NCBI RefSeq assembly: GCF_025061645.1
Contig: NZ_JANYMP010000036.1
Coordinates: forward strand, 28,447 to 89,256
Length of the DNA stretch: 60,810 nt
Direction of reading: 5' to 3'
From: Umezawaea endophytica
GTDB lineage: Bacteria; Actinomycetota; Actinomycetes; Mycobacteriales; Pseudonocardiaceae
Shown here: positions 1-60,810 of the stretch, in pieces
Position numbering within the stretch: the first letter of the stretch is position 1
Layout of the letters: each line of letters opens with the position of its first letter
Notes under the pieces: generated by a model
The model's input: only the letters and a program-made list of their open reading frames with translations
Databases searched by the model: none
What the model was told of the DNA's origin: nothing
Position numbers and translations under genes: made by a program

Positions 1-461
1 CGGCGCCTGGCCCCGCAGCACCCCGCGCGGGTTCGCACCACCTGCGTGCGTAAGACCGCTTCACAGACAGCGCCGTCACGCCTGCCCTCGGGTGGACCTG
101 GGGCGCCGCACCGCGGCGGGAGCTTTCGTGATGGCCGAAGAGTGTCGATCATGCTGTGCTCAGGGGTGAGTTTCCGGGCTGATGACGTGGCGGGTTGCCC
201 AGCTGAACCAGCGGTCGGTCAGCGCTAGACCGGCCACTCCTGATGCGGTGCCAGCTTGGACACAGACGGACGAACGAGGCTGGCGAAGGACAACCCGGTA
301 ATGCCCTCGGTTTCTCGGCCATGTGCAGTGCGGATCGTGCCGTTGCGATGGCGTTCGGTGCCAGCCGGTAGTACCGGCGTCGGGGCGTTGCGGTTGGATC
401 AGCACGGAGTCGTCGCCTCAACGGCGTCCGTGCTGATCTGACCTGGCCCCAGGCGTGCGGG
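1..461. other. No gene recognised
   Basis: Only short, low-information reading frames occur on both strands, none with a domain or convincing ribosome binding site. I see no transposase similarity or RNA gene. The stretch sits downstream of the MerR-type gene that reads leftwards from 833. Confidence 0.5.
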
Positions 462-833
462 TCACACGCCCCGCAGCGGCGGGTAGGGGTCGCCCGCCCG
501 GTGCTGGGACTTGTTGGCGTCCCTGGCTTCCTGGAGCTGGTCCTCCAGGGTCACGATGCGGCAGGCCGCGTCCAGTCCGGTGCCCTGGTCCACCAGTTCC
601 CGGACGCGGGCGGCCAAGCGCAGTTGGTAGCGGGAGTACCGCCGATGTCCACCGGTCGAGCGCTGCGGCTCGATCAGCTTCGCTTCACCGAGGCTGCGCA
701 GGAACCCGGCGGAGGTGTTGAGCATCTCCGCCGCTCGGCCCATGGTGTAGGCCGGGTAGTGGTCGTCGTCGAACCTGTCGGTCGCGGCCGTCTGCTCCGG
801 GACCTGGTCTTCACCGTTTTCTTCTGGGGTCAT
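462..833 (-). CDS. MerR-family transcriptional regulator (short form)
   Basis: A 123-residue protein with an acidic N-terminal tail and a MerR-type winged helix-turn-helix from about residue 28 (YTMGRAAEMLNTSAGFLRSL, then GGHRRYSRYQL). A helical segment follows (LEDQLQEARDANK) and there is no effector domain. This layout, with FLRSLGEAKLI replacing the usual RYYE motif, is common for small MerR regulators of actinobacteria. GGAGG lies 5 nt before the ATG at 833. A perfect 13-bp hairpin sits just upstream of that site, so it is either in the 5' untranslated region or terminates an earlier transcript. The target genes are unknown; no conserved neighbour is visible. Confidence 0.85.
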   Translation of the reverse strand: MTPEENGEDQVPEQTAATDRFDDDHYPAYTMGRAAEMLNTSAGFLRSLGEAKLIEPQRSTGGHRRYSRYQLRLAARVRELVDQGTGLDAACRIVTLEDQLQEARDANKSQHRAGDPYPPLRGV

Positions 834-851
834 CGAACCTCCGCATCACGA

Positions 852-881
852 GGGGCCCCGGCGCAGTAGCGCCGGGGCCCC
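852..881. terminator. Perfect 13-bp GC hairpin upstream of the MerR gene
   Basis: GGGGCCCCGGCGC and its exact complement flank the loop AGTA. On the plus strand it is followed by a G/T-rich run, and on the minus strand by the MerR ribosome binding site about 20 nt later. It may be a terminator, or a structured leader of the MerR mRNA. Confidence 0.6.
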
Positions 882-2030
882 GGGGTTGTTGGGTTTCACT
901 GTCCACCTAGCCGACCGTGAGATCGGCTTCCTCTGTCCGCGTGACCCGCACTAGAAGCGGGCACTGCGGGGATCGCGTGTGCGTAACCGAAGACCACCTT
1001 CCAATCCGATGGAACCGCGGCACCTGCTCGGCGGAGTTCAGCCGAAAACAGGCGATCCGATGGCGTGCAACCCTTCCCTTCTCCTCTGATCACCAATTCG
1101 TGCATTCTCACGCGACGGTCGGCACCGGTCCTGATGCACATGCCGGAATCACCTCACCGACCATCCTTGACCACCTGCCTGGAGCCCCTTCGACCGATCG
1201 GCTCCGGCACACCTGGCCGTCCTGCGCCAACTGTCGTTCACCTGCGGTCGTGCGCTTGCTGTTCCACTCGGCCGCCGGCGCTACTCCCGCCGGCAACCCC
1301 TGGTCCACTGCCGCGAAGCCCCTTCTCTGCCTGGCTCCAGCATGTCCGACCGTCTTGCCTTGACCTCACGGGTAGTTCGTCATCTCCCGTGCCACTGACT
1401 TTCTCTCTTCTAACGAGGAGAACACTACACACAGCCGCCAGTGAATGTCTACCTCCGCCAGCGCAGATTTACCCGTTCGAGTGGCGCAGCAGTTCTCACC
1501 TGCGGCGATGCGGGCGCTCGGCTCGTCGCGTCATGACGCCGACCGCGAGGTCGCGGTCGGCGGCGGGTCAGCCGCTGTCGTTGTGCAACCTTCATCGGGG
1601 TGCAGTTCCGAACTGGCTGATCGACCCGACATCGAACCTCGCGCGATCGTTGACCCGACATGGCCGGCCAGTGGTGCGGATCGACGACCGGCCGGGTAGC
1701 TGGGTGTGCCGGGTTCGACAACATGAGCCCGGTAGGGCCCGAACGTGGCCTGGTCAGGCTCGACGTTCGCGTTGAACAGCCAGCGCTGGCGGTCGGTCTG
1801 ATTACTGGTAGAAGGGCGTGGTGCGAGCCCATATGGGCACCGCGGGTCCGCAGGGCTCGCACCACCGCTCGCCACCCGAGGGCCGGCGCGGTGCCGCACC
1901 CGATCCAACCTCGCACCTGCCGGCGCGCAATGCCCGCCAGTACGCCGAACGGGGCTAGTGGCCCGTCTCGGAGGGTTCACCCGGTAATCGATCGGTTGGG
2001 CTGATCGGCGAGGCTGGTCCCGCATGTCGC
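882..2030. other. Gene-poor stretch, probably decayed
   Basis: Several open frames span it but their translations are Pro/Ser/Arg-rich and look like non-coding shadows. One minus-strand stretch around 1690-1800 reads like real protein (QRWLFNANVEPDQATFGPYR), so a gene remnant is possible, but I cannot name it. No RNA gene was seen. Confidence 0.4.
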
Positions 2031-2450
2031 GTGCGGGAGGTGGCTGTGGCTCGTCGTCCGAGCGTGTTCGTCAGGCCGTCATCGATGGAAGAGGGTCGGA
2101 AACTGCAGCGGATCACCAGATGGAGCGGCGGGCGGAGTCGGATGATCGTTGAGGCGATCCGTGCGCGGATCTGCATGATCGCCCGGGCTAAGCCCGCCGA
2201 CTGGGGCATCAGCGCGTTCTCCACCTGGTCACTGGCGAAGCTGCGCGACCATCTGCTCGACCGCGGCACCGTCGCCGCGGTCAGTCGGGAAACGCTGCGC
2301 CGCATCCTGCGCGACGCCGGTGTCTCCTGGCAGGTCACCACCATCTGGAAAGCGTCCACCGACCCGGACTTCCTCGTGAAGATGCACCGCATTCTCGACC
2401 TCTACGATCATCCGCCCTGCGACGGGCGGGTGATCTGCGTCGACGGGTTC
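2031..2450 (+). pseudogene. IS630-family transposase remnant
   Basis: The frame opens with MREVAVARRPSVFVR, then jumps to the second helix-turn-helix part (WSLAKLRDHLLDRGTVAAVS, ETLRRILRDAGVSWQ) and ends in LDLYDHPPCDGRVICVDGF. That is the start of the DDE catalytic domain, where intact relatives continue with a DEFGPLNL-like motif. About 50 residues after LQRIT are missing, and the catalytic half is absent. The break at 2450/2451 coincides exactly with a GTGCGCC sequence typical of the 5' end of a group II intron. It is inactive as a transposase. Family placement rests on recalled family sequence patterns, not on a search. Confidence 0.75.
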
Positions 2451-2900
2451 GTGCGCCACGAGGCGCTGAGTGACCGAGCGAGGTGAAGGGACCTCGCTGC
2501 TGGGCTGTCGCAGCAGCCTGGGCGAAGCTGAGGGCAGCCTGATCCAGGGGACGCTGGTGAGGGTGGGAAGCAGCCCTGACAACGACGGGACGAGTTGGAA
2601 CCGCCAGACGGCTCGGGTCCGGCAAGCAAGACAAGTAAGGTGTAACGAGAGTGAACCAGTGCTAAAGCCTTGTCATCGACGCACCGGCTCCAACCTGGTG
2701 GATGCGGGCCGGGACGCAGCGCATGACCGCCATGGATGGTCAACTCCGGAGCCAGTTGAATTCGCTGGTGAGGAGGCCACGTCGAATGTCTGCGGCGTAG
2801 ATGTGGCGATGCTGCCGGGGCACCAGACTGGACACCTCCCTTGTCGATCGGTCACACAGTGAGCGTGGGAACCGCTCGCGGTCGCCCTTCCGACTGGCCT
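2451..2900 (+). mobile_element. 5' fragment of a bacterial group II intron
   Basis: Right after the transposase codon TTC the sequence becomes non-coding and begins GTGCGCC, matching the GUGYG 5' boundary of group II introns. Several stretches resemble intron domain I: GAAGCTGAGGGCAGCC, AAGTAAGGTGTAACGAGAGTG, and GAGCGTGGGAACC near 2861-2876. No reverse transcriptase frame and no domain V/VI sequence follow, because the next recognisable DNA is another transposase tail and then the NB-ARC gene. The right limit is approximate. It is a truncated, immobile remnant; inspection suggests this and covariance modelling would settle it. Confidence 0.6.
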
Positions 2901-2916
2901 GCCAGGTCAGTCACGG

Positions 2917-3000
2917 GCAGACAACACCCGACGGCGCCACTCCCGCCTCGGCCAGCGGTCCCCGATCGACTACAAGAAAAGCCTGCTGCCAACACCGCTA
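2917..3000 (+). pseudogene. C-terminal tail of an IS3-family transposase (OrfB)
   Basis: The frame starting at 2917 reads ADNTRRRHSRLGQRSPIDY followed by KKS, the characteristic end of IS3-type OrfB (YNTRRRHS-LG--SP-DYE). No upstream part of the integrase core is present. It abuts the intron fragment on one side and the 3' end of the NB-ARC gene on the other, so three unrelated broken elements are packed into 1 kb. Confidence 0.5.
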
Positions 3001-3057
3001 GGCGACCCACGCCGCATAACCCCGCGTCCAGCAGCCGAGGTGAAGTCCCGCTCCGGG

Positions 3058-5166
3058 CTACCCCCTCGAACGGATCCGGATGACTTCAGCCTGCGGGTCT
3101 CCGAGCTTGTTGTACAGCGTGAGCGCGGCACGCCAGTGCTCGGTGGCCGCTTCCGCGTGGCCGGTGTGGTCGAGGACGGCTCCGAGGCGCTCGTGGGCTA
3201 TCGCTTCGCCGTGCCAGTACTCGACGGTGCGGTGGATGGCGAGTGCCTCCTCGGCATATGCGATCGCTTGGTCAAACTGGCCGAGGCTGTCGTGGACCAA
3301 GCTGAGGTCGTTCAGCGTGTTGCCGACGTTTCGCTGGTCCCCGTGGTCACGGCGGATCTCGAGTGCTCGGTGCAGCTTGGGCAGCGCCTGGTCGAACTCG
3401 CCGAGACTGTGGTGCGCCCGCGCCAGCAGGTTCAAAGCCGTCGCTTCACCCCAGGCGTCGCTTTCCTCGAGGTGGATCGTCAGGGATTCATGGAGCGTGG
3501 CGACGGCTTCGGCATTCCGGCCAAGTAGGTTGTAGACACCGCCGATGTCGCGCAGGGCCCATGCTTCGCCCCATCGAACCCCGGTCTCGCGCCAACCGGC
3601 GAGCGCCAATTGGAAGTACTTCAGTGCGGTCTCGTACTGCCGCAGTTCGCGGTGGGCGAGCGCGATGCTGTTCTGCAGCCACGCCTCGGCAAGCCGATCG
3701 TCGTCGTGCCGCGCCGACGCCAAGCCGACTTGATGGGTGGTCACCCAGTCGGCCAGTGGCCTGCGGACAAGGCAGAACGCGAACAGCGCGACAGGCATCT
3801 GCCAGGCGAGGGTGTGCTCGCCCATTTCGGCTGCCTGGCGGATCGCGGCCACCAGGTTCGCCTGCTCGGAGCCACACCAGTGGAGGGCCGTCAGCCGGTC
3901 GGGAAAGGCTGGCGCGGGAGCGATGGGCTCGGGAATGCTGATCGGGATACGAGAGAAATGCGGAGTGATGACCTGGGCTGCGGCCTCGCTGGAGTACGCA
4001 TACCAGGTGAAAAGGCGATGCAACGCGGCCTGGTGGTCTGTTTCGGACTCTTCGTACTCGGCGCACTGCGCGGCGTAGACACGCAACAGGTCATGAAAAC
4101 GAAAGCGGTACGGGCCGTTGACCTGCAGTAGATGTGCGCCCACCAACTTGTCTAACAGCCGCCGGGCTTTCAGCGCCGTGACCCCGGCCAGCACAGCTGC
4201 GGCGGCACTACTGATGTCCGGGCCGCTGACCAGGCCCAGCAACCGGAACATACGCGCGGCATCCGGCTGGAGTGAATGGTAGGACCAGGAGAACACGGCG
4301 CGCACATTCGTGAACTCGTCGTCCCCTGTGTCAAGCGCGTTAAGTCGCTCACGCTCTTCAGCGAGCTCTTCGACAAGGTCGGCGACCGTGAGATGAGGGC
4401 TTGCCACTAGGCGTTCCGCCGCAACCCGCAAGGCCAGTGGCAGGTGGTCGCAGTATCCGGCCAGCTTGGCGGTGCTGGTGGGATCGTCGCGGACACGGTC
4501 ACCGACGACCTGTTCGAGCAGTTCGATCGCACGTTCCGGCGACAGGATGTCCAACGGCATGCGGTGTGCTCCTTCTTTGATCATCAGCCCAGTCAGGTGG
4601 CTGCGACTGGTGACCACTACTCGACAGGTCGGCGAGCCAGGCAACAACGGACGAATCTGCTCGGCCGTCGCGGCATTGTCCAGTACTACCAGGATCCGCC
4701 GGCCATGCAGCATGGAGCGGTAGAGGGCAGCCTTGGCGTCCAGTGCAACCGGAAGCCGCTCCCCGGCCACACCGAGCGCGCGCAGCACATGGTCGAGCCC
4801 TTCGGAAGCGCTGAGCGAACGTTCCACGTGGTAGCCCCGCAGGTCGAGGTAAAGGTCGCCGTCCGGAAACCGTTCCCGCACCTGATGCGCCCAATGCGCC
4901 GCGAGTGTCGTCTTGCCCACCCCGCCAGTCCCCGCGATCACTTCAGCCGGTGCCGCGCGGTCATGTGGCGTGTCAAGCCAGACATGCAAACGCGCTATGT
5001 GTTTCTCCCGATCGACGAAGTGCCTGACATCAGGCGGCAACTGTCTCGGAACCGGCAGCTCACTACCAGCAATGTGATGTATGTGCAAGCCGCCAGTGAT
5101 GTCACGAGCCTGCACGACATTGGTGGCAGAACCGGGTAACTCGTTGTGCGTATCGCCCTTGCCCAC
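3058..5166 (-). CDS. NB-ARC ATPase with C-terminal TPR repeats (STAND family)
   Basis: A 702-residue signal-transducing ATPase without an N-terminal DNA-binding domain. A short leader (NELPGSATNVVQARDITGG, residues 8-26) precedes the NB-ARC core: P-loop GTGGVGKTT (79-87), Walker B-like ILVVLDN, sensor VVVTSRSHL, LPLALR, and an MHD-like HDLLRVYA. A winged helix and about six TPR-like repeats follow (DQALPKLHRALEIRR, DQAIAYAEEALAIHR). The leader resembles that of the ATPase at 51806. I chose GTG at 5166 because AGGAAGG lies 6 nt upstream; TTG at 5208 and ATG at 5187 lack a well-spaced site. The family acts by nucleotide-driven oligomerisation; the trigger and output here are unknown. Confidence 0.85.
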   Translation of the reverse strand: MGKGDTHNELPGSATNVVQARDITGGLHIHHIAGSELPVPRQLPPDVRHFVDREKHIARLHVWLDTPHDRAAPAEVIAGTGGVGKTTLAAHWAHQVRERFPDGDLYLDLRGYHVERSLSASEGLDHVLRALGVAGERLPVALDAKAALYRSMLHGRRILVVLDNAATAEQIRPLLPGSPTCRVVVTSRSHLTGLMIKEGAHRMPLDILSPERAIELLEQVVGDRVRDDPTSTAKLAGYCDHLPLALRVAAERLVASPHLTVADLVEELAEERERLNALDTGDDEFTNVRAVFSWSYHSLQPDAARMFRLLGLVSGPDISSAAAAVLAGVTALKARRLLDKLVGAHLLQVNGPYRFRFHDLLRVYAAQCAEYEESETDHQAALHRLFTWYAYSSEAAAQVITPHFSRIPISIPEPIAPAPAFPDRLTALHWCGSEQANLVAAIRQAAEMGEHTLAWQMPVALFAFCLVRRPLADWVTTHQVGLASARHDDDRLAEAWLQNSIALAHRELRQYETALKYFQLALAGWRETGVRWGEAWALRDIGGVYNLLGRNAEAVATLHESLTIHLEESDAWGEATALNLLARAHHSLGEFDQALPKLHRALEIRRDHGDQRNVGNTLNDLSLVHDSLGQFDQAIAYAEEALAIHRTVEYWHGEAIAHERLGAVLDHTGHAEAATEHWRAALTLYNKLGDPQAEVIRIRSRG

Positions 5167-5805
5167 ATTGGCCTTCCTGGTCAACATCAGGAAACAAAGA
5201 AGGTGCAACCTCCAAACCTACCGACCCCCAAACATCCCTGTCACCAACTTGGCGAAGAAGCCCTCCAGTTACCTCATACGTCCACCCCGCTACTCCAAAC
5301 GCCGGACCAGAAGGCCGAGGAACATAAGAAAATGACGAGATGAGGACTACGCTGGTCGAGCAAACGTAACCACGCCGGTTGATGCAACAACCGCAAAGTA
5401 GAATGTAGACGCCGGCCATGCACCACATGGGTCAATACCACTAACTTAAGTGATGTTTTCGCAGGTCAATGCCGATATTGCATGTTGAAAGGTTGCTGGC
5501 AGACCGGCTGCCGGTCCGCCAGTTGCACCCACATGACCTGGGCGTTCATCCAGCGCTAGCCAACGCGGTCCTACTTGGACGATCCGGTTACGGTAGTTTG
5601 CGGCACATCGCCTGCTGTGACTGACGTGTCTGACCAGTAAGATCAGTAAAACTGCAGTCCAGAGGGATGGTTGATCTTTACTTGCCCCTGGCGGCACAGA
5701 TGGGCTGCCCGTACGAGAGCAAAGCGCCAGTCCAAGTGTCATCCTTTCGGTTGGTCGTCGCAGATGTGCGGAGACGTCGACCTGCTGCTCGTTACAGTCG
5801 AGCGG
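5167..5805. other. Intergenic region between divergent ATPase genes
   Basis: About 640 bp separate the NB-ARC gene (leftward) from the NACHT gene (rightward). The first 300 bp are AT-richer than their surroundings and should hold at least one promoter. A motif at 5431-5450 ending AATACCACTAACTTAAG recurs nearly exactly at 12996-13016 and may be an IS end. I see no gene. Confidence 0.5.
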
Positions 5806-8800
5806 ATGACCAAGCACGCGGTGGTGGCGGCCTTGATCGCTGCGGTCGTCACGTCGGGGCTCGCGATCGCCGTCAACCTCGCCACGGACCTCAAGGACAG
5901 CGCGTGGGCCTGGGTCGCGGTCGGCTTGCTCACGGTGCTCAGCGCAGTGGCGACGCTCCGCCTCACCTCGTCCTCCGGTGAGCCGGCCCGGATCGACCTC
6001 GACCGTGTGGCACACGACCTCGCCGAGCGTTCGAAGGACGCGTGGGACCGAGCGCTGCGCCACCGCGGTGTGCGGCGCGACCGGCTGATCGAGGTGCCCT
6101 GGGACACGATCTCGGTGAATCGGCGGCTCGAGGAGACGCTCCTGCCCTGGGGTGGCTCGGACGAAGACGTGGCGGGCGTGGCCGCGGTGCTGCTGAGGCG
6201 ACGGGCGTGCCTGCTCGTCGCAGGGCCTGCCGGTGCGGGCAAGTCGTCGCTGGCCCGGCGGCTCGCGATCGCCTGCGTCACGCAACGCGATGAGCGCGAC
6301 CCGGTGCCAATCCTGGTGCTCGTTCCGACCTGGACGCTGGGGGAGTCGATCCCGCGGTGGCTGGAGCGGCAGCTGGTCGCCGCCGACCCCGGCCTCGCCC
6401 GACGGAGATCCACCGCACGGGATCTGGTCGAGCAGCACCGCGTCTTCCCGGTGCTTGACGGCCTCGACGAGCTGCCGGCGCGATCCAGGGCGGTCTTCGT
6501 CGAAGCACTGGCCGACTGGCTGCCAGACGACGCGCCCCTCGTGGTGACGTGCCGGGCGGACGACGCGGACCAGCCGCACGACGCGGACGACCTCCCGATC
6601 GACGCGGTGCTCGTGCTGCGCCCGATCGATCGGGACGAGATGGCAGGGGTGGTGGCGAGGTCGTCTCGGACCGGGTGCGCCGCCGCGTGGACCACGTTGT
6701 TGGACACCCCGCACGTGGCGGAGGCGCTCTCCCGACCACTCATGCTTTCCTTGGCGGTCGAGGGGTACCGCGACCGCGATCCCGCCGAGCTGGGACGGCT
6801 GCCTGACCGGGCGGCGGTGGAAGACCGCCTCCTCGGCGCGTTCCTGCGCACCGTGGCGCGCAGGCGCGGCAACGTGCCGGACCCGACCGTGCGTGACCAC
6901 TCCGCTGACCGCACGTCGCGTCGGCTTACCTTCCTGGCGCGGCACCTCGACCGGCTCGGCACGACCGACCTGCGCTGGTGGGAACTGAGGTCTGCGGTGC
7001 CGCGCGGTCGCTTCATGATCGCCGTGTTCGTCGCGGTCGGACTCGTGGTGGCGGCGGTGGCAACCGCCTGGGTGGGACCCGGTCAGGCCGCGTTGATGGG
7101 CTTGGCAGGCGGTGGGCTGGCGTGGCTGGAACTCGATCGTCTCCGCCCGCCGCTGCTGCCCCAACGGCTCGGGCGGGTGGACCTCCGCGACGCGGCCCGG
7201 TCGCTTCGACCGGGCCTGTGGCGGCGGTTCGCGACAGGCGCACTCATCGGGGCGTCGCTGCCCTGGCCGTTGGGCGCGGCCACGTGGCTGACGTGGCAGC
7301 TCTCACCGGGGTTCACCCGTCAAGCGCTCGGTGGTGGCGGCATTTTCCCGAACCTGCTCGTTGCCGATCCGATCTTCCTGCTGGTGTCCATGAGCACGGT
7401 TCTCGGTGTCGCCGTGGGTGGGTTCTTCGCCTTCCGACTGGCCGAGGACCCCGAACTCCTGCTGTTCAAGGAGAACGTGCTCGGCAGGGTGGAGCCCCTG
7501 ACCTCGCCGAACCAGCCGGTGGAACTCGGCCTGGGAGCGGGCCCGCGGCACACGCTGGGGCAGGATCGGGCCTGGTCGCTGCTGCTCCTCGGCACAGCGG
7601 TGGCGGTGCCGACCCTCCTCGTCCTGATCATGACCGCCGCTCCCGCGAACGCCCGCGAGGGGTTCGGGCCCATTGGGTGGGTGCAGGACAACCCGCAGTC
7701 GTCGACCCTGTTGTTGATCACCGCCTACGCGCTGGACGTGTGCTACCGCTCCGAGTGGGTGTGGTTCGTCGGTGCACGCGCCGTGCTCGCCATCCGCGGC
7801 GAGATGCCGTTCCGGTTCGTGCGCTTCCTGGACGAGATGGAATCGTGGGACGTGCTGCGCAGGGAGAGCGACGCGCACCGGTTCCGACACGACCTCCTGC
7901 GGACCTGGTTGCTCAAGCAGGCAGCGAAGGACCGCTTCCGCACGCTCGACCCGCGCCCGCAGCGCCTTCTGCGCTTGCTCGCACAGCACCCCGGCTCCGA
8001 CTTCGACACGAAACTCGCCGCCACCCTGGCCGGCATAACACCGGCCAGGGTGGCCAAGGATCTCGCCCCGGCCCGCCAGGCCCACCTGCTGCTGGCCGGT
8101 GACGCCCGTTATCAGTGGACCTCCGGCAGCCGCGCGGCAGTACTCGAACTCGCGGACCCGTGCCGGGACACCGTCACCGCGCGTCGCGTCCGCGACCACT
8201 ACCGGGATCTGCTCGTGCCGAACCCGCGCGAGGAACCGGTCTCCGGGCGACTCGCGCTGCGCCTCGACGAACAGGGGCAGGCGGCCCTCCGGTTGGAGGT
8301 GGACAACGTCTTGGCGTGCGTCCGCGACGCTGCCGCTGACGGGGACTTCGCGTACGTGGCCGAAGTGTCCGTGCTCGTCCTGCCTTACCTGGCCGAGTGG
8401 AACCTGGCCTCGGCCGGGCTCCACCTGCTCGACGACGTCCTGGCGCGCGATCTCCCGGAAGCGGTCGAACTCCCGCTACGCCTGATGTCTGCCTCGTTCG
8501 ACCTGCGGTCGGACGAGGTGGACCGCGTGCTCGCGCTCGCCCGGCGGCTCGGCCACCGCGACCACGAGGCCGCCGCGCTGTGTCTGGCTGCCACGCTGGA
8601 ACCCGGCGGCAGCCACCTGGAGCGGGCTCTCCACCTGGCACAGGGGACAGGCCTCCACGCCACCGTCGTGCTCGCGCAAGCCGGTGCGGCGTACGGAGCG
8701 GACGACCCGGCCGCAGCGCGGAAGCTCTATGCCCGTGCCAGGATCCTCGCGCTGCGCGGCGGCGGGCGTGCCGAGCTGGCCGCTGCATTGAAGGGTGGCG

Positions 8801-9351
8801 GCTGGTGTGTCCTGGTGTTGGGTGATCCGCGCCGAGCCCTGTCCTACCTGAGACCGGCGCTCCGCGTCCAAGCCGGCCTCGGTGCCACCCTGTCGATGGC
8901 ATCGACGGCCTTCGCCGCGGCCGACGCCTGCTGGCAGTTGGCCCGCTACCGCACCATGGAGTTCTACGGGGGCAAGGCGCACCGCGCCGCCGAATCGATC
9001 GCCGAACCAACGCTGGCGGGTGCCGGCCGTTATGCGCAGGGAAAAGCGGTTCTGGCACAAGGCAGGGCTATGGACGCGGTGACCCACCTGCTCGAAGCGC
9101 ACCGGTACCGCACCGTCAAAGGCGCGGTCGTCTCAGCCGCCGTCGTACTCCTCGACCTTGTTAAGGCGCTCGTCCAGGTCGGGCATGACCTGGCAGCGCA
9201 GGGGAAGGACGGCAGATGGGCGTTGGACGAGGCCCGGAAGCGGCTCATCGAGGCCAAGGACGTGTTCGCTGAAGCGGGTGACACCGAGCAGGAGGAGATC
9301 GCCGCCCAGGAGTTGGCTGTGCTGATGGACGAGGTAGGCCTGTGGGCGTGA
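5806..9351 (+). CDS. Membrane-anchored NACHT-type ATPase with helical repeats
   Basis: A 1181-residue protein. Two N-terminal hydrophobic segments (about 5-23 and 33-50) are followed by a NACHT-like NTPase with Walker A GPAGAGKS (140-147) and extended Walker B VFPVLDGLDELP (213-224), whose LDGLDE signature is typical of NACHT. Four or more further hydrophobic segments lie between about 403 and 640 (for example MIAVFVAVGLVVAAVATAW). The C-terminal 500 residues are alpha-helical and TPR-like. ATG 5806 is preferred over the longer frame from 5671, whose first 45 residues look unlike protein and which leaves no membrane anchor at the N-terminus. It is probably a membrane-tethered sensor of the STAND class; the ligand and effector are unknown. 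It stands alone, divergent from an NB-ARC gene. Confidence 0.85.
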   Translation: MTKHAVVAALIAAVVTSGLAIAVNLATDLKDSAWAWVAVGLLTVLSAVATLRLTSSSGEPARIDLDRVAHDLAERSKDAWDRALRHRGVRRDRLIEVPWDTISVNRRLEETLLPWGGSDEDVAGVAAVLLRRRACLLVAGPAGAGKSSLARRLAIACVTQRDERDPVPILVLVPTWTLGESIPRWLERQLVAADPGLARRRSTARDLVEQHRVFPVLDGLDELPARSRAVFVEALADWLPDDAPLVVTCRADDADQPHDADDLPIDAVLVLRPIDRDEMAGVVARSSRTGCAAAWTTLLDTPHVAEALSRPLMLSLAVEGYRDRDPAELGRLPDRAAVEDRLLGAFLRTVARRRGNVPDPTVRDHSADRTSRRLTFLARHLDRLGTTDLRWWELRSAVPRGRFMIAVFVAVGLVVAAVATAWVGPGQAALMGLAGGGLAWLELDRLRPPLLPQRLGRVDLRDAARSLRPGLWRRFATGALIGASLPWPLGAATWLTWQLSPGFTRQALGGGGIFPNLLVADPIFLLVSMSTVLGVAVGGFFAFRLAEDPELLLFKENVLGRVEPLTSPNQPVELGLGAGPRHTLGQDRAWSLLLLGTAVAVPTLLVLIMTAAPANAREGFGPIGWVQDNPQSSTLLLITAYALDVCYRSEWVWFVGARAVLAIRGEMPFRFVRFLDEMESWDVLRRESDAHRFRHDLLRTWLLKQAAKDRFRTLDPRPQRLLRLLAQHPGSDFDTKLAATLAGITPARVAKDLAPARQAHLLLAGDARYQWTSGSRAAVLELADPCRDTVTARRVRDHYRDLLVPNPREEPVSGRLALRLDEQGQAALRLEVDNVLACVRDAAADGDFAYVAEVSVLVLPYLAEWNLASAGLHLLDDVLARDLPEAVELPLRLMSASFDLRSDEVDRVLALARRLGHRDHEAAALCLAATLEPGGSHLERALHLAQGTGLHATVVLAQAGAAYGADDPAAARKLYARARILALRGGGRAELAAALKGGGWCVLVLGDPRRALSYLRPALRVQAGLGATLSMASTAFAAADACWQLARYRTMEFYGGKAHRAAESIAEPTLAGAGRYAQGKAVLAQGRAMDAVTHLLEAHRYRTVKGAVVSAAVVLLDLVKALVQVGHDLAAQGKDGRWALDEARKRLIEAKDVFAEAGDTEQEEIAAQELAVLMDEVGLWA

Positions 9352-9453
9352 CGCACTACTCTGCCTCGCAGCCGCGTGGTATTCCGGCTGGTGGGCAATA
9401 AGATCGTCGATGAACTCGGGCGATACCTGCCACACGACGATCTTGAGACCCTG

Positions 9454-9560
9454 TGCCGCTCGAGAAAATCATCGCTACTGGTCAAGTGGCATATCTGTAC
9501 TCGTTGACGAGTCCGCCCAGGATGCGGGTACAGAACAGTCTGTGGGTGTCGCGGTGGGGT
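9454..9560 (-). mobile_element. Right-end remnant of an IS481-like element
   Basis: The plus strand from 9454 (TGCCG, AAAATCATCG, CTACTGGTCA, CTCGTTGACGAG) aligns with the right end of the IS at 27671. Reading leftwards, the frame ends in RILGGLVNEYRYAT at a stop at 9482, the counterpart of RLGGILNEYHHAV in the other copy. Only about 100 bp survive and the rest of the transposase is gone. Confidence 0.6.
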
Positions 9561-10326
9561 CGCGCAGCGGGGTGCTGTTGGGCATCGGGTGGTAGTTGGT
9601 CGCGGGCCTCTACTGCTTGCCCGGTAGGGCGATCGGCAGGCGTGGGTTACCCCGGCCTTGACGAGTTCGGTCAGCATCGGGTCGAGTGCGCTTATGGCGA
9701 GGGGCAGGTGGCCTTCGCCTGCGAGAAGATGGACCCTGGCTCTGAGAACGGTGTGGGTCAGTCCTTCGCTGTGGATGAAGGGGATGAATCGGTCTTCGCT
9801 GCCGCGCCAGACGCTGGCTCGACTGCATTCCGCGAGCCAACCACTAGCTCGTCCGTCGAGTCTGATGTGTCCACCCTGTATTGCATCGAGGCCTCGGTGA
9901 ATGCTGCCAATGGAACTGGTTCGGTGGGTAGTATAGAATTTGTATGCGAAATTGCCCACGATGACAGCATTGGTCGTTGGGACCTGCGACGGCTTCAGGT
10001 AGATGATCGTATGGTTTTTCCGGAAAGTTGAGCGCAAGTGAAGAGATCCAGTGTGAAATTGGTGTCGCTGTGTCAGTGAGGTCAATATTGAACATGCAAA
10101 GAACGACCGGCGCAGGGATCTGTGAGATTTGTAGACAGGCTGTAGTCGATGTGAATCGAGTCGCTTGGCTGGATCTGGATTATTTGAATGCCTCGCTGAG
10201 GTTATCTTGCTCGGTAGGTTGGTTGACCATGTGGCGTAGTCTGCAGTATCATTTATCCCATGGACACCCGCTCTATGCAGGTATGCCACGTTAGAGCAGA
10301 CGAGTCCCCCCTCGGTCACTCAAACG
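9561..10326. other. Low-GC stretch with an unassigned minus-strand frame
   Basis: Base composition drops clearly around 9890-10290. On the minus strand between about 9890 and 9630, an open frame reads like genuine protein (HIRLDGRASGWLAECSRASV; HSEGLTHTVLRARVHLLAGE), but it has no recognisable domain and runs into the IS remnant. It could be the tail of an acquired gene. I would not call a functional gene here. Confidence 0.35.
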
Positions 10327-10409
10327 CGGGACGTATCCCGTATATCATGCAGTCTCGTACAGCCTCACCTCGTGAGCGGGCGGTACCTCGGAGTACGGGA
10401 CGCATCCCG
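10327..10409. promoter_or_regulatory. Two copies of a CGGGA-N4-TCCCG palindrome
   Basis: CGGGACGTATCCCG (10327-10340) and CGGGACGCATCCCG (10396-10409) are near-identical palindromes 69 bp apart, ending 33 bp before the GTG of the AbrB-like gene. The repetition and position suggest operators, possibly for autoregulation by that protein. Confidence 0.55.
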
Positions 10410-10442
10410 TGATGTGACCGTCCGATCCGGGCGGTCACGTAC

Positions 10443-11090
10443 GTGAGCACTCACATCATTCCGGGAATCGCCCTCGCGGCATCCCCGCTTCCGCGCGATC
10501 CCGAGAATCGTTCCCGCCCCGATTCCGGGAATTCCCCGACCACCGCGTCCCCGCGACGTCGGGAATTGGATCTCCGTCGCACCGAGGCACCGGAGTTCGG
10601 CGAACTGCCCGCCGTCCGCCGGCGTCACCTGCGCCGCTACGGCATCGCCGTGTTCGACGGCGACGGCCGCATCACCGACCAGCCACTGTTCGCCCTACTC
10701 GGGTTCACCGCGGGCCTGCGCGTGGAGATCGGCATCACCGACGGGCACGCCCTGGTCGTGCGCGCCAATCCCGAGGGCGGATCGGTGCTCACCCGGCGGA
10801 GCATGGTGCTGGTGCCCGCGAAGGTGCGCCGCTGGTGCGGTTTCGGACCCCGCGAACAAGTCCTCCTCGTCGCCGTCCCCCACGAGTCGGCGTTGATCAT
10901 CCACGGGCTGGAGAAACTCGACCACGCCCTGCCCCGGCCTCGAGCGCTGGTCGCGGCGATGCATCCGCTGGGCGGGGCCGTCCCGAGTGCGCAGTCTGCG
11001 GCGGGCCGGGGAGCGGGCGGGGGAGCGCGCGGTGTGGCAGGGCGCACCGGGGGAGCGGACGCCGGGCCGGGACATGGGGGTGTCCGGTGA
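10443..11090 (+). CDS. AbrB/MazE-like DNA-binding protein
   Basis: A 215-residue protein. A disordered N-terminus is followed at about 56-160 by a beta-rich region with two AbrB-like swapped-hairpin signatures (YGIAVFDGDGRITDQPLF... GLRVEIGI and LVPAKVRRWCGFGPREQVLLV). The C-terminus is Gly/Ala-rich. Pseudonocardiales genomes often carry such a protein directly ahead of a tyrosine-recombinase gene, and here its TGA overlaps the GTG of the integrase-like gene, so translation is probably coupled. Two palindromes upstream are likely operators. Its role is probably regulation of the adjacent recombinase; that is inference from context. Confidence 0.65.
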   Translation: MSTHIIPGIALAASPLPRDPENRSRPDSGNSPTTASPRRRELDLRRTEAPEFGELPAVRRRHLRRYGIAVFDGDGRITDQPLFALLGFTAGLRVEIGITDGHALVVRANPEGGSVLTRRSMVLVPAKVRRWCGFGPREQVLLVAVPHESALIIHGLEKLDHALPRPRALVAAMHPLGGAVPSAQSAAGRGAGGGARGVAGRTGGADAGPGHGGVR

Positions 11091-11509
11091 GCGGGAACGG
11101 GCCGAATCCGGGCGACGTGGCGATCGTGCTGCGGATGATGGAGACCTTCGACCTGCGCCTCGAGGACCTCGTGGCGGGCGCGGTGGCGCGGGTTGTGCCG
11201 ACGTTTGCGGAGGTGGATCCGCTGGTGCGGGAGTGGGTGCCGGGCCCGTCGCGGCGGATCTACGGCACCTACTGGGACCGGATCGTCACGTGGTGGGGGG
11301 AGCGGCGGCTGGACGAGCCGACGGTGGTGGAGGTGCAGGAGTTGATCGAGCACGTGCGGGAGACCGCGGTGGTGCGGCGGTCGAGCAACGGCGGCAAGGG
11401 CGCGGCGCTGCACGCCTATTACGCGTTGGCGTGCGTGTATCGCTACGCCGTGGAGGTGGACATCCTCACGGCACGGCAGACCCTCCGACGATGCCACCAG
11501 GCCCAGTGA
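11087..11509 (+). pseudogene. Tyrosine recombinase, N-terminal core-binding part only
   Basis: 140 residues starting at GTG 11087, overlapping the previous stop by GTGA. The helical SAM-like core-binding region of phage-type integrases is visible (TYWDRIVTWWGERRLDEPT; GAALHAYYALACVYRYAVE). The frame stops where relatives continue into the catalytic R-H-R-Y domain; none of those residues is present. It is therefore a truncated recombinase, or a DNA-binding relic that retains only the core-binding part. The piece following it is the start of an unrelated SARP-type gene in the opposite direction. Confidence 0.6.
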
Positions 11510-11580
11510 CACCACCCCCCCGGATCATGGGTTCGACTGGGGGCGTCAGTCATGCCGGACCTGGCGACCACGACTCCTTG

Positions 11581-11676
11581 TCAGGAGCCACGAAAACGGT
11601 AACGGGGGCCGAGGTTCACCGCCCGCCCGTCGACCCGCACGGTCACCTCGCCGAGCAGACCGAACTTCACCCCCAT
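11581..11676 (-). pseudogene. N-terminal remnant of a SARP/BTAD regulator
   Basis: An ATG at 11676 opens a 31-codon frame reading MGVKFGLLGEVTVRVDGRAV, then NLGPRYRFRGS and a stop. The first 24 residues match the conserved opening strand pair of AfsR/SARP regulators (FGLLG-V-VRVDGR-VDLG); the rest of the domain is missing. Too short to be certain. Confidence 0.4.
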
Positions 11677-12482
11677 GGCCGACTCCCTACCCATCCATGG
11701 ATAGCGGTTTGACCTGCGTGATGCAGGAATCTGGCAACCAGTTCACACGATCGGCCGTCCACTCTTCTCATCGAGGCGGGAAGCACGACCACCCGCTTGT
11801 CACATCGGATCCAAGGGCGTAATGCCTGAGTTCCAACGGGAAGGCGGTAGGACGAGGACCAAGACTGGCAGGCTGCGCCTGCGGCGACGTCATTCGACGT
11901 CGTGGCTGCGGCCTGCACCTACGAGGCCGTCCGGAACTCCGTCGTCAGAAGCTGCTCGGCACACAGCACCCGGTGGTGCCGACCAAGACCACGGGTCAGT
12001 ACATGACCGGACCGGCCCCTGCGGGCTGGTTCACCTGGACCAACTCAACGGGGCCGCGTCAGGGTCACCGCTGTCGGCGCGGCCATGTTCGTGATCACCA
12101 ACGCTGCAAGCTACGTACCACCACCGAAAAAATCGGTGGGTCGAAAGGCCTGACAGTGGTCAGCGAACATCATTCACCATTATCTCATCTTCACGAGGGG
12201 TGCTCTGGTGAATCGATCTTCAGTCGATCACCAATAAGATCATTTTAGTCAAGTTTTTGGTGTTAATAATTCAGTAGCTATGGCGACTTTTAAGTTTTCC
12301 GATGAGCGCAGCGCTGATGCTGACGCCAGCCGAAGTGAAGAACCGTCAACTCGCACATGCTCGCGGGGCTGATCAATTACCTGAATGATCAGTGCCGGGT
12401 AAACTCGGCTGATCGCCTGGTGTTTCCGGTAAGAATCGACGGGCACCCGTCGGGGTGTCTCCATATAGTTTCCAGGGAGCCT
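11677..12482. other. Intergenic region, AT-rich toward the right
   Basis: No convincing gene in 11677-12150. From about 12150 to 12420 the DNA is markedly AT-rich. It contains an inverted repeat CTGATCA-N10-TGATCAG (12369-12392) and probably the promoter of the I36-like gene. Confidence 0.45.
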
Positions 12483-12995
12483 ATGATGAATGGATCAAGG
12501 AAAAACCGCACATGGAGTGCATTTGCCCTGATCGTGGCGCTTGGCGCGGCGCTGCTCGCCGGTGCTCCGGCATGGGCAACGGGCATGACTTCGCCGGAGA
12601 TCGCCATGTCCCACAACGGAGTGGGGCAGTCAAGCGGCCCATTCGCCGCTCCGAGGAGTTTCGTCGCGGGGTTGGGCTGGAACGCCTGCTCACCCGGAGA
12701 ATTGTGTCTGTTCGTAGAAGTCGACGGTGGAGGAGGGGGGTTCGCCTGGGCTGCCAACGGGGCCACCAGTGACTTCCGGACTCTTGTGTGCCGATCCGGT
12801 CAAGGCTGCTATCCTGGAACCTTCGACAACGAGGCAAGTTCGTGGTGGAACCGTACTGGCCAGACCTTCTGCGTCTCGGATGGCTACAACGGCGGAAATC
12901 CCGACAACACCATGCCGCCCGGCACTCGGGGCAACTTCACCACCACCGGCTGGAACGACCGTCCGTCGTCGCTCGGATACCTGGGTTGCCCCTAG
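12483..12995 (+). CDS. Secreted peptidase-inhibitor-like protein (family I36 type)
   Basis: 170 residues with a classical Sec signal peptide (basic start, hydrophobic FALIVALGAALLAGAPAWA, cleavage near residue 33). The mature part has a cysteine pair around CSPGELCLFVEVDGGG, the typical opening of I36-type inhibitors (C--GELC-Y----GG), followed by CRSGQGCYPG, FCVSDGYNGG and YLGCP, giving a small disulfide-bonded fold. AGGGAGC precedes the ATG pair at 12483/12486. It is monocistronic and ends 98 bp before a strong terminator. Likely an extracellular protease inhibitor; the inhibitory activity is inferred from family resemblance. Confidence 0.75.
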   Translation: MMNGSRKNRTWSAFALIVALGAALLAGAPAWATGMTSPEIAMSHNGVGQSSGPFAAPRSFVAGLGWNACSPGELCLFVEVDGGGGGFAWAANGATSDFRTLVCRSGQGCYPGTFDNEASSWWNRTGQTFCVSDGYNGGNPDNTMPPGTRGNFTTTGWNDRPSSLGYLGCP

Positions 12996-13093
12996 GTCCA
13001 ATACCAGTGACTTAAGGGTTGCTGTCCGTTCGTCTGACGGACGCGGGTACAGGAGTCGACGGCGCGATCGGCAAGGATCAATCCCGAAAGCCA

Positions 13094-13124
13094 GGGGTCT
13101 CGGTGCATCACGCACCGAGACCCC
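13094..13124 (+). terminator. Rho-independent terminator after the I36-like gene
   Basis: GGGGTCTCGGTGC and its perfect complement enclose a 5-nt loop (ATCAC), followed by TTCGTG. The 13-bp GC-rich stem is the normal actinobacterial style, lacking a long U-run. Confidence 0.75.
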
Positions 13125-13417
13125 TTCGTGATGAGGAGGCGATTTCGCTGACCTCCCTCGAAGACTGCGAAACGTGAGCACGAAGCCCCAGTCGGTCTAA
13201 CCCGAGGGGCAGGCAGCGGAGATGCTGGCGGCCGGGTCCACTGCGCCTGGTATCGAGATCGAGCCGTTACTCCGGTCATCCGCCACCATCGAGATCGACA
13301 CCCGGAAACTACTCGCCGAAGTGATGGACCAACCGGCGGCGCTCGCCGGTCCACCGCCATCCCGTCGCTGGCCGTTCAGATCACGCTATGCGGCTGTCGT
13401 ACCAGTAGGGCTTTGTT

Positions 13418-13612
13418 AGGTTCGCCGCCCAGTTCCTTCGCGACGCCGAGGAGAACGGCGACTAGTTCGACCCAGACGAGGCCCGTCGCAAGGCCGTGCG
13501 CCTGCTCAGCGAAATGGTCGGCGCACTGATGCTCTCCCGAGCCGTGCACCACGTCGAGCCCGAACTCTCCGACGAGATCCTGCGGGCCAGCCACAGCAAC
13601 GCTGTCGACTGA
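13418..13612 (+). pseudogene. C-terminal remnant of a TetR-family regulator
   Basis: The frame reads RFAAQFLRDAEENGD, a TAG stop at 13463, then FDPDEARRKAVRLLSEMVGA LMLSRAVHHV and ...LSDEILRASHSNAVD before TGA. The RKAVRLLSEMVGALMLSRAV stretch is the typical last helix pair of TetR ligand domains. The DNA-binding domain is absent, and one in-frame nonsense codon interrupts what is left. Confidence 0.55.
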
Positions 13613-13686
13613 GCACTCGGGAGTAGCCGCAGGACCTCTGCGTCCAGGGCGTGGGTGAGCTTCTGTCGTGCTTGCCTGGTCGTGAT

Positions 13687-13738
13687 CGCAAAATCCACGT
13701 CGTCGGGTACGGCGCAAAATCCACGTCGTCGGGTACGG
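13687..13738. repeat. Tandem duplication of a 26-bp unit
   Basis: Two exact adjacent copies of a 26-bp sequence beginning CGCAAAATCCACGTCGTCGG. It lies next to the IS3-type transposase tail and may be a slipped or duplicated IS end. Confidence 0.85.
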
Positions 13739-13797
13739 CGGCGTCACGACAGCGGTTCCGGTCCTGTGAGGTTGTCCCCGAAGTCCAGACACCAGAC

Positions 13798-13965
13798 TTA
13801 TGACACGAGGGCGAGACCTCGACGATGGCCAACGCGGACTTCGTGCGGGGTGCGGTAGTCGAGTGTCGAATGTAGACGGTCGTGGTTGTAGTAACCAAGG
13901 TAGGCGAAAACGTCCCGCCGGGCGTCCTCCGGGGTGTCCCAAACGGTTGTGCCGATCTCGAGATC
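13798..13965 (-). pseudogene. C-terminal piece of an IS3-family OrfB transposase
   Basis: Reading leftwards the frame gives TTVWDTPEDARRDVFAYLGY, YNHDRLHSTLDYRTPHEVRV and a TAA at 13798. This is the canonical IS3 OrfB ending (R---F-YI--YN--RLHS-L-Y-TP-E). Only the last 55 residues survive, joined directly to the N-terminal part of an IS481-like transposase. Confidence 0.7.
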
Positions 13966-13977
13966 TGGCCGCGTGGC

Positions 13978-14364
13978 GGCGCGCGAGCAGGTTTCGGTGC
14001 CAGCGCAGCACCGTTTCCGGACGTACTGGCAGTTGAAGCTGACGATGGGCTGTCAGGGGGAGCCGGTGCAGCAGTGCCGCGAGGAACATTCGATCGGCGG
14101 GGAAGAGCCGTAGTTGAGTCTTGCCCAGTTGGCGTTCCAGGACGGTGATCTGGTGCCGTAGCACCAGGATCTCCACGTCCTTGTCGCGGTCGCTCATGTG
14201 CAGCAGGCGCAGTAGGGCGAACGCGTTGGTCACGTTCAGGTAGGCCAGCCGAAGCAGCATGGCTGGTCATCATGCCTGCTTATCGGCAGCAGCGTGATCA
14301 CGACTGCATCCGCGCATGGGTCTCTGTGAACCCTCTGCCACCTGCATGGATGAGGTTTTCAGCA
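13978..14364 (-). mobile_element. Left part of an IS481-like element, copy 1
   Basis: The transposase starts at ATG 14260 (MLLRLAYLNVTNAFALLRLL, then ILVLRHQITVLERQLGK, ETVLRWHRNLLARRHAA) and breaks near 13978, where it runs into an IS3 tail. The terminal sequence at 14344-14364 (reading leftwards TGCTGAAAACCTCATCCATG) matches the end of the copy at 28893. The two copies share about 93% identity by eye over 14133-14271. The right end of this copy is lost. Confidence 0.7.
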
Positions 14365-14486
14365 GGTACAACGCTGGGGAGGGGCGCGATTCCTGGCCTT
14401 GGCGATGTGCGCGGGGTTGCACCTTCCGCAGCGGCATGTGGTCCAGTGGACCCACATCCCGATCCTCCAAGGAAAGGTCCCCGCTC

Positions 14487-15389
14487 GTGCACCCGTCCTT
14501 CATGCCACCCCGCCAGGTCAAGATCGGTGACGCGGCGGCCTTCGCCGGCAGCACGCCGCGGGCGATTCGCCACTACCACGAGATCGGCCTGCTCCCCGAG
14601 CCCGAGCGGGGCGGTGACGACCGCCGCCGCTACGGGTACGAGGACATGATCCGCCTGCTCTGGATTCGCAAGATGGCCGACGCCGGGATCGCCCTGGGCG
14701 ACATCCGTGACGCCTTCACCACCGGCACGGCTCCCGACGGCGCGGACAGCGAAGACGGCATCACGGGAACCCTGAAGCGGTTGGAGGAAAACCTCGCCGA
14801 GCAGGAGGCGGAAGTGCGGCGGCAACGGACCGCCGTGCGGCGGATGCGCGCCGAAGGCAGCCGGATGGGCCTGCTCTCCGACTTCGTCACCCAACGCCTC
14901 ACCGGCCTGCCCGAAGGCTCCCTGCGCCAAGCGGACCTGGACACCCTGCTGGTCACCGAGCGGATGCTCGGCCCGCTCGGCGCGGCCTTCCAAGCCACCC
15001 GCTTCATCGCCCTTGCCACGCATCCCGCTCTGCGGGCGGAATCCGACCGCATCGACGGCGCCGAGGCGGCACTCGACGACAGCGTCGCCGTCGACGATCC
15101 ACGGGTGGCTCACGTGGCCGCCGAGCGGCACGCCTTCGAGAACACCCTGATGGCCGTCATCGAGGAGACCGGCCTGGACAAGGACGACGATGCCCTCCTC
15201 GACGCCTGGGACACCCTGCACCCCGCTACCGCCGATGATGAGGCGGACCTCGGCTCTTGCAGGCGGGAAGCTGGTTCCATGAGCTTGGCCGAAGCCAATA
15301 GCAAGATGCCCTACGACTTCTCTCCGGCCCGCCAGCGCTGCGTGGAACTGTACTTCGAGCTGCTCGCCCAAGACTCACTCACTACCTAA
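14487..15389 (+). CDS. MerR-family regulator with long helical C-terminal domain
   Basis: 300 residues. An N-terminal MerR helix-turn-helix (KIGDAAAFAGSTPRAIRHYH, EIGLLPEPERGGDDRRRYGY) is followed by a dimerisation helix (LKRLEENLAEQEAEVRRQRT) and a 150-residue helical domain that probably binds an effector; no metal-binding cysteines are in the usual place. I chose GTG 14487 because GGAAAGG lies 9 nt upstream; ATG 14502 is the alternative. The longer frame from 14316 overlaps the end of the IS element and is not protein-like. It lies just downstream of the IS copy-1 end, which could supply a promoter. Targets are unknown. Confidence 0.85.
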   Translation: MHPSFMPPRQVKIGDAAAFAGSTPRAIRHYHEIGLLPEPERGGDDRRRYGYEDMIRLLWIRKMADAGIALGDIRDAFTTGTAPDGADSEDGITGTLKRLEENLAEQEAEVRRQRTAVRRMRAEGSRMGLLSDFVTQRLTGLPEGSLRQADLDTLLVTERMLGPLGAAFQATRFIALATHPALRAESDRIDGAEAALDDSVAVDDPRVAHVAAERHAFENTLMAVIEETGLDKDDDALLDAWDTLHPATADDEADLGSCRREAGSMSLAEANSKMPYDFSPARQRCVELYFELLAQDSLTT

Positions 15390-15419
15390 AACACAGTCTG
15401 AGCTTGTCGTTCAAGCAGT

Positions 15420-15922
15420 TCAGCGTGGTTTGGCGCCCTTCTTGTGATTGGCCGGTCGTGTGTGGGCCTGCTCGGTGGCCAGGACGAGTCCGGCGTCGAA
15501 GCCTTGCGCGACAACACGATTCCTCGAACCGAGTGGGCGACCTGGTCCAGTCGGATGGGTTTTGGTGTCGTTGTCAGACGTGCGGTCTTCGTGTGGATGT
15601 TGCGGAACCCGCGCCGGCCTCGTGCCGGGGTCAACCTGGCCGGTTCGGTGGGGCGTTCCCACGGACGTGGCGTTGACACCGGAGCACCACAACCAGACCG
15701 GTTTGTTCACCCTGCCGCTGGGCAGGTGTCCGACCCGCAGCAGGAGAACGGTGCCCTCGATGATCGGCAGTGGTCCCGCGTGGTTGGCCCAGGCACAGCG
15801 GCTGGTCAGTCTGGGGTGCGGGCGGTTCCAGGCCTGGACGGTCGCCGTCCCGTAGCGGCGGGTATCGGTGCTGGTCACTACGTGTTCCTCGCCCCAGGTG
15901 GCGGGGTCGCCGAAGGCGGACG
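15420..15922 (-). pseudogene. Internally deleted transposase remnant
   Basis: Reading leftwards: RWPSAFGDPATWGEEHVVTS, ...YGTATVQAWNRPHPRLT, PLPIIEGTVLLLRVGHLPSG and KPVWLWCSG. The frame then jumps to RPWERPTEPARLTPARGRRG FRNIHTKTAR (another frame) and ends GPGRPLGSRNR...KGAKPR. This order matches a common actinobacterial transposase family (I believe the one NCBI labels NF041680), with its roughly 90-residue catalytic middle deleted and two frame changes. It directly adjoins the gene tail at 15920. Confidence 0.6.
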
Positions 15923-16102
15923 GCCACCGTGTTCGACCACGACGCGCGCAAGCGCGCCACCCCGGTGCAGTTGGTCGACGACTACCACGGCGGCCAGTAC
16001 CTGGTCTACGACTGCGACCGTTTGCTGCGCATCAGGGTAGGCTACATCCGCGGCGACAACGCCGTGCTCAGTGGACTGTTCTTCGACCCAACCGGTCGCT
16101 AG
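15920..16102 (+). pseudogene. C-terminal tail of a jelly-roll/carbohydrate-binding-like protein
   Basis: In frame from about 15920 the protein reads ATVFDHDARKRATPVQLVDD, YHGGQYLVYDCDRLLRIRVG and ...NAVLSGLFFDPTGR before TAG. The ending NAVLSGLFF is typical of a beta-sandwich module at the C-terminus of actinobacterial secreted hydrolases. Everything upstream is missing, replaced by transposase DNA. The assignment is by resemblance only. Confidence 0.4.
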
Positions 16103-16403
16103 CTGGAGAATTGACCTGTGCGTCGTGGCCAGGGCAGCGGAATTCGCCTTGGTGAAGGTGCACAACTCCCTGGAGATTGTTGAGACATCCTGGCCAAGCT
16201 GGCGGCCAATCGCGCTCTCTGAGAGCTCAAGCGCACAGCAGCGCGCTGTCCTCACAGTCGACGCCTCCGACTGCTCTCTGGCAGCCTCGACGACCTCATG
16301 TCGCTGAGAACGTGGCTCACGGGGGCCGCCGAAGCGCTCAAGGTCTCCGCGTGTTCGAGTCTGCGTGGAGCAGTCCCTCGACGAACAATATCAAGGTATT
16401 GAA
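16103..16403. other. Spacer without a recognised gene
   Basis: A minus-strand frame contains a helix-turn-helix-like string (SAIGRQLGQDVSTISREL) reminiscent of IS30 transposases, but it is short and unsupported on both sides. Otherwise nothing is seen before the operator at 16404. Confidence 0.4.
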
Positions 16404-16419
16404 TGATAGGGTCGTCTCA
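16404..16419 (+). promoter_or_regulatory. Shared 16-bp operator, copy A
   Basis: TGATAGGGTCGTCTCA, 25 bp before the TTG start of the SnoaL-like gene. It has the same form TGATAG-N4-RTCTCA as copies at 17006 and 19770. The half-sites TGATAG and TGAGAC (reverse strand) make an imperfect palindrome of the sort bound by TetR dimers. Confidence 0.7.
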
Positions 16420-16443
16420 CATATCGACTTGCGGGAGGCGACC

Positions 16444-16944
16444 TTGCTGTCCGACACTCACCCCAACGCCGTGTGGCTGGCCGACATGTACCGAGGCGGC
16501 GCGGTGATCACTGCCGACTCAAGCCTCGGCGAGGACGAGCGGGTCCGGCTGCTGAACGAGCACACGGCCGAGGTGATGAAGAAGATGTCTCCGGACCTGG
16601 TGATCCACACTGGTGGCGTGCGCTTGGCGGCGACCGGTGGGATGGAGTTCCTGCGCAGGTACATGAAGCGGCGGGCGAGTCTCGCCGATGCCAGTGTCGA
16701 GCCCGTCCAGTTCGACCAGATCCTCGCGGATGACTACTACGGCATAGTCCACGGCACGTTCCGCACGTCGCGCGGTGACTGGACGTGGACTCGTGTCGGC
16801 ATGGGGGCGTGGCGCTTCAAGGACGGCCTGGCCGTTGAGCACTGGGAGCTCTCGGACGGCCCGACGTGGGACGAGTTCTTCCTCGCTGGTGATCCGGAGT
16901 CGTTCACGGGTTCAGCGCAGGAGTTCTGGACAAGCGGGTCCTGA
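16444..16944 (+). CDS. SnoaL-like / NTF2-fold protein
   Basis: 166 residues. The cone-shaped NTF2/SnoaL fold is suggested by length and by the paired motifs HPNAVWLADMYRGGAVITAD and WTRVGMGAWRFKDGLAVEHW, ending in EHWELSDGPTWDEF, the typical H-W-x-x-x-D of this superfamily. Members are small cyclases, dehydratases, isomerases or ligand-binding proteins. The start is TTG 16444 because GGGAGG sits 6 nt upstream and there is no nearby ATG in frame. A copy of the shared operator lies immediately upstream, so it is probably co-regulated with the next two units. The substrate is unknown; a second SnoaL-like gene closes the block at 26266. Confidence 0.75.
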   Translation: MLSDTHPNAVWLADMYRGGAVITADSSLGEDERVRLLNEHTAEVMKKMSPDLVIHTGGVRLAATGGMEFLRRYMKRRASLADASVEPVQFDQILADDYYGIVHGTFRTSRGDWTWTRVGMGAWRFKDGLAVEHWELSDGPTWDEFFLAGDPESFTGSAQEFWTSGS

Positions 16945-17005
16945 ACCGCCCGGCACCTGCTGGGACGCCTTGCGGTCGGACATCGGGAAGACTACGGTCG
17001 GTTAG

Positions 17006-17021
17006 TGATAGATGTGTCTCA
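17006..17021 (+). promoter_or_regulatory. Shared 16-bp operator, copy B
   Basis: TGATAGATGTGTCTCA, 21 bp before the GTG of the RraA-like gene. It matches copies A and C at 11 of 16 positions including all of TGATAG and TCTCA. Confidence 0.7.
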
Positions 17022-17041
17022 TTTGAGAATGAGGTTCTGCT

Positions 17042-17701
17042 GTGTACATAGTCGCACCGACCGACAGGGTGTCCATCGCGCCGAGTTGGCCTCGAACGCC
17101 GGCGGCGGAGATCCGTCGGCTGGGAGAAGTGGCGGCCGCGAACGTCGGCGACGCGTTGCAGCGGATGACGGTGATGGACGGCGGTATCCGGCTGCTCGCC
17201 GGGCGCGCCCCGCTGCTGGGCAACGCTCTCACGGTCGACGTCCGATCAGGGGACAACCTGGCCATTCATCGTGCGCTCGACGACGCCGCGCCTGGTGACG
17301 TCCTGGTCGTCAACGGACACGGTGACCTGACCCGTGCGCTCGTCGGCGACCTGATCGGCGAGATCATGGTGAATGGTGGTGTTGTCGGCGCTGTGATCGA
17401 CGGCGCGGTTCGCGACGTTCAGTCGCTCTCGGAGATGGGGCTGGTCGTATACGCGCGGGCGGTCACCCCCGCGGGTCCCTTCAAGGATGGTCCCGGCTCC
17501 ATCGGTGGGCCGGTTGCGGTCGGCGGCGTCGTGGTGGAAGCGGGCGACGTGCTCGTCGGCGACGCGGACGGCGTCGTGGTCGTCCCGCGGCATCGGGTGC
17601 GGGAGGTCGTCGACGCGGTCGACGGGATCGGCGAGAAGGAAAGGGTGCTCCGGCAACGCATCCTCGCTGCCCGCACAGACGCCGCCGAGGTGACTCGATG
17701 A
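17042..17701 (+). CDS. RraA-like / HMG-CHA aldolase family protein
   Basis: 219 residues, the usual length for the RraA fold. Diagnostic features are GDALQRMTVMDGGIRLLAGR near 36-55, GDLTRALVGDLIGEIMVNGG (94-113) and VVGAVIDGAVRD (114-125), which supplies the conserved Arg124 and Asp125 of class II pyruvate aldolases such as 4-hydroxy-4-methyl-2-oxoglutarate aldolase. True RraA proteins (RNase E inhibitors) are unlikely here because it is co-transcribed with an aminotransferase. GTG 17042 has GAGG 8 nt upstream. The stop overlaps the next ATG (ATGA). Likely an aldolase or decarboxylase of a 2-oxo acid; the substrate is unknown. Confidence 0.8.
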   Translation: MYIVAPTDRVSIAPSWPRTPAAEIRRLGEVAAANVGDALQRMTVMDGGIRLLAGRAPLLGNALTVDVRSGDNLAIHRALDDAAPGDVLVVNGHGDLTRALVGDLIGEIMVNGGVVGAVIDGAVRDVQSLSEMGLVVYARAVTPAGPFKDGPGSIGGPVAVGGVVVEAGDVLVGDADGVVVVPRHRVREVVDAVDGIGEKERVLRQRILAARTDAAEVTR

Positions 17702-18846
17702 TCGCTGCGGCGCCGGCCCTTCGCATTGACGAACTGCTCTGCTCCTCGCGGCGCCCCACGCTCACACCTGCTCCGCCAGGCACCATCTCCCTGGCGATGG
17801 GCGAGCCGGACTTCCCTACGGCGCCGGAAGTGGTCGAGGCCGCGGTCGCGGCTCTGCGTGCCGGAGACACCCACTACGCAGACCAGAAAGGCTTGCCGGA
17901 ACTGCGGGCCGCGGTCGCGCTCCGGTTGCCCGAGCGCCCCGGCAGGGCATGGGGCCCGGACGACATTCTGGTCACCCACGGTGCTACCGGGGCCTTGACG
18001 GCCGTTGTGCTCGCGATGATCGGTCCCGGTGACCGCGTGGTCATCCCGGAACCGGCCTACTCGTTGTACGCGGACCTGGTCGTCCTGGCCGGGGGCACCG
18101 TGGACTTCGTCCCGCTCGGCCCGGACCTGCACTGGGACCTCGACGTGCTGGCGGCCGCGCTGCCCGGTGCCAAGATGATGATCTTCTCGAACCCGTCGAA
18201 CCCCACTGGCGTCGTGCATGACGCGCATGAGCTCAAGGCCCTCGGAGACCTCCTCGACGGCTCGAACGTCCTGGTCGTCAGCGACGAGGCGTACCACCGC
18301 CTCGTCTATCCGGGATACGAGGCGATCTCGGCCCTTGCGATCGAGTCGTTGCGAGATCGGACGGTCCACGTGCAGACCTTCTCCAAGACGTATGCGATGA
18401 CAGGCTGGAGAGTGGGTTACCTGACGGGCCCGCGGGACGTGGTCGACGCGGCGGCTCACGCGCACCGCACCCTCAACGGATCCGTGAACACGGCGGTCCA
18501 ACGAGCTGCCGTTGCGGCACTCGACCTTCCGGACGGCATCGTCGGCGCCATGGTCGACACGTACCGGCGGCGCCGTGAGCTGGTGGTCTCACGCTTGTCG
18601 GGCGTTCCCGGCCTGCACCTGGTTCCGCCGGAGGGCGCGTTCTACGGGTTCCTGCGGTACGACGCCGCACGTCCGTCCGAAGAGGTCGTCCGTGAACTCG
18701 CCGAGCAGAAGGTGTTGGTCCGGGCCGGCGCGGAATACGGCCCCTCCGGGGAGGGGCACATCAGGATTTCGTTCGCGGCCTCCGAGGACGACCTGCTGGC
18801 CGGACTGGATCGCATCGTCGCCCACCTCGGCGGCGCGAGTTCCTGA
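17698..18846 (+). CDS. Pyridoxal-phosphate aminotransferase, class I/II
   Basis: 382 residues of fold type I, aspartate-aminotransferase-like (subgroup I gamma). Visible elements: MGEPDF (34-39), the cofactor loop HGATGAL (94-100), NPSNPTG (165-171), D196 and Y199 in SDEAYH, the Schiff-base lysine K230 in FSKTYAMTGWRVGY, and a C-terminal substrate arginine in HIRISFA. It overlaps the RraA-like gene by 4 nt (ATGA), so they are translationally coupled. The pairing suggests transamination feeding a keto acid to the aldolase, or the reverse. Amino donor and substrate are unknown. Confidence 0.9.
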   Translation: MIAAAPALRIDELLCSSRRPTLTPAPPGTISLAMGEPDFPTAPEVVEAAVAALRAGDTHYADQKGLPELRAAVALRLPERPGRAWGPDDILVTHGATGALTAVVLAMIGPGDRVVIPEPAYSLYADLVVLAGGTVDFVPLGPDLHWDLDVLAAALPGAKMMIFSNPSNPTGVVHDAHELKALGDLLDGSNVLVVSDEAYHRLVYPGYEAISALAIESLRDRTVHVQTFSKTYAMTGWRVGYLTGPRDVVDAAAHAHRTLNGSVNTAVQRAAVAALDLPDGIVGAMVDTYRRRRELVVSRLSGVPGLHLVPPEGAFYGFLRYDAARPSEEVVRELAEQKVLVRAGAEYGPSGEGHIRISFAASEDDLLAGLDRIVAHLGGASS

Positions 18847-18952
18847 CGGGGAGGAATCGTGCGCCGTCGCACCGCGCATCTCCGAGCGGTGACATGCGCC
18901 GTGATCAGAGACGGTACCCTTGGCCTGCAGTTCTACGAGGTAGGGGAGGCCC

Positions 18953-19570
18953 GTGTCCGATCAGCAGCCCGCCTCGCGTGGGGGGCGCAAGTTGCGCAGT
19001 GACACTCGCCGCAACCTCCGCCGTCTCCTCGAAGCCGTCGGTGAGCTCGCCAGGGAGGCGCCCGACGAGCTCACCATGCAGGCGGTCGCCTCTCGTGCGG
19101 AGATCGGCCCGGCCACCGCCTACCGCTACTTCTCCTCGATGGAGGACGTGCTCGCGGCGTACGTGCTCAGTGTCGTCGAAGAGCTCAGCGACTTCACCGC
19201 GGAGTCGACCGCGCAGGGCAGGCCGCTCTTCGACGCCGTCGTGGACAAGTGGGTGGATCTTCTCGCGCGGCACGGCCCGGCACTGGTCCGACTCCGGTCG
19301 CGGCGGGGCTACCTGGAGCGGCTGCACGACGGCAACGAGATCATCGCCGCCATGCGGGACGCTTGGAGCGAGCCCGTTCGGGGTCTGCTGGATGACATCG
19401 GTCTTCCGCACGATCTGCTCGAGGACGCGTTGTTCCTCAACAACATGATCTTCGATCCGCGTGAGATCCAGGACCTGCTGCAGGCGAGGGGCCTGTCCCG
19501 ACGTGAGGTCATCATCCGGCTGACCGAGGCGTACTGCGGTGCGCTACGCGGATGGGCGCGCGTCGGCTGA
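18953..19570 (+). CDS. TetR-family repressor, candidate regulator of the 16.4-26.8 kb block
   Basis: 205 residues. The TetR helix-turn-helix spans about 18-65 (LTMQAVASRAEIGPATAYRY, FSSMEDVLAAYV), followed by an all-helical ligand domain. The gene follows the aminotransferase by 106 bp and is probably in the same transcript. Because one operator copy precedes that transcript and two more precede neighbouring units, this protein is the simplest candidate for binding TGATAG-N4-RTCTCA, including its own promoter. GTG 18953 has GGGGAGG about 5 nt upstream (18941-18947). Confidence 0.85.
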   Translation: MSDQQPASRGGRKLRSDTRRNLRRLLEAVGELAREAPDELTMQAVASRAEIGPATAYRYFSSMEDVLAAYVLSVVEELSDFTAESTAQGRPLFDAVVDKWVDLLARHGPALVRLRSRRGYLERLHDGNEIIAAMRDAWSEPVRGLLDDIGLPHDLLEDALFLNNMIFDPREIQDLLQARGLSRREVIIRLTEAYCGALRGWARVG

Positions 19571-19769
19571 TCCAGTGATGTTCGTGCCGGGCAGCGACTT
19601 CGTCGTTCTCCTGGAAGAGCTTTGAGCGCGAACTCTCCTGTCTGATGTAGACGGTCGAGGTCGTGGCGGCTGCCTGTGCGGTCGCCCGTCAACTTGTTCT
19701 GTGAACACCTCATGTCCGCTCGTCCTTGATGTCGACCCGCGGGTGGGTCGTCCTAACGTGGCGGTAATA

Positions 19770-19785
19770 TGATAGAGTCATCTCA
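19770..19785 (+). promoter_or_regulatory. Shared 16-bp operator, copy C
   Basis: TGATAGAGTCATCTCA, 36 bp before a short leader frame and 100 bp before the DUF3500 gene. It overlaps a TATGAT hexamer (19769-19774) that could be a -10 box. The surrounding 19571-19821 holds no other feature. Confidence 0.7.
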
Positions 19786-19821
19786 AATCATACAAGAGTG
19801 TCATTCAAGAGAGGAGTTGAG

Positions 19822-19893
19822 GTGGCACTGAGAGAGGAAGAGCCGAAACCGCCTCTGGCAAGGCGACCGCTCCGGCTTGGTTGTGATGGCTGA
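19822..19893 (+). CDS. Possible 23-residue leader peptide
   Basis: GAGGAG lies 5 nt before GTG 19822, which opens a 23-codon frame (MALREEEPKPPLARRPLRLG then CDG) ending in TGA at 19891-19893, overlapping the start of the DUF3500 frame. The DUF3500 ATG at 19886 has no visible ribosome binding site of its own, so the leader could couple translation to it. No similarity is recognised. Confidence 0.35.
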   Translation: MALREEEPKPPLARRPLRLGCDG

Positions 19894-21001
19894 CCCCGCC
19901 CGCGAGGTCGCGACGCGGATGGCGGAGGCAGCCGAGGCTTGGCTCGGGTCTTTGGATCCCGTGCAGCGCGCGGTGGCCATCGGGCCGGCACCGGGTGTCG
20001 GCGACGAGGGCGAACGGACCCGCTGGTTCTACACGCCCACCGACCACGGCGGTCTGACCTTCCACCAGCAGAACCCCGCCCAGCACCGGTTGGTGATGCG
20101 AGTCGTCGCGAGTGGACTGTCCGAAGCGGGCTACAACACCGTGGCCACCGTGCTCGGCTTGGAGAACGTGCTCGACCGCGTCGAGGGCTTCTCGGTCGAC
20201 TGGGAACGAGAACGCACCCGTGACCCTGGTATGTACTACCTGCGGGTCTTCGGTGAACCCGGTGACCGGCAGCCTTGGGGCTGGCGGTTCGGCGGCCACC
20301 ACGTGTCACTCAACAACCTCGTGGTGGACGGGCGGGTCGTCTCCACCACGCCGTGTTTCCTCGGTGCCGACCCGGCCAGCTCACCGCTCCTGGGCTTCGC
20401 GGCACTGCGCCCGTTGGGAACCGCGGAGGACTTGGCACGCGACCTGGTCCGCTCCCTGACGCCCGGCCTCGCCGGCCGCGCGGTACTGCTGTCCCGTTCC
20501 CCCAACGACGTCGTGGCAGGTAACAGCACGAAGGTCGAGGACCGCGTGGTGAAGCGCAGCGAGCTGTGGCGCCGTGGTCCGTATGTCCCGGAACGGGCCG
20601 ACCAGCCGGCCACCGGTCTTGACGGTGCGGACCGGCGCGCACTCGCTCTCACCCCGGCCCCTCGTGGAGTACCGGGCGGTGAGCTCGACTTCGCCCAGCG
20701 GGAACTGTTGAAGGCCTTGCTGAGCACCTATCTCGACCGCGTACCGGAGGGGGTGTCCCCGCTCGCCCGGTACGACGACCCGGCTGCGCTGGACGCCGTG
20801 CACTTCGCCTGGGCAGGCTCGACCACGGCGGGCGAACCGCACTACTACCGCCTGCAAGGCCCGCGACTGCTGGTCGAGTGGACCAACGTCCACCGCGGTG
20901 CCAACCACGCGCACGCCGTGTGGCGGGACCCGGAGACGGATTTCGGCGGCGACGTCCTGGCCGCTCACCACGCTGCGCACCACGTACGAAGTGCCCTTTG
21001 A
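19886..21001 (+). CDS. DUF3500-family protein
   Basis: 371 residues covering the whole DUF3500 family pattern. GWRFGGHHVSLNNLVVDGRV followed by TPCFLGADPA matches the central signature. HYYRLQGPRLLVEWTN...GANHAHAVWRDPETDFGGDVL matches the C-terminal one, and its conserved His/Asn/Asp residues look like a metal or catalytic site. DUF3500 proteins have no established function known to me. Here it is the first gene of a six-gene run, 16 bp ahead of a gamma-glutamyltransferase. That makes a hydrolytic or amide-processing role plausible, but this is inference. No signal peptide is seen, so it is probably cytoplasmic. Confidence 0.85.
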   Translation: MADPAREVATRMAEAAEAWLGSLDPVQRAVAIGPAPGVGDEGERTRWFYTPTDHGGLTFHQQNPAQHRLVMRVVASGLSEAGYNTVATVLGLENVLDRVEGFSVDWERERTRDPGMYYLRVFGEPGDRQPWGWRFGGHHVSLNNLVVDGRVVSTTPCFLGADPASSPLLGFAALRPLGTAEDLARDLVRSLTPGLAGRAVLLSRSPNDVVAGNSTKVEDRVVKRSELWRRGPYVPERADQPATGLDGADRRALALTPAPRGVPGGELDFAQRELLKALLSTYLDRVPEGVSPLARYDDPAALDAVHFAWAGSTTAGEPHYYRLQGPRLLVEWTNVHRGANHAHAVWRDPETDFGGDVLAAHHAAHHVRSAL

Positions 21002-21017
21002 ACGGAGTTCCACGTAC

Positions 21018-22829
21018 ATGGCCGGCTCACGACCCCTAACGACCGACGCTCCGCCACACACCACGCGTCCTACGCTCCGCGGATCTTTCGGCATGTGTGC
21101 GTCGACGCACTGGCTGGCTTCCGCGACGGCCCAGTCCGTCCTGGAACGAGGCGGCAACGCGTTCGACGCCGCCACGGCAGGCGCCTTCGTGCTGCACGTC
21201 GCCGAACCCCACCTCAACGGACCCGGCGGGGATCTCGTCGCCGTGCTCGCCACCGCGGCGGACACGTCACCGTTCGTGCTGGCTGGGCAGGGACACGCTC
21301 CGCGAGGTGCCACGATCGAGCACTTCCTGGGTGAAGGGCTCGACCACGTTCCGGGTGCCGGTGCCCTGGCCGCCGCTGTTCCCGGTGCGGTCGACTCCTG
21401 GCTGTGGCTGCTCGCCGAGCTGGGCACCTGGGAGCTCTCGGACGTCCTCGCCTACGCGATCGGCTACGCGGAGCGCGGAGTCCCGGTCGCGCCCCAGTTG
21501 GCACGAGTCCTGGCCACGGTCGAGGGCCTCTTCCGCGAGCACTGGCCGACGTCCTACGCGCTGTGGATGCCGGAAGGCCGCGTTCCGCAGCCGTACACCA
21601 CCCTGGTGAACGCCACCTACGCCCGGACCCTGCACAGGCTGGCCGCTGCCGGAACCGGCGCCACGCGGACGGCACGGATCCACTCCGCGCGCGATACCTG
21701 GAGAACGGGGTTCGTCGCTGCGGCGGTAGCCGAGTTCGCGGCGGTACCGCACCGGCACTCCTCCGGTGGCGACCACGCCGGGGTGATCACCGCGGCCGAC
21801 TTCGCGGACTTCGCCCCGGTGCTGGAGCCCGCGGTCACCGCGCAGTTCCGGCGGACGACGGTGGCCAAAGCGGGCCTGTGGTCCCAAGGCCCCGTTCTGC
21901 TGCAAGCCCTCACCTTGCTCGACCACTTCGACGACGAGCAGATCAACCCGTCGACAGCGCTCGGAATCCACACGATCACCGAGGCCGTGAAGCTCGCCAT
22001 GGCGGACAGGGAGGCTTACTACGGACACCTGGCTCCGGAAGACGCGGAGTCCGTTGTGCGCCGCCTGCTGTCACCCCGGTACAGCAAGGAGCGCGCACAT
22101 CTGATCGGTGAAGTCGCGTCGACCGAGTTCAGGCCTGGCGACATCGGCATCGCGCCGTACACACCTCCACTTCTTCCCCGGCGACCGGCCCACCAGGCGG
22201 CCGGTGTCGGGGAACCCACTGTGCAGCAGACGGGGGAGACCAGAGGCGACACGTGCCACATCGACGTCGTCGACCGATGGGGGAACATCATCTCGGCCAC
22301 CCCGTCGGGAGGATGGCTCCAGTCGTCCCCCGCTGTGCCGGAGCTCGGTTTCTCGCTGGGCACCCGACTCCAGATGGCTTGGCTCGACCCCGCGGCTCCG
22401 TCACGCCTGGCGCCGGGGAAAAGGCCTCGCACGACGCTCAGCCCGACCTTGCTGCTGCGCGACGGCACTCCGGTGGCGGCACTGGGGACACCGGGTGGCG
22501 ACCAGCAGGACCAGTGGCAACTGCAGTACCTGGTGCGCACGCTCGCGTTGGGTCTCGCTCCGCAGGAAGCGATCGACGCCCCTGCGTTCCACACCACCGC
22601 GGTGGTGAGCTCCTTCTGGCCACGCACCTGGGCGCCGGGCGGACTGGTCGTCGAGGACCGAGTGGGCGACGCGGTCATCGCCGAACTGGCGGAACGAGGC
22701 CACGAGGTAACCGTCTCAGGACCGTGGAGCCAGGGGCGGCTGTCGGTCGTCACGCGTGATCCCGGCACCGGTGTCCTCCAAGCGGCGGCGAACCCACGCG
22801 GTGCCCAGGGATACGCGGTGGGACGATGA
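21018..22829 (+). CDS. Gamma-glutamyltransferase family protein (Ntn hydrolase)
   Basis: 603 residues, full length for the family. The N-terminal part carries ERGGNAFDAATAGAFVLHVA and NGPGGDL. The autocatalytic cleavage site is GDTCHIDVVDRWGN, where Thr412 would become the N-terminal nucleophile of the small subunit. A distal GTPGGDQQDQWQLQ loop is the second signature. No signal peptide is visible, unlike periplasmic Ggt, so it acts inside the cell, as YwrD-type members do. Substrates of the family are gamma-glutamyl amides; some members are cephalosporin acylases. GGAG lies 10 nt before ATG 21018. The next gene overlaps by ATGA. Confidence 0.85.
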   Translation: MAGSRPLTTDAPPHTTRPTLRGSFGMCASTHWLASATAQSVLERGGNAFDAATAGAFVLHVAEPHLNGPGGDLVAVLATAADTSPFVLAGQGHAPRGATIEHFLGEGLDHVPGAGALAAAVPGAVDSWLWLLAELGTWELSDVLAYAIGYAERGVPVAPQLARVLATVEGLFREHWPTSYALWMPEGRVPQPYTTLVNATYARTLHRLAAAGTGATRTARIHSARDTWRTGFVAAAVAEFAAVPHRHSSGGDHAGVITAADFADFAPVLEPAVTAQFRRTTVAKAGLWSQGPVLLQALTLLDHFDDEQINPSTALGIHTITEAVKLAMADREAYYGHLAPEDAESVVRRLLSPRYSKERAHLIGEVASTEFRPGDIGIAPYTPPLLPRRPAHQAAGVGEPTVQQTGETRGDTCHIDVVDRWGNIISATPSGGWLQSSPAVPELGFSLGTRLQMAWLDPAAPSRLAPGKRPRTTLSPTLLLRDGTPVAALGTPGGDQQDQWQLQYLVRTLALGLAPQEAIDAPAFHTTAVVSSFWPRTWAPGGLVVEDRVGDAVIAELAERGHEVTVSGPWSQGRLSVVTRDPGTGVLQAAANPRGAQGYAVGR

Positions 22830-23530
22830 CGGGCGTCGTGAGCGCCGCCGGTCGACGCGTGCGATGGCGTTCGACTCCGGTGCACCTCCTGCTCGCCCTC
22901 ACCTTCGCGACGGGTGTCGTCGACGCCGTCGGTTACCTACGCCTGGACCAGGTGTTCGCGGGCAACATGACGGGCAACGTGGTCATCCTCGGCATGGCTG
23001 CCGTGGGAGGCGCTGGCCTGCCAGTGCTCGGTCCGGCGGTGGCGCTGCTGTCGTTCCTCATCGGAGCCGCCGTAGCCGGACGGGTGCTGCGGCGGACCGC
23101 CGCGCCGGGGTGGAACCACCTGCACACCGGCCTGTTGGCCGGCGTCGGCCTGCTTCTGGCCACCACCGCGCTCGGCATGGCGGCCACAGGGATCGGCACC
23201 ACCACCTTCCGCACGGTGATGGCCTTGTCGCTCGCACTGGCCATGGGAGTGCAAGCAGCAACGGCCCGTCACCTCGCCGTGAAGGACATCACCACCGTCG
23301 TCGTCACCTCCACGCTGACCGGCCTCGCGGCGGACTCCCGGCTCGGATCCGCCCGCGGCCAGGGGGCGAAGCGGCGCATCGCGGTCGTCGTGCTCATCGT
23401 CGCCGGCGCGGTCGCCGGTGCCGCGTTGTGCCAGGTCCACGAAGGACTCGCCGTCGCGATCGCGGCGTTCACCGTGCTGACCGTGACTGCTGTTGGCCAC
23501 AAACAGGTCCACAACACCCCGCACGAGTAG
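22826..23530 (+). CDS. DUF1275 (YoaK-like) membrane protein
   Basis: 234 residues with about six hydrophobic segments. The family signatures are ALTFATGVVDAVGYLRLDQV, FAGNMTGNVVILGMA and MGVQAATARHLAVKDITTVV followed by VTSTLTGLAADS. The family is a small inner-membrane group of unknown transport or regulatory role. It overlaps the gamma-glutamyltransferase stop by ATGA and precedes an MFS pump, so it probably contributes to uptake or export of the pathway compound. Confidence 0.85.
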   Translation: MTGVVSAAGRRVRWRSTPVHLLLALTFATGVVDAVGYLRLDQVFAGNMTGNVVILGMAAVGGAGLPVLGPAVALLSFLIGAAVAGRVLRRTAAPGWNHLHTGLLAGVGLLLATTALGMAATGIGTTTFRTVMALSLALAMGVQAATARHLAVKDITTVVVTSTLTGLAADSRLGSARGQGAKRRIAVVVLIVAGAVAGAALCQVHEGLAVAIAAFTVLTVTAVGHKQVHNTPHE

Positions 23531-23612
23531 CGGCACGCAGCACCTTGCACACGTACCGGCGCACTTCGCGTACGGCCGGTACATCACCTGACGAGCAACA
23601 CAAAGGACTGCC

Positions 23613-25013
23613 ATGACCACAGCTGTGCCCCCTCCGGTCACCGTCGGAAGAACCGCCTTGGGAGCGCTGGGGCTGCTCGCGCTCGCCACTGGCGCTCTGG
23701 AGTCGGTGGTGACGCCGACTCTGCCCCTCCTGCAGCGCGAACTCGGCATGAGCCCGTCCGAAGGCGCGCTGCTCAGCATCGTCCTCCTCATCACGGGCGC
23801 ACTCGTCACCCCGATCGCAGGCAAGTTCGGCGATCGCTATGGCGGAAAACCGGTTCTGATCAAGCTGATGTCCGTCGTCTCCGTCGGCGGCCTGGTGTCC
23901 GCCCTCGCTCCCAACCTGCCCGTGCTGCTCTTCGGACAGGTGCTGCAGGGCGCGATGGTGGGGGCGCTGCCGCTGTCGTTCATCATCGTGCGCAAGCACC
24001 TGACCGAAGGCGAGTCGAAGGTCGCCATCGGAGTCGTCAGCGGGCTGTTCGTCGGCGGTGGGATGGTGGGGACGCTGTCCGCCGGGCCCGTGGCCGAACA
24101 GCTATCGCGGCACTGGATGTTCGCGCTGCCCACGATCGTCGTCATCGGTGCGACCGTGGCGACGAACCGGCTGATGCCGCACGACCCCCCTGGCCGCGCG
24201 GACGACAACGGCGGAGTCGACTGGCCCGGCTTCGCCCTGCTGAGCGGCACGCTGGTCACGTTGATGCTCGTGCTCATGCTGGCACCGGACCTCGCCTCCG
24301 AGCCGCTCGCGCTCGTCGCCCTGGTCCTTCTCCTGGTCGCCCTCGCGGCGGGCTGGGTGTTCGTCGAACGCCGGGCAACCTCGCCGATGGTCGACCTGCG
24401 CATGCTCGCTCTGCCCGCGATGTGGAAGTCGTGCCTGCTGACGTTCGTGATCTGCGTCGGGACCGCCGGTGCGGTCTACCTGGTACCGCAACTGTTCGCG
24501 GCATCCGGTGACGGGTACGGGTTCGGAGCGGGCGCCACCCTGATCGGGCTCTACCTGCTTCCCGGTGCTGTGGCCGCGTCGCTGGCCGGGCCGATCGGCG
24601 GTCTCGGTGCTCGGCGTTTCGGCTCGCGTGCCGTCGTCACCACCGGTGTGGTCTTGATGGCGGTCTCCCTGCTCGCCGTGGCCGCCGTGCACACCGAGGT
24701 CTGGCACCTCGTCGTCGGCAAAGCGGTGATCGCGCTCGCCAACGGTCTGTGCGTGACCGCGATGGTGACCAGCACCGCGACCTCCGTCGACCAAGGTGAC
24801 ACCGGCATCGCCACCGGTCTGGTCCTCGTCACGCGCGTGCTCGGCTTCGCCGTGGGTGTGCAGGTCAGCGGTGCGATCCTCACCGCGGGAATCCCCGCCG
24901 GCTCGGACGTTCCGGCCGAATCGGCCTTCATCACCGGTTTCGTCGTCGCCGGCGTCGTCACGGCGCTGGCCCTGCTGGTCACCCGCACCATGCGCAAAGG
25001 AGTCACGGAATGA
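23613..25013 (+). CDS. MFS transporter (DHA2-like)
   Basis: 466 residues with 12-14 hydrophobic helices. Motif A-like GKFGDRYGGKPV is at about 70-81 between TM2 and TM3, and GLFVGGGMVGTLSAGP is the antiporter motif C region in TM5. It is probably a proton-driven exporter of a small organic molecule. Its stop overlaps the ATG of the flavoprotein monooxygenase (ATGA), which argues that transporter and enzyme handle the same compound. AAAGGA precedes ATG 23613. Confidence 0.9.
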   Translation: MTTAVPPPVTVGRTALGALGLLALATGALESVVTPTLPLLQRELGMSPSEGALLSIVLLITGALVTPIAGKFGDRYGGKPVLIKLMSVVSVGGLVSALAPNLPVLLFGQVLQGAMVGALPLSFIIVRKHLTEGESKVAIGVVSGLFVGGGMVGTLSAGPVAEQLSRHWMFALPTIVVIGATVATNRLMPHDPPGRADDNGGVDWPGFALLSGTLVTLMLVLMLAPDLASEPLALVALVLLLVALAAGWVFVERRATSPMVDLRMLALPAMWKSCLLTFVICVGTAGAVYLVPQLFAASGDGYGFGAGATLIGLYLLPGAVAASLAGPIGGLGARRFGSRAVVTTGVVLMAVSLLAVAAVHTEVWHLVVGKAVIALANGLCVTAMVTSTATSVDQGDTGIATGLVLVTRVLGFAVGVQVSGAILTAGIPAGSDVPAESAFITGFVVAGVVTALALLVTRTMRKGVTE

Positions 25014-26227
25014 CCCGCACGAATCGAGCGGCCTCTCCCGCTGCCGGCAGGCGCAAGGTCCTGATCTCCGGCGCCAGCGTCGCAGGTCCGGTCCTCGCGT
25101 TCTGGCTCCACCGCTACGGCTACGAGGTCACGGTGGTCGAGAAGGCCGGCGCGCCACGCAACGGCGGCTATCCCATCGACATCCGCGGCACCGCACTCGA
25201 AGTCGTGCGCAGGATGGGAATCCTGCCCCGGCTGAAGGACGCGCACATCGAACTGCGCCGATTGACCTTCCTCCAAGGCGGCGGCGACGAGGTGGCTTCG
25301 CTGCATCCCCACGCCATCACCGGCGGTGTGGAAGGGCGTGATCTGGAGGTGCGCCGCGGAGATCTCACGGCGGCGCTGTACTCGACCGTCCGGGACGACG
25401 TGGAGTTCGTCTTCGACGACTCGATCAGCACGATGGACCAACACGAATACGGGGTCGACATAACGTTCCACGGCGGCGAAGCCCGTTCGTTCGACGTGGT
25501 GCTCGGTGCGGACGGCACGCACTCGCGAACCAGGGAGATGGTGTTCGGTCCGGAAGAGCGGTTCCGCCACTACCTGGGCTACTGCTTCGCCGTCTTCACC
25601 ATGCGCAACACCTTGGGGCTGTCCCACGAGACCGTCATGTGGAACAGCCCGGGTCGGGCCGCGGCGCTCTACGCCGTCGGGGAAGACGACGAGGTGCACG
25701 CGTTCCTGAACGTCGCACTGCCGGATCCGCCGGACCGCGCGTTCGGCGACATCGAGGCTCAGCGAACCCTGCTCACCACCGCTTTTCGCGATGTCGGCTG
25801 GGAAGTCCCCACGATGCTCGCCGCGCTGCGGGAGTCGGACGACCTGTACTTCGACGCCGTGAGCCAGATCCGCATGCCAAGGTGGTCAAGCGGAAGAGTC
25901 GCACTGGCCGGCGACGCCGCGTACGCGCCCTCGTTCCTGACCGGCCAGGGCACCAGCCTCGCACTCGTCGGCGCCTACATGCTCGCCGGCTCCCTCAAAG
26001 GCCGTTACCACAACGAAGGCTTCGCCGCCTACGAGCACGACACCCGCAACTTCGTTGACCTGAACCAAGGACTCGTCGGTACTGGGGGCGCCACTCTCTT
26101 CCCCGTCACCGCCGAGGCACTGGAGCAGCGCAACACCAGGCTGCGCAACCTCACCGCCATGCCTGCGAGGGAAGGCCGACCTGCGCACTCGGCGCTCACG
26201 CTGCCCGAGTTCTCGCTCGCGACCTGA
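25010..26227 (+). CDS. FAD-dependent monooxygenase (PHBH/TetX-like class A)
   Basis: 405 residues. The N-terminal FAD-binding Rossmann motif is KVLISGASVAGPVLAFWLHR (16-35), with the acidic end of the second strand in VVEK. The middle DG-type motif is VLGADGTHSRTREM, and the C-terminal GD motif is RVALAGDAAYAPSFLTGQGT. Class A flavin monooxygenases hydroxylate aromatic or polyketide-like substrates, or inactivate antibiotics as TetX does, using NAD(P)H. It is translationally coupled to the MFS gene. A decayed paralogue lies convergently downstream at 26793-27670. Confidence 0.9.
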   Translation: MTRTNRAASPAAGRRKVLISGASVAGPVLAFWLHRYGYEVTVVEKAGAPRNGGYPIDIRGTALEVVRRMGILPRLKDAHIELRRLTFLQGGGDEVASLHPHAITGGVEGRDLEVRRGDLTAALYSTVRDDVEFVFDDSISTMDQHEYGVDITFHGGEARSFDVVLGADGTHSRTREMVFGPEERFRHYLGYCFAVFTMRNTLGLSHETVMWNSPGRAAALYAVGEDDEVHAFLNVALPDPPDRAFGDIEAQRTLLTTAFRDVGWEVPTMLAALRESDDLYFDAVSQIRMPRWSSGRVALAGDAAYAPSFLTGQGTSLALVGAYMLAGSLKGRYHNEGFAAYEHDTRNFVDLNQGLVGTGGATLFPVTAEALEQRNTRLRNLTAMPAREGRPAHSALTLPEFSLAT

Positions 26228-26265
26228 CCCGCGGGTCGTCCGTGTCCCCCACGAGGTTCGCCAAG

Positions 26266-26718
26266 GTGAACCGAATCCATGATGGAGTGAAGTTGGACCA
26301 GGAAGAGCTCGCGCTCAAGTGGATCGAGGCCTACAACGCGCACGACTTCGCGCAACAGGCCGCTCTGATGACCGAGGACGGTGAGGTGATGATTCCCGCC
26401 ATGAACATCGTCCAGGGACCGGCCTGGGACCAGACGGGCCAGAGCTCAGCCCGCCTGGTCGATGATCGCACCATCGAAGTCCTGCGGATGATCTCCTCCG
26501 GTGACGCGGTCGCCATCGAGATGCTGTGGCACGGCACCAGCAAGGGCGGTCCGGGGATGGCGCCCGCCGGGGAGCGGGTCGAGTTGCAGAACTGCATCGT
26601 CCTGACGTTCCGGGACAGCCTCATCAGCCGCTACGTCGAATACATCGGCTGGTGTCAGGGCATCGATCTGCACGTGGTGAGGAGCCGGATACTGGAAAGC
26701 GGTCGACCGACCGGCTAG
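26266..26718 (+). CDS. SnoaL-like / NTF2-fold protein, second copy
   Basis: About 150 residues. ALKWIEAYNAHDFAQQAALM at the N-terminus is the classic SnoaL opening (W-x-x-A-x-N-x-H-D), followed by GDAVAIEMLWHGTSKGG and LTFRDSLISRYVEYIGWCQG. Start choice is uncertain: GTG 26266 with ACGAGG about 9 nt upstream is preferred over GTG 26242 or 26287. It closes the six-gene operon 14-38 nt after the monooxygenase, 19 bp before a terminator. Such proteins often act next to flavin monooxygenases as cyclases or product-shaping proteins. It is not closely similar to the copy at 16444. Confidence 0.8.
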   Translation: MNRIHDGVKLDQEELALKWIEAYNAHDFAQQAALMTEDGEVMIPAMNIVQGPAWDQTGQSSARLVDDRTIEVLRMISSGDAVAIEMLWHGTSKGGPGMAPAGERVELQNCIVLTFRDSLISRYVEYIGWCQGIDLHVVRSRILESGRPTG

Positions 26719-26737
26719 GTGCTCGTCGAAACCGAGA

Positions 26738-26774
26738 CGTTCTCGCCGGCCTGCGCCACGGGCCGGCGAGAACG
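26738..26774. terminator. Strong bidirectional-type terminator hairpin
   Basis: CGTTCTCGCCGGCC and its exact complement (14 bp) enclose a 9-nt loop. It lies 20 bp after the last gene of the operon and 19 bp after the end of the oppositely oriented pseudogene, so it can serve both. Confidence 0.75.
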
Positions 26775-26792
26775 CAAGCCGACACGCGCTCG

Positions 26793-27670
26793 TCACGGCA
26801 ATGACGGCCAACGCGAGGAAGCTGAGGAATGGTCACCCACGATCGAGCACGCGTCCGGTCGTCCCAGTCGAGGTGGCAGCACGATGAGCCGTCGCAGTCT
26901 GTCGTCGCGCTGGTTCAAATCCCCGGCGGTGACGGGGAAGAGTGTTGGGCAGACATGGCCGGCCAGCTCCTGGTGCAGGGTCACGAACTCACGGGTTCTG
27001 GCTTCGTAGGCGGCGAAGCCTTCGACGTGGCTGGGGCCAGCGAGGGCGCCGGCGAGCAAGTAGACCCCGACGAGCGCGATGCTGGCGCCTTGTCCGGTGA
27101 GGAACGACGGTGCGTGCGCGGCGTCGCCTGCGAGCGCGACCCTTCTGGCCGACCAGCGGGGCATTCGGATCTGGCTGGCCGTGCCGAAGAACAAGTCGTT
27201 CGTGTGCTGCATGGCGGTCAGCATGTCGGGGATCCGCCATCCGGCGTCGGCGAAGACCATGGTGAGCAGGTCAGGGGCGCGATGACGTCCCGGGAACTCG
27301 CGGAACGGTGGTCGTGGCAAGGCGCAGTTCAGGAACGCGTGCACCTCGTCGTCGTCTCCGGCCGCGTACAGGGCGGCGGCCTTGCCTGGGGCGTTCCACA
27401 TGACGGCCTCGTGGGAAAGCTCCAGCATGTTGGGCATGGTGAAGACGGCGAAGTAGTAGCCAGGTAGTGATGGAACGGGTCGTCCGGACCGAACACCATC
27501 TCACGAATGCGCGAATGCATCCCGTCAGCGCCGAGAACCAGGTCGAACGATCGGCTGCCGTTCCGGCGGAAGGTGATGTCGACACCGTTGCCGTGGTCGT
27601 GGAGGGTATCGATCGAGTCGGCGAAGATGAACTCTACGTCGTCGCGGATCACCGCGAACAACGCTGTGCT
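26793..27670 (-). pseudogene. Decayed paralogue of the FAD monooxygenase
   Basis: Two minus-strand frames together follow the intact protein at 25010 from about its residue 120 to the end. One reads TALFAVIRDDVEFIFADSID, then VLGADGMHSRIREMVFGPDD; the other ELSHEAVMWNAPGKAAALYA, then RRVALAGDAAHAPSFLTGQG. A single missing G near 27460 (CTG-CTAC for CTGGGCTAC) breaks the frame. The first 120 residues, with the FAD Rossmann fold, are gone because homology stops exactly at the IS end at 27670/27671. By eye it is roughly 60% identical to the intact copy, with which it is convergent. Confidence 0.85.
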
Positions 27671-28893
27671 TGCCGAAAACTACATCCGTGCTGGTCAGAC
27701 TGCGTGGTGGTATTCGTTGAGGATGCCGCCCAACCGTTGTAGTCGGCGGACGTCAAAGTCGCTGATCTGGGCATGATCGGTACTCGGTGGTGGCAGCGGG
27801 TGCAGGGTCGGGCGTTGGCGATGCCATGGTGGGGTCGGTGAGTGTTGTGGAACTGCTCGTATTCGCGCAGGGCGTGTAGCAGGTGTCGTTGGTTCCAGAT
27901 GAGTGTGTGGTCGAGGAGTTCGTGGCGGCAGCTCTGGATCCAGCGTTCCATGATCGAGTTCATCTGCGGGATGCGGACACCGCTCAGGACGATCTGGATG
28001 CCAACATCGGCGAGGATGACATCGAACAGGGTGAGGAACTTCCGGTCGCGGTCGCGGTTCAGGAATCGTGCGGAGTTGCCTGCGTCATGGAGGTCCATCA
28101 CGAGGTTCTTCGAGGCCTGGGCGACCCACGCTGCGGTCGAGTGCGCCGTGGCGCCCAGGACGCGGATCCGGCGGCTGCTGTGTTTGATGACCGCGAGCAC
28201 GTATAGGTGGGTGCCGCTCAAGGTCGGGACTTTGAAGAAGTCGCAGGCCAGCAGGGCTTTGGCCCGAGAGCGGAGGAAGTCCGCCCAAGTGGTGGACGTG
28301 CGATCGGATGCCGGGTCGATTCCGGTGTTTTTGAGGGTCTGCCACATCGTGGACGCGGCGGCGTTGATGCCGAGTGCGAGTAGTTCGCCGTGGATGAGGC
28401 GGTAGCCCCAGGTGGGGTTTCCCGTGCCGGGCGGAGCACCAGGAGTTGGATTGACCGTACTGTCCGCAGTCGTCCGGGGCGTTTGGGCCGAGGCGTGGCC
28501 GCGTGGCGGCGGGCGAGCAGATCCCGGTGCCAGCGCAGCACCGTTTCCGGGAATACCGGTAGCTGGAACTGACGAAGCATCTCAGCGGGAGCCAGTGCAG
28601 CAGCGCCACGAGGAACGCCCGATCGGCGGGGAAGTACCGCAGTCGAGTTGTGCCCAATTGACGTTCCAGGACGGTGATCTGGTGCCGTAGCACCAGGATC
28701 TCCATGTCCTTGTCCCGGTTGCTCATGGGCAGCAGGCGTAGCAGGGCGAACGCGTTGGTCACGCTGAGGTAGGCCAGCCGAAGCAGCATGGCTGGTCATC
28801 ATGCCGTGCTCGTCGACAACAGCGCGAGATCACGACCGCGTTCACCCAGGGGCTTTGCAGGTCTCTTCACCTGCATGGATGAGGTTTTCGGCA
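27671..28893 (-). mobile_element. Decayed IS481-like insertion sequence, copy 2 (both ends visible)
   Basis: 1223 bp with imperfect terminal inverted repeats: TGCCGAAAACTACATCCGTG on the left and TGCCGAAAACCTCATCCATG reading in from the right. The transposase starts at 28789 (MLLRLAYLSVTNAFALLRLL) and continues in other frames as FPETVLRWHRDLLARRHAA, WADFLRSRAKALLACDFFKV, FLNRDRDRKFLTLFDVILAD and MNSIMERWIQSCRHELLDHT, ending RLGGILNEYHHAV. At least three frameshifts make it inactive. No target-site duplication is visible. The flanks belong to two different genes, so a deletion or recombination followed insertion. Confidence 0.85.
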
Positions 28894-29413
28894 GGCGCAG
28901 GGCTCGCAGGACCTCGCGATGTGATTGGGCGCCGAGCACGGTCATGAGTGCTTGGTGCATGACGCTGCCCGGATCGACCGGCCCGTTGGCCTAGGGTAAC
29001 CAGATCTGGATGTCATGGCGTCGGAACAGCGAGGCCATGCGCTGAAACTGGTCGGCGGCGAAAGCACGCTCGTATTCCCCGACCACGATCGCATCGAAGC
29101 CCCGGTCCGAATCCGCCAACGCGGCCAGGAGTTCCGCTGCTTGCGGTCGGTGGCGCCAGGGGAGACGTCGCGAACTGCCGACGTCGAAGTACGACGCCAC
29201 GATCCGACCGTGTCCGGCGACCAGATGCTCGGCGGCTTCGCGTTGCCAGCCCTCGGAGGTTGCCGGGTCTTGGTGCTCGACGGTGGAGGCCCGGCCGTAG
29301 AAGGCGAACCGAAGACCTTCCGGTGCACGGCGACTCGTACCCTTGCGTGCCTTGGGTGTGTCACGTCCGATCCACGTGCTGAACGCGTCGTAGTCGTGCA
29401 AGGCCGTGATCAT
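28894..29413 (-). pseudogene. Serine recombinase (resolvase-type) with nonsense codon, 3' truncated
   Basis: From ATG 29413 the protein reads MITALHDYDAFSTWIGRDTP, then LRFAFYGRASTVEHQDPATS. The latter is the resolvase N-terminal domain, with the catalytic serine in GRAST. It continues through FDAIVVGEYERAFAADQFQR and IQIWLP. A TAG at 28991-28993 follows, but homology continues in frame beyond it (NGPVDPGSVMHQALMTVLGA, QSHREVLRAL) until the IS end at 28893. It is a large serine recombinase reduced to its catalytic domain and inactivated; it was probably part of an integrated element. Confidence 0.75.
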
Positions 29414-29652
29414 GATGCTCGCTTTCGCTGCGGGATCGTCACGGTCACGCGGCCAAGTCGTGCCCAGAGTCTCAGAGGGCATGACAGCGGATTTGGCACA
29501 ACACGCTCCATGCGGCATGAGCGGATGTCCGTTTGGTAACGAAACGGGGTGAGTGCAATTGTGATGGGTGGCGGGAGTCGGTTGTGGTGAGTCGGCAGGG
29601 ATGAATGTGGCGATCGGTCAATATCGCCTTGTGCGGCGTTGACGTGCGGTAG

Positions 29653-30417
29653 GCCAAGGCCATCGCCTCCGACCACGAACTGGTCGACGCCTACCGCGCG
29701 GAGTCGTCGATCGCCGATTGCCTGCCGCAGGGTTCGCCCGCGCCCGCGCTGTGGTGGGCCGTGGAACGGGACGGGTGGGTGCTCAGCGCGTTCGACGACA
29801 TCGAGGGCCGTCACCCGAGCCTCGCGCCGGGCTCGGCGGACCTGCCCGCGGTGCTCGACGCGGTGGCCGCGTTGGGCGAGACGTTGACCCCGTGCCCGTA
29901 CGAGGCCGCCCGGAGTGCGGCCGCCGAGCTCGGCCCGTTGTTCGGCGGCTGGGCCACGCTGGCGGCCGACCCGCCGGCGGATCTGGACGACTGGTCACTG
30001 CGGCACCTCGACGCCCTGGCCGCGCACGAATCGTCCTGTCTGGACGCGATGGACGGGGACACGTTGCTGCACACCGACTTGCGCGAGGACAACCTGATGA
30101 TCGACACGCGGTCGGGCCGGGTGCTCGTGATCGACTGGGCGTGGCCCGCGCGCGGCGCGGCGTGGGTGGACATCGCGTTCCTCGTGCCCCAGTTCATCCG
30201 CGCCGGGCACCATCCGGCCGGGGCGGAGGCGCTGCTGGCCGAGGTCGCCGGGTGGAAGCAGGCCGCCCCGGAGGCGGTCACGTCCTACGCGGTGGCGTTG
30301 AGCGGGCTGTGGGAGCGGGACTCGCGGACCACCACGAGCGCGGGCCTGCGGGCCTACCGCGCGGCGGCTGCGGCGGCGGGGCGCCGGTGGGTGGCCCACC
30401 GCACCGGGTGGCGGTGA
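29653..30417 (+). pseudogene. Aminoglycoside-phosphotransferase-like kinase, 5' truncated
   Basis: The frame is open from a TAG at 29650 and begins AKAIASDHELVDAYRAESSI, which is the third strand of the kinase N-lobe with the ATP-binding lysine. The catalytic loop LLHTDLREDN and the metal-binding VIDWAWP are intact, followed by a normal C-lobe ending in HRTGWR. About 40-60 residues, including the glycine loop and start codon, are missing; translation could only begin at GTG 29761, after the ATP lysine. It is therefore probably non-functional. The left break lies beside the recombinase remnant. Confidence 0.7.
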
Positions 30418-30534
30418 CCTGCCGGACTCCCCTCCTCCCCGTGGAACTGGAGGAACTGCGCATCGGGAGCCAGCGTCACGGCCTGGTCGCTGCGGCACGG
30501 TCAGCCACGCGGCGACGCTGCCTAGGCTGTGGCG

Positions 30535-31188
30535 ATGAACGACAAGGACCAGGCGTGGACGGTCCGCTTGGAGAAGATGTTCCCAACTATCGAGCAGTGG
30601 GGCGCTCGTATCCGTTCCGCGAACGTGACGGTGCCGGCCCCCGACAGCAGTCTCGCTCGTGACGACCGGTTCTACCCGGCGATGCCGGCATCGCAGCTCG
30701 CCTACGGGGCGCTGGCCACGGCTGTCGAGCACCCGGACTTCTTCCGTGTCGCGTTCCAGGGCACCCAGACGCTGTACCCGACCGCGTACTTCACCGTGCT
30801 GCGCTCCGCGCTGATGGGTGGGGCTCAAGCGGTCTGGGTACTCAAGCCGCCCCGTGTGGCGCGGTTGGAGAACGCGCTGCGCCTGGCGCGTGACGACATC
30901 AAGCAGCGCAGCGCGCTGCTGAGCGACGACGTTCCGACGGCTCTCGGGTTCGCCGAGCAGATCGCGACCGCCCGGCAGGCGCTGCGACAAGAACTCGGTG
31001 ACGTCCAGGCGGCTGCCGCCACACTCGAACTGGATCCCGTCCAGGTGCGGGACTGGCGACTGAACATGACCAACGTGATCAAGTCCGTGGCCGGCATGAT
31101 CCGCGGAGAAGACGGGGAAGATCCCGCTCTGGAGACGGGTTCGGGGCTGCCTGCGGGTTTCCGGGGGCCGGACGGGCTCTACCGGTAG
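30535..31188 (+). CDS. Hypothetical helical protein
   Basis: 217 residues from ATG 30535 (GTG 30529 also possible). It is not recognised as a named family. An amphipathic helical segment, LYPTAYFTVLRSALMGGAQA VWVLKPPRVARLEN, is followed by long helices (ARQALRQELGDVQAAAATLE). This layout resembles uncharacterised actinobacterial proteins of 280-300 residues. Relative to those, the C-terminus after MTNVIKSVAGMI looks short and low-complexity, so a 3' truncation or frameshift is possible. It is flanked by the kinase pseudogene and the convergent MarR gene. No transmembrane helix is certain. Confidence 0.6.
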   Translation: MNDKDQAWTVRLEKMFPTIEQWGARIRSANVTVPAPDSSLARDDRFYPAMPASQLAYGALATAVEHPDFFRVAFQGTQTLYPTAYFTVLRSALMGGAQAVWVLKPPRVARLENALRLARDDIKQRSALLSDDVPTALGFAEQIATARQALRQELGDVQAAAATLELDPVQVRDWRLNMTNVIKSVAGMIRGEDGEDPALETGSGLPAGFRGPDGLYR

Positions 31189-31209
31189 CGAGGCAAGGCC
31201 GCGACGGCT

Positions 31210-31650
31210 TCATCCCGGCCAGGCTTGGGTCAGGCTCTCACGCAACTCCGCCAGCGTCCCGGTTCCCAGTCGGCTGGCAAGGTCCTGTTCCAAGTCGCGC
31301 AGGATTCCCGACGCGATGTCACGCCGCCGACGTCCCGCGGCGGTGAGTTCGATCAGGGAACTGCGGGGGAATCCCGGCCCCGGCGTGTTGGTCAGCAGTC
31401 CCTCGTCGACGAGTTGGGCGACGGCCCGGTGCATGGTCTGGCGGGCGACACCGGCTCGGCGGGCCAGTTCGACGATGCTCAGCGCCTCCTCGTCGTCCAG
31501 GTGCGCCAGCACGGCCGCGTGCGCAGGCGTGATGGGGTCGACGCCCGCGGCGGCGAGGCGTTCGACCAACTCGTCGGAGAACCAGCGCACACCTCGTTGC
31601 AGGATCGTCATCAGCGGCGGGCGCGCGTTCGAATGGTTCTCGTCGATCAT
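31210..31650 (-). CDS. MarR-family regulator of the adjacent monooxygenase
   Basis: 146 residues. The winged helix-turn-helix is LSIVELARRAGVARQTMHRA, VAQLVDEGLL, then the wing, with flanking dimerisation helices. ATG 31650 is chosen because GAGGAG/GAGGAA elements lie just upstream; the longer frame to 31725 would run over the operator palindrome. It is divergent from the aromatic monooxygenase at 31718, with a perfect 12-bp-arm palindrome between them, the usual arrangement for a MarR repressor released by the enzyme's phenolic substrate. Confidence 0.9.
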   Translation of the reverse strand: MIDENHSNARPPLMTILQRGVRWFSDELVERLAAAGVDPITPAHAAVLAHLDDEEALSIVELARRAGVARQTMHRAVAQLVDEGLLTNTPGPGFPRSSLIELTAAGRRRRDIASGILRDLEQDLASRLGTGTLAELRESLTQAWPG

Positions 31651-31682
31651 GACCGGGTTCCTCGCTCCTCTTGGTGTACCGT

Positions 31683-31707
31683 TCTGTGTCAGCATTGCTG
31701 ACACAGA
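31683..31707. promoter_or_regulatory. Palindromic MarR operator
   Basis: TCTGTGTCAGCA, one T, then its exact complement TGCTGACACAGA: 12-bp arms around a single central base. It lies 10 bp before the monooxygenase start and 32 bp before the MarR start. Confidence 0.8.
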
Positions 31708-31717
31708 GGGAGTGGTC

Positions 31718-33292
31718 GTGACCAACTATGACGTTGACGTCCTCGTCGCAGGGGCGGGCCCCGTCGGACTCGCGGCGGCGTTGCAGCTCGCCCGCTGGGG
31801 TGTCTCGGTTCGGCTGGTCGACGCGGCGGCCGGCCCGGCCACGACGAGCCGGGCGTTGGGCACCCACGCCCGCAGTCTGGAGATCTACGACCAGCTCGGG
31901 ATCCTGGCCGACATCGCTCCGCACGGAACCAGGGTCAACGCGTTCATCCGACACCAGGGAACCCCGGCGGCACGGGTCGACTTCGACTTCGGCGACCTGA
32001 CGACCCGGTTCCCGTACATGTTCAACATCGACCAGGTGATAACCGAACGAGTGCTCCGCGGACATGCCGTGTCGGCCGGGATCGCCGTGGAGTGGAACAC
32101 CGGGCTGGAGTCCTTCCACCACGACCAGGACGCCGTCACGGTCTCTCTGCGCACCAACTCCGGTGGGCGGGAGACCGTTCGCGCGCGGTACCTCTGGGGA
32201 TGCGACGGCGGGCACTCGACCGTCCGCAAGGCGCTCCAACTCCCCCTGGTGGGCGACTCCGCGCACACGTGGCTGATCGCCGACGCGGTCGTGCACACCG
32301 ATCTGGACCGCGACGGCGTGCACTGGCTGTTCCCGGGAGGCGGCGCACTGATGCTGTTCCCGTTCCCCGAACCGGGCAAGTGGCGGCTGTTGGACACGAC
32401 CGGCGAAGGCGAACCCGAACACCTCGACCGGATCGCCCGGCAGTTCGGCACGAAGCTGTCGCAGGCCCTGGGGCGTGACACCGTCGTGGACAACCCGAGC
32501 TGGGTCTCGAAGTTCACCATCCAGCAGCGCGCGGTCCCGGCGATGCACGTCGGGCGGTGCTTCATCTCCGGGGACGCCGCCCACATCCATTCCCCAGCGT
32601 CCGGGCAGGGGCTCAACACCGGCATCCAGGACGCGTGCAACCTCGCGTGGAAGCTGGCGATGGTCGTGCACGGCCACGCCGATGCCGCGCTGCTCGAAAC
32701 CTACGACGCCGAGCGCGTTCCCATCGGCCAGGCGCTGCTCGCCTCCACCGGCGAGGTCATGGACACGGCCATGGTCGAGTCCACCACCACGGTCACGCGG
32801 GACGCCGATCACGGCTTCATGCTCCAGCTCATCCGAACCATGTCGGGTCTGGGCATCAGCTACTCCGACAGCCCGCTCACCGTGGCGGACGACTCGGGTG
32901 AAGGTCCACGACCTGGCCAGCGACTCACCCGGATCTCCGCGGCCGATGCGCAATCACCCGGCTGGACCGCGCTCCGCGCGTTGCTGAGGACCTCGGCCTG
33001 GCACCTGCTCGTCTTCGCCGGGAACGGACACGCCACCGGTCCGGACCAGATCACCTCACGACTGCCGTGGCTGGACACGGTGACGATCAGCAGGTCCCGC
33101 CTCGCCGGGGACGGCCACGAGGTGTGGGATCCCGACGGCCGCGTCCACGACACGCTGGCCGCGACCGAGGGGCACTGGATCCTGGTCCGCCCCGACGGTC
33201 ACGTCAGCGCTCGCGGCACCGGGAACACCGGCTTCCGCGATGCCCTGGACCGGTTGACCGTCCTGCGCGGTCGGGAGTCGGCACATGCCTGA
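31718..33292 (+). CDS. FAD-dependent aromatic monooxygenase (class A, phenol/polyketide type)
   Basis: 524 residues. FAD motif VLVAGAGPVGLAAALQLARW (9-28) ends in the acidic VD. DG motif is YLWGCDGGHSTVRKAL; GD motif is FISGDAAHIHSPASGQGLNT. The C-terminal 150 residues form the thioredoxin-like domain found in phenol 2-monooxygenase and in RdmE/PgaE-type polyketide hydroxylases. GTG 31718 has GGGAG 5 nt upstream; the longer upstream frame crosses the palindrome and the MarR gene. It overlaps the following cyclase frame by 8 nt. It likely hydroxylates an aromatic compound with NAD(P)H under MarR control. Confidence 0.9.
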   Translation: MTNYDVDVLVAGAGPVGLAAALQLARWGVSVRLVDAAAGPATTSRALGTHARSLEIYDQLGILADIAPHGTRVNAFIRHQGTPAARVDFDFGDLTTRFPYMFNIDQVITERVLRGHAVSAGIAVEWNTGLESFHHDQDAVTVSLRTNSGGRETVRARYLWGCDGGHSTVRKALQLPLVGDSAHTWLIADAVVHTDLDRDGVHWLFPGGGALMLFPFPEPGKWRLLDTTGEGEPEHLDRIARQFGTKLSQALGRDTVVDNPSWVSKFTIQQRAVPAMHVGRCFISGDAAHIHSPASGQGLNTGIQDACNLAWKLAMVVHGHADAALLETYDAERVPIGQALLASTGEVMDTAMVESTTTVTRDADHGFMLQLIRTMSGLGISYSDSPLTVADDSGEGPRPGQRLTRISAADAQSPGWTALRALLRTSAWHLLVFAGNGHATGPDQITSRLPWLDTVTISRSRLAGDGHEVWDPDGRVHDTLAATEGHWILVRPDGHVSARGTGNTGFRDALDRLTVLRGRESAHA

Positions 33293-34176
33293 TCAACCGA
33301 GTCCGGCCGGCTCCGATGCCATCGCCGGTGACTGTGACAACCGTGGGCGGTGGCCGGACGACCGAGGCCGCGGAACACTGCACTACATCACCGCTGAAGT
33401 GGCCGCGCGAGCTGCCGCCGAAGTACGTCACGGCGAAGTCGTGTCCCTTGCCCGGCCGGTGCACCCGATCCCCTTGACCGGCGGCCCGCACGCGGCCGCG
33501 ATGGTCGCCGTCCCCGCCGCGGTAGGGCACGCGCTGCTCTACACGGGGGTTCCCACCACAGGCGATCACAGACCTGCTCACGATCAACACCCACCACCAC
33601 ACGCTGACCCATCTCGACGCCCTCGGCCACATCACCACGGGCGACACGGTGTACCCCGGCGTCCCGTTGACCGAAGCCATCCACGAGGGCCGGCTGGCGA
33701 CCAGCGACGTCACCGCCCTGGGCCCGGCGATCTTCACCCGCGGCGTGCTGCTCGACTTCGTCACCGCGAACCCACTGGCGAAGCGGCATCCCATCAGCGG
33801 AGAGGACCTCGACCACCTCGCACGTCGCCAGGGAGTGACGCTCAAATCCGGCGACGCACTTGTCGTGCGGGCCGATCCGACTTCCGAAGCCGGCATCGCC
33901 GCATCAGCGGTGCGCTGGATGCACCACCATCAGATCAGCGTCTACCTGGGTGACGTCTCCGACCTGTTCCCACCCCCGCGCCTCGGGCCACTGGCGCTGC
34001 CACTGCACCAGATCGGACTCGCACGGATGGGCTTGCCCATCGTCGACGGCGCACACCTCGATCCCCTGGCCACCGCGTGCGTGGACCACGCCCGTCACAC
34101 CTTCGCCCTAGCTATGGGACCGCTCCCCATCCACGGCGCGACCGGAAGCCCGGTGACGCCACTCGCACTGTTTTGA
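33285..34176 (+). pseudogene. Cyclase-family (PF04199) hydrolase broken by one frameshift
   Basis: The first frame (ATG 33285) gives GRGTLHYITAEVAARAAAEV and VVSLARPVHPIPLTGGP, the normal opening of kynurenine-formamidase-like cyclases. Near 33560 homology moves to the +1 frame as LLTINTHHHTLTHLDALGHI (the H-x-x-THxD-xxGH metal motif), then VYPGVPLTEAIHEG and ALVVRADPT, ending LPIVDGAHLDPLATACVDHA. Together the pieces are a complete, short cyclase. Either a genuine frameshift or a sequencing error splits it. It is co-transcribed with the monooxygenase and resembles in type the intact cyclase at 39693. Confidence 0.75.
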
Positions 34177-34763
34177 TCGAGACCCTTTGCGCACGTGATG
34201 GCGAGTGACATCGCGTGGGCAGTTCCCACGTCGTGCCGCGGCCCCTGGGGCTTACCGGACTCGACGAGCATCCGCTTATTCCGACTGGGGCCACCGGACG
34301 CGCGTGAACCGGGTGGCCGCCGCATTCGCCTACGACGGCCACCCGCGTCGAACGGCTCGGGGTGCGGCTCTTCGGCCCGGCGTTGAGGACCGCACCCCGC
34401 TGCTGGCCGAACTGCTCAAGCAGAAGATCGGCGGCTTCCAGGCGCCGAAGTAGGGCGCGCTGGCCGAGATGCGGCGGGTACAGGCGATGTCGAGAACACC
34501 CATCCCTGACAACGCGCGCTCGTCGGCATGACAGCGCGTTGGCGGGTCATCCACACGGCGGCATGAGAGCGCGTTGCGAGATGACGCCTCACATCGGATT
34601 TCCTTGGCGTGTAACAGACGTCGTCCTGAGCGTCCTCGGGCGTCATCCATCGATCATCGCCTGAATGCAGGTCATCTCGGCGGCGTCCCCCTGCCCTGCC
34701 GCGCGATCGGCGGGGTGTCGAAATCGGCTGGTGCGCAGGGAACGGGGGCACTAGCTTGCGCGT
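34177..34763. other. Intergenic region with a short repeat
   Basis: No confident gene. A plus frame ending at 34453 contains DRTPLLAELLKQKIGGFQAP, which could be the tail of a lost gene. ATGACAGCGCGTTGG at 34529 and ATGAGAGCGCGTTGC at 34562 are near-identical repeats 33 bp apart. Confidence 0.45.
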
Positions 34764-35765
34764 GTGAACCGTGAACCGGGGAAGACCGTTCCCACCGCGA
34801 CCGTTCCACTCGATGTCGAACTTCAGGTCGCTTACGACGCCTTCATGGTGGAGGAGCCGGAGTTGGCGCGGATGAGCCTCGAGATGCTGCCGGGGATCCG
34901 TGCGGAGGTCGACGCCGCGGTGGCCATGCTCGACGACCTCGGCCGCGGCGGGCGCTTCACCGTCTCCCAGCCCTCGGTACCCGGTCCGGAAGGCGACTCC
35001 GAGATCCCGCTGCTGATCTGCACACCCGCGGGCGCGCCCGAGTCGCGGCCGGTGCTCTACTACCTGCATGGCGGCGGTTTCTTCTGCAACGACCACCGCA
35101 CCGGGCTCGACCAGTTCCTCGACACGGCCGAGCGGTTCGGAGCCACCCTGATCTCGGTCGGGTACCGGCTCGCGCCCGAACACCCCTATCCCGCCCAGAT
35201 CGACGACGCCTACGCCGGCCTGCTGTGGGTCGCCGACCACGCGGACGAACTCGGCATCGACCCCGAGCGCATCGTCGTCACCGGCCCCAGCGCCGGCGGC
35301 GGCCTGAGCGCCGCGCTCGCCCTGACCGTGCGCGACAAGGGCGGTCCTCGCCTGCTCGGCCAACTGCTGATGGCCCCCATGCTCGATGACCGCAACGACA
35401 GCGCCTCGGCCATGCAGATGGACGGAATCGAATTCTGGAACCGCAGCCACAACCTGTTTGGCTGGCACTCGCTGCTGGGAGCCCTCAAGGACGGAACGGA
35501 CGTACCGCAGTACGCCGCGCCCGCCCGCGCCACCGACCTGACAGGCCTGCCGCCCGCGTTCCTCGACGTCGGCTCCGCGGAATGCCTGCGTGACGAGGTC
35601 ATCGACTACGCCAGCAGGATCTGGCAGGCGGGTGGCCGGGCCGAACTGCACGTGTGGCCCGGCGGATTCCACGCCTTCGATCGGGAGGTTCCCGACGCGC
35701 GGATCAGCAAGGCCGCTATCGCCGCGCGCCGCGACTGGCTAGAGCGCCTTTTGGTCACCGACTGA
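34764..35765 (+). CDS. Alpha/beta hydrolase, HSL-type esterase
   Basis: 333 residues of the hormone-sensitive-lipase (GDXG) family. Oxyanion-hole HGGG is at 102-105, the nucleophile elbow GPSAG puts Ser176 as catalytic, and GYRLAPEHPYPAQ is the conserved segment after it. The last triad residues lie near FLDVGSAECLRDE (Asp) and WPGGFHAFD (His). No signal peptide, so a cytoplasmic carboxylesterase acting on short acyl esters or lactones. GTG 34764 starts the frame. It appears monocistronic; the substrate is unknown. Confidence 0.9.
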   Translation: MNREPGKTVPTATVPLDVELQVAYDAFMVEEPELARMSLEMLPGIRAEVDAAVAMLDDLGRGGRFTVSQPSVPGPEGDSEIPLLICTPAGAPESRPVLYYLHGGGFFCNDHRTGLDQFLDTAERFGATLISVGYRLAPEHPYPAQIDDAYAGLLWVADHADELGIDPERIVVTGPSAGGGLSAALALTVRDKGGPRLLGQLLMAPMLDDRNDSASAMQMDGIEFWNRSHNLFGWHSLLGALKDGTDVPQYAAPARATDLTGLPPAFLDVGSAECLRDEVIDYASRIWQAGGRAELHVWPGGFHAFDREVPDARISKAAIAARRDWLERLLVTD

Positions 35766-36085
35766 CGATCCCGTTCGACAGGGATGGGTGGCGTGTTTGA
35801 GGTCCACGTCCGAGACGTACCTTCCGAGCTTGACGTCTCCGGGAACGACGAGACGAGGACGCGCCAACAGTGTGCGGTCCTCCTCGTAGGCCAGCGGCAC
35901 CTTGGTGCCAGCAACCTCGGCGTCGATTTCACCCCGCGACACGACGGATCGGGCCGCAGGGGGATTCGCGCTCGGCGATGAGCAGGACGGAGTCATGGCC
36001 CGGTTGTTGCGGGTGACGCGGAGTAGTGGCTGACCTGCGCCGGCCCTCTCGCCGTCGGACGTCGTGCTGCGTTGAGGCGCGGTGT
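35766..36085. other. Intergenic, possible gene tail on the minus strand
   Basis: A minus frame contains IDAEVAGTKVPLAYEEDRTL and RPRLVVPGDVKLGRYVSDVD, which look protein-like, but the frame has no domain I know and no good start. It may be a remnant. Nothing else is seen. Confidence 0.35.
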
Positions 36086-37465
36086 TTAGCAACCGACCGA
36101 GGCAGTTTTGCAATCGACCCAGTGGAGCTTCCTGTCGCCTCCGGCGGGCAGGTACTGCAGATGCTGTTGTGGGTCGTCAGGAGGGGACTCGATCGTGAAA
36201 GGCTTGCCGTGGTCGTCGATTGTCGTGGTGAACTTGCCGTCCAGGGTGAAGTACTCGACTGCGAACCGCCACGAGCAGACCTGGTGCGAGACCGACCCGA
36301 CGTTGATGGCGAGATCTCCCGCAGTGATGCCCTGTCCTAGGTCGATCTTGTGATGGGCGAAGTAGTCGATGTTGACCGCCCACCCGTCGTTGCTCTCGAT
36401 CGCAGGAGTTCCGGGTGGGTCGGCCAAAGAAAAGTAGATCGCGCCGACATGTCCTTCCCCCTGGGGTGGTAGGAGAATGGCGCTGGCGGCGGTCGACGGT
36501 CTGCAGACCACATCGGTGGTCGTGATGCTGGTGACGGTGACAGCGCTGACGTGATCGCTGGTGAGGTGCAAGCGGTAGCTGTCGCTTTTGCCGTATCGGG
36601 AGCGTTGCGATTCCATCCGTTCGCTGACCATTTGTAGATCTGGGTCCCTGGTGTCGATGGCGATCTTTGGTCGGCCAGGGCCTTCTGGGAGTAGACGCGC
36701 TCCCAACGGGCGCAGTTGGGCTGCTATCCGGTCGAAATCCATCGGGTCGAACCGGGTGAGGTCAGTGAATTCCTCGGATGTGATGGGGCGATCCAGAACG
36801 AACCCCCACGTCGCCGGGCGGCGTGTGTCCGGGCCTTTCATCATCCAGGTGAACGGGGCTGTGCGGCGATCGACGTCTTGCTGGGCGCGACGGTTGGATT
36901 CGGCGATGCTGGCGGCGGTGGTGTTCTCGTACCAGCGCTGGCCGACGATGGTGGCGGCGATGAGGATCATGGTCGCCGTCATGATCAGGATGATGCGGGC
37001 GGGGGTGGGTTTGCGGCCGGGACCGCTGCCAGGCGCGTGGTAGTTGTGGGTCTCGGTCTTCCGGATATCACCGCCGGCCATCTCGGCGCGGCTCTTGTAG
37101 TGTGCCTTGGCGTGTTGGCTCGGGCGGTGGGGTTGTGCCGGGGCCTGCTGTACGCCGGGTGAGGCGGGGGTGCCGTCTTTCGCTATGGTCCCGCCAGCCA
37201 TCAGGACTTCGCTGCGGTCGGTTGCGTACGCGCTCTGCTGGTACCTGACGTTGCCGGTGCCAGGGACGGGTTTCTCCCGAGAGCCCCACCACACCAGAGG
37301 GCCGGCCACCGCCGTACCGACGAATGCGGCGATCGACATCGAGGCCAGCCAGCGGCCGGTATCTGCCTGCGGGCCCCACTCGAACCGGACGGCCATCAAC
37401 ATGACCGCGGTGAACACCCCTAGCAGCAGCACCACGACGATCAGCCACCGTAACAAGCGTTTCAT
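36086..37465 (-). CDS. Hypothetical membrane protein
   Basis: 459 residues with no recognised family. Two N-terminal membrane segments (LLRWLIVVVLLLGVFTAVML and SIAAFVGTAVAGPLVWWG) are followed by a polar, probably cytoplasmic linker. A third helix (ARIILIMTATMILIAATIVG) then leads to a C-terminal extracytoplasmic domain of about 270 residues with beta character and three cysteines (VVCRPS, HQVCSWRF, WVDCKTASVGC). ATG 37465 is preferred over GTG 37471 because AAGGGG is 5 nt upstream. The gene stands alone. Confidence 0.75.
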   Translation of the reverse strand: MKRLLRWLIVVVLLLGVFTAVMLMAVRFEWGPQADTGRWLASMSIAAFVGTAVAGPLVWWGSREKPVPGTGNVRYQQSAYATDRSEVLMAGGTIAKDGTPASPGVQQAPAQPHRPSQHAKAHYKSRAEMAGGDIRKTETHNYHAPGSGPGRKPTPARIILIMTATMILIAATIVGQRWYENTTAASIAESNRRAQQDVDRRTAPFTWMMKGPDTRRPATWGFVLDRPITSEEFTDLTRFDPMDFDRIAAQLRPLGARLLPEGPGRPKIAIDTRDPDLQMVSERMESQRSRYGKSDSYRLHLTSDHVSAVTVTSITTTDVVCRPSTAASAILLPPQGEGHVGAIYFSLADPPGTPAIESNDGWAVNIDYFAHHKIDLGQGITAGDLAINVGSVSHQVCSWRFAVEYFTLDGKFTTTIDDHGKPFTIESPPDDPQQHLQYLPAGGDRKLHWVDCKTASVGC

Positions 37466-37912
37466 CGGCACCCCTTGTCGAGTTTGCTCTTGCCAGTTGT
37501 ACCGAAGCAGGAGTGATCAAACACGGTGGTCCCAAAGATTGGGGCGTTGTTGCCGGTTCGGATCCAATCTGAGTCCGCAAGAATGCGGGCTGAATCGCGG
37601 CAGGGTCTGGTGCGACGCGGTCAATCGGTCTGAGGAAAACGTCGGCGAGGGCAGGTCGGTATTGGATTACTTGAGTCGATTGCGGGTGATGCGGGTAATG
37701 ACGTCGATGGTTCCGGCGGCGAGGTTGGCCATGCCGTTTTTGATGATCGACCAGATCATCGTCGTCAACCGCACCTACAACCTGCTCGACAGTCGCACTT
37801 CTTCCGCAGGCCGTCCCGACACCGTCGTCTCCGACCACGGTGTCCAGGGCACATCAAGTCCCCGGTCGAAGCCGGGTCGGTTCAGCCTCGTTGCTCCGAC
37901 AACACGATGTCG
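37466..37912. other. Intergenic with a possible integrase fragment
   Basis: Around 37741-37830 a plus frame reads LIDQIIVVNRTYNLLDSRTS, then GRPDTVVSDHG. This resembles the strand before the second catalytic Asp of retroviral-type integrase domains. It is isolated and short, so at most a trace of a transposase. Nothing else is seen. Confidence 0.35.
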
Positions 37913-38818
37913 TCATCGTTTGAGGGCTTGGGGAAACTGCCGGTGTGCCCGGTCGATGACCTTGCTGATCGGCGCCTCGTCGCGGCGGTCCCGGCGCCAG
38001 GTCAGGTAGGTCACGACGGTGGGCTGGGGGTCGAGCAGGGCGCGCAGCAGGATTCGCTCGCCGTGGGGTGAGGCGAAGTGGCTGTGGTCGTGCCAGGAGG
38101 CGGGCACGAACGAGCAGTGCGCACCGTCGGACAGCAGCATCAGCAGGCCGTCCTCGACCGCAGCGTTGATCCGGTCCACCAGCGGCAGCATCTCCAGGTA
38201 CGGGTGGAGGGAGTCCGGGAAGGTCCAGGGGTCGATGTTGGTGGCCAGGCGCAGGCCGACGACGTCGGCGGGACCGACCCGGTCGAGGCGGTGGAACCGC
38301 GGCGTGTCCGGGACCGCGACCACGAAGCGCTCCTCCAGCAACGGGAGTTGGTCGAGTTCCCCGTCCTCGGGCAGCGGGGTCCACAACAGACCCAGTTCGA
38401 GGTCACGGGAGCGCAGTGAGTCGATCTGCTGGTGCGAGTCCAGCGGTCGGAGCGACAGGGACGACCGGCCGACGGCGGACCGGATGGTCTGATCCACCAG
38501 TGATTCGCGGAACTCCGTCGGCAACGAGCGCACGCCGACGCGGACGGGGGGCGTGTGTGCGGTGCGGAACATCGTCTCGACGAGGTCGAACTCGGCGACG
38601 ATGGACCGCGCGCGGGGGAACAGGGCCTCGCCCGCCGCGGTCAGGGTCGACGGGCGCGTCGAGCGGTCGAAGAGGCTGACTCCCAGTTCGGACTCCAACT
38701 CCCGGATGCGCTCGCTGATCCGAGACGGCGCGAGGCGCAGGTCGTGGGCCGCCAGGGTGACGCTGCCCGACCGCGCCAAGGCCAGGAAGACCTGCATGTG
38801 AGCGAGTTGGGGCTTCAT
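37913..38818 (-). CDS. LysR-family regulator of the 38.9-42.2 kb genes
   Basis: 301 residues. N-terminal LysR helix-turn-helix (MQVFLALARSGSVTLAAHDL, RLAPSRISERIRELESELGV, LFDRSTRP) is followed by the two-lobed effector domain from about residue 90. It is divergent from the aldolase-cyclase operon, and the 119-bp gap carries an inverted repeat with LysR-like spacing. It probably activates that operon in response to a pathway intermediate. Confidence 0.9.
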   Translation of the reverse strand: MKPQLAHMQVFLALARSGSVTLAAHDLRLAPSRISERIRELESELGVSLFDRSTRPSTLTAAGEALFPRARSIVAEFDLVETMFRTAHTPPVRVGVRSLPTEFRESLVDQTIRSAVGRSSLSLRPLDSHQQIDSLRSRDLELGLLWTPLPEDGELDQLPLLEERFVVAVPDTPRFHRLDRVGPADVVGLRLATNIDPWTFPDSLHPYLEMLPLVDRINAAVEDGLLMLLSDGAHCSFVPASWHDHSHFASPHGERILLRALLDPQPTVVTYLTWRRDRRDEAPISKVIDRAHRQFPQALKR

Positions 38819-38849
38819 GCCGGGCCTGCCCGCCGAGCTGAGTGAGGTG

Positions 38850-38871
38850 TTGTCGACACAACTTTCGACAA
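38850..38871. promoter_or_regulatory. Inverted repeat in the LysR/aldolase gap
   Basis: TTGTCG-N10-CGACAA, 66 bp before the aldolase start and 32 bp before the LysR start. The dyad TTG...CAA with about 10-11 bp between arms fits a LysR recognition box. A further TTGTCGG lies near 38913. Confidence 0.55.
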
Positions 38872-38937
38872 TACCGAAACTGTCCGGCTCTTTTCGGCTC
38901 TACCGTCGACTTGTCGGAGAGTCGAGAGGAACTACGC

Positions 38938-39696
38938 ATGTTGATGAGACGTCCGCGCCGCATCCGGGCGGCTTGGGAGGCGGGAGGAGTGGCCTACGGG
39001 GTCGCGGTCCAGTTGCCCAGCCCCGACGTGGTGGAGGTCGTGGGGCAGGCCGGGTTCGACTACACGTGGATCGACGCCGAGCACGGCTCGTTGTCGCTGG
39101 CGGAGATCCGCGAGCTGATCCGCGGCGCCGACGCCGTCGGGATCGACGCGATCGTGCGGGTGGCCGATCACGACCCGTCGTTCATCCAGCGCGTCCTCGA
39201 CCTCGGCGCGGCCGGGATCATGGCCGCGCACGTGTGCACGGTGGAGCAGACGACCGCGCTCGTGGCGGCGGCCCGCTACGCCCCAGCGGGACGGCGGGGG
39301 GCTTGCCCGGCGGTGCGGTCGGTCGGGCACGTCACGACCGACTGGGCGAGTGACCGGCGGCAGGCCGATGAGGACGTGCTGGTCTTCGGGCTCGTCGAGG
39401 ACCCCGAGGGCGTCGAGAACGTGGAGGCCATCGCGTCGCGGCCGGGTCTTGACGGGCTCGTCTTCGGTCCCTTCGACCTGAGCATGGCGTGGGGGCTCGA
39501 CGGTGACGTCGCCCAGGCCGAGATCCACGAGGCGCACGATCGCGTCGTCCGGGCCTGTCGTGACGGCGGGATCGAGTACGTGGTCGCGAACGCGGCGTGG
39601 GAACCGGAGGACGTGGTGTCACGGACCGTCACCTTGGCCGGTGACCGGGGTGTGCTGTTCGACGGGCTGCGCGCGCTGCTGGCGGCGCGGCGATGA
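38938..39696 (+). CDS. HpcH/HpaI-type aldolase (citrate lyase beta-like)
   Basis: 252 residues, class II pyruvate aldolase barrel. Key signatures are FDYTWIDAEHGSLSL with D46-EHG, the substrate arginine in AIVRVADHDP, LDLGAAGIMAAHV in the position of the metal-binding strand, and VFGPFDLSMAWG matching GPNDLS. ATG 38938 has GAGAGGA upstream; the longer frame is unsupported. It probably cleaves a 4-hydroxy-2-oxo acid to pyruvate and an aldehyde using a divalent metal. Its stop overlaps the cyclase ATG (ATGA), so it sits in a coupled catabolic unit. Confidence 0.85.
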   Translation: MLMRRPRRIRAAWEAGGVAYGVAVQLPSPDVVEVVGQAGFDYTWIDAEHGSLSLAEIRELIRGADAVGIDAIVRVADHDPSFIQRVLDLGAAGIMAAHVCTVEQTTALVAAARYAPAGRRGACPAVRSVGHVTTDWASDRRQADEDVLVFGLVEDPEGVENVEAIASRPGLDGLVFGPFDLSMAWGLDGDVAQAEIHEAHDRVVRACRDGGIEYVVANAAWEPEDVVSRTVTLAGDRGVLFDGLRALLAARR

Positions 39697-40652
39697 GCGG
39701 GCGGGGCACGGACCTGACCGAGGGCGAGGTGATCGAGTTCTTCACCTCGTTGTCCAACTGGGGCCGGTGGGGTGAGGACGATCGCTTGGGCACGCTGAAC
39801 ACCATCACCGACGAGGTCCGGGTGGCGGCCGCCGCGTCGATCCGCTTCGGGCGCGCCGTGTCGCTGTCGCGGGACATCGACCCCCGTGCGCCGGATCCGT
39901 TGGCGTCCGGCAACTTCGCGGTGCAGCGGTTCACCGGGACCAACGAGGTCGAGGAGCACTTCGGGCGGCCGTTGCGGTTCGACGCGGTGACGGAGTTCGT
40001 CGGCATCGCCGCGCACGGTTCGAACACCCACGTCGACGGCCTGGCCCACTACTCGTGGGACGGGCACAACTACAACGGCTTCCCCGCTTCCGACACGACC
40101 TCGTTGGGCGGTGCGCGCCGGCTTTCGGTGCACCACGCCGTGCACGGCTTCCTCACCAGGGGAGTGCTGCTGGACATCGCGGCGCTGTACGGCGTCGCCT
40201 GGCTGGAGCGCGGTCACCCGGTCACCCCTGACGAGCTGACCGCGGCGGAACGGCGGCAGGGTGTCGTGGTGCGTCCGGGTGACGCGCTGCTGGTGCACAC
40301 CGGCAACGTGGCCAGGATCCTGCACGAGGGCCCCGACGCCGTCGGTCCGGCCGCGCGGCAGGCCGGATTGCACGCGAGTTGCTTGCCGTTCTTGCGCGAG
40401 CGCGACGTCGCCGTGCTGGGCAACGACGGCGTGCAGGACGTGCAGCCCTCCGGCTACGGCCCGGACCTGACCAGACCGGTGCACGCGGTGGGCCTGGTCG
40501 CCCTCGGTCTCTGGCTGATCGACAACGTGGAACTCACCGAACTCGCCGCGGTGTGCCGGGAGGAAGGCCGGTGGGAGTTCTTCTTCGCCGCGTTGCCCTG
40601 GCGCCTGGTCGGCGCCACCTCCAGCGCGAGCAACCCCGTGGCGATCTTCTGA
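39693..40652 (+). CDS. Cyclase-family metal-dependent hydrolase (PF04199)
   Basis: 319 residues, complete. The metal site is AAHGSNTHVDGLAHY (His108, His113, Asp115, His119), flanked by typical segments WGEDDRLGTLNTIT at the N-terminus and GVVVRPGDALLVHTGN. The family includes kynurenine formamidase and isatin hydrolase, and opens amides or lactones with Mn or Zn. It is translationally coupled to the HpaI-type aldolase. This suggests ring or amide opening followed by aldol cleavage. A broken relative sits at 33285 beside an aromatic monooxygenase. Confidence 0.9.
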   Translation: MSGRGTDLTEGEVIEFFTSLSNWGRWGEDDRLGTLNTITDEVRVAAAASIRFGRAVSLSRDIDPRAPDPLASGNFAVQRFTGTNEVEEHFGRPLRFDAVTEFVGIAAHGSNTHVDGLAHYSWDGHNYNGFPASDTTSLGGARRLSVHHAVHGFLTRGVLLDIAALYGVAWLERGHPVTPDELTAAERRQGVVVRPGDALLVHTGNVARILHEGPDAVGPAARQAGLHASCLPFLRERDVAVLGNDGVQDVQPSGYGPDLTRPVHAVGLVALGLWLIDNVELTELAAVCREEGRWEFFFAALPWRLVGATSSASNPVAIF

Positions 40653-40813
40653 CCACCCACCCGAACGCTGACAACCTGACACGGCCTGACGTTGGCCGGC
40701 ACCGATCTGCTCAGCGCGATGTCATGCCTCTTGGCGGCCGGCGATCACGTTCCAGCGGCAGTCGACTCCTTTTTCTGCTTCCTCACTCGCAGAAACAGAA
40801 GGGATGCACACCT

Positions 40814-41434
40814 ATGTCCACAACGGCGGTTCTCGTCATCGACATGCAGAACGGCTTCCTGCACCCGGAAGGGTCGCTGGCCCGAGCGGGGATGGGGCTC
40901 TCCGACACCGAACCTGTCGTCCGGGCGGCAGAGAACCTGGTCGCTGCCTCACGGGCGGCGTCCGTGCCCGTGCTCTACACCCGTCAGGTCATCAGTGAGG
41001 GTGGTCCGGAAATGTCCGCCGCATGGCGCGAGGCGGCAGCGCCGATCCTCGCGATCGAGCCGCGAATGCTGAGCCATGGCAGTTGGGACGCTGAGATCCT
41101 TGATCGCCTTGCTCCGGTGGCCGGGGAAAAGGTTGTCGACAAGGATCGCTACGACGCCTTCCTGCACACCGATCTGGAAGAAACCTTGCGAGGACTGGGT
41201 GTCGAACGTCTGGTGGTCGCCGGGGTGCTGACCAACGTGTGCGTCGAGTCCACTGTGCGGTCTGGGCTGGAGCGGCATTTCGACGTCGCGGTGGCATCCG
41301 ATGCCACCGCTGCCTACGACGGGTTCCTGGCGCCGTCGCTCGCCGCGATGCGTGCGCTGTTCGCGACCGTGGCGCCCTGGGCGGAAATCCTGTCCCGCGG
41401 TGGTGGAGAGCGGATCGTGACCGCGACTCGCTGA
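40814..41434 (+). CDS. Cysteine hydrolase, isochorismatase-like
   Basis: 206 residues with the complete triad of the superfamily: Asp10 in LVIDMQNGF, Lys110 in VVDKDRYDAF and Cys143 in VLTNVCVESTVRSG. The VLTNVCV cis-peptide region favours an amidohydrolase (nicotinamidase or N-carbamoyl type) over a true isochorismatase. ATG 40814 with AAGGG upstream is chosen; the much longer upstream frame is a shadow of the cyclase gene. A 160-bp gap separates it from the cyclase, and the SDR gene follows. Likely hydrolyses an amide or carbamoyl intermediate of the same pathway. Confidence 0.9.
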   Translation: MSTTAVLVIDMQNGFLHPEGSLARAGMGLSDTEPVVRAAENLVAASRAASVPVLYTRQVISEGGPEMSAAWREAAAPILAIEPRMLSHGSWDAEILDRLAPVAGEKVVDKDRYDAFLHTDLEETLRGLGVERLVVAGVLTNVCVESTVRSGLERHFDVAVASDATAAYDGFLAPSLAAMRALFATVAPWAEILSRGGGERIVTATR

Positions 41435-41491
41435 AGCCGTTGCGAGACCGGCAACTAGCACACTCGAACATCGATCCCGAAGGACACTTGA

Positions 41492-42223
41492 ATGATTGAG
41501 GACAAGGTCGTGGTCATCACCGGGGCGAGCGGTGGAATCGGGCGGGCCACCGCTGTGGGCTTGGCCGCGCGGGGCGCGAAGCTGGTGCTCGGGGGTCGTA
41601 CCGACAAGGCGCTCGACGGGGTAGCGCGGGAAATCCGGGCCGCGGGTGGTCAGGCGGTGGCGGTGGTGACCGACGTGACCCGGCGGCAGGACGTCCAGGC
41701 GTTGCTGGCGGCGGCAGTGGCGGAGTTCGGGCGGGTGGACGTGATGGTGAACAACGCCGGGATCGGGCCGGTGTCCGCGCTGGACGAGTTGAAGGTCGAG
41801 GAGTGGGATCGGATGGTGGACGTGAACCTGAAGGGGGTGTTGCACGGGATCGGTGCCGCGTTGCCGGTGTTCCGGCGTCAGGGTGGGGGGCAGTTCGTGA
41901 CGGTGGGGTCGGTCGCGGGGATGGCGCCGACGCCGACGATGGCGGTGTACGGGGCCACCAAGACCGCGGTTCGGGTGTTGTGCGACGGGTTGCGCGTTGA
42001 GTCGGGGCCAGACGTGCGGGTGACCCTGGTCAGTCCTGGTTTCGTGGCCACTGACTTCGTGGCCACGGTGTCGGACGCGGATGTTCGGGCCGCGTTGGAG
42101 AAGTCGCGTGACGCGATGGCGATCTCGCCGGACGCGATCGCCAGGGCGATCGTGTTCGCGGTCGACCAGCCCGCGGACGTCGACGTCAACGAGATCGTCG
42201 TACGCCCCACCGCACAAGCCTGA
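41492..42223 (+). CDS. Short-chain dehydrogenase/reductase
   Basis: 243 residues, classical SDR. Cofactor motif TGASGGIG (10-17), NNAG (87-90), and the Ser140-Tyr153-Lys157 triad in VGSVAGMAPTPTMAVYGATK. Arg35 after GG (VLGGRTD) suggests NADP(H) preference. Between about 41560 and 42010 codons end mainly in G rather than C, unlike the genes before it, which hints at a different history. It follows the cysteine hydrolase by 57 bp on the same strand, so it is probably the last gene of the LysR-controlled run. The substrate is an alcohol or ketone, not determined. Confidence 0.9.
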   Translation: MIEDKVVVITGASGGIGRATAVGLAARGAKLVLGGRTDKALDGVAREIRAAGGQAVAVVTDVTRRQDVQALLAAAVAEFGRVDVMVNNAGIGPVSALDELKVEEWDRMVDVNLKGVLHGIGAALPVFRRQGGGQFVTVGSVAGMAPTPTMAVYGATKTAVRVLCDGLRVESGPDVRVTLVSPGFVATDFVATVSDADVRAALEKSRDAMAISPDAIARAIVFAVDQPADVDVNEIVVRPTAQA

Positions 42224-42323
42224 CAACGCCTGTTCGATGAGGCCGCATGACACCCATGACAGCCAGGCTGTGGTGCGACACCACTGGCCAGCGTACTTCG
42301 TGGAGCTTGGCGTGGTGACCGGG

Positions 42324-42734
42324 TCAGGCGTGTGGGTCGAGGATTTCCGCCAGGAGGCCGCGTACTCGGCGGTCGATGTCGTCGCGGATCGGTCGGACGG
42401 CGTCGACGCCTTGGCCCGCGGGGTCGTCGAGGGCCCAGTCGAGGTAGCGCTTGCCGGGGAAGACGGGGCAGGTGTCGCCGCAGCCCATGGTGATCACGAC
42501 GTCGGAGGCTTCGACGTCGGCGTAGGAGAGCTTGGTGGGGATCTCGGCGGTGATGTCGAGTCCTAGTTCCGCTAGTGCTTCGGCCGCGGCGGGGTTGACC
42601 TTGTCGGCGGGCTCGGAGCCCGCGGAGCGGACGGAGACCCTGCCGAGTGCGTAGTGCTGGAGCAGGGCTGCGGCCATCTGGGACCGGCCCGCGTTGTGGA
42701 CGCAGACGAACAGCACTTCCGGGGTCTTGCTCAC
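42324..42734 (-). CDS. arsC: Arsenate reductase, low-molecular-weight phosphatase type
   Basis: 136 residues. The phosphate-binding loop is CVHNAGRS (Cys11, Arg17). The redox pair is Cys85 and Cys89 in MGCGDTCPVFPG, and the acid residue lies in LDWALDDPAG. This three-cysteine layout is the thioredoxin- or mycoredoxin-linked ArsC of Gram-positive bacteria, which reduces arsenate to arsenite for export. It is divergent from the truncated ACR3 gene, with a likely ArsR site in the 185-bp gap. With the pump broken, reduction alone would not protect the cell unless another exporter exists. Confidence 0.9.
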   Translation of the reverse strand: MSKTPEVLFVCVHNAGRSQMAAALLQHYALGRVSVRSAGSEPADKVNPAAAEALAELGLDITAEIPTKLSYADVEASDVVITMGCGDTCPVFPGKRYLDWALDDPAGQGVDAVRPIRDDIDRRVRGLLAEILDPHA

Positions 42735-42878
42735 CGTTGTTCTCCTCGTGGCGGCTCTGCGGTTGGTTCGTTGATCTCCGGTCCGGGCGAACGGAAGATG
42801 GTGGCCCGCTGTTCACCTGGTCGGTCAGTCCTCGGCCGGTTCGGGCCTTCGGCCTTCGGCAGGGGAGAGCACATCAGG

Positions 42879-42897
42879 TTGAATCGACTTATGTCAA
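42879..42897. promoter_or_regulatory. Probable ArsR operator/promoter
   Basis: TTGA-N11-TCAA between arsC and ACR3; read on the minus strand it is TTGACATAAGTCGATTCAA, similar to ArsR-type sites and containing a TTGACA box. It would control both directions. Confidence 0.5.
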
Positions 42898-42919
42898 TCC
42901 AAGCCCTAGGCTCGCCCAC

Positions 42920-43546
42920 ATGATGAGCCAACGACAGCGCCCGGCGGACCGGTCTTCGGCTTCCGACCAGGCCGCGGATCGGCGGGTGAAGGTCGCTGAG
43001 TCCGCCGTCGTGAAAAGTCTGTCCTTTCTGGACAGGTTCCTGCCGGTGTGGATCGGCGTGGCCATGGTCGCTGGTCTCGCCCTCGGGCGGTTCCTGCCCG
43101 GTCTCCAAGGCGTTCTGGACGCGGTGAAGGTCGATGGCGTCTCGTTGCCGATCGCGCTCGGTCTGCTGCTGATGATGTACCCGGTGCTGGCGAAGGTCCG
43201 CTACGACAAGCTCGACACCGTCACCCGCGACAAGCGCACGATGGTCCTGTCCCTGGTGTTGAACTGGGTTCTCGGCCCGGCGCTGATGTTCGCCCTGGCG
43301 TGGATCTTCCTGGCGGACCTGCCCGAGTACCGCACCGGTCTGATCATCGTCGGGCTTGCCCGCTGCATCGCGATGGTCATCATCTGGAACGACCTCGCCT
43401 GCGGCGACCGCGAAGCCGCCGCCGTGCTGGTCGCGCTCAACTCGGTGTTCCAGGTGATCATGTTCGGCGTGCTCGGCTGGTTCTACCTCGACGGCTGCTG
43501 CACGCCGTCGCGGTCGCGAGCAAACCGGTCACGGTGGGGGAGTTGA
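42920..43546 (+). pseudogene. ACR3-type arsenite exporter, first half only
   Basis: From ATG 42920 the protein follows ACR3 through its first six or so helices: LSFLDRFLPVWIGVAMVAGL, LLLMMYPVLAKVRYDKL, LSLVLNWVLGPALMFALAWI, GLARCIAMVIIWNDLACGD and LNSVFQVIMFGVLGWFYLD. The conserved cysteine of ALARCIAMV is present. At about 43490 homology ends, and the frame runs 18 more codons into the out-of-phase ArsR sequence before a stop. About half of the roughly 370-residue pump is missing. Non-functional as an exporter. Confidence 0.85.
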
Positions 43547-44250
43547 CCGAACAACTCGGCATCAGCCAGTCGACCTGCTCCCACCACGTCCGCAAACTCG
43601 CCGAGGTCGGCTTCGTCAGCCTGCGCAAGCAGGGCACCACCACGCTCGTCAGCGTCAACCCGTCCTGCTGCACCGGCCTGCCGCACGCCGCCGACGTTGT
43701 CATGGGCATGCTCGCGCCCGCGCCGTGCTGTCCCACCGACATCCCGAACGACGTCGCGATTCGTGAACTTCGGCCCGAGGACTGGACGGCCGTGCGGCGC
43801 GTCTACGCCGAAGGGATCGCCACGGGTGACGCCACCTTCGAGACCGAGACGCCCGGCCGTGCCACCCTGGAGGCGAAGTGGCTGCCGGATCACCGCTGGG
43901 TCGCCGAAGTCGACGGGCAGGTCGCGGGCTGGGCCGCCTCGACCGCGGTGTCGGCCCGTGACTGCTACGCCGGAGTAGCCGAGACGTCGGTCTACGTCGG
44001 CGCCGACTTCCGCGGCCGAGGTGTCGGCAAAGCGTTGCTGCGCAAGCAAGTCACCGCCGCCGACGCGGCCGGCCTGTGGACCTTGCAGACGTCGATCTTC
44101 CCCGAGAACCGCGCCAGCCTCGCCCTGCACCACAGCGCCGGTTATCGCACCCTCGGCGTCCGTGACCGCATCGCCCAGCACCACGGCCGCTGGCGCGACA
44201 CCGTGTTCCTCGAACGTCGCCGCCAAGTTGATCCAACGCCCTCGGTGTGA
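43495..44250 (+). pseudogene. ArsR helix-turn-helix fused to GNAT acetyltransferase (ArsN-like), 5' truncated
   Basis: The frame begins LLHAVAVASKPVTVGELTEQ, LGISQSTCSHHVRKLAEVGF, the ArsR winged helix lacking its first helices and start codon. SCCTG and APCCPTD cysteine pairs link it to a GNAT domain: IRELRPEDWTAVRRVYAEGI, TFETETP, ETSVYVGADFRGRGVGKALL (acetyl-CoA loop), FPENRASLALHHSAGYRTLG. The GNAT part resembles PAT/ArsN1, which acetylates phosphinothricin or arsinothricin. The left break is the deletion joining it to ACR3. A shorter protein from GTG codons after 43530 could still yield the intact acetyltransferase. Confidence 0.75.
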
Positions 44251-44340
44251 TGGACGTGCGGCCGCGATCCCCGCGTCGGATCGGTATCTTGCCCTCGGCG
44301 GTGACGCCCAAGGTCCTCCACATCGAGCGTGGGGACGGAG

Positions 44341-45234
44341 TCAAGCTCGTGGTTCGGTGGTGGCGTTAGAGGTGGTCGCCAGGTAGTCGAGCAGGGTGTG
44401 CACGAACCATTCGGGCGCTTCCTCGGCGACGAAGTGGCCGGTGGGGGCGACGAGGCCGGTGAGGTCGTTGGCGTGCGGCCGAAGGGCTTCCGTGGTGTGC
44501 TCCGCGACGGAGTCCCGGCCGCCGATCGACAGGATCGGCGTGGTCAAGCGGCCCGTGGCGAGGGCGGCCTGGTTCTCCTGGCCGTCGTCGAGCAGGGTGC
44601 GGTAGTGCTCGAAACCGCCGCGAAGTCGATCACGGCCGTCGTAGGCCTTGGCGTAGTAGGCGATGTCTTCGTCGCTGAACGTCGACGGCGTGCTCCTGGC
44701 GTCGAACGCGGACCGGAAGAACTCGACCTGGTGGCCGTCGAACAGCATCTCCGGGATGGCGGGGGCCATGAAGAACCCGAAGTGCCACGAGCCGCCGGTG
44801 ACGACGTTCATCGCCTCCTCCAGATCGATCCCCGGCAGGAACGAGTCGAGCAACACCACCGCGGCGACGTTGTCGGGCCTGTGCAGCGCCCAGGCGAACG
44901 CGACCATGCTGCCGATGTCGTGGCCCACGACGACCACCGGGCCGGACAGGTCGAGAGCGGTGAGCAGGCCGCGCATGTCGTCGGCCTGGTTGGATTTGGC
45001 GTAGCCGTCGACGGGGCGTTCGCTGCCCCCGGTGCCACGCAGGTCGGGGACCACGAGCGTGTGGTGCTCGGCCAGTGCGGGCACGACCTTCGCCCACGCC
45101 CGCCCTGTCTGGGGCCAGCCGTGCAGCAGAACCATCAACGGTCCTCGTCCGCCCACAGCCGCGGACAGCCTGACGCCGTTCACGTCGGCAGTGCGGATGT
45201 CGAAGCCGGCGGGCGGCCAGGAGTGGTCGGGCAC
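44341..45234 (-). CDS. Alpha/beta hydrolase, epoxide-hydrolase/dehalogenase-like
   Basis: 297 residues. The oxyanion motif is HGWPQ (38-42). The nucleophile elbow GHDIGS carries Asp106 rather than Ser, which marks the epoxide hydrolase/haloalkane dehalogenase branch. The distal His is in PTGHFVAEEAPEWF and an acid lies in ILSIGGRDSV. A cap domain occupies about 130-215. GTG 45234 is chosen because GAGGAG lies 7 nt upstream; the longer frame adds an unsupported N-terminus. It is convergent with the arsenic genes. The product of Asp-type attack would be a diol or alcohol; the substrate is unknown. Confidence 0.9.
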   Translation of the reverse strand: MPDHSWPPAGFDIRTADVNGVRLSAAVGGRGPLMVLLHGWPQTGRAWAKVVPALAEHHTLVVPDLRGTGGSERPVDGYAKSNQADDMRGLLTALDLSGPVVVVGHDIGSMVAFAWALHRPDNVAAVVLLDSFLPGIDLEEAMNVVTGGSWHFGFFMAPAIPEMLFDGHQVEFFRSAFDARSTPSTFSDEDIAYYAKAYDGRDRLRGGFEHYRTLLDDGQENQAALATGRLTTPILSIGGRDSVAEHTTEALRPHANDLTGLVAPTGHFVAEEAPEWFVHTLLDYLATTSNATTEPRA

Positions 45235-45394
45235 GGTGTTCTCCTCGTGGTCGGGGACATTTTCTGGGTTGTTCTGTCCAGAATCATAGGGTGAAGTTAT
45301 GGACAGGACAACCCACTTTTCACCGATGTCGAGATCCACGTGCTTGCGTCGACTTTTCGACGGTCGGTGGAAGGTTCCCGGGTGGCTCAACCGG

Positions 45395-45760
45395 TCAGGC
45401 GGCACGACGGGAGCGGGCCAGGACCAACCCTCCGAGCACCACCGCGACTAGCCCGACCACCACGGCGGCGAAGCCTCCGACGATGCCGTAGCCGGTACCT
45501 GGCCCGCCTTCGGCGGCTACCACGACCAACCCGCCGACGACCGCACCCACCAGACCGGCCGTCAAGGCCACGACACCACCCCGCCTCCCGGATCCGGTGC
45601 CGGTTCGGCCAGCAGAGCGGGCCAGGGCCAGCCCGCCGACGACCACTCCGGCCAACCCCAGCAGCGCGCCCACCAAGGACCAGAGGCGTCCGGACGTCAA
45701 GGTGTAGGCGCTCGTGGTCGGTTGGACCAAGGTTTGCAGGACCGTCGACGCGGTGGACAT
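45395..45760 (-). CDS. Small membrane protein (DUF6223-like)
   Basis: 121 residues with four hydrophobic segments rich in Gly, Val and Ala (LWSLVGALLGLAGVVVGGLA; VVALTAGLVGAVVGGLVVVA; VGGFAAVVVGLVAVVLGGLV). Short proteins of this composition, which I associate with DUF6223, are often found beside two-component systems, as here. ATG 45760 is preceded by AAGGAG. It is divergent from the histidine kinase at 45977, so both may be controlled from the 216-bp gap. Function unknown. Confidence 0.75.
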   Translation of the reverse strand: MSTASTVLQTLVQPTTSAYTLTSGRLWSLVGALLGLAGVVVGGLALARSAGRTGTGSGRRGGVVALTAGLVGAVVGGLVVVAAEGGPGTGYGIVGGFAAVVVGLVAVVLGGLVLARSRRAA

Positions 45761-45976
45761 GAGGTGCTCCTTCTCTTGGTGCGACTGGACTTCGCCGATC
45801 ATGTCGGCCGATGCGCCGTCGGTCGTCGTGCCGGCGTGGGCACTTCGCGCTGCCGCCGCTGCCGCAGCCGACTACAGCGAACGTCGTAGGGACTACAGAA
45901 GTACCGCGTGCGCGGTAGTCGAACGGTCATCCGCGCGTGGGAGTCGTCCTCGCTGACTTCTCATTACTGTGCAGGC

Positions 45977-47095
45977 ATGAGCAGGGTGCGGATCCGTGTC
46001 GGGGACTGGGTGATCGCCGTCGGTGTCGCGGCGGCCCTGCTGTTCGCTGGGCTGTCCGGACCACACGTCTCCACGGTCCTCGACCCGCTGGGCTACGCGT
46101 TGTTGGCCGCGGGAGGCCTGGCGTTGGTCGCACGTCGGAGGGTGCCGGTCGTCGTGCTGGGGGTGACCGGGCTGTGCGCGTTGGGATATCAGGCGATCGG
46201 GTTCGACGTTCCCTTTGTCGCGTACCTGTTCGCGGTGTACGCCGTGGTGCGCGCGGGTCATCGTGTTGTCGCGGTGGTGGGGTCGGTGGTCCTGTTGGTC
46301 GCCGTGCCGCTCGCGATCCTGGTCTCCCCGCACGACTGGCCGGTGGGGGAGGCGGTCACGCAGGCGCGGGACGTCCTCCAGATCGCGTGGTTGATCGCGG
46401 CCGGTGCGGCGGGTGAGGCGTTGCGGCAGGCCGAGCGGCGTGCTGAGGAGGCCGAGCGCACCCGTGAGGAAACCGCCCGGCGGCGCGCCGATGAGGAGCG
46501 GCTGCACATCGCGCGGGAGTTGCACGATTCGCTGACCCACCAGATCTCCGTGATCAAGGTGCAGTCCGAGGTGGCCGTGCACCTGGCCCTCAAGCGAGGG
46601 GAGGAGGTGCCGGAGTCGCTGTTGGCGATCCGGGAGGCCGGTCGGGAGGCGGCGCGGGAGCTGCGCGCGACCCTGGAGGCGTTGCGCGATGACGACAAGA
46701 CCCCGCCGCACGGGCTCGACCACATCCCGGACCTGGTGCAGCGAGCCCGGACCTCCGGCCTGGACGCGACGTTGACGATCGAGGGGGAACGCGACGACAT
46801 GCCTGCCGCGGTGGACCGGACCGCGTACCGGATCGTGCAGGAGTCGCTGACCAACATCACCCGCCACGCCGGAGCCGCCACCGCGTCGGTCCGGATCGAC
46901 TACCGGCCCGACGTCCTCGCAATTCGGGTCGACGACGACGGCACGGCCACGCCGGACACCGTGACGGTGCCCGGCGTCGGGTTGTCGGGGATGCGCGAAC
47001 GGGTCACCGCCCTCGGTGGACACCTGCGCGCGGAACCCCGCGGCGGGGGTGGGTTCACGGTTCATGCGGAACTCCCCGTGGACCGGTCGTCGTGA
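45977..47095 (+). CDS. Sensor histidine kinase, NarL-partner type (HisKA_3)
   Basis: 372 residues. Four to five N-terminal membrane helices (about 10-120) without a large extracellular domain point to a membrane or cell-envelope signal. A coiled linker (RQAERRAEEAERTREETARR) leads to the HisKA_3 box RLHIARELHDSLTHQISVIK with phospho-acceptor His183. The HATPase_c domain has YRIVQESLTNITRHAGA (N box) and GVGLSGMRERV (G box). ATG 45977 is the first good start. Its stop overlaps the regulator start (GTGA). Confidence 0.9.
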   Translation: MSRVRIRVGDWVIAVGVAAALLFAGLSGPHVSTVLDPLGYALLAAGGLALVARRRVPVVVLGVTGLCALGYQAIGFDVPFVAYLFAVYAVVRAGHRVVAVVGSVVLLVAVPLAILVSPHDWPVGEAVTQARDVLQIAWLIAAGAAGEALRQAERRAEEAERTREETARRRADEERLHIARELHDSLTHQISVIKVQSEVAVHLALKRGEEVPESLLAIREAGREAARELRATLEALRDDDKTPPHGLDHIPDLVQRARTSGLDATLTIEGERDDMPAAVDRTAYRIVQESLTNITRHAGAATASVRIDYRPDVLAIRVDDDGTATPDTVTVPGVGLSGMRERVTALGGHLRAEPRGGGGFTVHAELPVDRSS

Positions 47096-47754
47096 TTCGC
47101 GTCCTGCTGGTCGACGACCAGCCGTTGCTGCGCAGCGGTTTCCGGGCGTTGCTCGATGTGGAGGACGACATCGAGGTGGTCGCCGAAGCCGGTGACGGGG
47201 AGCAGGGTTTGGCCTTGGCCAAGGAACATCTGCCCGACATCGCGTTCCTCGACATCCGGATGCCCGTCATGGACGGGATCGAGGCGACCCGGCGCATCGC
47301 CGCGGACCCGGCCCTGGCCGGGGTGCGCGTGGTCATCCTGACCAACTACGGCTTGGACGAGTACGTGCTTGAAGCGCTGCGCGCTGGTGCGGCCGGGTTC
47401 CTCGTCAAGGACATCGTGCCGGAGGACTTCCTGCACGCGGTTCGCGTCGCCGCGCGCGGCGACGCGCTGCTGGCACCGTCGATCACCCGCAAGCTGATCA
47501 GCCGGTACGTGGCGCAACCGCCGGACACCGCCGTTGGCACGGAGTTGGCGGAATTGACCAACCGTGAACGTGAGGCTGTGGTGCTGGTCGCGCAGGGCTT
47601 GTCCAACGACCAGATCGCCGCCTGCATGGTGATCAGCCCGTTGACCGCCAAGACCCACGTCAACCGGGCCATGACGAAGCTCCACGCGCGTGACCGCGCT
47701 CAACTCGTGGTGTTCGCCTACGAATCCGGCCTCGTGAACGCACGCAAGTCCTGA
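47092..47754 (+). CDS. LuxR/NarL-family response regulator
   Basis: 220 residues. The receiver domain has acidic pair Asp8-Asp9, phospho-acceptor Asp54 in AFLDIRMPVMDG, and Lys in GFLVKDIVPEDF. The LuxR helix-turn-helix is LTNREREAVVLVAQGLSNDQ, IAACMVISPLTAKTHVNRAM. It is translationally coupled to the kinase. Its likely targets include the DUF6223-like gene on the other side of the kinase promoter. It converges on the permease remnant, overlapping it by 37 nt. Confidence 0.95.
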   Translation: MIRVLLVDDQPLLRSGFRALLDVEDDIEVVAEAGDGEQGLALAKEHLPDIAFLDIRMPVMDGIEATRRIAADPALAGVRVVILTNYGLDEYVLEALRAGAAGFLVKDIVPEDFLHAVRVAARGDALLAPSITRKLISRYVAQPPDTAVGTELAELTNREREAVVLVAQGLSNDQIAACMVISPLTAKTHVNRAMTKLHARDRAQLVVFAYESGLVNARKS

Positions 47755-48029
47755 CCTCGCCGTACCAGCCAGAGCAGAGCACCCGCGGCTAGGACGAGGC
47801 AGTCGAGCAGGCCTGTCGCAGGCACGATCCTTGGTGGGCGGCCCTCGTCGGCGCGCAGTGTCCACGCGGAGGCGTTGGCTATCGCGTAGTAGACCAACAC
47901 CGCGAAGGAGGAGAACCCGATGGCTCCGCGCAGATCCACCACGGCAGCGAGCACCGCGACGGTGCCACCGACGGTGGCCTCGGCGTGGTGGGGCACGTGG
48001 TGGCGGGGGTGGACCGCGGTGAACGCCAC
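47718..48029 (-). pseudogene. C-terminal remnant of an APC-family permease
   Basis: 103 residues beginning VAFTAVHPRHHVPHHAEATV, then AIGFSSFAVLVYYAIANASA WTLRADEGRPPRIVP and GLLDCLVLAAGALLWLVRRG. The string IGFSSFAVLVYYAIANASAWTL is typical of helices 9-10 of amino-acid/polyamine permeases. About 350 N-terminal residues are missing. The left part has been replaced by the end of the TetR gene at 48063. Translation could start at GTG 48029, but the product could not transport. Confidence 0.7.
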
Positions 48030-48062
48030 GGTCGCTGGGTTGTCGCGAAGCGGATGCCGCGC

Positions 48063-48785
48063 TCATGGTTGAGTTTGCAGGATTCGGTCCAAGTGGTAGT
48101 CCAGAGTGCGCCGCACGTCTGCTCGAGTGCGGCGCTGGTGCAGCAGGTCAAGGCCGAGCCCGGTGACCCCGGCGACGAGCAGGTCGGCCTCACGGGCCGC
48201 GTCGATCGAGCGTCGGGTCCCGGCCGCCGAGATCAGGGCCGTGACCATGTCTTCCAAAGGACTCTCGTCGTGCAGGAAGACCGATGCCAGCGCGGGATCG
48301 GTCAGGCTCCGCGTGTAGTAGGCGGTCATCACCCGCAGGCTGGTGCGGCGCTGATCGTCGAGCGGGAGCAGTTCCTCGAGCGTGGCACGCAGCAGCACCC
48401 TGGGATTTGACGCGTCGCGCAGTGCGGCGATCCGGTCTCGAGCCCGACGCTCGTTGTCGCGGTGCAGCAACCGCAGCGCGATGACCAGCAGGTCGTGCTT
48501 GCCCTTGAAGTGGTACTGCACCACCCGCGCCGACACGCCCGCCTCGACGGCGATCTCCCGGACGGTGGCCATGTCCAGGCCGCGCTCGGCGGCGATGCGC
48601 CAGACCGCCTCGACGATCAGGCGCTGACGCGCGGTCGGCTCGTCGACGACTACCGAGACCGGCGGGTTCTTGCGCGATCGGTACGCCCGAGCCTGGCAGG
48701 CGCGGGAGCAGTAGACCGGGCGACGGCCGCGCGAAGCAGGCCGCACCGGGCCACGGCAGACGCGGCAGCTCGTTTCGTCACGCAC
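48063..48785 (-). CDS. TetR-family regulator with N-terminal cysteine cluster
   Basis: 240 residues. An N-terminal extension carries CRVCRGPVRPASRGRRPVYC followed by SRACQAR: C-x2-C...C-x3-C, a small zinc-finger-like unit. A TetR helix-turn-helix follows (LDMATVREIAVEAGVSARVV, QYHFKGKHDLLVIALRLL), then a helical ligand domain. GTG 48785 is used: the longer frame to 48923 would overlap the palindrome at 48804 and the divergent gene. The palindrome directly upstream is the likely autoregulatory operator, shared with the small membrane protein at 48896. Confidence 0.85.
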   Translation of the reverse strand: MRDETSCRVCRGPVRPASRGRRPVYCSRACQARAYRSRKNPPVSVVVDEPTARQRLIVEAVWRIAAERGLDMATVREIAVEAGVSARVVQYHFKGKHDLLVIALRLLHRDNERRARDRIAALRDASNPRVLLRATLEELLPLDDQRRTSLRVMTAYYTRSLTDPALASVFLHDESPLEDMVTALISAAGTRRSIDAAREADLLVAGVTGLGLDLLHQRRTRADVRRTLDYHLDRILQTQP

Positions 48786-48803
48786 GTCCTCACGATACTT
48801 GAC

Positions 48804-48825
48804 GTCAATACCGTGACGTATTGAC
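48804..48825. promoter_or_regulatory. Palindromic operator upstream of the TetR gene
   Basis: GTCAATAC-N6-GTATTGAC, 8-bp perfect arms, 18 bp before the TetR start and 70 bp before the divergent small membrane protein. The length fits a TetR dimer site. Confidence 0.7.
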
Positions 48826-48895
48826 TCATTGTGCCTTGATATAGCCAATAACAAGTGATGGAGTTGATACGTTCGTATCCCAATGGAGGTGGCTC

Positions 48896-49135
48896 GTGGA
48901 CGACGGCTGGCACCGGCTGGCAATGCTTCTCACGCTGATGGTGGGAGTCTGGGAAGGGCCGATCGCCATCATCTTTCGGGCCTTCACCGACAAGGGCCCG
49001 AACGCGCTCGTGGCGGCCAACTACCTCCCCGCACCGTGGTGCTACGCCACCGCCGTAGCTGCGGGAGCCGTCGCCTTCGCGGTGATCGCCGTCCTGGAGA
49101 CCTCACGCAAGCACGCCATGAAGGAAACCACGTAG
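48896..49135 (+). CDS. Small two-helix membrane protein
   Basis: 79 residues. GTG 48896 has GGAGG 6 nt upstream. Two hydrophobic segments (LAMLLTLMVGVWEGPIAIIF and YATAVAAGAVAFAVIAVLET) flank a short loop; the C-terminus is basic. No family recognised. It is divergent from the TetR regulator with the palindrome between them, so it is probably the repressed target. Confidence 0.6.
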   Translation: MDDGWHRLAMLLTLMVGVWEGPIAIIFRAFTDKGPNALVAANYLPAPWCYATAVAAGAVAFAVIAVLETSRKHAMKETT

Positions 49136-49462
49136 GTGAGCAGTCCGGAGCTGTTCGGCTGACGGCGTGAGTCCGGTCGACACGAACGTTGCGGGAGGGC
49201 GTCGTCACGCCGGAGGGCTAAGAACATCTGCTGGCCGTGGCCCGAGAGGTGATGTCAGTTGGACGGGCATCGGCAGGGCAGGAGGGGCCGCCCGCGGACA
49301 TCCGCGAAGCGGTGCACCATCTCGGACAAACATGGCCCATCGCAGCACGCGCCGCACCGGCCAATCGACCGCCGCTCACAGTCGAGCTGAAGGTGTCCGA
49401 CCGCCGACCTGATGCAGCGGCCAGCGCGGAGCCCGCGATGGCGGCGATCTGATCCGGTCGAC
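49136..49462. other. Short gap with no confident gene
   Basis: A plus frame at 49237-49452 (LGQTWPIAARAAPANRPPLT) has no domain. The stretch could be a decayed 5' end of the small frame that follows. Confidence 0.4.
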
Positions 49463-49615
49463 GTGCTGCGCACCGAGGTCGATCTGCTTGTGCGGCTGCT
49501 CGACACGTTCACCGACGGCCCGATGGCCGAGGCGTGGCATGATCACCGGGAGACCATCACCGGATACGAAGCGTTGATGCGATCAGATCACCGCGACAGG
49601 GATTCGACGTCGTGA
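49463..49615 (+). CDS. Possible small protein coupled to the MFS gene
   Basis: 50 residues from GTG 49463 (an ATG at 49412 is also in frame): VLRTEVDLLVRLLDTFTDGP, MAEAWHDHRETITGYEALMR. It reads like an amphipathic helix hairpin, and its TGA overlaps the MFS GTG (GTGA). No ribosome binding site is clear and no family is recognised; it may be the end of a larger lost gene. Confidence 0.4.
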   Translation: MLRTEVDLLVRLLDTFTDGPMAEAWHDHRETITGYEALMRSDHRDRDSTS

Positions 49616-50781
49616 CTATTGCCGACAACCGCGCTCCGACCTGGTGGAGCCTGACGCCCTTGGTGTTCGGCGCGTTCGTCGTCGCCGCTGAAGGCACCAT
49701 CCTCACCGGCGTCCTGCCTCAGCTCAGCCGCGACCTGCACGCCGATCCTGCCGCCGTGGGCGCGGGTCTGGCGCTCTACCCGCTGGTCTACGTGTTCGGC
49801 GCGCCGACCCTCGCCGTTCTGGCCGGAGGACGGTCCCAACGGCTGATCTGCGCGCTCGGCCTCGTCACGTTCGCGCTGGGCAACCTGATCGCCGCCAGCG
49901 CTGGCACGCTTGCGATCCTCATGGTCGGCAGATTGGTCGCCGCCCTGGGGGCTTGCGCCTACATCCCCAACGCCGGCGCTCGCGCGCTCAGCCTGGGCGC
50001 GGATCGCCGTGGCCGGGTTCTGTCGATCGTGGCGTCGGGGTTCACCGCCGCCACCCTGGTCGGCGCGCCGGTGGGCATCTACCTCGCCTCGCTGTCGAGT
50101 TGGCGCTACGTCCTGGTCCTGATAGCGGCCGGAGCACTCGCCGTCGTGATCGCCCAGTGGTTCAGCCGACTCCGCGACAACCCGGTCAGCACCATGAGCA
50201 TGCGCGAGTGGCTCGCGTTCGTCACCCAACGGCGAATGCTGGCGATCCTGCTGCTCACGTTCACGGTCGTGCTGGGCGAGTTCGTCGTCTACGCCTACAT
50301 CTCCCTGGTCGCCCAGCACAACGTCCACGCCACACCCGCTCAGACCGCCACCGTCGTCCTGGTCTTCGGCATCGGCTCCACCACCGGCACCCTGCTCGGC
50401 GGATTCCTGGTCGACCGCTACGGCTGGCACCGCGTGCTGTGGACAGCCCTGACCGTCATCGCGACCGTCCTGCTGCTGCTTCCGTTCGCCACCCATCCCA
50501 TCGCCTTCGGCGCGGCCCTGGTCGTGTGGGGCCTGTTCGGCTGGATGCTCACCCCGGCCCAGACCAACCGCCTCCTGCACGCCTACCCCGACAACGGAGC
50601 CGTCCTGATCACCCTCAACGCCTCGGCCGTCCAACTCGGCGTCGCCACCGGCGGCCTCGCCGGAGCCGCCGTGACGAGCACTCTCGGCCCAGCCGCGCTC
50701 GCCACCACCGGAGCGGTGATCGTCTGGATCGCCCTTGCCGCTGCGGCACTGACCCGCTCAACCAGACAACCGAACTCCTGA
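49612..50781 (+). CDS. MFS transporter (DHA1, arabinose-efflux-like)
   Basis: 389 residues with 12 hydrophobic helices. APTLAVLAGGRSQRLI occupies the loop 2-3 motif A position, and LVGRLVAALGACAYIPNAGA is TM4. GFTAATLVGAPVGIYLASLS matches motif C of drug/H+ antiporters. GTG 49612 overlaps the preceding small frame. It probably exports a small molecule or drug; no regulator is directly adjacent, the nearest being the TetR gene at 48063. Confidence 0.9.
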   Translation: MTIADNRAPTWWSLTPLVFGAFVVAAEGTILTGVLPQLSRDLHADPAAVGAGLALYPLVYVFGAPTLAVLAGGRSQRLICALGLVTFALGNLIAASAGTLAILMVGRLVAALGACAYIPNAGARALSLGADRRGRVLSIVASGFTAATLVGAPVGIYLASLSSWRYVLVLIAAGALAVVIAQWFSRLRDNPVSTMSMREWLAFVTQRRMLAILLLTFTVVLGEFVVYAYISLVAQHNVHATPAQTATVVLVFGIGSTTGTLLGGFLVDRYGWHRVLWTALTVIATVLLLLPFATHPIAFGAALVVWGLFGWMLTPAQTNRLLHAYPDNGAVLITLNASAVQLGVATGGLAGAAVTSTLGPAALATTGAVIVWIALAAAALTRSTRQPNS

Positions 50782-50836
50782 CTCAACTCGGTCGGAACGT
50801 CGGCGACCTCATTTCCCATCAGGCGACCAAAAGGAG

Positions 50837-51031
50837 ATGAAACCCTGTAGAGGCAACACTTTTGACGAGATCGACGCGAACTCCACGGCGGATACCGTGC
50901 CGGAGAACGGAATCGTGGTAGCCACCTTCCAGGACAGCGCGTCGCATCCGGTGCTGGAGGCTCGTTGTGCGGAGGCGTTCTCAGGGGGGGATCTGGATTC
51001 CGACTCGGTGGCGCAGGTAGTCGTCGGATGA
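50837..51031 (+). CDS. Doubtful short frame
   Basis: 64 residues: MKPCRGNTFDEIDANSTADT, VPENGIVVATFQDSASHPVL. AAAAGGAG abuts the ATG with no spacing. The first 45 residues are protein-like, but the end overlaps the convergent gene at 50981. It may be the beginning of a gene lost by recombination. Confidence 0.3.
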   Translation: MKPCRGNTFDEIDANSTADTVPENGIVVATFQDSASHPVLEARCAEAFSGGDLDSDSVAQVVVG

Positions 51032-51679
51032 GGTGCGGGCGATCCGGATGGCCTGGGTCACCAGGTGGTGCATGTCATCGGGGTACCGCTCGGGATTCAG
51101 CGACAGGCCCGGCAGGATGCATCGACGCATGTCGAGGTCATCGACGGTGACGAAACGACGTAGCGCGGTGTGGCGGTACTGCTGCCGCAGATCCTTGAGG
51201 TCCTCGCGCTCGGTGTCATCGTCCGGTTCCGGTGTGCGGAAGCGGCGCCACTCGTAACTCAGACGTGCCTGTGTCCAGTACCAGGCACGGGCCGCGCCCG
51301 CGATGTCGGCTGGAACGTCGGCGTCCAGCAGGGCGATGAGGGCGCGTTGGACGCGGCGACGGCCGAACGCGATGATCGCGGGTTCGACGAGTTGCCGGGT
51401 GAGGCTGGGGTCCGGCTCGTGCACCATCGCGCGGACGAACGGCTCGAACCACGTCTCGGGCACGGGACCGGTATCCGCGTGGTCGGCAAGCGCTTTGCCC
51501 AGCCCTCTGCGGGTGTGATGGCGCCACGCCGAGCGGATGCTCTTGTCGTCTGTCGTCGGACTTGTGGTGCCGACCAGGTCGAGCAGGTCTCGGAGCAGAG
51601 CCTCGTAGGCGGCTGAACGATCGACCGTGGGCTGGGGCAACGGTTGGAAGAGCTGGGAGGCGTCGTCCTTCGATGTCAC
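50981..51679 (-). CDS. Hypothetical helical protein divergent from an NB-ARC ATPase
   Basis: 232 residues, no recognised domain. It is almost entirely helical with repeated Arg/Trp/Asp-rich segments (SAWRHHTRRGLGKALADHAD; WYWTQARLSYEWRRFRT; LPGLSLNPERYPDDMHHLVT), reminiscent of HEAT-like repeats. The codon bias is consistent with a real gene. Its start is 126 bp from the start of the NB-ARC/TPR protein, head to head, so the two may share regulation and function as sensor and partner. Confidence 0.7.
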   Translation of the reverse strand: MTSKDDASQLFQPLPQPTVDRSAAYEALLRDLLDLVGTTSPTTDDKSIRSAWRHHTRRGLGKALADHADTGPVPETWFEPFVRAMVHEPDPSLTRQLVEPAIIAFGRRRVQRALIALLDADVPADIAGAARAWYWTQARLSYEWRRFRTPEPDDDTEREDLKDLRQQYRHTALRRFVTVDDLDMRRCILPGLSLNPERYPDDMHHLVTQAIRIARTSSDDYLRHRVGIQIPP

Positions 51680-51805
51680 AAGCAGCAGGTTATTCGGTCA
51701 GGTGGCACGGGCTGATCGAGGAGGACGTGCTGGCACAAGGGCGGTTCGCGGCATGTGCGGACGTTAGATCTGGTGGCGCTCCACCGGTCGGTGCATGCTG
51801 GTTGC

Positions 51806-53755
51806 ATGCCTGAGCGGTTCGATGTGCATAACGTCGTCAGCGGCGAAGTGACGGGGACTGTTGTACAGGCCGGAGAGGTCGTCATAGGACGTGTGCGGCC
51901 GCGGCCGCCGCCCCGGCAGTTGCCCGCCTCGCCGTCATGCTTTGTGGGCAGGACTGGAGACTTGGCTGGTCTGGCTAGCAGTCCTGGGGTTCACGCGATA
52001 GTTGGAATCGGCGGTATAGGCAAGACGTGGCTGGTGGTGCACTGGGCACATGCCAACCGACACCGATTTCCGGATGGTCAACTGTTTGTCGACTTGCGTG
52101 GGTTTTCCCCGGATCAGCCGATGGTTCCCGCTGTCGCAGTACGAGGGTTCCTCGACGCTCTCGGCGCCGTTGACCTACCACCTGACCCACATGCCCAGGT
52201 TGGGCTCTATCGAAGCCTGACCGCAGACAAGCGGCTGCTGGTCGTACTCGACAATGCTGCCGACGCGGCCCAAGTGGAGTCGCTGTTGCCCGGTGGGTCT
52301 TCCTGCACGGTACTGGTGACCAGCCGTCGTCAGCTCACCTCGCTGATCACTCGGCACGGCACTGTGCACGTACGGCTCGGCCTGCTCCGTGACGTCGAGT
52401 CCCACCATCTATTCGTTGCGCGACTTGGGTCCGTCCGGGTCAACTCTGATCCTTTGGCTGTGCGGCGGATTGTGGAGCACTGTGCTGGACTGCCGCTCGC
52501 TCTGGCGATCGTGGCCAGTCGCGGCCAGATGTATCCCGAGATGCCGCTTGCACGGATCGCTGACGAGTTGGGGCAGCTCGATGATGAGGACCCGAGCAAC
52601 AGTGTGCCTGCGGTGCTGTGGTGGTCGTTGCGCGCGTTGACCGAGACGCAGTCGCGTGCCCTCGGTTTGCTCGCCGCCGCACCGGGACCGGACATTGGAC
52701 TCGCCGCCGTGGTCAGCCTCACGGGATCGGTGTCCGAACTGCCAGCTTTGGAGCGCCTGTGCCTGCTGGACAGGGTGCCTAGTGGGCGTTATCGCATGCA
52801 TGACTTAATTCGCGCCCATGTCCGTGTCGAGGATGTCGACGCCTTGCGGCGGGTAACCGACCACTACCTGTACACCGCCCATGAGGCAGATCGCCGCCTC
52901 CAGCCCCACGGTGCACCTGCGGTCCTGCCGCCGATGTCACGGGGATGCCAACCGGAAACGCCTGTAGACGTCGATGCGGCGCTGGCCTGGTTCGATGCGG
53001 AGCACCAGTGCCTGCTCGCTGCTGTCGACATCGCCGCGAAGCATGGGTGGCACGACGTTGTCTGGCACCTGGCGCGAACCCTGACCACCTACCACCACCG
53101 ACGGGATCAGCCTGACGCCGACATCCGCACCTGGGGCCTCACGCTGCGCGCACAGCCGCCAAGTTCGGCCCTGGTCACCTCCCAACGACGACTTGGCGAA
53201 GCTCTCGCTCGCGCTCACCGGGACTCCGAGGCTTTGACACACTTGCGGGAAGCACGCGTTCTCGCCGAGCACTTGGGGGACCTGCACCAGCTCTCTCACA
53301 CCCATCGCGCCCTGGCGTGGGCACTCGGCCGCAAAGGCGACGACTCCGACGCCCTGCACCACGCCGAGGAAAACTTGCGTCTGTCACGAGAACTCCACGA
53401 CACCATAAGCGAAGCCCACGCCCTGAACGCAGTCGCGTGGTTCACTGCCCGACTCGGCGACCTCGACCGGGCTCGCACGTTCGGTGAGGCTGCACTGGCC
53501 GCGTACCCCAATCCAGAAGGCGAGGCGTCCTGTCGGGAAACGCTCGGCTACATCGAATACCGTGCCCGCCGACCAACCAAGTCGATCGAGCACTACCAGC
53601 GAGCTCTCACCTTGCGCCGCACTCATGGCTACCTCAGGCATGTAGCCAATACCTTGCAGAGGATGGTTGCCCCACTGCGCGCTTTGGGGCGGGACGAGGA
53701 AGCTGACGCCAGATCACTGGAAGCAAGGGAACTGTTTACCCGACTTCAGGAATGA
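51806..53755 (+). CDS. NB-ARC ATPase with C-terminal TPR repeats, second copy
   Basis: 649 residues. A short leader VHNVVSGEVTGTVVQAGEVV (7-26) resembles residues 8-26 of the 3058-5166 protein. The NB-ARC core has P-loop GIGGIGKTW (67-75), LLVVLDNAADAAQVE, VLVTSRRQL, LPLALAI and MHD-like MHDLIRAHV. TPR-like repeats fill 450-640 (HHAEENLRLSRELHDTISEA; GEAALAAYPNPEGEASCRET). ATG 51806 is chosen; no clear ribosome binding site precedes it, so it may be leaderless. The Trp after the P-loop (GKTW) replaces the usual Thr and could weaken ATP binding. Confidence 0.85.
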   Translation: MPERFDVHNVVSGEVTGTVVQAGEVVIGRVRPRPPPRQLPASPSCFVGRTGDLAGLASSPGVHAIVGIGGIGKTWLVVHWAHANRHRFPDGQLFVDLRGFSPDQPMVPAVAVRGFLDALGAVDLPPDPHAQVGLYRSLTADKRLLVVLDNAADAAQVESLLPGGSSCTVLVTSRRQLTSLITRHGTVHVRLGLLRDVESHHLFVARLGSVRVNSDPLAVRRIVEHCAGLPLALAIVASRGQMYPEMPLARIADELGQLDDEDPSNSVPAVLWWSLRALTETQSRALGLLAAAPGPDIGLAAVVSLTGSVSELPALERLCLLDRVPSGRYRMHDLIRAHVRVEDVDALRRVTDHYLYTAHEADRRLQPHGAPAVLPPMSRGCQPETPVDVDAALAWFDAEHQCLLAAVDIAAKHGWHDVVWHLARTLTTYHHRRDQPDADIRTWGLTLRAQPPSSALVTSQRRLGEALARAHRDSEALTHLREARVLAEHLGDLHQLSHTHRALAWALGRKGDDSDALHHAEENLRLSRELHDTISEAHALNAVAWFTARLGDLDRARTFGEAALAAYPNPEGEASCRETLGYIEYRARRPTKSIEHYQRALTLRRTHGYLRHVANTLQRMVAPLRALGRDEEADARSLEARELFTRLQE

Positions 53756-54037
53756 CCCGCTACACGTCCATGGGTAGGTTTCTACGACGTCTCTGGGCGA
53801 CGTAGAGGTGCAGCAACAGTCCCGCTTCCGCTCATGGGCGCGGGTGGGCGTCACCAGCGAACGCCCCTCGACAGCACCGTCGTTACGTACGCTCATCAGC
53901 ACGACAGTGCATCCGTGACAGGCCCTGACAGCGGCATGCGAGGACGCGTTGCCCTTGCGAAAACCATTGGTGACCGACTTGCTCCGCTGATGTACTGATG
54001 GCCACCGTGAGCTTGCCGCGTGACGGAGGTAGTAGAT

Positions 54038-54793
54038 GTGAGCAGCTACAACGCGCTCGCCGAGGTGTACGAGTGGCTCATCTCGGATGCAAAGCTGGCT
54101 CCGGCCGAGTTCGCTGCATCGTTCGATGACGTCCTCAGTCTTCTGCCGTCGAACGCTCACGTCCTCGATTGTTCTTGCGGGACCGGACAGTTGGCGGTCG
54201 GTCTCGCTGGTCTTGGCATGCACGTTGTCGCGACTGACGCCAGCGAAGCGATGGTTCGTCGGACTGCTGAGTTGTCTGAGGAGTTCAGGGCATCTGTCCG
54301 GACAGTGCGGGCGGACTGGCAGGAGTTGCCCGACCATTTCGATGACGACACCTTCGACATGGTGTTCTGCGTTGGCAACTCGCTGCACCATGCCGAGGGC
54401 GCGCGAGGCAGGGTTGCTGCTCTGGAGTCGATGTCACGGCTTCTGCGCCGTGGCGGGCGCTTGGTACTCACCTCCCGCACGTGGGAACTCGTGAGGGCCA
54501 GAGGTTCCCGGCTGGACATCGGTGACCGACTCGTCCGCCGGAACGGTCGCGATGCCGTCGTGGTCTACCGCTGGGACATTGCGCCGAACTGGGAGGACGA
54601 GCACCACATCGAGATTGCGATCGCGCAAGTGGATACGGCTGGGTCGGTTCTTGCCCGCTCGGAACTGCTGTCGAGCTGGCCCTACCGATACGAAGAGCTC
54701 GAAGTCGAGTTGCACCGGGTCGGACTCCAGACGGAAATGAGCACGTTCAACCCTGAGGCCGAGAACTACATGGTGGTGGCGAGCAAGGTATAG
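54038..54793 (+). CDS. Class I SAM-dependent methyltransferase
   Basis: 251 residues. Motif I is HVLDCSCGTGQLAVGL (41-56), the acidic end of strand 2 is in VVATDAS, and the post-motif is FDMVFCVGNSLHHAEG. The N-terminal SSYNALAEVYEWLISDA is typical of small-molecule (glycine N-methyltransferase-like) enzymes. GTG 54038 has GGAGG 9 nt upstream and is preferred over GTG 54020. Monocistronic, 282 bp after the NB-ARC gene. Substrate unknown. No gene is seen in 53756-54037. Confidence 0.9.
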   Translation: MSSYNALAEVYEWLISDAKLAPAEFAASFDDVLSLLPSNAHVLDCSCGTGQLAVGLAGLGMHVVATDASEAMVRRTAELSEEFRASVRTVRADWQELPDHFDDDTFDMVFCVGNSLHHAEGARGRVAALESMSRLLRRGGRLVLTSRTWELVRARGSRLDIGDRLVRRNGRDAVVVYRWDIAPNWEDEHHIEIAIAQVDTAGSVLARSELLSSWPYRYEELEVELHRVGLQTEMSTFNPEAENYMVVASKV

Positions 54794-54971
54794 CCAACGG
54801 GCTGTCAGTCCGTGGCCGGACCGCGCGGTTGCGACCAGGAGGCTTGCGTCCTCTCGTCGGCAGAGTTGAACTTGGTGATCTCTGCTGGAAGTCGATGCTC
54901 GCAGGGGCACGCAACACCATGCCCGAGTCCAGTGCTTGGCCCTGCCACCTGGGTCGGTCGACCGGGAACGA

Positions 54972-54998
54972 GGCCCGTCGTTCGGGGAACGACGGGCC
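54972..54998. terminator. Terminator hairpin between convergent genes
   Basis: GGCCCGTCGTT and its complement flank loop CGGGG, followed by TTTCG on the plus strand. It sits 10 bp after the stop of the leftward lectin-like gene and can end both transcripts. Confidence 0.7.
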
Positions 54999-55008
54999 TT
55001 TCGACCCA

Positions 55009-55506
55009 CTACCAGCGCTGGTACGCGCTGTTGTTGCGCCCGAACGTCCGCAGCCCGAAGTCCCAGCTATGGTCGATCACGCGGCGGGTCTGCTGGTTCT
55101 CCAGCGTGACCGTGCCGTCGGCCCACTGCGTCACGTACCAGCTCTGGTAGGTGTTGGCGTAGCACGGAACCGTGCGGAACCCGTACTCGAAGCTGTCGTC
55201 CAGGCAGCGCCCGGTCACCACGTTCCTGATCTCGAACGTGTTGTCCGCCCACCGGTGGACGTTCCACAACTGGTGGTCGTTGTTGTAGTTGGGCAGCGCG
55301 CGCAGCCCGTACTCCCAGCTATCGTCGAGGTACTGGCCGGTGGCCTGGTTGCGGTACCGGTCGAAGAAGTCGAGCGCGGTGACGTCCTGCGTGCTGATCC
55401 CGTAACCGCTGCGCCCGCTCCCCTCGGCGCCCGCAGGAAGGGTGAACGCCGCCATCGACAGCAGCACGAGCACTGCGGCGAGCACCCTCGCGATCATGAT
55501 CCTCAT
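55009..55506 (-). CDS. Secreted beta-trefoil-like (RICIN/lectin-type) protein
   Basis: 165 residues. A Sec signal peptide (ARVLAAVLVLLSMAAFTLPA, cleavage after AGA) is followed by three similar repeats of about 45 residues, each with a D-S/D-S-W/F-E/D-YGLR or FGLR core and a W/Y-x-W or QRW ending: YLDDSWEYGLRALPNYNNDH, CLDDSFEYGFRTVPCYANTY and VIDHSWDFGLRTFGRNNSAY. Threefold repetition and the Q-x-W positions fit a beta-trefoil carbohydrate-binding domain without a catalytic partner. ATG 55506 opens the gene. Probably binds sugars or the cell surface outside the cell. Confidence 0.75.
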   Translation of the reverse strand: MRIMIARVLAAVLVLLSMAAFTLPAGAEGSGRSGYGISTQDVTALDFFDRYRNQATGQYLDDSWEYGLRALPNYNNDHQLWNVHRWADNTFEIRNVVTGRCLDDSFEYGFRTVPCYANTYQSWYVTQWADGTVTLENQQTRRVIDHSWDFGLRTFGRNNSAYQRW

Positions 55507-55557
55507 GTATGGAACCCCCTGTACGAACTTCGGATCCTCGTTGGATCACGACCAGCT

Positions 55558-56322
55558 TCACGGTGTGACGTACAGGTCGTGCACAGATCGCGCACACAGC
55601 GTGCCGTCGAGGATCGCGCGGTGGATCCGGCGCAGGGCGTGGCCGGGTTCGACGCCGAGTTCGGCCACGCAGAACGCGCGTGCCCTGCGGTAGGCGGTGA
55701 GGGCTTCGGCCTGTCTGCCCGCGGCGTGCAGGCCGCGCATAAGTTGGGCCCAGAAGGCTTCGCGCTGCGGGTGCTCGGCGACGAGCCGGTACAGGTCTCC
55801 CACGGTGTCGGCGTGCCCGCCCGCGAGCAGCCGCGTCTCGACGGAGCGTTCGACGGTGGCGAGCCGTCGTTCCTCGATCGCCGTGGCTTCCGCGAGCAGC
55901 GCGGGGCCGGTGAGGCGCAGACCGTCGAGGACGTTGCCACGCCACAGTGCCAGCGCGTGTCCGTAGTGGCCCGCCGCGGTGGCGTAGTCGTGATCGCGCT
56001 CGGCGCGCAGGCCGTGTCGTCGTGACTGCTCGAAGACCGCCAGGTCGAAGTCTTCGGGGCGCACGCGGAGTTCGTAACCGTCGGGGTGGCTCACGATGGC
56101 GCTTCCCAGCGCGCGGCGCAGTCCGGCCACGTAGGTGCGCAGGTTCGCGCGCAGCGAGGCGGGCGGCAGTTCCCACACGGCGCGGGCCAGGTAGTCCACG
56201 GTGGCGACGCGGCCCGCCCGGATCAGCAGCGCGGCCAGCACCGCGCGTTGGCGGGGACCGCCCAACGGCACCTGCGCCCCGTCGCGACGCACCTCGAGCG
56301 TTCCCAGCATCCGGTATTTCAT
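55558..56322 (-). CDS. SARP-type (BTAD) transcriptional activator
   Basis: 254 residues. An OmpR-like winged helix starts MKYRMLGTLEVRRDGAQVPL and GPRQRAVLAALLIRAGRVAT, with YVAGLRRALGSAIVSHPDGY as its recognition and wing region. The bacterial transcriptional activation domain follows at about 95-245 (FDLAVFEQSRRHG; AEATAIEERRLATVERSVET; RLVAEHPQREAFWAQLMRGL). This is the minimal SARP size, as in activators of antibiotic clusters. ATG 56322 is the natural start. It is divergent from the large XRE-BTAD-NB-ARC gene with 145 bp between, and 51 bp upstream of the lectin-like gene, which it may co-transcribe. Confidence 0.9.
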   Translation of the reverse strand: MKYRMLGTLEVRRDGAQVPLGGPRQRAVLAALLIRAGRVATVDYLARAVWELPPASLRANLRTYVAGLRRALGSAIVSHPDGYELRVRPEDFDLAVFEQSRRHGLRAERDHDYATAAGHYGHALALWRGNVLDGLRLTGPALLAEATAIEERRLATVERSVETRLLAGGHADTVGDLYRLVAEHPQREAFWAQLMRGLHAAGRQAEALTAYRRARAFCVAELGVEPGHALRRIHRAILDGTLCARSVHDLYVTP

Positions 56323-56467
56323 CCGACCCCCCGGTCTCTTGTCTGATGGATCTATCGTGCTGGTGGGGGGTTCGAGGTCGATCAAGGCAGGGGCCGCCGG
56401 AACGAGCTGGTGGGCCGGTGGGGGCCGGGTCGACTGCGGGTTCGGTACGGGAGGGGGGAGTTGCCGT

Positions 56468-59400
56468 ATGGGCCATGAGGGGTTGGGCGAGGTCGTAGCC
56501 GCGCGCAGGCGGGCCGCGGTGATCACGCAGCGGGAGTTGGCCGAACGGGCGGGGCTGAGCGTGGGGGCGGTGCGGGACATCGAGCAGGGCCGCACGCGGT
56601 CGCCGAGGCCTGCCGCCATCCGCAGCCTGGGTGCGGTGCTCGGGCTGACGGCCGAGGAGTTGGCGCCGCACATCGGCAGCCCGCTGCGGTTGAGCGTGCT
56701 CGGGCCGCTGGAGGTGTCGGTGCGTGCCCAGCCGGTCGACCTCGGTTCGGTGAAGCAACGCGCGGTGCTCGCCGTGCTCGCGTTGTCCCCCAACACTGCG
56801 GTGCACCGGGACGCGATCGTGGAGGCGGTGTGGGGCGGTAGCACGCCCGACGGGTCAGCGGGCTTGATCTCGACGTACGTGAGCCAGCTACGGCGGGCAC
56901 TGCGGGTGGAGCGGCCCGTTCGGCGGCGTGAGCTGCTGGTGTCCGAGGGCAGGCGGTACCGGCTGGTCGTCGGCGACGACGAGCACGACCTGCTGGAGTT
57001 CCGGTCGCTGGTGCGGCGGGCGGAGGACTCCGGCGACCCGGAGGTCGAGCTGGACCTGCTCGCGCGGGCGGCTCGGCTGTTCCGGGGCGAGCCGCTGGCC
57101 GACTTCGAGGACCTCCGGTCGCTGCCCGAGATCGCCGCGATCCGGTTCGAGCGGGTCGAGTCCGTGCTCGCGCTCGCCGACGTCGGGTTGGCGCTGGGCA
57201 GACCGGAGGTCGTGCTGCCGCGGCTGCGTCGAGTCGCGGACGCCGAGCCGCTGCACAGCGGGGTCCAGGCCAGGCTGATGCTCGTGCTGGCGGCCGACGG
57301 GCAGGCGGCCGCCGCGCTGCGGGTGTTCGAGACTGCCCGGCAGGGGCTGGCCGACGAGCTGGGGCTGGACCCGGACGGCGTGCTGCTGGCCGCGCGGCAG
57401 CGCGTGCTGCGCCAGGAGCTGTCCGCGGCGTCGGCACCGCCGGTGGCGGTGCCCGCGCAACTGCCGCCGGACACCCCCGACTTCACCGGCCGCCGGGTCG
57501 AGATCACGCGGCTGTGCGGACTGCTCACCGCTCCCCGCCGGACGACCGCCGTGTGCGCGATCACCGGCGCGGGCGGCATGGGCAAGACCACACTCGCCAC
57601 GCACGTCGGCCACCGGGTGCGGCACCTGTTCCCGGACGGCCAGCTACACCTCGACCTGCGCGGTACCAGCCGCGACGCGGTTCCGTCGAGCGAAGCGCTG
57701 GCCGAGGCCCTGCGTGCGCTCGGCGTGCCGCCGTCGTCGCTGCCCAACACCGAACGGGAACGGGTGACGCTGTACCGCAGCGTGCTCGCCGACCGGAAGG
57801 TGCTGGTGGTGCTGGACGACGCGCGGGACCCGGCGCACGTCCGGCCGCTGCTGCCCGGCTCGGCGGGCAGCGCGGTCCTCATCACCAGCAGGCACAACAT
57901 GGCGGTCCTGCCCGGTGTGCGGACGTGCGGTCTCGACCCGCTGTCGGAGGCGGAGTCCGTGGCGCTGCTGTGCCGCGTGGCGGGCTCGCGCGACACCGCC
58001 GGAGCCCGCTCGCAGGCCCGGAGGTGCGGCGGCATGCCGTTGGCGTTGCGGGTGGCGGGCGCCCGCGCCGGCATCGGCGACGGGTGGGCCGCCGCGGGCG
58101 GGCTGGCCGAGTTCGAGGTGGACGACCTGTCTGTCGCCACGAGTGTCGGGGTGAGCGTCGACCTGCTCGACGACCGAGCGGCAACGCTGTTCCGCACGCT
58201 GGGCCTGCTGGAGAGCCCGCGCTTCACGGCGCCGGTCGCCGCGCGCCTGCTCGACGTGACCGAGACCGACGCCGCGACGGCGCTGGCCGCGCTGACCCGC
58301 GTGCACCTGGTCGACCGGCGCCTGGGCATGCACGACCTGGTCCGGCTCTACGCCGCCGAACGCGCTGCCACCGAGCCGGAGCCGGTCCGGCGCGCGGCAC
58401 TGCGCCGGGTGCTGCGGTGGTACCTGGTGTCGGCGCGGCGGGCGTCCTTGCTGGTGATGCCATCGATCCGGATGGAGGACGACGGTGCGGAGGACGAGTC
58501 CGGGGCACCACTGGCCACTGTGGACCAAGCGCTGGCGTGGCTGGAGTCGGAGCGGACGAACCTGATGTCGCTGCAACGGCAGGCGCTGTCCGACCTGGGC
58601 CTGGACGACCTCGGCGTGCTGCTGGTGCGGCCGTTGCAGGCGGCGTTCAACGAGTGGGGCGTGAGCGAACGGTGGGAGGAGAACCTGCGGCTGGCACGCG
58701 AGGTCACCCGGCGCACGGGCGATCTCGCCCGGCAGGGATACGTCGTGCGTGCCCTCGCGCGGTCGGTCGGGTGCTACGACCTGGCCGCGAGCACGGCTCT
58801 TTACGTCGAGGCGATCGGGTTGTACCGCGCGGCGGGCGACCACGCGAACGAGCTGCACGTCCGGATCAACCTCGGCGTCTCGCTGCACAACTCGGGTGAC
58901 CTGGCGGGCGCGGTCTCCTGCTACGAGGACGCGCTGGCGGGCGTGCACGCGGACGACCGGCGGGTGGAGGGCTACGCGCTGGTCAACCTCGCCGCGGCCC
59001 ACCGCGACCTCGGGAGAGCAGACCTGGCCGCCGACCACGACCGCCGGGCGCTGGCCGTCGCCCAGGACCTCGGCGACCGGCACCTCGAGTTCGACGTGAC
59101 CGACGACCTCGCGTGCACCTACCGCGCGTTGGCCGACTACCCCGCCGCCGTGGCCGTCCACGAGGCCGCGCTCAAACTGGTGCGGGAGCTCAACGACCCG
59201 ATCCGCGAGGCGATCGTGCACTCCAGCCTGGGCCGGACGCTGTTGGCGAGCGGCGACGCGGCCGGTGCGACAGGCGTGCTGCTCGCGGCCGTGGCGGCGC
59301 TGGAGGAGAGCGGCGAGGACTACGAGCACGGGCGCGCACTGCACCTGCTCGGCCGCGCCAACCTCGCGACCGGCGACGGCGGGGCCGCGCGGTCGTGCCT

Positions 59401-59491
59401 GCGGCGCGCGATGGCGTTGCTGACCCGGCTGAAGTCCCAGGAGGCCGACGACGTGCGCGCGCTCCTCGACGAGATCACCCCGACAGGCTGA
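56468..59491 (+). CDS. XRE-HTH / BTAD / NB-ARC / TPR regulator (AfsR-like)
   Basis: 1007 residues. Domains in order: XRE helix-turn-helix (7-66, TQRELAERAGLSVGAVRDIE), an OmpR-type winged helix plus BTAD (72-320), NB-ARC with P-loop GAGGMGKTT (367-375), LVVLDDARDPAHVRPLLPGS, CGGMPLALRV and MHDLVRLYA, then TPR repeats (about 770-1000). It thus carries two DNA-binding units at the N-terminus, where AfsR carries only the winged helix. ATG 56468 has a GGAGGGGGGAG stretch upstream. A STAND-controlled activator, probably of secondary metabolism or of the divergent SARP/lectin pair. Confidence 0.9.
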   Translation: MGHEGLGEVVAARRRAAVITQRELAERAGLSVGAVRDIEQGRTRSPRPAAIRSLGAVLGLTAEELAPHIGSPLRLSVLGPLEVSVRAQPVDLGSVKQRAVLAVLALSPNTAVHRDAIVEAVWGGSTPDGSAGLISTYVSQLRRALRVERPVRRRELLVSEGRRYRLVVGDDEHDLLEFRSLVRRAEDSGDPEVELDLLARAARLFRGEPLADFEDLRSLPEIAAIRFERVESVLALADVGLALGRPEVVLPRLRRVADAEPLHSGVQARLMLVLAADGQAAAALRVFETARQGLADELGLDPDGVLLAARQRVLRQELSAASAPPVAVPAQLPPDTPDFTGRRVEITRLCGLLTAPRRTTAVCAITGAGGMGKTTLATHVGHRVRHLFPDGQLHLDLRGTSRDAVPSSEALAEALRALGVPPSSLPNTERERVTLYRSVLADRKVLVVLDDARDPAHVRPLLPGSAGSAVLITSRHNMAVLPGVRTCGLDPLSEAESVALLCRVAGSRDTAGARSQARRCGGMPLALRVAGARAGIGDGWAAAGGLAEFEVDDLSVATSVGVSVDLLDDRAATLFRTLGLLESPRFTAPVAARLLDVTETDAATALAALTRVHLVDRRLGMHDLVRLYAAERAATEPEPVRRAALRRVLRWYLVSARRASLLVMPSIRMEDDGAEDESGAPLATVDQALAWLESERTNLMSLQRQALSDLGLDDLGVLLVRPLQAAFNEWGVSERWEENLRLAREVTRRTGDLARQGYVVRALARSVGCYDLAASTALYVEAIGLYRAAGDHANELHVRINLGVSLHNSGDLAGAVSCYEDALAGVHADDRRVEGYALVNLAAAHRDLGRADLAADHDRRALAVAQDLGDRHLEFDVTDDLACTYRALADYPAAVAVHEAALKLVRELNDPIREAIVHSSLGRTLLASGDAAGATGVLLAAVAALEESGEDYEHGRALHLLGRANLATGDGGAARSCLRRAMALLTRLKSQEADDVRALLDEITPTG

Positions 59492-59666
59492 GTCGAGCCA
59501 CAGGTCGAATGGGCGACTTCGCCGATTCCGCGCATCGGCCGTCGCTGGCAGGGAGCGACTCCTCAGCAGAGCGCTCGCCCGGCGTCAACCGGAGAGATCC
59601 TCTTGACCACGTGTATGCGCCGCAGGAGGATCGGCTCGGATGACGTCATGCCGGCGAGGGGGGAAA

Positions 59667-60263
59667 ATGCCGCTCGGAATTGCGAAGAAGCAGCAGGCGG
59701 TGGTGTCCCACCGGATGAATTTCCTCGGGCAATCGAGCGGGCCGTCCACCGTGTCGTGGAAGTACCAAGGCGTCAAACGGGAGCTGGTTCGTCCCGATGA
59801 TGGACAACCTGCGACACGATTACCAGTCCGATGCGGAGAATGCGCCGAGGAACTGACCTTCACCGTGCACAGCGTCGCGGCCACACGCCGACGGCAGGGC
59901 TACTGGCGAGCAGCCACTTGGGCGTGCGTGGTGCTCTTCCTCGCCGGGGTCGCGGGCCTCATCGCGGGCCAGGTCGTCTGGGGTCCCGTGGCGATGGCCC
60001 TGGGCTTCGTCGCCGGTTGGATCATCGGATCGACCGCGGCGGAAGAGGTCGGCGTCACCGGTCACGGCAACGCCGTGCGACTGACCATACCCAAGCACCA
60101 CATCGCCCTCACCGAACCGCCGCCCGAGGGCATGCCCGAGCTGGTGTGCGCGCGGTGCGGCCATCAGGAGGATTTCCCGCAGGGAAGCCATCTCCGCAAG
60201 AGCTACGTCCAACAGCGGTACCAGGACGCACAGGCTCGTTTCGCAAAACACCGCTGCCGCTGA
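59667..60263 (+). CDS. Two-helix membrane protein with zinc-ribbon-like CxxC pairs
   Basis: 198 residues. A CGEC pair (about 57-60, RCGECAEEL) precedes two adjacent membrane helices (ATWACVVLFLAGVAGLIAGQ and VAMALGFVAGWIIGSTAAEE). A CARC pair (VCARCGHQEDF) then lies in the C-terminal tail. The two pairs could form one zinc ribbon on the cytoplasmic side. ATG 59667 has GAGGGGGG just upstream and is preferred over ATG 59640. No family recognised. It stands between the large regulator and the oxidoreductase. Confidence 0.7.
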   Translation: MPLGIAKKQQAVVSHRMNFLGQSSGPSTVSWKYQGVKRELVRPDDGQPATRLPVRCGECAEELTFTVHSVAATRRRQGYWRAATWACVVLFLAGVAGLIAGQVVWGPVAMALGFVAGWIIGSTAAEEVGVTGHGNAVRLTIPKHHIALTEPPPEGMPELVCARCGHQEDFPQGSHLRKSYVQQRYQDAQARFAKHRCR

Positions 60264-60404
60264 CCTGCGGGCAACGACCAGCCTGGCCCTGCCTCAGCCA
60301 ACTCGAAAGCGGTCTGGCCCGCTGGGTGTACTGGATGAGCCGGACGAAACCGCCGTCATCGAAGGGGCTGGCGTGGAACCGCTACGCGTTTCGGCGTGTG
60401 CCGG

Positions 60405-60810
60405 CTAGCCAGGCAGCAGCACCACTTTGCCGAACGGGCGGCCGAACTCGACATGTCGGAGTGCGGAATCGGCTTGAGCGAGGGGGAAACGGCTATCGAG
60501 GACGGGGGAGAGCCGGTCTTCGCGCAGCAGCGTGGTGACCCTCTTCCAGGAACGCCGTAGGTCTTGCGGCTCGAGTGAATTGAGGCTGAAGACGATCAGC
60601 GTCGGCGATTTGTGGATGTTTCGCAGCAGCGGTGTGAAGGCGTCTGGACCGGGTGGCCCGGCGGCACCGCCGCAGAGCACGTAGCGCCCGTTGGGACGGA
60701 GGAGTTCCAAGTGCTGTTCGAGCGATGGGCCTGCGACGGTGTCGATCACGACGTCGTACGTTTCGTCCGTGAGGAGGGCGGCGCGGGTGCGGTCGAACAC
60801 CCTTGTGGCG
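60405..60810 (-). CDS. Zinc-type alcohol dehydrogenase / quinone oxidoreductase, partial
   Basis: The last 135 or so residues of an MDR-superfamily enzyme; the gene continues beyond the right edge. YDVVIDTVAGPSLEQHLELL and RPNGRYVLCGGAAGPPGP are the second half of the Rossmann fold typical of NADPH:quinone reductases. LSPVLDSRFPLAQADSALRH and GRPFGKVVL are the closing segment of the catalytic domain. The N-terminal part with the cofactor GxGxxG motif lies outside the window. Confidence 0.85.
   Translation of the reverse strand, partial: ATRVFDRTRAALLTDETYDVVIDTVAGPSLEQHLELLRPNGRYVLCGGAAGPPGPDAFTPLLRNIHKSPTLIVFSLNSLEPQDLRRSWKRVTTLLREDRLSPVLDSRFPLAQADSALRHVEFGRPFGKVVLLPG

Follow-up and report, generated by a model that had tools for sequence, protein, structure and literature searches.

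Operators of 22-32 bp, each bound by a dimer of dimers, are described in the pertinent passage of PMC4150764 for the TetR-family class of QacR, CgmR, Ms6564 and CprB. A search of the open-access literature found no paper on the TetR subfamily treated here or on such a regulon of TetR, operator, aminotransferase and RraA. The window, i.e. the complete stretch of 60,810 nucleotides of Umezawaea endophytica DNA analysed here, is best read as holding a local TetR repressor regulon, which would govern an uncharacterised accessory pathway. The switch is of an ordinary and well-supported kind. All features are given on the forward strand of the window.

The pattern TGATAG-N4-RTCTCA was matched with zero mismatches by TGATAGGGTCGTCTCA (16404-16419), TGATAGATGTGTCTCA (17006-17021) and TGATAGAGTCATCTCA (19770-19785), in agreement with the initial annotation, which had described a 16-bp element shared by three neighbouring transcription units. 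The distance to the first start codon, reported there as 21-36 bp, was approximately right; 24 bp (TTG 16444), 20 bp (GTG 17042) and 36 bp (GTG 19822) were measured. A scan of the 11.02-Mb genome, also proposed in that annotation, yielded three exact occurrences, all within these 3.4 kb. The symmetric form TGAKA-N6-TMTCA was found at four genome places (none for the control), three of them being the window operators and the fourth being flanked by a solute-binding-protein gene on one side and a LacI-family regulator gene on the other. With two mismatches allowed, five matches were obtained in the window versus 2.8 expected, and 87 rows in the genome versus 121 for the reversed-pattern control. 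Since matches at this level equal background, loose matches were regarded as meaningless, and genome-wide statements were based on exact matches only.

Allowing one mismatch in TGATAG-N4-RTCTCA added four genome places (L004, L005, L006 and L007), all of which were left out of the operator counts. L007 coincides in part with the start of an unrelated TetR gene. The likely ATG of a Beta-lactamase2-family gene stands 21 bp downstream of L004, which was not counted as an operator because it has no outer half-site and no A at position 5, where all 42 sites examined have one; L004 may be a weak target of the TetR protein. A stricter 23-bp pattern occurred in one of 249 family genomes, the one studied here, and missed true sites in relatives, which makes it unfit as evidence of absence.

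Conservation and two-fold symmetry extend over about 30 bp (-6 to +23), so the 16-bp box is real as a motif but is only the core of the element. The inner half-sites read TGAKA/TMTCA and the outer ones TNAKA and its complement. Operator 1 (16397-16426, upstream of the SnoaL-like gene of unit 1) has a weak outer right half-site; in operator 2 (16999-17028) the core is followed by TT-TGAGA, and in operator 3 (19763-19792) by AA-TCATA. The rough palindrome noted earlier was borne out and reaches into the flanks, where the observed symmetry score was attained by 5 of 5000 column permutations. A competing symmetry centre at 17.5 scored 15.0 versus 17.3 for the chosen centre at 8.5, so the dimer register is not fixed by symmetry. 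The length of about 30 bp and the extended symmetry fall within the 22-32 bp given for the dimer-of-dimers TetR subclass in the passage of PMC4150764, and the regulator probably binds one operator as two dimers.

Unit 1 encodes a SnoaL-like protein (16444-16944; SnoaL_2, E=1.1e-4, 23.1 bits, under the curated cut-off of 27), and ortholog alignments begin at its TTG. Unit 2 comprises an RraA-like/HMG-type aldolase gene (17042-17701; PF03737, E=1.6e-40, aligned to aldolase 3noj) and a class I/II PLP aminotransferase gene (17698-18846; PF00155, E=4.6e-63). A sigma-70 type promoter was predicted for this unit at 16970-16998 (-35 TTGCGG, 17-bp spacer, -10 TACGGT), ending 7 bp before the core of operator 2. 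This layout is kept in 14 of 18 loci, with a spacer of 17 bp (18 in one) and an end 5-9 bp upstream of the site; the other four fell outside the rule used.

Unit 3 begins with a short ORF (19822-19888), which had been called a leader. The ORF is present, but it is probably what remains of the beginning of an alpha/beta-hydrolase gene; 8 of the 16 related loci carry such a gene at the corresponding position (assigned by Pfam for three of them), and the N-terminal likeness was judged by eye. It is followed by genes for a DUF3500 protein (19886-21001; PF12006, E=2.7e-78), a gamma-glutamyltranspeptidase homolog (20898-22829; PF01019, E=1e-123; 6j3a) with a true start probably downstream of 20898, a DUF1275 membrane protein (22826-23530), an MFS transporter (23613-25013) and an FAD-dependent monooxygenase (25010-26227; PF01494), whose nearest solved sequences are tetracycline destructases and 6-hydroxynicotinate 3-monooxygenase. 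A second SnoaL-like gene, snoaL2 (26242-26718), is placed last in the unit in this genome, as annotated initially, but its membership is less certain, as a counterpart was absent from all 16 related loci as fetched. None of the open-access papers listed for DUF3500 concerned this regulon, the relevant passage of PMC8416521 being a gene list, and nothing was found in the open-access literature on 6J3A/6J3I. C-C bond cleavage by gamma-glutamyltranspeptidase homologs is reported in the literature.

The TetR-family gene at 18953-19570 (TetR_N, 36.3 bits versus a cut-off of 24) encodes the proposed operator binder. Its AlphaFold2 model is all-helical, with ten helices and a mean pLDDT of 89.2, and the Foldseek matches listed were TetR-family or regulator entries with TM scores of only about 0.4-0.7. 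Relatives at 78-91% identity occur in other actinobacteria. The conservation and specificity of the site and its co-occurrence with this TetR lineage were established in these related loci, the window being excluded from the counts of this comparison. With a threshold of 9/10 or better, the site was present upstream of the rraA-like gene in 15 of 16 loci (16 of 16 at 8/10), upstream of snoaL1, the SnoaL-like gene of the unit 1 type, in all 8 other loci, and after tetR in 14 of 16, one of these 14 (in L046) not standing in front of a cluster gene. Control gene classes gave 0 of 68 upstream sites at 9/10 (aminotransferase 0/16, tetR 0/17, mfs 0/12, fmo 0/11, ggt 0/12), and 0.03-0.15 matches per set were expected in shuffled upstream stretches. 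The motif, sought at orthologous loci as had been suggested, recurs before the rraA-like, snoaL1 and post-tetR genes. Where clusters are rearranged, the site stays with snoaL1 at the far cluster end (L077) or with rraA away from tetR (L037 and L046). L037 and L043 bear the cluster without a perfect core. Remote TetR relatives (45-64% identity) that keep the aminotransferase gene, with or without a close rraA, show one-mismatch variants upstream, and no site was present near tetR in seven relatives of 44-49% identity that have neither rraA nor aminotransferase. This tracking of site, genes and TetR lineage strongly supports the regulon of three presumably TetR-controlled units that had been proposed.

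The pattern TGATA-N6-TCTCA had matches in 13 of 26 genomes: in all five that contain a TetR relative of at least 78% identity (the genome studied here included) versus 8 of 21 others, which had one to three scattered matches. A single match is therefore of little value. In 16 ortholog-bearing genomes the exact symmetric motif gave 48 matches, 21 of them outside known regulon genes, a number of similar order to the background of 14 obtained with the reversed pattern. Exact off-locus matches in ortholog-bearing genomes numbered 26, and the regions around 14 of them, 12 in all, were compared. Irrespective of strand, four of the other 12 share the letters of the LacI-type place found in the genome studied here. 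Cluster homologs, each with a site, were present in three of the 12 regions: a second, nearly complete cluster in L095 (most genes at 62-82%, the gamma-glutamyltranspeptidase homolog lower), a lone, unlinked snoaL1 at 79% in L098, and a lone, unlinked snoaL2 homolog at 74% with two sites upstream in L094. The remaining nine regions contained no convincing cluster homolog, any hits there being below 37%. The rarity of the site in these genomes allows it to locate further pathway genes outside the cluster, as for the two SnoaL-like genes in L094 and L098.

The element is very probably the operator of the 18953-19570 TetR protein, which would repress the three units until relieved by a pathway ligand. 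The protein would bind as a symmetric assembly, probably of two dimers, on the site, which is two-fold symmetric and about 30 bp long. The core of operator 2 starts 7 bp past the -10 that was predicted and covers the point where transcription is expected to begin, so TetR bound to it would block initiation; units 1 and 3 would be repressed in like manner, and a small molecule that the pathway produces or handles may free TetR and switch on the three units together. The initial annotation considered the regulon to be defined by sequence alone, which was an overstatement, as the protein-DNA binding is inferred. Linkage alone does not prove the binder, so another protein, unlinked or encoded nearby, might use the sites. 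This is nevertheless improbable, as the site persists where the TetR lineage adjoins the aminotransferase gene, even at 45-64% identity; the MerR protein (14316-15389) was rejected as the regulator since it had no match in any of the 16 related loci. The promoter-like distance to the genes and the mostly uniform orientation would also suit an alternative sigma factor common to the three units, with the element as its promoter motif. That the element is no operator at all is, on this account, very improbable: it is two-fold symmetric, the symmetry continues into the flanks, some loci have it reversed or symmetric (TGAGA...TATCA in L032, TGAGA...TCTCA in L035), and unit 2 has the separate sigma-70 type promoter upstream of it in most loci. 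Finally, with only three sites in the window, chance similarity or a recent duplication of one promoter region could be considered. The sites of the three gene classes agree in the letters of the core and outer half-sites and differ in spacer and further flanks, and the number expected in shuffled stretches is near zero, which leaves this explanation a negligible probability.

The regulon had been described as autoregulated, and this part is doubtful. The tetR start lies 106 bp downstream of the aminotransferase gene and is preceded by a candidate private -10, TACCCT (18915-18920), without an operator; a TANNNT hexamer stands 37-39 bp before the tetR GTG in all 20 loci, and the 200 bp upstream of tetR contained no operator in any of the 17 loci tested. 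In L093, moreover, tetR has no rraA or aminotransferase match within 10 kb. A real regulon in which tetR is transcribed only from its own unregulated promoter, with no negative autoregulation, is given somewhat less than an even chance; it bears on a single part of the preferred explanation and is compatible with the rest. Against it, tetR directly follows the operator-bearing rraA-aminotransferase unit in most loci and an operator-bearing snoaL1 in L037 and L046, and this position behind operator-bearing units makes autoregulation by read-through plausible. Probably, tetR is transcribed from its own weak promoter and possibly also by read-through from unit 2.

Genes of unknown function (DUF3500, DUF1275, the gamma-glutamyltranspeptidase homolog and the SnoaL-like proteins) are tied by the operator into one putatively co-regulated pathway in several actinobacterial lineages, and a specific, testable operator is available for a TetR subfamily for which no open-access paper was found. 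Tentatively, and with less likelihood than its negation, the TetR lineage and the 30-bp operator may be the markers of an undescribed pathway that passes from lineage to lineage among actinobacteria and is made up of an old aldolase-aminotransferase core and a recruited second module. The HMG-type aldolase and the aminotransferase of the core would then serve the sensing and cleavage of a substituted dicarboxylic amino acid, and the second module under the same operator would consist of DUF3500, the gamma-glutamyltranspeptidase homolog, whose reaction may be C-C bond cleavage or the release of a glutamyl group, the FAD monooxygenase, SnoaL-like proteins and the exporter. If so, the operator alone could be used to collect missing unlinked pathway genes.

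Among described regulators, KstR of cholesterol catabolism ranked among the better matches in the TetR family, in sequence as well as in fold. The similarity is that of the general TetR fold and of the helix-turn-helix; the protein scored 22.8 bits against the KstR equivalog model NF033703, whose family cut-off is 280, and the target genes of KstR are unrelated to those found here. The KstR operator and those of QacR, CgmR, Ms6564 and CprB presumably differ in sequence from the present one, and the half-site letters TGATAG resemble those of tetO. QacR, CgmR, Ms6564 and CprB likewise combine the TetR fold and helix-turn-helix with a long symmetric operator and a local regulon, as far as the passage of PMC4150764 goes; their target genes are others, and two-dimer binding at the present locus is a prediction only. 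E. coli TetR has the TetR_N domain in common with the regulator described here, but tetO, at 15 bp, has another length and half-site spacing (PMC4150764, same passage), and E. coli TetR targets one pump, whereas the targets here form a multi-enzyme cluster.

The three 16-bp elements proposed in the initial annotation were found at 16404, 17006 and 19770 in the window. Operator 1 precedes a SnoaL-like gene (snoaL1, 16444-16944), operator 2 a set of RraA-like aldolase (rraA), aminotransferase (AT) and TetR genes (17042-19570), and operator 3 the DUF3500, gamma-GT homolog (ggt), DUF1275, MFS, FAD monooxygenase (fmo) and SnoaL-like (snoaL2) genes (19886-26718). In the suggested genome-wide scan, the exact pattern occurred three times in the 11.02-Mb genome, always in this cluster. 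The symmetric form TGAKA-N6-TMTCA occurred at four places and the reversed-pattern control at none; when two mismatches were allowed, the match count in window and genome was at background level. The fourth symmetric place, TGAGAGAGCGCTCTCA, has a family-5 solute-binding-protein gene on one side and a LacI-family gene on the other, and is therefore probably a LacI-type operator. A one-mismatch site elsewhere in the same genome, TGATTGGATCATCTCA (L004:1501-1516; C20:65214), lies 21 bp ahead of where a Beta-lactamase2-family gene probably starts and lacks A5 and the outer half-site.

Searching species genomes for relatives of the TetR protein yielded 16 loci (80-91% identity) in Lentzea, Saccharothrix, Prauserella, Kibdelosporangium, Nonomuraea, Thermocatellispora, Pseudosporangium, Jidongwangia, Paractinoplanes, Streptomyces and Kitasatospora. 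Two further loci, L077 (G083; TetR 78%) and L093 from an Embleya plasmid record (79.5%), were added to the comparison. The cluster is sporadic in distribution, since only 5 of 248 further genomes sampled from the family carried such TetR relatives (at least 78% identity in four, 64% in one). Genes were counted as present in the 16 loci at 80% of the query and at least 55% identity; the counts are lower bounds, as the 10-kb flank cuts some loci. Besides tetR (16), they contained rraA and AT (at least 15 each), DUF3500 (at least 14), mfs (at least 12), ggt and DUF1275 (at least 11 each), fmo (at least 10), a hydrolase gene (at least 8) and snoaL1 (at least 7); snoaL2 and merR were found in none of the 16 at these thresholds and flanks. 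An alpha/beta-hydrolase gene lies between the operator 3 position and DUF3500 in 8/16 loci, and a short leader ORF in the window (19822-19888) resembles the remnant start of such a gene.

Sites were scored by letters matching the symmetric core (maximum 10) within 200 bp upstream of each gene, or 350 bp for the stretch following tetR, in loci other than the window. The motif was present upstream of the orthologous genes, reaching at least 9/10 before snoaL1 in 8/8 loci and before rraA in 15/16 (8/10 in 16/16). The post-tetR stretch contained such a site in 14/16 loci; it was missing in L037, whose DUF3500 unit has been relocated, and in the decayed locus L044. The L046 hit among these 14 does not precede a cluster gene, and a separate site there stands ahead of DUF3500 at 16152; L041 was outside this set, its site being further downstream at 12166. 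No site of at least 9/10 was detected upstream of the control classes AT (0/16), tetR (0/17), mfs (0/12, with one match at 8/10), fmo (0/11) and ggt (0/12). Shuffled upstream stretches gave 0.01-0.15 expected sites per set. Site rarity in the genome and conservation at the same genes thus support the three-unit TetR regulon well.

The site keeps to its genes through cluster rearrangement. In L077, snoaL1 stands at the far cluster end with a 9/10 site beginning 43 bp upstream; a further 9/10 site follows snoaL1 (L077:17815), with no gene identified downstream. In L037 and L046, rraA-AT is apart from tetR, yet site-bearing, and tetR stands behind an operator-bearing snoaL1 gene. An exact-consensus search of 20 genomes covered 16 ortholog-bearing ones, a set excluding the genome of L032. 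It gave 48 matches in these 16 (hand tally: 22 at known loci, 5 at new regulon genes, 21 elsewhere), against 14 for the reversed-pattern control. The five fall in three regions. In the first, L095, the Thermocatellispora genome has a nearly complete second cluster with sites, its first locus being decayed (L044 10001-10603, an open tetR lacking a site); no close ggt stands between DUF3500 and DUF1275 in L095, and a 50% homolog lies upstream on the opposite strand. The Thermocatellispora genome also carries a solitary snoaL1 (L098, 79%), and in a Streptomyces genome a solitary snoaL2 (L094, 74%) has two sites. Nine other fetched off-locus regions contained no convincing cluster homolog, and 12 off-locus matches lay outside fetched regions. 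The site TGAGACCTATCTCTCA is identical, with near-identical flanks, in Kitasatospora and Streptomyces genomes (L096:6068, L097:5768); cluster homologs were absent nearby, and it is possibly the operator of another regulator. In the Embleya cluster, the perfect core TGATATAGTCGTATCA (L093:19069) follows the FMO gene and precedes an open frame, and may mark a further target.

Two related insertion-sequence fragments (13376-14273 and 27649-28802, both minus strand; 84% identical over 404 bp) bracket the MerR-to-FMO region, which suggests that the cluster was acquired or relocated along with mobile DNA. An integrase core domain is encoded at 27649-28347. Beside the right fragment lies a broken second FAD monooxygenase copy (26793-27670, minus strand), its pieces 64% and 49% identical to the gene at 25010-26227. 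Upstream of the cluster, 12357-12995 encodes a protein with a peptidase inhibitor I36 domain.

The 18953-19570 protein was recognised as TetR_N. Its predicted model was confident and matched TetR-family structures, including KstR, FadR and EthR, at modest TM (about 0.4-0.7); assignment to the KstR equivalog was ruled out by the family-profile score. The recognition-helix stretch GPATAYRYF/Y is identical across close orthologs. In the deeper lineage, L079 and L080 (TetR about 52%) keep rraA and AT beside tetR, and TTAGA-N6-TCTCA begins 35 bp upstream of rraA. A one-mismatch site precedes a symporter-rraA-AT-tetR run in L078 (64%), and AT is retained in L083 (45%), which has two one-mismatch variants upstream. 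Its AT-tetR pair adjoins a 5-oxoprolinase-like group of LamB/YcsF and carboxyltransferase genes, accompanied by an RraA-like gene and a transporter gene (L083 11113-15607); this group faces a site variant. Among the fetched relatives at 44-49%, the seven with no rraA/AT match (L081, L082, L084-L088) had no site near tetR; L088 showed a one-mismatch hit about 5.5 kb away. The recognition helix of this siteless clade differs (SQATAYRHF).

The predicted rraA promoter consists of a TTG-box, a 17-bp spacer (18 bp in L036) and TAYGRT. Because this box ends 5-9 bp ahead of the operator core in 14/18 loci, operator 2-type sites would cover the expected rraA start; the other four loci did not fit the search rule applied. 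An operator over the transcription start is a classical place for repression. The initial annotation had called the regulon autoregulated, which is not secured: tetR has its own TANNNT box 37-39 bp ahead of GTG in 20/20 loci, and no operator was found in the 200 bp in front of it in 17/17. Negative autoregulation would therefore be possible solely via read-through.

The most widely linked regulon genes are AT and the RraA-like aldolase, whose best solved relative is 4-carboxy-4-hydroxy-2-oxoadipate aldolase. This core, with the dicarboxylate symporter or LamB/YcsF-carboxyltransferase set added in distant loci, suggests that the substrate, and perhaps the inducer, is a substituted dicarboxylic amino acid or oxo-acid. 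In unit 3, the DUF3500 protein is a relative of 9x86 "Amc20", the FAD monooxygenase is near tetracycline destructases and 6-hydroxynicotinate monooxygenase, and the gamma-GT homolog is a relative of 6j3a; actinobacterial gamma-GT homologs with C-C bond cleavage are known elsewhere (PMC5519988). No published description of the regulon was found in searches of an open-access library.

Operator anatomy was derived from 42 hand-picked sites, one per gene, including those of the window, with three gene classes equally weighted. Besides positions 1-5 and 12-16, information was high at 17-23 (T19 98%, A21 86%, A23 75%) and at -1 and -2. Symmetry was best about centre 8.5 (score 17.3), extending from -6 to 23; centre 17.5 ranked second (score 15.0), and half-sites recur every 18 bp. 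Flank symmetry was matched by 5/5000 column permutations. Since symmetry and conservation extend into the flanks, the 16-bp element is a real core, but the full operator is about 30 bp. The probable local TetR regulon is an ordinary kind of switch on an uncharacterised pathway. By length, its operator is closer to the dimer-of-dimers TetR class (22-32 bp) than to the single-dimer class (15-17 bp), as these are delimited in PMC4150764.
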